From a virus, in the IMG/VR virus record IMGVR_UViG_3300042542_000328, positions 1-25,973 of that record: 25,973 nt of DNA; one strand, written 5' to 3'. A program made the translations under genes and the position numbers. This document shows, one piece after another, positions 1 to 25,973 of this stretch. Each line of letters begins with the position of its first letter. Positions within the stretch are counted from its first letter, which is position 1. The notes beneath the pieces are model-generated. The model searched no databases. It saw nothing but the letters and a program-made list of their open reading frames with translations, and had not been told where the DNA came from.

Positions 1-2
1 CG

Positions 3-1823
3 CTGACTGGTGGCGGAACGACAGTGGCTGGACGTGAGCTGACAGGGACTGCTAATCAAATTTCCGTGACCAACGGAACTGGCGCTTCTGGCGCGCCTAC
101 ATTTGCAATTGCTAACAACGCGGTGTTTCCCGGCACCGAGAGCGTACAAGTACCTGCTGGCACAACAGCTCAGCGCCCAGCCGTTCCAGTAAATGGCGAT
201 ATTCGCTACAACACAGACACATCTCGTTTTGAGATTTATGCTGGTAGCTCTTGGACAACTATTGGTGCAGGTGACGGCACGGTAACCAGCGTTTCTGGCA
301 CGGCAGGTCAGATTACTGTTGCTAACGGCACAACAACGCCTCAGATAAGTATTACAACTAACCCTGTGCTTCCCGGTACTGGGAGCGTCACCGTACCAGC
401 AGGAGGAACCGCCGCTAGATCAGCCTCTCCCGTAAATGGCATGATTCGGTACAACACCGACTCTGCATTGTTTGAGGGTTATTTGAACGGTGCTTGGACT
501 TCCTTTGCGTCTGCTGGTGTTGGTGTGTTGTCTATCAATACTGGCACTGGATTGACAGGTGGCCCAATCACCTCAACAGGCACCATATCGCTTGACAACA
601 CCGCTGTAACTGCTGGTAGCTACACCGCCGCCAACATCACAGTTAACGCTCAGGGTCAAATTACCGCGGCAAGTAGCACAACAGGATTGGTAAGCTCATT
701 TAGCGCAGGAACCACTGGTCTTACACCTGCATCGGCTACAGGCGGTGCAGTGACCCTTGCTGGTACTTTAAACCCCGCAAACGGTGGTACTGGTGCAAAC
801 ACTCTAACTGGTTACGTTAAAGGCACTGGCGTAACAGCCATGACCGCCAGCGCAACCGTTCCAACAACTGACTTGAGCGGTACAGTTACAAACGCTCAAT
901 TGTCAAACAGCTCGCTGACTGTTGGCACAACAAACATTGCTCTTGGCGCCACATCACTCACTTTGGGTGGTTTGACTTCTGTAGCGGTTACGCAAGACCC
1001 AACCACAAACTTTCAAGTTGCAACAAAGCAATACGTTGATGGACTGGTTACGCAAGGCATCTCATACCATGAGCCTGTCTACGTTGAGTCTCCAAACACG
1101 GTTGGCAACTTAAACGCAACCTATAACAACGGCTCATCTGGTGTTGGTGCTACTCTGACTAACGCAGGTACGCAGGCGGCATTGACCATAGACGGTGTTC
1201 TGACCACCGTTGGTATGCGTGTGTTGATTTACAACCAAACAGCCCAAGCCCAAAACGGCGTGTACACCGTCACAACCGTTGGTACAGTTTCAACAAATTG
1301 GGTACTAACTCGCGCAACGGATGCAAACACATACGGTATTCGTGATCCTAATGCTTTAGGTTTCAACGACGCTTTCTTTGTTCAGGCAGGTAGCACTGGG
1401 GCTGGTGAAACATACGTCTGCACGACTACAGGTGTGATCACGTTTGGCACAACTGCTATCACGTTTGCTCAGATTTCCTCTGCGCAGGTCTACACAGCAG
1501 GTAACGGCTTAACGCTAACAGGAACTGAATTTGCCTTGACAGCACCAGTAACTGCCCCAAACGGTGGGACTGGTCAGACTTCGTACGCTACTGGTGACCT
1601 GCTATATGCGTCAAACTCTACGACGCTGTCTAAGCGAGCTATTGGTACTGAGGGCTATGCCTTAAGGGTAGCCAGCGGTGTTCCATCTTGGCAATTGCTT
1701 TCTACTGGTTTCCCTGTCTTGTTGCATTCTGGCGCAACAACAGTTGACGTTTCAATTGCAAATGGTTCCTTCCCTGTGCTGTTGCACAATGGAGTCACCA
1801 GCGTCAACGTAACTTGCTTCTGA
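3..1823 (+). CDS. Phage tail fibre-like protein, 5' end outside window
   Basis: The reading frame is open from base 3, and the residues before the first possible GTG (position 24) continue the same Gly/Thr-rich pattern, so this is the 3' part of a longer gene. Two copies of a short module (about 150-266 and 393-506) share the pattern VPAG-T-A-R, then IRYNTD, then FE-Y and W. This module is common in phage fibres. Bases 1017-1490 encode a compact domain beginning VATKQYVDG and containing NGVYTV and LTRATDA, which I recall from many phage fibre proteins. GGTGQTSYATGDLLYAS follows near 1560, and the end carries two copies of FPVLLH-G-T. It lacks cysteine-rich or enzymatic motifs. The probable role is a receptor-facing fibre or its shaft. 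It is followed after 10 bases by another fibre-type gene. The fibre call is from motif recognition; the host receptor is unknown. Confidence 0.85.
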   Translation: MTGGGTTVAGRELTGTANQISVTNGTGASGAPTFAIANNAVFPGTESVQVPAGTTAQRPAVPVNGDIRYNTDTSRFEIYAGSSWTTIGAGDGTVTSVSGTAGQITVANGTTTPQISITTNPVLPGTGSVTVPAGGTAARSASPVNGMIRYNTDSALFEGYLNGAWTSFASAGVGVLSINTGTGLTGGPITSTGTISLDNTAVTAGSYTAANITVNAQGQITAASSTTGLVSSFSAGTTGLTPASATGGAVTLAGTLNPANGGTGANTLTGYVKGTGVTAMTASATVPTTDLSGTVTNAQLSNSSLTVGTTNIALGATSLTLGGLTSVAVTQDPTTNFQVATKQYVDGLVTQGISYHEPVYVESPNTVGNLNATYNNGSSGVGATLTNAGTQAALTIDGVLTTVGMRVLIYNQTAQAQNGVYTVTTVGTVSTNWVLTRATDANTYGIRDPNALGFNDAFFVQAGSTGAGETYVCTTTGVITFGTTAITFAQISSAQVYTAGNGLTLTGTEFALTAPVTAPNGGTGQTSYATGDLLYASNSTTLSKRAIGTEGYALRVASGVPSWQLLSTGFPVLLHSGATTVDVSIANGSFPVLLHNGVTSVNVTCF

Positions 1824-1833
1824 GGATTAAAAA

Positions 1834-2127
1834 ATGGCATCCAAATACTCACTTGTTCTCAGCGGAACATCCGTACAGGAGCTCCAGATTGGAGACACCT
1901 TAAACTTATCCCAAGCGGACAGTTTATCGTTGACCACTGGCGTGACGGGCGTCCTCCCAACCGCAAATGGCGGAACCAATTTGTCTTCGTTTACCGCCAA
2001 CGGGGTCATATACGCTTCGAGTACCAGCGCACTGGCTCAATCGGCAAATCTTTCCTATAATTCGTCAACGAGTGTGTTGACTATTGGGACAGGCACAACT
2101 GGCGGCATTTCTGGAGGAACCTTCTAA
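1834..2127 (+). CDS. Small fibre-type structural protein (97 aa)
   Basis: This 97-residue Ser/Thr/Gly-rich protein contains LPTANGGTNLSSFTANGVIY, the GGT-type repeat seen in phage fibres, and ends in ISGGTF. The same SGGTF ending closes the fibre gene at 11368-12645, so the two are related at the C-terminus. A GAGGA Shine-Dalgarno sequence at 1822-1826 sits 7 bases before the ATG. The stop overlaps the next ATG (TAATG), and the codons for the terminal Gly-Gly supply that gene's ribosome binding site. It could be a separate fibre subunit or a detached C-terminal domain of the upstream fibre. Its role is inferred from composition, motifs and neighbours only. Confidence 0.75.
   Translation: MASKYSLVLSGTSVQELQIGDTLNLSQADSLSLTTGVTGVLPTANGGTNLSSFTANGVIYASSTSALAQSANLSYNSSTSVLTIGTGTTGGISGGTF
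2113..2118 (+). promoter_or_regulatory. Shine-Dalgarno GGAGGA inside the C-terminal Gly-Gly codons
   Basis: GGAGGA encodes the Gly-Gly of the ISGGTF tail and lies exactly 8 bases before the ATG at 2127. The stop and start overlap as TAATG, so the downstream gene is probably translationally coupled. Confidence 0.75.
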
Positions 2128-2438
2128 TGGCGGCAACGAATTTCACCCCTATTTCGCTGTATCACAGCACTACAGCGACGACAGTACCGTCTTCTGGCAA
2201 TTTGATCAGTGGTGAGCTTGCGCTCAACATTGCCAATGCAGACATGAGTATTTACACAAAAAATGCTTCTGGCACTGTTAAGCTTTTGTTTAACAACCCT
2301 GCGGCGTTGAAGTATCCAACAACGGACGGTTCAGCAAATCAAGCAATGGTTACAGACGGTGCGGGTAACCTGTCGTTTGGATCAGCAGGTGTTTCAACAG
2401 GTAAAGCCATCGCTATGGCGATGATCTTCGGGTTCTAA
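2127..2438 (+). CDS. Phage structural protein, probable fibre/appendage component (103 aa)
   Basis: The N-terminus has FTPISLYHSTTATTVPSSGN followed by a GELALN-type segment, a pattern I recall from many aquatic phage virion proteins. The C-terminus STGKAIAMAMIFGF is also a familiar ending of small phage fibre proteins. There is no signal peptide and no clear membrane span. The start overlaps the upstream stop (TAATG) and uses the GGAGGA encoded by the upstream C-terminus. The next gene follows after 10 bases. The role is most likely a short appendage or fibre tip, but the sequence does not show which. Confidence 0.8.
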   Translation: MAATNFTPISLYHSTTATTVPSSGNLISGELALNIANADMSIYTKNASGTVKLLFNNPAALKYPTTDGSANQAMVTDGAGNLSFGSAGVSTGKAIAMAMIFGF

Positions 2439-2448
2439 GGAGTAATAA

Positions 2449-2826
2449 ATGGCAAATCCAAATATTGTTAACGTAACCGCCATTTATGGCAATGCGTCGC
2501 AAACATCATTAACTAGCACAAGCGCCACCAGCTTGGTAAGCAATGCCGCATCCAGCGGTAAAGTTTTTAAAATTAACTCAATCACCGTTGCTAACGTAGA
2601 CGGTACAGCCGCCGCTGACATCACGATTAACGTGTACAGCGCCGCCGCCTTGGGTGGTACGGCTTTTCCAATTGTGTCTACGATCTCAGTCCCTGCTGAT
2701 GCCACATTGATTGTGACCGACAAGACCACCACGTTTTACTTGTTGGAGAATCAATCCATCGGTGCAACGGCTGGCACGGCTAACGACCTTGTGGTGAATG
2801 CAAGCTGGGAAGAGATTAACTCCTAA
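2449..2826 (+). CDS. Phage virion-type protein starting MANPNIV (125 aa)
   Basis: This 125-residue protein begins MANPNIVNVTAIYG and is rich in alternating hydrophobic and Ser/Thr/Ala residues, as expected of a beta-sandwich. Similar short proteins occur among structural genes of cyanophages and freshwater phages, by recollection. AAGGAG lies just before the ATG. It sits between a fibre component and the repeat proteins, which suggests a decoration or appendage protein. I do not recognise a defined family, so the function stays open. Confidence 0.78.
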   Translation: MANPNIVNVTAIYGNASQTSLTSTSATSLVSNAASSGKVFKINSITVANVDGTAAADITINVYSAAALGGTAFPIVSTISVPADATLIVTDKTTTFYLLENQSIGATAGTANDLVVNASWEEINS

Positions 2827-2837
2827 AGGAGGGCATC

Positions 2838-4043
2838 ATGCCAATGCGTCCTCCTGCTGGGTTTATCTCAGCTTTTTATGATCCGCTTAGAAACCCTAAT
2901 GCGCCGACCATTGGGACGGCTACAGGTGACGATCAGTCTGCGACTGTTGCTTTTACTGCACCATCTAATGTGGGTGGCTCGGCCATCTCGTCTTACTCAG
3001 CCATCTCAACGCCCGGAGCGTTTATAGGTTCTGCGGCATCGTCACCTGTCACAGTGTCTGGGTTAACCAACGGTACGGCCTATACGTTTGCTGTGTGGGC
3101 TACTAATAGCTATGGCCCTAGTGCTTATAGCGCGTCAAGTGGAAGCGTAACACCCGCCGTCCCACCTATTGGTTTGTTTGCTGGTGGGTTTAGCGCGTCT
3201 AGACAAAATGTTATTCAGAAAATCAACATAGCCACCACAGGTAACTCAACGGACTTTGGTGATTTACCTTCAAACAATGCAGATATTGCGGCTTGCGCAT
3301 CATCAACACGAGGTATTTTTGCAGGTGGCGATACTGGCCCTTCAGTAGTAAATGTTATTAACTACGTAACGATTGCCTCTGCGGGTAATGCATCCGACTT
3401 TGGTGATTTGCTTGGGGCCTACTATGAGTTCTCTGCTTGTAACTCAAGCACCAGAGGTTTGTTTGGGGGCGGCAGTACAGGGTCAATAGAAAACGTAATT
3501 CAGTATATTACGATTGCTACAACAGGGAATGCTACTGATTTTGGAGATTTAACAGTTGGCAGGTATAGGCTTGCTGCTTGTTCTTCTCCAACACTAGGTG
3601 TTTTTGGTGGCGGAACTACTGGAAGCACATCAAATGTTTTAGATTATGTGACGATAGCTACTACAGGTAACGCTACAGACTTTGGCGATCTTACGCAAGC
3701 TAGATATAACCTGATGGCTTGTTCTTCTTCAACCAGAGGCTTATTTGCGGGTGGTGGATTTCCATCATCACCTTTCTACTCAAACGTAATTGATTACATC
3801 ACATTTGCTTCCGCTGGAAATGCAACAGATTTTGGTGATCTATCAGTTCCAAGAACAGTAGCCGCAAGTTGTTCTTCAGGGACTAGGGGAACGTTTGCTG
3901 GCGGTTATGATGGAAGTAGCGCTGTTAACAGTATTGACTACGTCACAATTGCTTCAGCAGGTAATGCTTCAGATTTCGGGGATCTTTTATCTATCACACA
4001 ACAATTTGCTGGCTGTTCAAGCGCTAACGGAGGGCTTTCATAA
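2838..4043 (+). CDS. FnIII domain plus six-repeat propeller-like virion protein
   Basis: Residues about 20-105 look like a fibronectin type III domain: strands around SATVAFTAP, then VSGLTNGTAYTFAVWATNSYG. Such domains are common on phage surfaces. From residue 112 to the end there are six copies of a repeat of about 48 residues with the pattern G-hydrophobic-F-GGG, NVI-YVTIA, TGNATDFGDL, then CSSSTR. The count of six and the blade-sized unit suggest a six-bladed beta-propeller, resembling kelch proteins in its Gly-rich strand although the kelch Tyr/Trp pair is missing. An AAAGGAGG ribosome binding site precedes the ATG. The stop overlaps the next start (TAATG). Probable role: host-binding appendage or virion decoration. 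The fold is inferred. Confidence 0.82.
   Translation: MPMRPPAGFISAFYDPLRNPNAPTIGTATGDDQSATVAFTAPSNVGGSAISSYSAISTPGAFIGSAASSPVTVSGLTNGTAYTFAVWATNSYGPSAYSASSGSVTPAVPPIGLFAGGFSASRQNVIQKINIATTGNSTDFGDLPSNNADIAACASSTRGIFAGGDTGPSVVNVINYVTIASAGNASDFGDLLGAYYEFSACNSSTRGLFGGGSTGSIENVIQYITIATTGNATDFGDLTVGRYRLAACSSPTLGVFGGGTTGSTSNVLDYVTIATTGNATDFGDLTQARYNLMACSSSTRGLFAGGGFPSSPFYSNVIDYITFASAGNATDFGDLSVPRTVAASCSSGTRGTFAGGYDGSSAVNSIDYVTIASAGNASDFGDLLSITQQFAGCSSANGGLS
3171..4040 (+). repeat. Six tandem coding repeats (about 48 residues each)
   Basis: The units begin at a Gly-Leu/Val/Ile-Phe-Ala/Gly-Gly-Gly motif and carry the near-invariant TGNATDFGDL core. The last unit ends in CSSANGGLS instead of CSSSTR, which marks a C-terminal cap. 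At DNA level the copies are diverged, so they are old rather than fresh duplications. Confidence 0.85.
4029..4034 (+). promoter_or_regulatory. Shine-Dalgarno GGAGGG inside the C-terminal Gly-Gly codons
   Basis: GGAGGG encodes Gly-Gly of the ANGGLS tail and lies exactly 8 bases before the ATG at 4043, which overlaps the stop codon. Confidence 0.75.
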
Positions 4044-4978
4044 TGCCAAGTTATTCAGGTGTCTGGACGCTCACTGCGCAGTATCAAGCCGTTGGTGCGG
4101 GGAATTGGCCTTTGCCACCATTAGTTGGAGACATTGGGTTGATTGCTGGCGGAAGTCAAAACGCAATTAACTACATTACGATAACTGCAACAGGCAACTC
4201 TACAGATTTTGGTGATTTAATAGCCGTTACAGGTGTGTTAGCGGGGTGCGCTTCTTCCACAAGAGGGGTGTTTGGTGGTGGTGATGCTTCACCAACAACG
4301 AACGTAATTCAATATGTCACCATTGCTAGTGTCGGTAATACTACAGATTTCGGCGATTTGACGGTCGCTAAAGACTATCTTGCTGGGTGTTCAAATAGTA
4401 CGCGAGGTTTATTTGGTGGTGGCAACCTTACCACTAATATTATTTCTTACGTTACCATCGCCACTACGGGCAATGCAACATCATTTGGTGATTTGACATT
4501 AGCAAGATATTCTATTGGCGGTCTTGCTTCAAGTACACGCGGTGTGTTTTTTGGCGGGGACAACGGAGCTGGCGAACGTAATGTTATTGATTACGTAACG
4601 ATTGCTTCAACTGGCAATGCCACAGACTTTGGCGATTTACTAACAGTTGAAGAACGAGTTCAGGGTTGCGCAAGTTCAACCAGAGGGGTAATGGCGGGGG
4701 GTCAATCCCCAACAAGTAATGTAATTCAATACATAACTATCGCCTCTACGGGTAACACTACGGACTTTGGTGATTTAACTGTGGCAAGAAATTATACGCC
4801 CGGGGCTTCAAATGCAACACGTGGAGTTTTTTGTGGTGGCAATGATGGCGGTAGTGGGGTAAATGTTATGGACTACATTACTATTGCTTCAACTGGAAAC
4901 GCTACGGACTTTGGTGATTTGCTAAATACAAATTTTACTACCCCAGCCGCCTGTTCAAACGCCCACGGAGGTCTATAA
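4043..4978 (+). CDS. Six-repeat propeller-like virion protein with GVWTL N-terminus
   Basis: The first 31 residues contain GVWTLTAQYQAVGAGNWP, a short motif shared with the next gene (GVWTLAQ, then GLWP) and familiar from other phage surface proteins. Residues 32-311 are six repeats of about 47 residues with the TGNATDFGDL core. The last unit ends CSNAHGGL, the capping variant. It lacks the FnIII domain of the upstream paralogue. Its ATG overlaps the upstream stop. Its own Gly-Gly tail provides the ribosome binding site for the next gene. It is probably a virion appendage or receptor-binding subunit; the propeller fold is inferred from the repeat count and length. Confidence 0.82.
   Translation: MPSYSGVWTLTAQYQAVGAGNWPLPPLVGDIGLIAGGSQNAINYITITATGNSTDFGDLIAVTGVLAGCASSTRGVFGGGDASPTTNVIQYVTIASVGNTTDFGDLTVAKDYLAGCSNSTRGLFGGGNLTTNIISYVTIATTGNATSFGDLTLARYSIGGLASSTRGVFFGGDNGAGERNVIDYVTIASTGNATDFGDLLTVEERVQGCASSTRGVMAGGQSPTSNVIQYITIASTGNTTDFGDLTVARNYTPGASNATRGVFCGGNDGGSGVNVMDYITIASTGNATDFGDLLNTNFTTPAACSNAHGGL
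4136..4975 (+). repeat. Six tandem coding repeats (about 47 residues each)
   Basis: This is the same repeat family as in the genes on both sides. Spacer length between the GGG strand and NVI varies by several residues, as loops between propeller strands would. Confidence 0.85.
4967..4972 (+). promoter_or_regulatory. Shine-Dalgarno GGAGGT inside the C-terminal Gly-Gly codons
   Basis: GGAGGT encodes Gly-Gly of the AHGGL tail and lies exactly 8 bases before the ATG at 4981. Confidence 0.75.
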
Positions 4979-4980
4979 AA

Positions 4981-6900
4981 ATGGCAATCTCTTCATGGAA
5001 CGCGGGCATCATCAGACCCGTACCCGTAGCTCCTGCTGGGCCGTATCAAGACGGAGCGGCTCCCGGTGTGTGGACGCTGGCTCAAGTAGCCTTTTGGCGA
5101 CAGCAAGGTTTGTGGCCCACTGCTGGTAATCTTGCACCGATTGGTTTGTTTGGTGGTGGATCCAATAGCGCGGGAACAGAACAAAACGTCATTGATAAGA
5201 TCAATATTGCATCTGTAGGAAACGCTGTTGATTTTGGCGATTTACAACAAGTAAGGTATCAACTAGCAGGATGCGCTTCATCTGTCAGAGGTATATTTGG
5301 CGGGGGGTTAACTAGTTCTGCATTTAATGTAATCGAGTACGTTACTTTTGCTTCTGCTAGCAACGCTATAGATTTTGGCGATTTAACGCAACCACAGGAA
5401 TCACTTGCAGGACTTTCTAACAACGTTAGGGGGGTGTTTGGTTCTGGTAATACAACCGGTGGTACAAAAACAAATGTAATTTCTTACATAACCATTGCAT
5501 CAACTGGTAACGCTATTGATTTTGGCGATGTGACTGTTGCCAGAAGCACGTTAGCTGGCCTTGCTTCTTCTACAAGAGGCGTGTTTGGCGGTGGATACAC
5601 CGGCAGTGTTAATTCAAATGTAATTGACTACATTACTATTGCATCTGCGGGGGATGCCACAGACTTTGGTGATTTAAGCACTCCTAGATATTTTATAGCT
5701 GGATGCGCCTCTGCCACTAGGGGTGTTTTTGGTGGCGGTATTAACCTTAGTTCTAATAACAGCTTGGTTATGGACTACATCACAATTGCAACCACAGGTA
5801 ATGCTACAAGTTTTGGAGATTTACTTGTTGCTACTTCTCAGATGGCGGGTGCGGCTTCAGATACTAGGGGTGTTTTTGGGGGCGGCACTTCTTCGGGAGT
5901 GCCAGCCTCTAATGTAATTTCCTACATAACCATTGCTTCCACAGGTAATGCAACCGATTTTGGTGACTTGACCGTGGCGCGGATTTACGCGGGTGCTTGC
6001 TCATCAGGAGCCGCCGCTGTCCAGCCCACACCAACAAGTGCGGCTATGGCGTTTTTTGGTGGCGGTAGTGGCCCATCTAGCCTTATTCAGTACGTCAATA
6101 TTGCCACAACTGGAAATGCTTTCCTGTGGGGGGATTTAACTTCAGCTAGAGCGACACCAAGAGGCTGTGCGTCTTCTACTCGTGGGTTGTTTGGTGGTGG
6201 TTCAGGCCCGGGTTTTGGGGTAATTTCAAATGTTATTGACTACGTTACATTTGCAACATTTGGAAACGCAATTGATTTTGGAGATTTATTGGTTGCTGTA
6301 GAGCACTCATCAGCTTGCTCCTCATCCACTAGAGGCGTGTGGGGTGGCGGTACTGGAGCGGGATATTCCAACGTCATTCAATACGTGACTATTGCAACGA
6401 CTGGCGATGCGCTAGATTACGGCGACTTAACAGCGGCTAAAGGCTACCTTGCCGCCTGCGCTTCACCAACAGTTGGTTTATTTGGTGCTGGTTTTTCTGG
6501 AACTAGAACTAACGTTATTGAGTCAATCACTATTGCCACTACTGGTAACGCCGTAGACTTTGGTGACTTAACAGCCGCGCTTGATAGCCTTGCTTCTTGC
6601 TCTTCCAGTACAAGAGGTTTGTGGGCTGGCGGGTACAACGGAAGCTCTAATACCAGCGCCATTGAATATGTAACGATTGCCTCATCGGGCAACGCTACAG
6701 ATTTTGGTGATTTAAATTTCTCTAAGAGCGGTTTAGGAGGCGCTTCTTCAACGGTACGTGGTATTTTTGGCGGCGGCGGGTCCTCCAACGTAATTGAATT
6801 TGTGACAATTGCATCAACAGGGAACGCTACAGATTTTGGCGATCTAGTTCAAAATACTGAAAGCATGGGAACTTGTTCCAACGCCCACGGTGGTTTATGA
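4981..6900 (+). CDS. Twelve-repeat (double propeller-like) virion protein
   Basis: The N-terminal 54 residues are Pro-rich and carry GVWTLAQVAFWRQQGLWP, paralogous to the N-terminus of the upstream gene. Then come twelve repeats of about 48 residues in two sets of six. The sixth unit ends in a cap-like CSSGA and is followed by a linker, AVQPTPTSAAM (ending near residue 357), after which the second set begins with FFGGGSG. The twelfth unit ends CSNAHGGL like the upstream paralogue. This looks like a fusion or internal duplication giving two six-bladed propellers in one chain. Unlike the two upstream genes, its terminal Gly-Gly is spelled GGTGGT, so it does not supply a strong ribosome binding site. 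Function inferred: host recognition or decoration. Confidence 0.82.
   Translation: MAISSWNAGIIRPVPVAPAGPYQDGAAPGVWTLAQVAFWRQQGLWPTAGNLAPIGLFGGGSNSAGTEQNVIDKINIASVGNAVDFGDLQQVRYQLAGCASSVRGIFGGGLTSSAFNVIEYVTFASASNAIDFGDLTQPQESLAGLSNNVRGVFGSGNTTGGTKTNVISYITIASTGNAIDFGDVTVARSTLAGLASSTRGVFGGGYTGSVNSNVIDYITIASAGDATDFGDLSTPRYFIAGCASATRGVFGGGINLSSNNSLVMDYITIATTGNATSFGDLLVATSQMAGAASDTRGVFGGGTSSGVPASNVISYITIASTGNATDFGDLTVARIYAGACSSGAAAVQPTPTSAAMAFFGGGSGPSSLIQYVNIATTGNAFLWGDLTSARATPRGCASSTRGLFGGGSGPGFGVISNVIDYVTFATFGNAIDFGDLLVAVEHSSACSSSTRGVWGGGTGAGYSNVIQYVTIATTGDALDYGDLTAAKGYLAACASPTVGLFGAGFSGTRTNVIESITIATTGNAVDFGDLTAALDSLASCSSSTRGLWAGGYNGSSNTSAIEYVTIASSGNATDFGDLNFSKSGLGGASSTVRGIFGGGGSSNVIEFVTIASTGNATDFGDLVQNTESMGTCSNAHGGL
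5143..6897 (+). repeat. Twelve tandem coding repeats in two sets of six
   Basis: Set one covers residues 55 to about 345 and set two about 356-639, with a Pro/Thr linker between them. Unit 7 is the most divergent in the core (TGNAFLWGDL in place of TGNATDFGDL). Confidence 0.82.
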
Positions 6901-6920
6901 TGTAACTCCCAGTTACAACC

Positions 6921-6925
6921 AAGGA
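6921..6925 (+). promoter_or_regulatory. AAGGA Shine-Dalgarno before a TTG start
   Basis: AAGGA lies 6 bases before a TTG at 6932. It is the only good ribosome binding site near the start of this gene, and it decides for TTG over the GTG at 6890, which has no such site. Confidence 0.5.
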
Positions 6926-6931
6926 CAAAAA

Positions 6932-7750
6932 TTGAACGACCTAATCATCAGCAACATCAACACGGCTTTAACCACTGTAAAGCCTGAGTACAACGTCATG
7001 TTGAGCAACATTGACGCTAAGATGCCAGCGGTGGTGCGTGACACCAGCAACTTCCACAAGAGCCATTCGCAGTTCATGCAAGTGACCTTGGACGTTACTG
7101 CCATCACCCCAATTCGTAGCATCAAACACACACTTGCTGAAATTGATCGTACACGCGCCGCCCTTCAAGAAGCCTACATCAACATGCGTAAGAAGCAGGT
7201 TGAGATGAAAAGGAAACAGGCTCAACTAGATGCCTGCACTGACGCGCTTGATCGTGAGTTGTTTGAGATTGAGATTCTTGAACTAGGTTCACACCTTGAT
7301 GGCACACAGAACGCAGTCAATGGCGCTATCCGCAAGATGAACTTCATGGTCAACCAACACGCCCAGTTGCTAGAAGCTGTTGGCAAGAACGAGATCACCG
7401 AAGAAGACTACGAGAAGGAAGAGTCTCGCTATCACATCATGACCTGTATGAAGCAAGCCCTGAATGCGGCACGTTCACGCAACGGCATGATTGACGAAGG
7501 CAACCTGATCTATTTGTTTGACTTGGGTATCAACGCCGCTCAAGCGCAAGCTGAAGTGTTTGCCTACTTGAACATGGAGAACCAGCTTATCTCCAACGGC
7601 AACGCCCCTACGCACGAGATGACCATGCGCTGGCTTGAGGCTTGTGCTGACAAGTGGGAGAAAGACCCAGAGACCTTTGCCGCACGTCGTGGCTTCTCTG
7701 TGTTTGATCCTACGTCCCTGACCAACACACCGCAGTTGGAAAACAAATAA
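6932..7750 (+). CDS. Coiled-coil phage protein of unknown function
   Basis: From the TTG at 6932 the protein has 272 residues; a GTG at 6890 would add 14 residues and overlap the upstream gene by 11 bases. Base content is mostly charged and helical. The segment from IRSIKHTLAEIDRTRAAL through MRKKQVEMKRKQAQLDA (roughly 7111-7240) is a strong coiled-coil candidate, followed by acidic helices. There is no signal peptide, membrane span or enzymatic motif that I can see. Its stop overlaps the ATG of the glycosyltransferase (TAATG), so the two are probably coupled in translation and may act together. It might be a chaperone, a virion-assembly factor or a partner of the transferase. I do not recognise the family. 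Confidence 0.8.
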   Translation: MNDLIISNINTALTTVKPEYNVMLSNIDAKMPAVVRDTSNFHKSHSQFMQVTLDVTAITPIRSIKHTLAEIDRTRAALQEAYINMRKKQVEMKRKQAQLDACTDALDRELFEIEILELGSHLDGTQNAVNGAIRKMNFMVNQHAQLLEAVGKNEITEEDYEKEESRYHIMTCMKQALNAARSRNGMIDEGNLIYLFDLGINAAQAQAEVFAYLNMENQLISNGNAPTHEMTMRWLEACADKWEKDPETFAARRGFSVFDPTSLTNTPQLENK

Positions 7751-8460
7751 TGCACCTAGTCGTCGGCACACCATGTTATGGGGGGATGATGTGTACTGAG
7801 TACACGGAGTCCCTGCTGGCGCTTAAGGAAGCCTGCTTGGTGAACAACATCAAGTTAACCTGCGTCTTCCTTGGGAACGAGAGTCTGGTGCAACGCGGTA
7901 GAAACACCATCGCGCACCACTTCATGCGGATGCAAGATGCAACTCACCTGATCTTTATTGACGCTGACCAGAAGTTTGTGGCAAACGACATTGCCCGAAT
8001 GATTAAGGCTGACAAAGGTATTGTGGGCGGCCCAGTCCCCATGAAGGGGATCAACTGGGACAAGGTACGTCAGGGTGCTGTTCTGAATCATCCTAACTTG
8101 TCCGTCCTTACGGGCATTTTTAATTTAAACAAGCTGGACGGTCACGAGATGATTAGTCCAGACTTGCCGTTTCAGGTAAAACATATTGGCACAGGATTTA
8201 TGTTGATCCGCCGCGATGTTTTTGAGAAACTACAGCCTCATGTGGGCTGGTATGACAACGGGGGTGTGACCATCCCCAAGGGTGAGAAGGTGTACGACTA
8301 CTTCAAGGTACAGAACTACGACCACGAACTTCTGTCTGAGGACTACAACTTCTGCCACTTGTACCGTGAGCATGGTGGAACCGTCTGGGCCGCGCCTTGG
8401 TGCGAACTCGGACATTTTGGCGCATATCTTTTTAGCGGGCAATACGCCCAAGGAGCATAA
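7750..8460 (+). CDS. GT-A-type glycosyltransferase-like protein
   Basis: The protein has 236 residues. It opens with a hydrophobic strand and VGTPCYGG, typical of phage GT-A-like proteins. HLIFIDADQKF gives a DxD motif at residues 71-73, the expected metal and nucleotide-sugar site. Later motifs include VGGPVPMKG, GTGFMLIRRDVFEKL and LSEDYNFCHLYREHGG, the usual acceptor-side and acidic motifs of family-2-like transferases. It is cytosolic, with no membrane span. It lies directly downstream of the fibre genes and the coiled-coil gene, so the likely substrates are virion proteins or a host surface glycan. Sugar donor and acceptor cannot be told from sequence. Confidence 0.85.
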   Translation: MHLVVGTPCYGGMMCTEYTESLLALKEACLVNNIKLTCVFLGNESLVQRGRNTIAHHFMRMQDATHLIFIDADQKFVANDIARMIKADKGIVGGPVPMKGINWDKVRQGAVLNHPNLSVLTGIFNLNKLDGHEMISPDLPFQVKHIGTGFMLIRRDVFEKLQPHVGWYDNGGVTIPKGEKVYDYFKVQNYDHELLSEDYNFCHLYREHGGTVWAAPWCELGHFGAYLFSGQYAQGA

Positions 8461-8462
8461 AA

Positions 8463-8804
8463 ATGGCACATCGCATGATGAAGTATCGTTTAGCCGCTGA
8501 CGGCACAGTCCCCACATTCCTCTGCCTACACGCTGAAGGCGTTGGTGGTGTGTATGTGGTTGCCGACCCTAGTACCCCTAGCCCCCGTGACATGGTCATG
8601 GTTGGCATCTCTGAAACCAATGACATCGGTGACGCTGAAGCTTTTGCAACCAAAGCTGACTTGTTGGCGTATTTGACAACAGTGGGCGCAAGCTGGACAC
8701 AGCCTGACCCAGCACAGCCAAACAATCTAGAAGCTACTATCCCTTTTAATCCATCTGCCGCCGCTGACTGGGCATGGGGTCGTTTGGATGCACTGAACGC
8801 TTAA
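8463..8804 (+). CDS. Small phage protein of unknown function (113 aa)
   Basis: AAGGAG at 8450-8455 precedes the ATG by 7 bases. The protein starts MAHRMMKYRLAADGTVPTFL and ends in a segment with DWAWGRLDALNA, a Trp-rich ending that I recall from small phage proteins near lysis genes. There are no membrane spans and no catalytic motifs. It sits between the glycosyltransferase and the lysis module. No function can be given. Confidence 0.78.
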   Translation: MAHRMMKYRLAADGTVPTFLCLHAEGVGGVYVVADPSTPSPRDMVMVGISETNDIGDAEAFATKADLLAYLTTVGASWTQPDPAQPNNLEATIPFNPSAAADWAWGRLDALNA

Positions 8805-8806
8805 TT

Positions 8807-9001
8807 GTGGACTCGGTAGAAACAAAACTTGCCGTGCATGAAGCCATCTGCTCAGAGCGCTATAACAGCATAGATCGCTCTTTGCGTGATGGGGACAAGC
8901 GCATGACCAAGATTGAGTACTTGCTGTATGCGGTGATGGTGTGTGTGCTGTTCGGGCCGGGCGTCGCTGGAGAGCTCGTCAAAAAGATCTTGGGGCTATA
9001 G
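8807..9001 (+). CDS. XhlA-like single-span membrane protein, possible holin accessory
   Basis: From the GTG at 8807, two bases after the upstream stop, the protein has 64 residues. An ATG at 8774 would add 11 residues but overlap the upstream gene by 31 bases; neither start has a clear ribosome binding site. The N-terminal half is a charged helix (VETKLAVHEAICSERYNSID), and the C-terminal half holds one membrane span around YLLYAVMVCVLFGPGVAG followed by lysines. This layout matches the XhlA hemolysin/holin-accessory type. The position just before the endolysin cassette supports a lysis role, which is inferred. Confidence 0.65.
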   Translation: MDSVETKLAVHEAICSERYNSIDRSLRDGDKRMTKIEYLLYAVMVCVLFGPGVAGELVKKILGL

Positions 9002-9002
9002 C

Positions 9003-9095
9003 ATGTGGGATTGGGTCGAAGCGTTTATCGTTGCGGCCTTTTTAGTTATCTTCATTATTTGGGGTACGTTCACCCTTGTATGGATTTGGGGTTAA
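9003..9095 (+). CDS. 30-residue membrane protein in the lysis module
   Basis: A short open frame begins with ATG one base after the stop of the XhlA-like gene and ends TAA, three bases before the next ATG. It reads MWDWVEAF, then an uninterrupted hydrophobic stretch of Val, Ile, Phe, Leu and Ala, and ends with Trp-Gly. It could span the membrane once. No strong Shine-Dalgarno sequence precedes it (only GGGG at about 9 bases), so coupling with the upstream gene is possible. It fills a gap that would otherwise be empty in a densely packed region. Function unknown; a small holin, antiholin or spanin-like helper is conceivable. Confidence 0.55.
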   Translation: MWDWVEAFIVAAFLVIFIIWGTFTLVWIWG

Positions 9096-9098
9096 CCC

Positions 9099-9716
9099 AT
9101 GAGTGATGAAAAACTAAACGCCAATTCAACGCTTGATAAAGTGTTGGGCTACGTAGATAGTCCATTTAAGCTATTTGCAATCCTTGTCATGGGGGTTATG
9201 GCTTTTGTTGGGTATATGTTTTGGCAAAACCAATCGTTCCTAATCTCTGCGTACCAAGAGCAAAAGCGGATGCCAAGCATCAACGAGGAAAGAGCAGACG
9301 ATGCGGCTTCTGTACTGTTTAAACAAACAGACGCTAAGTTTGTGGCTATTTTCAAAGTCAACCCAATATTGGGCACTCGGATTCTGTACAGGCTGTATAC
9401 AAAAGATGGGCGCAGTAAGGAGTTAGAAGGCTTGGACGTTGGTCTGTTTACCGCCAACCACGCAAACAACAATGATGTTGTAAAACTAATGGCGGGGGAT
9501 GTTCCTTGCAGTCAGTACCTACGCCCACAAAGTGAATTGGGCATTTGGTACATAGCGCAAGGAGTTGGTTATACCTGCCGAATATCTGTGCCCCCAGATC
9601 GTAGTCGGTTCATAGGGCAGATTACGGCAGGATGGTCTAGTCAACCTGACAACTTAGAACACATCATTTCAATGATGGAGATTTCAGCAACCATGCTAAC
9701 TAAACGAGGTAACTAA
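9099..9716 (+). CDS. Membrane-anchored phage protein of unknown function (205 aa)
   Basis: A hydrophobic segment at about residues 23-42 (FKLFAILVMGVMAFVGYMFW) follows a short charged N-terminus, so the protein is probably anchored in the inner membrane. The remaining 160 residues form a soluble domain with VPCSQYLRPQSELGIWYIAQ and two cysteines in the CSQ and YTCRIS motifs. It has no lipobox and no endopeptidase motif, so it is not a recognisable spanin or SAR endolysin. It overlaps the endolysin start by TAATG and lies between membrane proteins of the lysis module, which suggests a role in lysis or in superinfection control. This is inference from context. Confidence 0.78.
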   Translation: MSDEKLNANSTLDKVLGYVDSPFKLFAILVMGVMAFVGYMFWQNQSFLISAYQEQKRMPSINEERADDAASVLFKQTDAKFVAIFKVNPILGTRILYRLYTKDGRSKELEGLDVGLFTANHANNNDVVKLMAGDVPCSQYLRPQSELGIWYIAQGVGYTCRISVPPDRSRFIGQITAGWSSQPDNLEHIISMMEISATMLTKRGN

Positions 9717-10231
9717 TGGCTCAGTTTGAACCAGCTTTTGAGCAAATGATTAGGGACGAGGGTGGCTACGTCCTCCATGAAGTCGCTGGCGACACTGGCG
9801 GGATGACCTACGCAGGCATCGCTCGTAACAAAAACCCACAGTGGAATGGCTGGGCGCTTGTGGACAAAAAAGAGTTTGGCGGGTCTCTTACGCCCATGGT
9901 GCGCGAGTTTTACCGCGTTGAATTCTGGGACAAGATGCGTGGCAACGAGATCGCCAACCAAGAGGTAGCCAACAGCATCTTTAACTTTGGGGTAAATGCT
10001 GGCATGGGCATGGCTGTAAAGCTTGCCCAATTGGTTGTTGGGGCTACGCCTGACGGCGGAATAGGCGCCAAAACCATCGAAAAGCTCAACCAAATCACGG
10101 ACGGCCAGCGGTTCAAAGAGTCCTATGCTTTGGCAAAAATTGCCCGTTACGTTGAGATATGCAACAAGAACCCCGTGCAGGTTAAGTTCCTCAAGGGTTG
10201 GATTAACCGCACACTGAAAGGTCTAGCATGA
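9716..10231 (+). CDS. Endolysin, GH108-type N-acetylmuramidase
   Basis: The protein has 171 residues. Its start has DEGGY at residues 14-18, with Glu15 as the expected catalytic acid of glycosyl hydrolase family 108, followed by DTGGMTYAGIA, the family's second signature. The C-terminal half, with NSIFNFGVNAGMG and TPDGGIGAKTIEKLN, matches the PG_binding_3 domain normally fused to it. No signal peptide is present, so it depends on a holin to reach peptidoglycan. It is coupled upstream by TAATG and downstream by ATGA to the 3TM holin. The function is muralytic release of progeny from the host. Confidence 0.93.
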   Translation: MAQFEPAFEQMIRDEGGYVLHEVAGDTGGMTYAGIARNKNPQWNGWALVDKKEFGGSLTPMVREFYRVEFWDKMRGNEIANQEVANSIFNFGVNAGMGMAVKLAQLVVGATPDGGIGAKTIEKLNQITDGQRFKESYALAKIARYVEICNKNPVQVKFLKGWINRTLKGLA

Positions 10232-10665
10232 GCTTGCTTGCCGTTGGATCAATCATAGAAGCCGTGGGTAAGGTTGCAGGCGACCTGATCACCACTGACA
10301 AAGAGAAGATGGAGATGGAGATTGAGCAACGTAAGCTTGATCTTGAAGAGAAGCGCATCGACCAAGCAACCGATCTAGCCCAGATTGAGGTCAACAAGAT
10401 CGAAGCGGCGTCCTCTAGCGTGTTTGTCAGCGGCTGGCGTCCTGCCATCGGCTGGATCGGTGTAGCGGCTATGGCGTACCAGTTCTTGGCTTATCCGCTG
10501 TTTCAATGGGCTTGGAAGTACTTGCAGGCTATGGGCTGGGTTCCAGTAGGCATGGATCCCCCTCCAGTGCTTGAGGCTGACCAGCTTTGGGTCATCCTGT
10601 CAGGCATCTTGGGAATCGCTGGTATGCGATCTTTTGAGAAGACTAAGGGTGTGGCAAGCAAGTAA
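10228..10665 (+). CDS. GTA-type holin with three membrane segments
   Basis: The 145-residue protein has an N-terminal amphipathic segment, a charged coiled coil (about 25-60), and then SGWRPAIGWIGVAAMAYQFL, the diagnostic start of the 3TM holin family found in gene-transfer agents and phages. A further hydrophobic span lies near 118-135 (LWVILSGILGIAGM). The charged coil precedes membrane segments, as usual in the family. It is translated by ATGA overlap with the endolysin. It should form the lesions that let the endolysin through. No dual start is evident. Confidence 0.88.
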   Translation: MSLLAVGSIIEAVGKVAGDLITTDKEKMEMEIEQRKLDLEEKRIDQATDLAQIEVNKIEAASSSVFVSGWRPAIGWIGVAAMAYQFLAYPLFQWAWKYLQAMGWVPVGMDPPPVLEADQLWVILSGILGIAGMRSFEKTKGVASK

Positions 10666-10667
10666 CC

Positions 10668-10696
10668 TTGTCACAAGTTAAAAGGCATACTAAAAT
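10668..10696 (+). promoter_or_regulatory. Sigma70-type promoter for the adaptor-to-ejection block
   Basis: TTGTCA at 10668-10673 and TAAAAT at 10691-10696 are separated by exactly 17 bases, each matching five of six consensus bases. They lie in the largest gap (58 bases) between the plus-strand genes, between the holin and the adaptor gene. This suggests independent expression of the second structural block by host RNA polymerase. Confidence 0.6.
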
Positions 10697-10723
10697 GTCC
10701 CAACGAATCTACGAGGTGAACGC

Positions 10724-11359
10724 ATGACGACCGCAAGTGTTATGACCTATGACAGTTTGGTCGAAAACATCCAGTCCTATCTGGAGCGTAACGACACTTC
10801 CACGCTGGACAAGATCCCTTTGTTTATCATGCTGGCTGAGCAGGTTATAGCCTCTCAGATCAAGTTTTTGGGTAACCTGACCGTCAACACCAGCACTATG
10901 ACTGCTGGCGCTAACGTGATTGATAAGCCTGCTCGTTGGCACAAGACTGTCTCCATGAACATTACAGTAGCTGGTGAGCGCCAGCCTGTGTTCAATCGTA
11001 GGTATGAGTACCTGCGGGAGTACTGGCCTGACCCCGCGCAAACGGAAGTCCCAAAGTACTACTGCGACTACGACTACACCCATTGGATGGTAGCCCCTAC
11101 TCCTGCCGCGGCTTATGATTTTGAGGTGCTGTACTACGAACGTGTCCAACCTTTGGACAGCTCCAACCAAACCAATTGGTTCACCATCTACGCCCCTCAA
11201 GCCCTGCTTTACGGATCTTTACTGCAAGCTATGCCGTTCTTAAAGAACGATGATCGCGTTCCTCTGTGGCAAGGTCAGTACAAGCTGATCATGGACATCT
11301 TGACGGCTGAGGACAAGTTGCGTATTGCTGATCGTCAAGCGGTCGCCAACGACAGTTAA
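10724..11359 (+). CDS. Head-tail adaptor-like protein (SU10-adaptor/TTA type)
   Basis: The 211-residue protein is helical at the N-terminus (TYDSLVENIQSYLERND), then has AEQVIASQIKFLGN and a beta-rich middle (FEVLYYERVQPL), then NWFTIYAPQALLYGSLLQA and a helical end with DDRVPLWQGQY. This is the layout of the phage adaptor family seen in SU10-like and T7-like phages, where the protein joins portal to nozzle. GAGGTG at 10713-10718 is a good ribosome binding site. The gene follows the promoter directly and precedes the fibre and nozzle genes. The family call is by motif recognition and could be tested by structure prediction. Confidence 0.82.
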   Translation: MTTASVMTYDSLVENIQSYLERNDTSTLDKIPLFIMLAEQVIASQIKFLGNLTVNTSTMTAGANVIDKPARWHKTVSMNITVAGERQPVFNRRYEYLREYWPDPAQTEVPKYYCDYDYTHWMVAPTPAAAYDFEVLYYERVQPLDSSNQTNWFTIYAPQALLYGSLLQAMPFLKNDDRVPLWQGQYKLIMDILTAEDKLRIADRQAVANDS

Positions 11360-11367
11360 GGACTAAC

Positions 11368-12645
11368 ATGAGCTACAACTCACCATTCACAGGCAACGTC
11401 ATTCAACCGACTGACGTTTCTTTTCGTGCCGTTACGCTGAGCGCTAACACCCAGTTGGAGTGGCCCATCAACGGGAATGCCACAGACGACTTTGCCGCTC
11501 GCATCATGCAGGTCACAGCTACAACTGCTGGTCTTAGCCTGTATATGCCACCTGCTAACCAAAGCTCTGTAGGTAATGACGCGCTGATCCGAAACGTCGG
11601 AGCTAACACCTTCACGGTTAAAGACTACGCCGGCGCTAATACGATCATCTCTGTTGCCGCCGGCGAATCCAAGTACGTCTACATCACAGCCAACCCTACA
11701 GTCACAGGCACATGGGGCAACATCGCTTTTGGCACGGGAACATCCTCTGCTGATGCCGCTACCTTGGCTGGCTATGGTTTGGTTGCCAGCGGCTCAACGC
11801 TGAACCAGAGCCACCCTGCTTTGACATTGGTTAACGCTGGGACTTTTGGCGTAACCAATAGAGCACAAACTTCGGTGTGGGACGGTGGAGCTGGTACTTA
11901 CACGCTACCTTCAGCCACTACGCTTGGAAACAACTGGTTTACCTTGTTTAAGAACAGCGGAACTGGCTCAATGGTGATCTCCGCCGCTGACAACATTGAC
12001 GGACAGTCTACAAAGACGTTTGCGCCTAACGAGTCTGCTTTCATTGTCAGCACTGGTACAACCTACTTGACCGTTGGCTATGGTGTTAGTAACCAGTTTT
12101 TTTACACGTCTTTGGTTAAGGCGGTAGTTACAGGGTCGTACACTTTAACTTCAAGTGAAGCTACAAACACCATTCAGACCTACACAGGAACATTAACTGG
12201 TAACGTCACAGTGGTTTACCCACCAGTGGTGAACTTGTACGTGATCAAGAACTCCACAACGGCTGGTGGTTTTACATTGACTGTTGGAACTGGATCTGGC
12301 ACGTCGGTGGTCATTCCTTCTGGTCAACAGGTTACTTTGGCTTGCGACGGTACTAACTTCTTTAACGCCAACACTACTCAAGCTGGCGCAGTGACCACAT
12401 TGAGTTTGGCTGATGGCACCGTAGGCTCACCGTCCTTAAACTTTGGTAACGAGACAAACACGGGTGTTTATCGTGCAAGCGCTGGTCAATTTAACACTGC
12501 TATTTTGGGCGTTTTGAGATCTACGTTGTCGGCAACAGGATTGACGATTGCTGGGTCTGTAGCAGGAACAACTGGAGTGTTTTCTGGAGCTGTTTCTGGA
12601 ACAACTGGAACATTTACCAGTGGCGTTTCTGGAGGCACGTTCTAA
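11368..12645 (+). CDS. Tail fibre-like protein between adaptor and nozzle
   Basis: The protein has 425 residues, rich in Thr, Ser, Gly and Ala. SLNFGNETNTGVYR near residue 355 and the later GLTIAGSVAGTTGVFSGAVS are hallmarks of phage fibres, with repeated -GTTG-F-SG units at the end. The C-terminus GVSGGTF matches the small fibre gene at 1834-2127. AAGGA precedes the ATG, and the stop overlaps the nozzle start (TAATG). It probably forms a trimeric fibre attached at the adaptor or nozzle. No peptidase or chaperone domain is seen at the C-terminus. Confidence 0.85.
   Translation: MSYNSPFTGNVIQPTDVSFRAVTLSANTQLEWPINGNATDDFAARIMQVTATTAGLSLYMPPANQSSVGNDALIRNVGANTFTVKDYAGANTIISVAAGESKYVYITANPTVTGTWGNIAFGTGTSSADAATLAGYGLVASGSTLNQSHPALTLVNAGTFGVTNRAQTSVWDGGAGTYTLPSATTLGNNWFTLFKNSGTGSMVISAADNIDGQSTKTFAPNESAFIVSTGTTYLTVGYGVSNQFFYTSLVKAVVTGSYTLTSSEATNTIQTYTGTLTGNVTVVYPPVVNLYVIKNSTTAGGFTLTVGTGSGTSVVIPSGQQVTLACDGTNFFNANTTQAGAVTTLSLADGTVGSPSLNFGNETNTGVYRASAGQFNTAILGVLRSTLSATGLTIAGSVAGTTGVFSGAVSGTTGTFTSGVSGGTF
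12631..12636 (+). promoter_or_regulatory. Shine-Dalgarno GGAGGC inside the C-terminal Gly-Gly codons
   Basis: GGAGGC encodes Gly-Gly of the SGGTF tail and lies exactly 8 bases before the ATG at 12645, the same geometry as at 2113, 4029 and 4967. Confidence 0.75.
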
Positions 12646-14885
12646 TGACCAAAAAGGTCTTTGCGCTGGACACGAAGCCGGGCATCCAGCGCGATGGAAC
12701 GGTCTTTGACAAAGAGTTTTACAACGACGGACGTTGGGTAAGGTTCCAGCGCGGACGCCCTCGTAAGGTTGGTGGCTACACGCAGATCACCGCAGGGATT
12801 TCAGGCCCATCCCGTGGCATTTACGTTAACCCACAGCAGAGCTTTAACAACGTCTTTAATGGGCACTCTAAGGGTTTGCAGGTTGTTCCTATTGACAACA
12901 ACGGTGTAGGAGCAGGCATCACGGATCTGACGCTGTCTAACTTTACGGCATCGGACAACAATCTGTGGCAATTTGATACGTTCTATGACGTGAGTGGATC
13001 TGGAGATAATTTGCTGTTGGCGCACCCCGGTCAATCCCTCAGCCTTATTGACAACAACGTCAACACCCCTGTTTTGGGTGGCAACATCACTGGCACAAGT
13101 TTGTCAGCTATTGGCGTGTTCTCTGAGTCTGTGTACTTGAACAGCACCACGACCATGTATCTGTCAACCCAAAGCCTTCAGGTTGGTGCAGGTCAATCCA
13201 TCTCTGGGACTGGTATTCCTTCTGGTACTACGGTTGTTTCTACCAATCTTGCTGTACCTGTTTTAAACGCTGTAGCCGTGACTGGAACTGCTGGTCAGTG
13301 CTCTTGTACATCAACAACAGGTCTCTACATTGGTCAAACAGTAGCTGTTTCTGGGACTTTAACAGGTACAGCCACAGGTATTACCTCTGGCGTGACGTAC
13401 TTCATCATTGCCACCAACTACGCTACAACTTTTACTTTGTCCGCCTCCTCTGGTGGCGCGGCAATTGTCACCACCGCTGGCACAACAACTGGCTTGGTGT
13501 TTACGCTCAGTCAGATCCAAAACGTGGTGATCTCAGCCGCGGCAACAGCTTCTGGCGCCTCTACAATCACCTTTGACAACAATGTTTCCGTCTCTGGTGG
13601 TGTTGTTTCCCTTCACCCTTACGTGTTTGTTTATGGGAATAACGGGCTAATTAGAAACTGTTCGGCAGGCAACATAAATGATTGGGTCTCTGCGGACGCC
13701 AATGAGGTCTCTGTAGCAACTGGAAAGATTGTCCAAGGGCTACCCGTCCGAGGCGGCTCAAACGCGCCTTCTGGGCTGTTTTGGAGCCTTGACAGCCTTA
13801 TCCGCGTGTCTTACATCGGTGGTGCTGGTACACCCCCACAGTTTTGGCGCTATGACTTAATCTCTTCCCAATCGTCGATCTTGTCTTCTCAGTCAGTGAT
13901 TGAGTACGACGGTATCTATTATTGGTGCGGTGTTGACAGGTTCTTGCTTTACAACGGTGTTGTGAAAGAGATTACTAACACCATGAACCAGAACTACTTT
14001 TTTGATAACCTGAACTACGCCCAGCGCGAGAAGGTTTGGGTGTCAAAGGTTCCTCGTTTTGGTGAGATTTGGTGGTTCTACCCTCGTGGGAATGCTACTG
14101 AATGCACAGATGCTATCATCTACAACATTCGCGAAAACACTTGGTACGACGCTGGTGAGGCTCTTGGCGCTCGTCGTTCTGCTGGTTACTTCTCTCAGGT
14201 CTTTACTCGCCCAACTTGGGCTTCATGGGAGACTAACGAAGTAGGTGGCGTGAACGCACTCACGTTAACTGCTGGTGGAACTTTGTACACCAACGGAACC
14301 TATACCAACCAAGCTTTAACAGGCGGAAGCGGTACAGGCGCCACGGCTACGATTGTGGTGGCTGGTGGTATCGTTACCTCCGTGACGATCTACAGCAAGG
14401 GCAAGAACTACGTTGTTGGCGACGCTCTTTCAGCCTCGCTCCCAGTAGGTTCTGGGCTGATTATCACGGTCAATCAGGTGGTTGACTTTGTGTCCTTGTG
14501 GCAACATGAGATTGGGACTAACGCGGTACAGAACACGACCGTGTTGGCAATTGAGTCGTTCTTTGAGACCAATGACTTAGGCTTTGTCTCAGGTGGCCCC
14601 TCCCAGCCTAGCCCTGTGGGTGAGAACAAATGGTTACGCTTAGAGCGTGTTGAGCCTGACTTTGTGCAAAGTGAAGACATGGAGCTGTACGTGACTGGAC
14701 GATCATTTGCCCAGTCCGAAGATACAACGTCTTCTGCATACACCTTTGGCCCAAACACGGGCAAGGTTGACATGCGTGAACAACGACGTGAGCTTCGTTT
14801 AAAGTTTGTCTCTAACGTGGCAGGTGGTAACTACCAAGTTGGTAAGATCATCTTAGACGCTGATTTAGGCGACGTGAGACCGTAA
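12645..14885 (+). CDS. Tail nozzle-like protein (TTB / P22 gp10-type) with inserted domains
   Basis: The 746-residue protein opens with DTKPGIQRDGTVFD and GRWVRFQRGRPRKVGGY, typical of the nozzle or stabilisation proteins of short-tailed phages. Core motifs return at about residues 325-520: VFVYGNNGLIRN, GLFWSLDSLIRVSY, IIYNIRENTWYD, ARRSAGYF. Two insertions stand out. Residues about 171-292 (Thr/Ser/Gly-rich, ending GTTTGLVFTLSQ) and about 536-611 (LTAGGTLYTNGTYTN, GSGTGATATIVVAGG, GKNYVVGDAL) resemble mobile fibre-type domains. They likely decorate the nozzle surface. The length exceeds the usual range for such proteins because of these inserts. Position after the adaptor supports the call. 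Confidence 0.82.
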   Translation: MTKKVFALDTKPGIQRDGTVFDKEFYNDGRWVRFQRGRPRKVGGYTQITAGISGPSRGIYVNPQQSFNNVFNGHSKGLQVVPIDNNGVGAGITDLTLSNFTASDNNLWQFDTFYDVSGSGDNLLLAHPGQSLSLIDNNVNTPVLGGNITGTSLSAIGVFSESVYLNSTTTMYLSTQSLQVGAGQSISGTGIPSGTTVVSTNLAVPVLNAVAVTGTAGQCSCTSTTGLYIGQTVAVSGTLTGTATGITSGVTYFIIATNYATTFTLSASSGGAAIVTTAGTTTGLVFTLSQIQNVVISAAATASGASTITFDNNVSVSGGVVSLHPYVFVYGNNGLIRNCSAGNINDWVSADANEVSVATGKIVQGLPVRGGSNAPSGLFWSLDSLIRVSYIGGAGTPPQFWRYDLISSQSSILSSQSVIEYDGIYYWCGVDRFLLYNGVVKEITNTMNQNYFFDNLNYAQREKVWVSKVPRFGEIWWFYPRGNATECTDAIIYNIRENTWYDAGEALGARRSAGYFSQVFTRPTWASWETNEVGGVNALTLTAGGTLYTNGTYTNQALTGGSGTGATATIVVAGGIVTSVTIYSKGKNYVVGDALSASLPVGSGLIITVNQVVDFVSLWQHEIGTNAVQNTTVLAIESFFETNDLGFVSGGPSQPSPVGENKWLRLERVEPDFVQSEDMELYVTGRSFAQSEDTTSSAYTFGPNTGKVDMREQRRELRLKFVSNVAGGNYQVGKIILDADLGDVRP

Positions 14886-15145
14886 TGGCAACCATACTTA
14901 ACACCAATTTAGCCTATGACCCAAGGTATCACACCTTTGAGTCGTGGGCGTCGCTTATGTGTGAGCAGTACGCCGCACAGCAGTTGGCTATTCCAGACGC
15001 GAACACGGATTGGAAAGAGTGGGCGTCAGGGCTAAAAGCAATTGATGTGTTTACAAACGAGGGCATCCCCGGCCCCTTCATCTACGACGATTGGCAAGAA
15101 TGGGCTGAAGCTCTTGTCAACTCTGTTAACCCAGCGGTGAATTGA
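14885..15145 (+). CDS. Small virion-region protein of unknown function (86 aa)
   Basis: The ATG overlaps the nozzle stop (TAATG). The protein is acidic and Trp-rich, with FESWASLMCEQYAAQ, WKEWASGLKAIDVF and FIYDDWQEWAEALVNSVN, a helical pattern that I recall as a short companion of nozzle genes in several phages. It has no membrane span. A scaffold, chaperone or nozzle-attached part is possible, but nothing in the sequence proves one. Confidence 0.78.
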   Translation: MATILNTNLAYDPRYHTFESWASLMCEQYAAQQLAIPDANTDWKEWASGLKAIDVFTNEGIPGPFIYDDWQEWAEALVNSVNPAVN

Positions 15146-15146
15146 T

Positions 15147-18100
15147 ATGGCAATTGATTATTTTGCGCAACAATTTGGAAGAGATGAGGATACAGCTCCA
15201 AGGGTAATGAGCGATGAAGAGCTGTTTCAGCAAACTGGTAGTTGGGAAGCGGCGGCGGCATTGCGGGACGAGCAAAACAATGCATTAAACCAGTACAACT
15301 GGTCACAACCAGCGGCGGGTGGGCTTAACCTAGCAAATGAAGCTGGCGCGGCTGTCACCGTTGCCGCTCCTACTACTGTTGCAAGCGCTCCTAGTTATGA
15401 AAGTGTGTATGACGTTTTTGGGGGCAAAGACGCCACTAACGACCTAATCACGCAATTTAGATCTATGGGATTAGATGACAATGCGATTGCGTCTGTCTTT
15501 GCCCCATACCAACCAGCCACTAAAGTAGCAACAGATGGGGCATTAACACAAGTTGCGAACAATACAGCCACAAATACGGCGGCTACAAATAACACAGCCA
15601 ACACAGGCGCACTAGCAACAGCCGCTAATACAACAACCGCCAATACGGCAACAGACACATCAGCCTCAACAGGCGCCCTTACTCAAGCCGTTACTGGATC
15701 AACAACTGGCGCCGCTGTATCTGATGCTGATGCAGATCGATTGGTTCGTGAGGCTTATGCAAGCATTGGTCGTACAGGCATTGGATCTAACGCTAATGAA
15801 ATCGATCCAGATGGATTTAACAATTGGGTTGCCGCAGTAAAGAATGGAACTGTTAAAGCGTCGGATCTTCAAACCACATTTAAGGGCGCTGTTGCAGACT
15901 ATATTGCTCAGAATCCTGATGACAAATACACCAAGTACGTAACTGATTACCAAGCTAAACAAGCTGGCACAACTAAAGCCTCTGACACAACCACAAAAGC
16001 CGCAGATACAACCGTAACAAACGGGTACTTAAAAGCTAACCCAGACGTTGCCGCCGCTTATTTGGCAAACAACGGTGGCATGACACAAGATCAGTATGCT
16101 CAATCTCACTTTACAAACAGTGGTGCTGATGAAGGGCGCAAGTCTCCGTTCCAAGAAAGCGATTCGCTTAAAAACGCAATTGATTTAAAAAATGGTTTGT
16201 TTTTAACGTCAGATGGAAGAGCTTTTTATGCGGATGGCAGAGAAGAAACAAACTGGAATGCATTAGACAAATCCGTTGTCGGAAATGCAAACTTAGTCAA
16301 ATTAACCAAACAGATTCTTGACCAAGGAACTACAGCACATTGGTCTGGTCAGGGTTGGGGTTCTCCAGAAGCAAATGCCGCATCTATAGCGTCTGCTCTT
16401 CTTAAAGTTGGAATTGACAACATTTATGATCTTGGCAAAGTTCCTGTTTACGCAGACGTACAAGAAATTGGCAAGACATACAACGGACAACAAGTTATTA
16501 CCACAACTGATGAAGAAGGTAAAACTGTTAGCTATATTCGCCAACCAACAGGAGAATATCAATACGATTGGGAAACTGGACAAAATTACCCCTTAACAAA
16601 GTTTGTGCCAGTTCCTGCTGACGCAAAACTTGAGTCTATTTATGGTCAATACACTGATTACGGTGGTGAATATGGCGGTTCTTACACGGCAATTGACCCG
16701 TCAAAGCTTAAAACAGTAGATGGTAAGTTAGTAGTAGACACAGGGCAAACAACATTTGGTAACACAAAAACTGGCGAAGCAATTGCACGTAATTTTGCCG
16801 CCCAACAAGGCGACGACATTCTGAGTGGAACAACCGCTGGAAGTGGTAATACTGCATTCCGCGTAGACTTTTCACAGGGCGCACCTGTTTTTTACACGAC
16901 ATACGCTTCTTCCAACACGTTGGTAAACATGTTTGCCGACAACCCATTGCTTGGCAAGATTGCTACTGCCGCGGCGGCGTACTTTGGAGGCCCCGCAGGC
17001 GTAGCCGCACTACAAGGCGCCATGGGTAAGAGCATTGAAGACATTGCCAAGGGCGCCTTGCTTACATACATTGGTGGACAGATTGCTGGGAACATATCTG
17101 GTTCAACAGACCTTATAAATTCTGTTGGTGCTGATGCCGCAAACGTGATTGGAAAGAGCGTAGGAAAATTTGTATCTAGCGAAGGCAAGGCTGACATCAT
17201 CACATCATTGGCTGGCGGTGCTGTTGACGTAGGTGTGGGGCAAATTACAGATAACATTGCTGGCTTTAAAGATTTATCGCAAGGGCAACAAGATTTCACA
17301 AGAAGTGTAATTTCAACCACCATCAAAAACGGTGGTGACTTATCTTTGGGTGACTTGGTTGATGCCGCCTTTACTGCTGGAACAGCCGCAACCAAAGCTT
17401 CTGCGACAGGAAGTGTTGCTACAGCCATTGAAGCCAACAAAACAATCAATGACGCTGTAAATGCTGAGATTGATAAGCAATTAACATTTGACGCCTCTAA
17501 ATCAACAGACATCAATGCGGCATCACAAGCGGCTGATGCGGCTGGTTACAACAAGTTCACGTTTGATGGCAAGACCTACACGCTTGACAACAACAACGCC
17601 GCTAACACAATTACCCAGTTAGAAGCTGACGCGCTCAAGACAAACACAGCCGCCAACCTTAAGGGCGGTGAATTTGAGGGTGTAGATGCGCAAGTAGCCG
17701 CTAACGCCGCCAAGAACAACACGGTTATTGGTAACACGGAAGCTGACACGTTGGAAGAAGCCGCGGCTCTGGCTAAGTCTCGTAACCCAACAGGCACGAC
17801 GTTTACCTATGGCGGCAGTACATACACCATGGGTGGCTCTTCAGCGGCTGTAGACAGGGCGTTAAACGAAGCTAAAACAGAAGAGCTGAAGAACAACATT
17901 GCTAATGCCCCAACAAGAGCCGAGGCATTCAAGTTGGCTCGTGAGGGTGGTCTTGGCGCTAAAGATGTATTCACATGGCAAGGCAAGAGCTATAGCGCAG
18001 GAACGGCTGAAGAGCGCCCTGATCTTGTTGATGCTATTAGTGCAAAAAACCTCTCAACAGTAACAGATGCATCTAAGACTGTTGCCGCTCAAAGCGATAC

Positions 18101-20783
18101 AGCCGCACGAGCTACTGCCGCAGAAGATCTTACCAAACTACAAAACGCCGCCACAAAGAAAATTGAATCAACAGGTTTCTTTAGCAACCTTGCCAACACT
18201 ATTCAAAATCAAATGAAGTTGAGCAGTGAGGCGGCAAACGACTACTTGAAGAACAACCCTGATAGCCCAATCACAAATAGTGTGAGCACGGCATACGAAG
18301 CCGCAGGTAACTTGGAAAAGAATGTTGCAGGTGGCTTAGCTTTATTGACAAACAACAAGCCCCTTGCAGATGCTTTTGTAAAGAGTGGCGATAACCTGAC
18401 TAAGGTTGGTCAAAGTATTGGCAATGGTGTTGTGGATACTAAGAACTGGAATGACACCATGTCATTGGTTCAGGGAGCGCAAGGATGGGAAAAGCTTGGT
18501 GTTATTGCTGGCCGCATCATGGATGGCACAAGCGGTTTGGGTCGCCAAGTAGAGGTTGAGTTGCGCCAGGAGTTGCCTGGTCTTTTTCTCGGAGGAGGTA
18601 GCGTCAGAGGTATCTTGGTCGCAACTGGAGCGATGGACACCGCTGAGACCGCTGGTAATGCCGCCTTGGATACCTATGATGAGTCTATCAAAAAGGGCAA
18701 AACCCACGCTGACGCTCTAACAGATGCTAGAAAAGCAGGCGCCGCCGCTGGTATGGCAGAAGCCGCCGTTCAGTTGACATTAGGCAAGGTTGCAGATGTC
18801 GTTGTTGGCAAGATTGGCAACATAGGCGCTAAGGCTGGAACTAAGATTGTTGGCGAGGGCGTTGTTGAAGGCGGTCAAGAAGGCGGATCATCTCTTGCTG
18901 TCAATGCTATTTTGGGTCAAGAATTGGATGCCAATAAAGCGCTGACTCAAACTGTTCTTGGTGGAGTTGTTGGTAAGGGTACTGCTGTTGCAACGTCTCC
19001 AACCGATATTGCCACGACAACAACCATTAACAACAACATTTCAGCCGCCGTCACTTCTGGTAACGCGGCAAGCGTAAACACAGCAATTACAAACTCTGTT
19101 CAGACTTCTTTGTCTAGTGGCTCAAGCGTTGAGATTGCAGTTGGAACATCTGTTAACTCAGCCATCACCAATGGTGCTGATGCTAGTGCATCTATCACAA
19201 GTGCCGTATCTTCTGCTGTTGAGAGTGGTGCTAATGTAAACCAAACAGTTACGGCATCTATTGACTCAGCAATTACCGCTGGTGCAAATACAACGACGGC
19301 CATCAATTCAACTGTTACCTCTGCAATCACAAGCGGTGCAAACCTGTCTCAGACTGTTTCTGGCTCTATCACGGCCGCCACAAGTGCTGGCGTGAGTGTC
19401 AATACAGCGGTCACCAATACAGTTAATTCTGCCGTTACTGCTAGTATTTCAAAGGGTGCTGATGTTGCAACATCCGTCAACTCAGCCGTGACAAGCGCGA
19501 TCACATCTGCCGCTACTAGCAATGCAAACACAACGACAGCGGTTAGCTCTTCTGTTAGCTCTGCCATTACTGCCGCGGCATCAAGCAATGCCAATGTCAC
19601 AACTGCTGTTGATTCAGCCGTGACATCTGCCATCACAACTGCTATTTCAAGCAATGTCAACGCTAACACCGCTATTACAACTGCCGTGGACTCTGCTGTA
19701 ACGACTGCATTGAATAGCAATGTAAATGCTACAACGGCAATTACAACCTCTGTGACCGCGGCTATCAATGCCTCTGTAAATGCAAACGTAAATGCTAATG
19801 CCAATGCTAATGCAAATGTAAACGCCAATGCCAACATCAATTCAACGGTAAATGCGGCCGTAGCCGCTGCCGTGAATGCTGGCGTCGACACTAATACTGC
19901 TGTCAATGCAGCAGTAAATGCTGCGGTCAATGCAAACATCAATACAAACATCAATATCAACATTGACAATCTTAAAAAGTCAGCAACTGATGCGGCAACA
20001 TCAGCCACAGAAAACTCTGGCTTAATTAGCTCAATCAATGACTTGCTTTCTGGTTCGCCAACCGCTACACCAACAACAACGCCTAAAACGCCTACTAAAA
20101 CAACCGCTAAAAAAGCGGCGGGTTTAACATCAGGTTTGATAGCTGGAGCCGCTATGGCTGGTGATTTAGACCGCCTTCCACCCCAGATGCTCAAGGCGTA
20201 CATGACTCAGGATAAGTTCGTGGATCCGCTTGCCAAACTACAGGCTTTGCAAGAAGGCATGAATACTGAGAAAATGCCATCATTACCTCAAGTTAATACA
20301 CAGGAACCAGATATGCCAGATCAAGGCACATGGAAATACGGCACAGCCCCTGATGACCTAGACTCGTTGTTTGGCGAAAAAGCCGAAGAGGGAGAAGAAA
20401 CCGCTTTCAAAGCTGGTGGCTACGTCGCCCCCCTTCAGATGGCTTCTGGTGGTATGCCCCTACCCCTACTGGTCAAGTCTGGTGGCGCTCTAGGAGCTCT
20501 ACCCCGAGGTGACGGTCGATTGGACTTCCGCCATGGCGCTCATGTTGCTGGTGAGGGTGATGGTCAGTCCGATGACATCAAAGCCATGTTGGCTGATGGT
20601 GAGTTTGTGTTCCCTGCGGATGTAGTTTCTGCTTTAGGAAATGGCTCAACCAAGGCAGGTTCAGATAAACTATACGAAATGATGCACTCAATTCGCGCTA
20701 GAGCACGGTCTAAGAAGCCAAAAGACTTACCGCCACCCGCGTTGAAATCACCACTTGACTACCTAAAGAAGGTAAGGAGCTAA
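15147..20783 (+). CDS. Giant repeat-rich virion protein, probable ejection protein (1878 aa)
   Basis: Order of regions: Asn/Thr/Ala low complexity (about 132-185); a DUF4214-like helix pair with FNNWVAAVKNGTVKASDL (near 225-255); a YLKANPDVAAAY-to-HF-G-DEGR motif (about 292-335) known in repeat proteins; a hydrophobic Gly/Ala segment, possibly membrane-active (about 590-650); three copies of a short FT--GK-YT module (about 789-953); a second Gly/Ala-rich segment (about 1140-1290); a 320-residue Ala/Thr/Ser/Val/Asn repeat (about 1291-1611); and a C-terminus with GDGQSDDIKAMLADGEFVFP, a motif I recall from large phage virion proteins. Size, hydrophobic segments and place after the nozzle suggest a protein ejected into the host; a tape-measure role is the alternative. 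No enzyme motif was found. Confidence 0.85.
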   Translation: MAIDYFAQQFGRDEDTAPRVMSDEELFQQTGSWEAAAALRDEQNNALNQYNWSQPAAGGLNLANEAGAAVTVAAPTTVASAPSYESVYDVFGGKDATNDLITQFRSMGLDDNAIASVFAPYQPATKVATDGALTQVANNTATNTAATNNTANTGALATAANTTTANTATDTSASTGALTQAVTGSTTGAAVSDADADRLVREAYASIGRTGIGSNANEIDPDGFNNWVAAVKNGTVKASDLQTTFKGAVADYIAQNPDDKYTKYVTDYQAKQAGTTKASDTTTKAADTTVTNGYLKANPDVAAAYLANNGGMTQDQYAQSHFTNSGADEGRKSPFQESDSLKNAIDLKNGLFLTSDGRAFYADGREETNWNALDKSVVGNANLVKLTKQILDQGTTAHWSGQGWGSPEANAASIASALLKVGIDNIYDLGKVPVYADVQEIGKTYNGQQVITTTDEEGKTVSYIRQPTGEYQYDWETGQNYPLTKFVPVPADAKLESIYGQYTDYGGEYGGSYTAIDPSKLKTVDGKLVVDTGQTTFGNTKTGEAIARNFAAQQGDDILSGTTAGSGNTAFRVDFSQGAPVFYTTYASSNTLVNMFADNPLLGKIATAAAAYFGGPAGVAALQGAMGKSIEDIAKGALLTYIGGQIAGNISGSTDLINSVGADAANVIGKSVGKFVSSEGKADIITSLAGGAVDVGVGQITDNIAGFKDLSQGQQDFTRSVISTTIKNGGDLSLGDLVDAAFTAGTAATKASATGSVATAIEANKTINDAVNAEIDKQLTFDASKSTDINAASQAADAAGYNKFTFDGKTYTLDNNNAANTITQLEADALKTNTAANLKGGEFEGVDAQVAANAAKNNTVIGNTEADTLEEAAALAKSRNPTGTTFTYGGSTYTMGGSSAAVDRALNEAKTEELKNNIANAPTRAEAFKLAREGGLGAKDVFTWQGKSYSAGTAEERPDLVDAISAKNLSTVTDASKTVAAQSDTAARATAAEDLTKLQNAATKKIESTGFFSNLANTIQNQMKLSSEAANDYLKNNPDSPITNSVSTAYEAAGNLEKNVAGGLALLTNNKPLADAFVKSGDNLTKVGQSIGNGVVDTKNWNDTMSLVQGAQGWEKLGVIAGRIMDGTSGLGRQVEVELRQELPGLFLGGGSVRGILVATGAMDTAETAGNAALDTYDESIKKGKTHADALTDARKAGAAAGMAEAAVQLTLGKVADVVVGKIGNIGAKAGTKIVGEGVVEGGQEGGSSLAVNAILGQELDANKALTQTVLGGVVGKGTAVATSPTDIATTTTINNNISAAVTSGNAASVNTAITNSVQTSLSSGSSVEIAVGTSVNSAITNGADASASITSAVSSAVESGANVNQTVTASIDSAITAGANTTTAINSTVTSAITSGANLSQTVSGSITAATSAGVSVNTAVTNTVNSAVTASISKGADVATSVNSAVTSAITSAATSNANTTTAVSSSVSSAITAAASSNANVTTAVDSAVTSAITTAISSNVNANTAITTAVDSAVTTALNSNVNATTAITTSVTAAINASVNANVNANANANANVNANANINSTVNAAVAAAVNAGVDTNTAVNAAVNAAVNANINTNININIDNLKKSATDAATSATENSGLISSINDLLSGSPTATPTTTPKTPTKTTAKKAAGLTSGLIAGAAMAGDLDRLPPQMLKAYMTQDKFVDPLAKLQALQEGMNTEKMPSLPQVNTQEPDMPDQGTWKYGTAPDDLDSLFGEKAEEGEETAFKAGGYVAPLQMASGGMPLPLLVKSGGALGALPRGDGRLDFRHGAHVAGEGDGQSDDIKAMLADGEFVFPADVVSALGNGSTKAGSDKLYEMMHSIRARARSKKPKDLPPPALKSPLDYLKKVRS
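17511..18004 (+). repeat. Three copies of a short FT-x-GK-x-Y module in the giant protein
   Basis: The copies lie at residues about 789-814, 870-897 and 924-953. Each has an Ala-rich helix (AASQAADA, AAALAKSR, EAFKLARE) followed by a two-strand turn: FTFDGKTYTL, FTYGGSTYTM, FTWQGKSYSA. I recall FTW-GK-Y modules in other large phage proteins. Confidence 0.7.
19018..19980 (+). repeat. Low-complexity Ala/Thr/Ser/Val/Asn repeat region
   Basis: About fifteen imperfect units of 17-22 residues follow the pattern T-AV-SAVTSAI, then SGAN or SNAN. The Val/Ile at every fourth position fits short helices broken by Gly/Asn turns. Unit lengths vary, so this is not a strict tandem array. Confidence 0.8.
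19776..19835 (+). repeat. In-frame hexanucleotide run encoding alternating Asn with Ala/Val
   Basis: Ten consecutive units of the form GYN-AAY (GCN/GTN alternating with AAT/AAC) encode residues 1544-1563. The 6-base period keeps the frame if copies are gained or lost. Confidence 0.8.
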
Positions 20784-20786
20784 AAA

Positions 20787-21749
20787 ATGGGACTATTCCA
20801 AGGTGAAGCACCACCAAATGTACAGACGACCAGAGAGACGGCGGCTGTTGCTCCTCAATACCTAACGGACTACCTGACGCAACTTGCAACGCAAGGTCAG
20901 CAGACTTTGGGCGTCAAAGATCCTGTTACTGGTGTTTACACGCCACCTACACAAGCACAGCTTACAACCGCTGGAACGCCCTATGTTGCGCCCTTAACCA
21001 CGCTACAAAAGAGTGCGGCTACCAATGCTCCTACCGACCTGTATCGCTACCAAGATCCAATGGATTTAGCATACTCAACAGGCCAGGAAGCTACAGGCAT
21101 CAGCCCAACTGACATCTCTAAGTTCTACAACCCCTATGAGAATGCGGTTGTGGGTGGCATGGCCGCACAAAGCGCTTCCAATGTCCAACGTAACCTTTTG
21201 CCTCAGCTTAAGGGTGGCTTTGTAGGTACAGGCGGTTTAGGTGGCACTCGATATGCCAATGCTCTTGGCCAGACTATGGGTGATGTGAACACAACTCTTC
21301 TACAAGAGCAGAACAAGGCTCGTTCGGCTGGTTATCAGTCAGCCCTAGATGCCGCCTTGCGTGAGATGAGCGGTCAGACACAAGCAGGTCAAATGCTAGG
21401 CTCTTTAGGCGCTCAGGAACAGCAAGCCGCAACGACTGGTCTTAAGACTCAGGCGGACATCGGTGCTATTGAGCAGGCTCAGAACCAAGCCATCATCAAC
21501 GCGCCAACCACAATGGCAAGCAACGTGGCTCAGATCCTACGTGGTTATACGTACCCAACAGTTACCACTGAGAAGTATGACGGCCCTGCCTCGTCTTACG
21601 GCCCCTCCGTGCTGTCACAGATTGGTGGCTTAGGTTCATTGGTTGCGGCTGGAACAAACAAAGACCAAACTGGTCTGCTAGATAAAGCGTTTAAGTTTAT
21701 TGGCAATCAATTCTCTAGTGACCCAGAACAATTAAGCGGCCCCACCTAA
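20787..21749 (+). CDS. Ejection/DNA-transfer-type virion protein (320 aa)
   Basis: AAGGAG lies before the ATG, three bases after the upstream stop. After a Gln/Thr-rich start comes FYNPYENAVVGGMAAQSASN, then a Gly-rich GGFVGTGGLGGTRYANALG segment and a Gln/Ala-rich helical stretch to about residue 240. This combination of an NPY motif, a Gly-rich turn and long Ala/Gln helices is common in internal virion proteins that leave with the DNA, by recollection. It is followed by a related helical protein and a transglycosylase. The exact role is inferred from context. Confidence 0.78.
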   Translation: MGLFQGEAPPNVQTTRETAAVAPQYLTDYLTQLATQGQQTLGVKDPVTGVYTPPTQAQLTTAGTPYVAPLTTLQKSAATNAPTDLYRYQDPMDLAYSTGQEATGISPTDISKFYNPYENAVVGGMAAQSASNVQRNLLPQLKGGFVGTGGLGGTRYANALGQTMGDVNTTLLQEQNKARSAGYQSALDAALREMSGQTQAGQMLGSLGAQEQQAATTGLKTQADIGAIEQAQNQAIINAPTTMASNVAQILRGYTYPTVTTEKYDGPASSYGPSVLSQIGGLGSLVAAGTNKDQTGLLDKAFKFIGNQFSSDPEQLSGPT

Positions 21750-21760
21750 AGGGTTAAAAA

Positions 21761-23497
21761 ATGGCAGAAAAATCAGCTCCAATTTCTTTAGGTTACGGTA
21801 CTCCCGCTTGGGATGAGTACACCGCCGCTCAGCAAGAGGCTAGAGACATCCTTGCACAGCGAAACAGTCGCTTGCTTGATCCAGTAGCGTTAGCCGCCGC
21901 ACAAGGTTTCTTTGCGCCAACAAAAACTGGTTCTTTTGGTGAGTCTTTGGGCAACGTGGCTGGGCAAATGATTCCTGCTGTTCAAGCCGAAGAAAAGCGC
22001 ACCATGGACATGGCTAAGATGCGCATGGAGTTAGCTCAGCAAGGACTACAGACAAGCATTCAAGGTCAGAACGCCCAGCAAGATGCTGATTTGTTGGCAA
22101 GAATGACTAATACTCAGCCTAAGCCTGCCATGCCTGCTCCAGTACAAGGTGGTGCGCCTGTTCCTCCTCCTATTGTTGCGCCCTCATTGCCTTCAGCCCC
22201 CGTGGCTTCCGCTCCTGTTGCGCCTCCAGCACCTCCATCTGGTGCATTAGCTCAAGTGGCTCCGCCTGTTGCACCTTCTGCCGTTCAGCCCTCACCATTG
22301 ACTCAAGCCTCTACTCAACCTGCGCCTCAACCCGCACCTCAACCAATGGGTCAGCAGTTATTCCCTGCGCAACCTAGCACTTGGGATCAGGATGAAACCG
22401 CTTATGCCATGGCACAAAGACGTGCTGGCAAGCCTATGGGCGAGATCATGAAAGAGATTGATGAGATTCGTCGCAAGAACAAAGTTGTTACTCAAGCTGG
22501 TACAACTGACATAAAAACTGGTCAATTCTTTGGTCAATATGATCCAACACCAGTTGACACATATATTCATGGATATGGAAGCGTGAAAATCCCTGCATCT
22601 GAGGCTAAGCGACTTGGTTTGGCAGGAAATGCCGAAGAGTATGCGGCCATTGCTAAGCAGATCATGAGAGGGCCACAACCTAAGCCTGCAACTCCATCTG
22701 CACCTAATGCAACGCCTACAAATGTAGCCCCTGCAGGTGCGCCAGCACAAAGACCAACAACATCACAGGCAGAAGCTGATGCCGCCGCTCTCAAAACTGA
22801 GAAGGAAGAAGAAGCTAAGGGTCGCGCTAAACGCACAAGCTTGGCTTTAGATAAGGTTGAGCCTGCCATTGAGGTTAGGTCGGTTGCTGAAACTGCTAAG
22901 AACTTAGCTAGTCAAGAAGGCGCTGAAAAAGTCTTTGGTATCTTTGAGAAGCCAACCATCCGGGCCGCTTTGGCTAAGATGGTTGATGAGGGTAGCTTTA
23001 CCCCTGTTGGATTTAGAGATGCCATGGTTCAGGCTAGTGTGAAGTTCAATGTAGAGCAAAAACCCAATGAAAAGGGTGAAGACTACGAGCGTCGCAAGCA
23101 AGATGTTTTGGATCGCTATTATCAAATGGGAACTCAAGTAGCCCGGGCTAAGTTTGAGGCTAGTACATTGGCTAAGGGTCAAGGTGCATTCTCTGATGGT
23201 GAGCGCAGAATGTTTGCTGACACAACGATCAGTACTAAGATGTCGGTCAACTCAATCAACAAGACTGCTGACATGCTGATTGCTCGTGCCAACTTTGCTG
23301 AGAGCCTTGCTGACAAAATTACAGACACCAATATGTCTTACGATAAATTCCGTCGCACACCTGAGTACCAAAAGATGCTCAAGGCATATGAGGCGAGGTT
23401 GCAGTCTATTTGGTCTGGTAAGCCACGCGCCTCTTCTAGTGGCACAAGGCCAGACTTGAATGCGGCTGGGGCAAACGTAGACAAACAAACGGATTAA
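21761..23497 (+). CDS. Ejection-type virion protein with Pro/Ala-rich linkers (578 aa)
   Basis: The N-terminal 125 residues are helical. Two Pro/Ala/Gln-rich linkers follow (about 125-205 and 308-335), one with dense PAPQP and APVAP repeats, flanking a compact middle domain. The C-terminal helical part contains AKGQGAFSDGERRMFAD and later INKTADMLIARANFAESL, motifs I recall from other phage ejection proteins. No membrane span or catalytic motif is visible. Long flexible linkers would suit a protein that must be threaded through the tail. The start has AAGGG 8 bases upstream. Function is inferred from composition and neighbours. Confidence 0.78.
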   Translation: MAEKSAPISLGYGTPAWDEYTAAQQEARDILAQRNSRLLDPVALAAAQGFFAPTKTGSFGESLGNVAGQMIPAVQAEEKRTMDMAKMRMELAQQGLQTSIQGQNAQQDADLLARMTNTQPKPAMPAPVQGGAPVPPPIVAPSLPSAPVASAPVAPPAPPSGALAQVAPPVAPSAVQPSPLTQASTQPAPQPAPQPMGQQLFPAQPSTWDQDETAYAMAQRRAGKPMGEIMKEIDEIRRKNKVVTQAGTTDIKTGQFFGQYDPTPVDTYIHGYGSVKIPASEAKRLGLAGNAEEYAAIAKQIMRGPQPKPATPSAPNATPTNVAPAGAPAQRPTTSQAEADAAALKTEKEEEAKGRAKRTSLALDKVEPAIEVRSVAETAKNLASQEGAEKVFGIFEKPTIRAALAKMVDEGSFTPVGFRDAMVQASVKFNVEQKPNEKGEDYERRKQDVLDRYYQMGTQVARAKFEASTLAKGQGAFSDGERRMFADTTISTKMSVNSINKTADMLIARANFAESLADKITDTNMSYDKFRRTPEYQKMLKAYEARLQSIWSGKPRASSSGTRPDLNAAGANVDKQTD

Positions 23498-23499
23498 AC

Positions 23500-25071
23500 A
23501 TGGCTGATCTCAAACTTAATTTTCCAAAAAAGCTTGACCAAGAACAGCTAAAGCAAGCCGAGAAGGTTGCCCAAAGAGCCATAGCCATTGGCGTCGATCC
23601 AGCGCTTGCAGTTGCCACTGCCTACCAAGAAAGTAGACTTCGCCCTAACACGCCTGACAGTGAAAAAGGCGCAATTGGTTTGATGCAGGTTTTAATTCCA
23701 ACTGGTAAGGCTTACGGTTATTCTGAAGCTGACTTGCGTGACCCTGAGAAGAACCTTGATGCTGGCCTTAAAAACCTCAAGGAAGCTTTAGCGTACACAA
23801 ACAACAACCCCAAACTGGCGGCCGTGTACTACCATAGCGGCCCTGATGCAATTGCAGATCTTGCCGCTGACAAGCCGATGGGGCCTAAAACCAAACAGTA
23901 TGTTCAAGACTTAAAAAGTTTTGGTACGTTTGAACTGTTTAACCCTAATACCCAAGCCCCCGCTGAGTCACAAGAAGAACCAGCGGAAGCTCCTGAAGCT
24001 CCCATCGCTAGTTTGGCTGATGCAAAAGAGCTGACTACCGCTGAAGACTTTATTCGTGAGAACTCAGCCGCTGACCTCAGACGCCAGGAATATGGTGCGA
24101 TGGGTGGATTAGGGGGAGCTGCTGTTGCCGCCTCTCCTTATGTTGGCAGAACTGCCGCAACTACTGTTGGTAAGTTGGCAAAGGCTTTCAATGAGGCTAA
24201 AGCACCAACCGCTCCTACAGCTCCTATGGGCGGTTTACCAGCTAGTGGCGCACCTACCCCCCCACAAGTGGCTCCTGGCTCTTCTAAGGGCGCTCCTACA
24301 GGCGGTTTATCAATACCCATGGGACCTGCCGATGGAGGTCGAATGGCTAAAGGTCAAACAGGGGTTATCCCTTACAACACAAGTAAAGCACTTGGCTTGA
24401 CAGACATCGAAGCCGCACAGGCTCTGAGCAACACCAAACAAGAGGGTGGTGCTTGGGATTTGGCAGAAAAGCGCCGTGAGGCAATGACTCGCCTTCAAGG
24501 CATGGGTGCTGGTAACTTTGTTGAGAATCCACGGTTTGGTGGGATCATGACCCAAGGCCAAGGTGTTGGTAAAGGTCCCCGCGAGTCCTATGTGATGCGA
24601 GCTCCCGAAGCTGGCCAACCCGCTCAGCTTGCACCAATTCCTAAAGCGCCAATCATTCCCACAACTCCACCCCCGCTCTCGGGCTTAGATCAGGTGAAGA
24701 ACATGTTTACTGGAATGATGCGACAGAGTCTGAGGTTTATGCCAGTGGTTGGGCCTCCTTTGGCTGGTCTCAGCATCGGACGTGACTTGGCTGACATCCA
24801 AACTCAGTATGAACGCGCACCTATGGAGCGTGACTACACCGACATCGGCTTGAGTACTGCAGGAGCATTGGCAACAGGTGCTTCTCTGTATCCGCCTGCA
24901 TTCCCTGTTGCAGCTCCTTTGAGCATTGGCATCCCAACATTCCGCAACATCCGTAGAAATGTTTTGGCCCAGGAATCAGATCCTGAGTTACAACGTAGAT
25001 TGAAGATGCCGCCAACAGAAGAAGAATTAGCTACGGCAAGCCGACCATTTATCGGGTATCCTAGACCTTGA
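23500..25071 (+). CDS. Virion-associated lytic transglycosylase (SLT domain)
   Basis: The protein has 523 residues. The first 120 form a soluble lytic transglycosylase domain: VDPALAVATAYQESRL with Glu44 as the expected catalytic acid, then GAIGLMQVLIPTGKAYG and AVYYHSGPDA. These are family 1 (goose-lysozyme-like) signatures. After a Pro/Ala-rich linker comes a region with GGAWDLAEKRREAM, and the C-terminus has a hydrophobic GALATGASLYPPAFPVAAPL segment that may insert in a membrane. It is the last gene before the terminator. Such enzymes in the virion open peptidoglycan during DNA entry. It is separate from the endolysin at 9716. Confidence 0.9.
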   Translation: MADLKLNFPKKLDQEQLKQAEKVAQRAIAIGVDPALAVATAYQESRLRPNTPDSEKGAIGLMQVLIPTGKAYGYSEADLRDPEKNLDAGLKNLKEALAYTNNNPKLAAVYYHSGPDAIADLAADKPMGPKTKQYVQDLKSFGTFELFNPNTQAPAESQEEPAEAPEAPIASLADAKELTTAEDFIRENSAADLRRQEYGAMGGLGGAAVAASPYVGRTAATTVGKLAKAFNEAKAPTAPTAPMGGLPASGAPTPPQVAPGSSKGAPTGGLSIPMGPADGGRMAKGQTGVIPYNTSKALGLTDIEAAQALSNTKQEGGAWDLAEKRREAMTRLQGMGAGNFVENPRFGGIMTQGQGVGKGPRESYVMRAPEAGQPAQLAPIPKAPIIPTTPPPLSGLDQVKNMFTGMMRQSLRFMPVVGPPLAGLSIGRDLADIQTQYERAPMERDYTDIGLSTAGALATGASLYPPAFPVAAPLSIGIPTFRNIRRNVLAQESDPELQRRLKMPPTEEELATASRPFIGYPRP

Positions 25072-25112
25072 TTGTCCTTTCATAGTGCTCTCCGCAGTTG
25101 CCTATGAGATTT

Positions 25113-25142
25113 GCCCTCCCCTAAGACGGGAGGGCTTTTTTT
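25113..25142 (+). terminator. Intrinsic terminator of the late plus-strand block
   Basis: An 8-bp GC-rich stem (GCCCTCCC at 25113-25120, GGGAGGGC at 25128-25135) with a 7-base loop is followed by seven T. On the minus strand there is no U-tract after the stem, so it acts in one direction. The stop codon of the convergent minus-strand gene starts in its T-run. Confidence 0.92.
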
Positions 25143-25356
25143 ATGCGTTGCCAGCAGGTGTGCAAAGCATAAAAAGAACCTGCTTGCGATCATGCTCTAC
25201 ATCATCCATGGCAGCGTCATACCCATGCTCTAAAACTAACGAAAATAGCTTGGCTTTGTAAGCCTCTTCAGACTTACAGCCTTTATCGAAGCATTTGGTC
25301 AGCTTTTCAATAGCCTCCCAATCTGCTTCTAATTCGCCATTTGCATCAATTTTCAT
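25141..25356 (-). CDS. Small acidic protein of unknown function
   Basis: From the ATG at 25356 it has 71 residues, starting MKIDANGELEADWEAI and rich in Glu, Asp and Lys. Alternatives are an ATG at 25365 and a TTG at 25398, none with a clear Shine-Dalgarno sequence. The chosen start gives an 11-base overlap with the upstream gene, in line with the packing here. No domain is recognised. It ends in the terminator's T-run. Confidence 0.6.
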   Translation of the reverse strand: MKIDANGELEADWEAIEKLTKCFDKGCKSEEAYKAKLFSLVLEHGYDAAMDDVEHDRKQVLFMLCTPAGNA

Positions 25357-25582
25357 CAAGATCATGTTCAAAGCGCTTAGAGTCCACAAGGTCATCAAAC
25401 TCGTGGCATTCCTTGCGATCTCTTGGTTCGGTGTGCCATTCTAACTTTTTAGCAAAGTCTCGTATAGCATAGTACCTCTGAGAGTCCTCAGACCAACCCT
25501 TGATGGCATCAAGGAAAGATGGAAGCTGTGCAGGCTTCCACCCCTCTCCAAACAACTCCGTAACGAAGTCCTTGGGTGTCAT
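25346..25582 (-). CDS. Small phage protein of unknown function (78 aa)
   Basis: It starts MTPKDFVTELFGEGWKPAQL and is charged, with an acidic, His-containing C-terminus (RDRKECHEFDDLVD). The ATG overlaps the upstream stop as ATGA, so it is probably translated by coupling. No domain was recognised. Small, charged, overlapping genes on the strand opposite the late genes are typical of phage early regions. Confidence 0.7.
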   Translation of the reverse strand: MTPKDFVTELFGEGWKPAQLPSFLDAIKGWSEDSQRYYAIRDFAKKLEWHTEPRDRKECHEFDDLVDSKRFEHDLDEN

Positions 25583-25806
25583 AGGTTCTCACGATATTCA
25601 CCAAGAGCACGGGCCACATTGGTATTGAGCGAGTTCACAAACTTGATGCACATGTCACGCTCGGTCTTCACGATAGCAGGCATGGCCGCCATGATGAAGC
25701 CATCAGCAAGCTTCTGAAGGTCTTCCTCTAGGAAGTCATGGGTCTCCTCAAGGTAAATCTTGCGGAAAGCTTCTTTGATTTGGTCTTTGTCGAGATAGGG
25801 GTTCAT
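25579..25806 (-). CDS. Small helical protein of unknown function (75 aa)
   Basis: It starts MNPYLDKDQIKEAFRKIYLE and is helical and acidic, with AAMPAIVKTERDMCIKFVN in the middle. The ATG overlaps the stop of the gene at the window edge (ATGA), and its own stop overlaps the next start (ATGA), so three genes are chained. No domain was recognised. Confidence 0.7.
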   Translation of the reverse strand: MNPYLDKDQIKEAFRKIYLEETHDFLEEDLQKLADGFIMAAMPAIVKTERDMCIKFVNSLNTNVARALGEYRENL

Positions 25807-25973
25807 GCTTGTGCCTGTGCTAGTTTCTCTGCCCGTTTACGCGCCGTGTACTTTCTCATGTACTCACGCTGTTTTGCCTTTTGAGCGGCAGTCGGTTGTT
25901 TCTTGGGGGTAGCCTTTGCTCCCTCAAGAACCTTGATTTTTGCTTTGAGCATTATGATTTCAGTAGCCGCAAG
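25803..25973 (-). CDS. Basic protein, 5' end outside window
   Basis: The minus-strand frame is open from the right edge through 56 residues to TGA at 25805-25803. An in-frame ATG lies at 25952, but residues before it (LAATEII) continue a helical pattern, so the gene may begin outside the window. The visible part is strongly basic (KAKQREYMRKYTARKRAEKL), which suggests nucleic-acid contact. The role is unknown. The stop overlaps the ATG of the next gene. Confidence 0.55.
   Translation of the reverse strand, partial: LAATEIIMLKAKIKVLEGAKATPKKQPTAAQKAKQREYMRKYTARKRAEKLAQAQA

Follow-up and report, generated by a model that had tools for sequence, protein, structure and literature searches.

A length-variable repeat of predicted short helices in an apparently exchangeable slot of a putative phage ejection protein

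The tape measure of phage TP901-1 contains 29 repeats of 11 or 18 residues that are largely helical, and the study reports that alanines in place of one repeat had little effect, that removal of all 29 repeats abolished plaques while lysogenisation was kept, and that cutting one repeat plus five residues abolished plaques as well (PMC5099701), suggesting that length alone may not be enough. A set of 11-residue units in siphophage tape measures is given by Belcaid et al. 2011 (PMC3271669). For T7/P22-type podovirus ejection proteins, mosaic domain swapping is described in a review (PMC8954989), and a word search of it found neither "solenoid" nor "low complexity", and "repeat" only in the sense of bootstrap repeats. 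In titles and the opening lines of abstracts, the open-access literature matches listed contained nothing on the repeat or the slot exchange described below.

Here we analyse a viral sequence of 25,973 nucleotides (IMG/VR record IMGVR_UViG_3300042542_000328, positions 1 to 25,973; hereafter the window), in which one large virion-type protein carries a repeat with the following features:

15147..20783, + strand: open reading frame of the virion-type protein P0001, 1878 residues, carrier of the repeat
19017..19979, + strand: A/T/S/V/N repeat, residues 1291-1611, in frame (from the open reading frame, composition, and parity)
18999..20051, + strand: whole predicted helical array, residues 1285-1635, 16 helices, the last weaker (AlphaFold2 model)
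19116..19385, + strand: five 18-residue units, residues 1324-1413, each a 4-residue loop and a 14-residue helix (alignment A1 and AlphaFold2 model)
19386..19715, + strand: five 22-residue units, residues 1414-1523, each a 4-residue loop and an 18-residue helix (alignment A1 and AlphaFold2 model)
19776..19860, + strand: Asn-rich NANVNANA tract, approximately residues 1544-1571 (alignment A1 and AlphaFold2 model)

Composition, periodicity and units of the repeat

The repeat reported in the initial annotation is confirmed. It had been placed at 19018-19980, and the location stands with a correction of frame, as 19018 falls on the middle base of codon 1291 and the in-frame interval is 19017-19979. 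Its composition had been called unlike that of the rest of the protein, and the residues A, T, S, V, N, I, and G indeed make up 94% of the repeat compared to 58% of the remainder, with no 321-residue window clear of the repeat exceeding 67%. There are 12 charged residues where approximately 63 would be expected, and mean hydropathy is +0.33 compared to -0.30 for the rest of the protein. The period-four hydrophobic spacing was also borne out, with V, I, and L spaced by four residues in 46 of 67 steps. These hydrophobic residues moreover keep to one parity (67 of 68 in the window's repeat, where the highest value among 20,000 shuffles was 72%); at period 2.0 the hydrophobic power reaches 81.8, against a shuffle maximum of 9.4, and the 20 strongest self-identity lags are all even, led by 22 (z 10.5) and then 36, 18, 4, 26, and 44 (against 300 shuffles). 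Because one-parity hydrophobics make a spectral peak at 3.65 residues the mirror of that at 4.45, the former is not evidence of helix. Parity over 19 rows is right for 1135 residues and wrong for 18, but these segments were preselected for parity, and so only the 67 of 68 in the window is quoted as a test. The rule is not general, being absent from the distant relative L023. At the DNA level the repeat holds only short imperfect arrays (a 66-bp unit present twice, 76%). An antisense open reading frame at 19349-20203 is the mirror of the repeat.

About fifteen units of uneven length had been proposed; the count agrees well with the 16 helices of the model, whereas the unevenness gives way to a core of five 18-residue and five 22-residue units, such that unit lengths are quantised. 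Each of the ten core units has G or N at loop position 2, N, D, or S at loop position 4, and Ala at unit position 16 (10 of 10 in each case). G or N at the first of these and N, D, or S at the second are the classical C′ and N-cap preferences. Counted inside parity-chosen segments of 16 rows, the distance from one loop match to the next is 18, 22, or 26 residues in 104 of 137 cases, and the 26-residue steps are seen in relatives.

Even parity, quantisation at 18, 22, and 26 residues, and the other kinds of low-complexity sequence in relatives (see below) are traits that the initial annotation had missed. In keeping with that annotation, no known repeat family was found in Pfam (searched with the whole protein at E 1 and with the repeat by itself at E 10) or NCBIfam (E 0.1), and ankyrin, HEAT, TPR, and Sel1 repeats were all absent from the Pfam scans, in which HMMER filters lose most weak matches. 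Homology to a known ejection protein was likewise absent from Pfam and NCBIfam, and the only PHROG match of the whole protein was phrog_2600 (E 1.7e-4 for the window, 8.9e-9 for L040, and 1.6e-4 for L016); as this family is of unknown function and the match lies inside the repeat, it names nothing. Matches to the PDB sequences of three fucose-binding lectins (E 3.6e-4 to 0.0031 over the whole sequence, but 0.011 for the best single stretch) and of a circumsporozoite construct (E 0.021) were judged compositional. The repeat alone found no match in named phages, which is weak evidence given that the low-complexity filter was on. A repeat-profile scan of viral contigs, made with two short peptide patterns only, recovered 12 loci, all on contigs already matched by the whole protein, and so did not find the repeat in another kind of protein.

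The slot and its surroundings in related viruses

The repeat lies upstream of a conserved C-terminal domain, and the gene is embedded in a conserved neighbourhood:

20280..20783, + strand: conserved C-terminal domain of P0001 (DGEFVFPADVVSALGNGS...LYEMMHSIR), weak match to tape-measure PHROGs
20787..21749, + strand: following gene, matching phrog_4287 ("DNA ejection protein"), with a homologue next to the P0001 gene in 60 of 60 relatives that could be tested
12645..14885, + strand: upstream virion structural protein, phrog_3287, with a homologue at most 1 kb upstream in 44 of the 45 relatives that could be tested
23500..25071, + strand: SLT transglycosylase gene of the internal-virion-protein type, homologue in 28 of 44 testable relatives

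Homologues were examined at 78 viral loci (110 confirmed, best 80 kept). The slot upstream of the C-terminal motif was assessed in the 63 rows with the exact motif; 16 of 79 rows without it were dropped, of which 10 are open-ended open reading frames and 6 are complete (L017, L025, L030, L038, L047, and L067). A low-complexity stretch occupies the slot in 62 of these 63 members, and the sole exception, L072, is a 174-residue fragment. In rows long enough for a control, such a stretch was present in 38 of 38 slots compared to 9 of 38 of the next 700-residue windows upstream, and it reached at least 100 residues in 35 slots compared to 2 control windows. The slot stretch has a median length of 182.5 residues, and its charged fraction is at most 0.10 in 45 of 62 members. 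By composition the slots fall into six classes, namely helical type, T/P, T/G, 12-residue T-rich, T/E, and collagen-like, where each slot is classed by its longest low-entropy stretch within the 700 residues upstream under thresholds that we set, and where "helical type" is a composition label outside the two family members that were modelled. In L014 and L023 a T-rich block comes after a helical one. Slot class changes at least 18 times on the best tree built from 52 distinct C-terminal domains, a tree with 23 of its 49 inner branches open, and it partly follows that tree (18 changes compared to a shuffled mean of 29.7). Well-supported branches force five changes each for the T-rich, T/G, and proline-rich classes and four for the helical type.

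Given that relatives fill the slot with quite different repeats, the repeat looks like an exchangeable, length-variable spacer. We consider it somewhat probable that an alpha-solenoid-like repeat here provides a weakly charged spacer of this kind within an internal virion protein, of the ejection or tape-measure-like sort. An unlikely alternative, though the one that fares best, is that one mobile C-terminal cassette, almost invariant in sequence, became joined to various large repeat proteins. In our comparison of 14 chosen rows, the unmatched stretch between pairs of differing slot class usually exceeds the slot, and thus it may be the C-terminal domain, or the middle region as a whole, that moves; in some of these pairs (e.g., L043/L049 and L073/L074) the C-terminal part is the sole match. 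Such shuffling is at odds with the retention of the neighbouring genes (60 of 60 and 44 of 45), with N-terminal parts that match too in L046/L040 (74%) and L049/L048 (80% and 67%), and with the L014/L010 match, which reaches the slot edge.

P0001 is coded beside ejection and internal lysin genes, and the neighbouring genes match phrog_2941, phrog_3287, and phrog_4287, which we take to be of the short-tail type. From this gene order it is plausible that P0001 is an ejection protein, which would be packaged inside the virion and exit with the DNA. Its C-terminal 267 residues weakly share a motif with annotated tape measures (phrog_6090 at E 1.3e-4, phrog_3547 at 0.0012, and phrog_25241 at 0.0017), and tape-measure PHROGs were absent among the matches listed for the whole-protein scan at E up to 1. 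Aromatic-marked 11-residue units are absent from the repeat, which has no W or F and units of 18 or 22; as not all tape measures have such units, this excludes that subset only.

These surroundings also bear on whether P0001 could instead be an outward-facing adhesin or decoration, its repeats varied for different host surfaces or to avoid resistance and its slot diversity a product of diversifying selection. Exposed fibres commonly contain collagen-like segments and segments rich in T, S, P, and G, and slot class changes many times on the tree, but five pairs gave no sign of diversification (dN/dS 0.06-0.14), the gene lies between those for a structural protein and ejection-type products, and the C-terminal domain resembles tape-measure families, which are internal. 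We therefore regard this as rather unlikely, slightly more so than shuffling of the C-terminal domain.

Predicted fold and selection

An AlphaFold2 model from 11 sequences predicts a helical array with pLDDT mostly 90-98 (at least 90 at 255 of the 658 modelled residues), the regular part of which consists of 14- or 18-residue helices and 4-residue loops. For the distant relative L023, a single-sequence model gave the same kind of array, mostly of 14-residue helices and 4-residue loops, with block pLDDT mostly 71-94. The best structural matches of both models are designed helical-repeat proteins, with 8cws_A matched by the window model at VIA Z 22.9 (3.5 Å over 310 residues) and by the L023 model at VIA Z 19.9 (4.2 Å over 291 residues). 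Natural solenoids among the matches listed have Z below 9, which may mean just a common arrangement, and a viral structure library gave no match at E 0.001 or better. The predicted tandem short helices, stacked in an array and nearest to designed solenoids, support the earlier proposal of short helices split by turns that may act as a flexible spacer or a stacked solenoid. The helical fold is a prediction, and AlphaFold2 can be over-confident on tandem repeats.

The parity had first suggested a beta-solenoid, with V, I, and L facing inward and T, S, N, and D outward in alternation, in coils of 18 or 22 residues with Asn ladders at the turns. Strict parity is what beta alternation would give, V, T, and N are poor helix formers, and the T12-like slot class is drawn as strands in the L023 model. 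Hydrophobic moments did not decide the matter for the window's repeat, as the 180-degree moment exceeds the 100-degree moment in 7-8 of 11 units and the reverse holds in only 3-4. We set this fold aside as improbable because AlphaFold2 returned helices for two inputs, helix-cap residues fit the loops, and in L023 V-V pairs (nine spacings of 1) interrupt the parity and the moments favour alpha in 7 of 9; furthermore, the Ala at unit position 16 would face outward in it.

Helices of 14 residues are short for a membrane, and the TP-, TG-, or collagen-like slots of relatives could hardly line one. It is thus more doubtful still that, once ejected, charge-free amphipathic helices line or enter the host envelope within a channel that crosses it. 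Such a role would suit the nearly uncharged repeat of positive hydropathy, and membrane-spanning elements are reported for ejection proteins of the gp14 and gp16 types in a review (PMC8954989).

Neither length nor sequence of the region is fixed, in keeping with the initial annotation: in alignment A1 (11 rows) it spans 229-367 residues and its sequence also varies. The 18-residue block is gap-free in these close relatives and is the best-conserved part, the 22-residue block has lost or gained multiples of 22 residues in several of them, and the NANVNANA tract, where model confidence is lower, varies in length mostly in even steps. In pairwise comparisons (10 of the 11 rows, 45 non-independent pairs), gaps are even in 163 of 165 cases inside the repeat and in 33 of 191 outside it; the commonest length inside is 4 (61 gaps), and 40 gaps are of 22, 44, 88, or 132 residues. 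The dN/dS of the repeat is 0.064-0.135 in five pairs, similar to its flanks. Together with the one-parity hydrophobics and nearly all-even indels, this purifying selection indicates that the repeat is selected at the protein level, and the shuffles, dN/dS, and comparable open frames on other contigs speak against an origin by chance or by faulty assembly. It is very improbable that the repeat is low-complexity debris from replication slippage of 6- or 12-base units, without fold or function, since the even indels and short-period classes (TG, TP, and NPNV) resemble slippage products but must be set against these dN/dS values, the slot in 62 of 63 members, the lack of V, I, or L at any of the window segment's 69 wrong-parity Ala/Thr codons one C-to-T change from a hydrophobic codon, and different codons in 65 of 106 identical residue pairs between 22-mers.

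In the spacer reading, which we prefer, short amphipathic helices, largely A-V-x-x tetrads, would form an alpha-solenoid-like array that joins the large N-terminal part to the conserved C-terminal domain. A charge-poor, locally folding helix stack may suit a chain that threads the portal and then refolds, and spacer length, rather than sequence, may be what matters. More tentatively, and in our view possible without being the likelier outcome, the slot may be a sequence-agnostic spacer in which a natural helical solenoid with hardly any charge (units of 18, 22, and 26) gives way in evolution to polymers of the collagen-like, proline-rich, glycine-rich, or 12-residue T-rich kind, with mainly length and threadability selected. 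If so, an ejection or tape-measure-like protein would need a portal-passing spacer of some length and not of a given sequence or fold, and these viruses would represent a natural experiment in polymer spacers within the virion; the swaps would seemingly have been made already, leaving the question of a length-setting tether testable by deletion of one segment. The helical repeat, composed almost solely of A, T, S, V, and N, would also be an unusual parallel in nature to designed helical-repeat proteins.

Comparison with known systems

P0001 resembles siphophage tape measures in that repeat units are gained and lost and a C-terminal motif is weakly shared with tape-measure PHROGs. It differs from them in that the repeat has no W/F marker and has units of 18, 22, or 26 residues with a 4-residue loop in each, in that the matches of the scanned window proteins included no tail-tube family, and in that the slot of its relatives holds other repeat classes. 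Like T7/P22-type podovirus ejection proteins, P0001 is large and is coded beside an ejection-type gene, with an SLT-gene homologue in 28 of 44 relatives; unlike them, it has no Pfam or NCBIfam match.

Two proteins occupy the same position as P0001 among their neighbouring genes and, judged by PHROG matches, have the same kind of C-terminal motif, namely gp065c of Caulobacter phage GB2A (L081:21780-23522) and a protein of Caudoviricetes sp. MW202545.1 (L080:22932-24851). Unlike P0001 they are 580 and 639 residues long, respectively, and lack the helical repeat, and by eye the former has a P/T/V-rich stretch in its place and the latter, whose record bears the title Siphoviridae, a Cys-rich stretch. 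Lastly, designed helical repeat proteins (8cws, 8cwy, and DHR4 5cwb) are the best structural matches of both models of the P0001 family; these are synthetic, share 7-15% sequence identity and no kinship with it, and serve as a reference for shape only.

Sequence periodicity and predicted fold of the repeat

The repeat lies in a long protein of the window, which at its full length of 25,973 bases is itself an IMG/VR virus record:

15147-20783, plus strand: ORF of the 1878-aa virion-type protein
19017-19979, plus strand: the repeat, in frame (residues 1291-1611)

The initial annotation had correctly recognized the repeat but placed its start one base out of frame. Ala, Thr, Ser, Val, Asn, Ile, and Gly make up 94% of residues 1291-1611, and 12 residues are charged compared to ~63 expected. 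Identity is highest at lags of 22, 36, 18, 4, 26, and 44; the top 20 lags are all even, and the strongest has a z-score of 10.5 against 300 shuffles. Of the 68 V, I, and L sites, 67 share a single parity (20,000 shuffles reached 72% at best), and in 100-aa windows parity power was 25-27 wholly inside the repeat versus at most 4.1 clear of it.

AlphaFold2, given residues 1221-1878 and ten relatives, modelled 16 helices that span residues 1285-1635. The pLDDT was mostly 90-98 across model residues 71-320 (protein residues 1291-1540), and confidence was under 50 in the greater part of the final 240 model residues; AlphaFold2 may be over-confident on tandem repeats. The modelled regular core comprises five 18-mers (each a 4-aa loop and a 14-aa helix) and then five 22-mers (each a 4-aa loop and an 18-aa helix). 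An Asn-rich tract and weaker helices come after the core. All ten core units have G or N at loop position 2, N, D, or S at loop position 4, and Ala at position 16. When every step between loop matches was counted across 16 rows, 104 of 137 were 18, 22, or 26, and most of the remainder were sums of these lengths, parts of them, or steps across the Asn-rich tract. Together with the loop and helix lengths, these steps indicate that unit lengths are quantised in tetrads (A-V-x-x).

The repeat of a distant relative, L023, does not keep to the parity rule (V/I/L spacing is 1 in nine places); folded as a single sequence, it yielded mainly 14-aa helices with 4-aa loops. Among Foldseek's top 1000 chains, the best match of both models was the designed helical-repeat protein 8cws_A (window: Z 22.9, 3.5 Å, 310 aa; L023: Z 19.9, 4.2 Å, 291 aa), and the natural solenoids among the matches listed were all below Z 9. 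The helical moment exceeded the strand moment in 7 of 9 L023 units and in just 3-4 of 11 window units, the latter counting against a helix. We consider a helical fold probable. The helical repeat had no match to a curated family. Directly after its helical block, L023 carries a T-rich block (residues ~1813-1858; model 439-484) modelled with modest confidence as consecutive strands, from which the 12-residue T-rich class described below may be a beta repeat.

Selection and length change

In comparisons of the window with five close relatives, dN/dS was 0.064-0.135 in the repeat versus 0.04-0.10 in its flanks, with some pairs near saturation because repeat dS was 0.70-1.50. In the window's segment, 69 off-parity Ala or Thr codons are one transition short of a hydrophobic codon, and off-parity V, I, or L is absent there. 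Repeat length varied from 229 to 367 aa across 11 close rows. Gaps, counted over 45 non-independent pairs of 10 rows, were of even length in 163 of 165 cases inside the repeat versus 33 of 191 outside; inside, 61 had length 4 and 40 had length 22, 44, 88, or 132. Units have thus been gained and lost, with each unit kept under selection. A 284-aa antisense ORF mirrors the repeat (19349-20203, minus strand), and we attribute it to codon composition and do not consider it a gene.

Differing repeat classes in one slot

Downstream of the repeat, the last ~80 residues of the C-terminal domain are almost invariant. We sampled 79 family members (78 loci and the window; the best 80 of 110 confirmed matches were kept), 63 of which have the exact C-terminal motif. 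Upstream of the motif, 62 of these 63 carry a low-complexity stretch. It spans 47-439 aa (median 182.5), and its charged fraction does not exceed 10% in 45 of the 62. Among the 38 rows long enough for a control, a stretch occurred in all 38 slots versus 9 of the 38 preceding 700-aa windows, and one of at least 100 aa in 35 versus 2. Classes labelled by composition comprised helical type (23 members), 12-residue T-rich (16), T/G (12), proline-rich (7), T/E (2), and collagen-like (2), with none in one member. The collagen-like slots (L074, residues 711-1035; L078, residues 666-927) are Gly-X-Ser runs of ~260-325 aa with Gly occupying every third position in 93-97%. The largest members seen, L029 and L036 (at least 2990 aa), have ORFs open at the locus start; L029 has repeat steps of 22 and 26. 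In our searches of an open-access library, we did not find differing repeat classes in one slot described.

The best tree built from the 52 distinct C-terminal domains, in which 23 of 49 inner branches lack resolution, implies at least 18 class changes (minimum possible 5; shuffled mean 29.7). Fewer changes are required by the well supported branches: 5 apiece for three classes and 4 for helical type. We compared 14 rows, each with its best partner from a different class. Exchanges larger than the slot, or C-terminal shuffling, may underlie these differences, since the unmatched middle often exceeds the slot and matches of L043 and L073 are limited to the C-terminal part or little more. However, both flanks match in some pairs, such as T-rich L046 and helical-type L040 (74% across residues 234-716, 95% in the C-terminal part) and T/E L049 and T/G L048 (80%, 67%, and 90%), and the match of L014 to L010 extends up to the slot.

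Proposed role and known systems

The upstream gene encodes a virion structural protein (phrog_3287), with a homologue in 44 of 45 testable loci; downstream are an adjacent ejection-type gene (phrog_4287; 60 of 60) and an SLT gene, for which 28 of 44 testable loci have a homologue. In L037, between 4921 and 7900, ~3 kb lie between the homologue of the structural protein and the repeat protein, a distance found at none of the 44 other testable loci; we read it as an inserted segment or an additional gene. The C-terminal domain has a weak match to tape-measure PHROGs (phrog_6090, E 1.3e-4). We lean slightly towards an internal virion protein whose slot would space the N-terminal part from the C-terminal domain. 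A chain with few charges, made of short helices that fold locally, would get through a narrow portal and soon refold. Because other polymers occupy the slot in relatives, length and passability might count for more than fold, a reading we hold only tentatively.

Elsewhere in the window, three consecutive genes (2838-6900) carry, by eye, many copies of a ~50-aa motif (GG...NVI.Y.TIA..GNA.DFGDL...SSTRG) and resemble surface proteins of fibre or propeller type; a fibronectin-III match under the curated cut-off (E 1.3e-4) falls in the first of them. A lysis pair (9716-10665) comprises a GH108 lysozyme with a peptidoglycan-binding domain and a holin of gene-transfer-agent type with three TM segments. 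The best of nine genome-contig matches was a Limnohabitans MAG, whose slot by eye combines T/G/N repeats with what is probably a coiled coil; the match gives a hint of betaproteobacterial hosts, although binning may mislead.

Caulobacter phage GB2A and MW202545.1 share gene order with the window, but their proteins at this position are much shorter and lack the helical repeat. As the MW202545.1 record is titled Siphoviridae, any tail type is assigned to this group only tentatively. In the TP901-1 tape measure (PMC5099701), replacing one of 29 repeats (11 or 18 aa) with alanines had little effect, removing all 29 kept lysogenisation and abolished plaques, and removing one repeat plus five residues also abolished plaques. 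This plaque loss, together with the C-terminal shuffling alternative, slightly lowers the odds of both the spacer explanation and the emphasis on length and passability. Internal phage proteins bearing repeats are already known. In the tape measures described by Belcaid et al. (PMC3271669), repeat units likewise vary in number.
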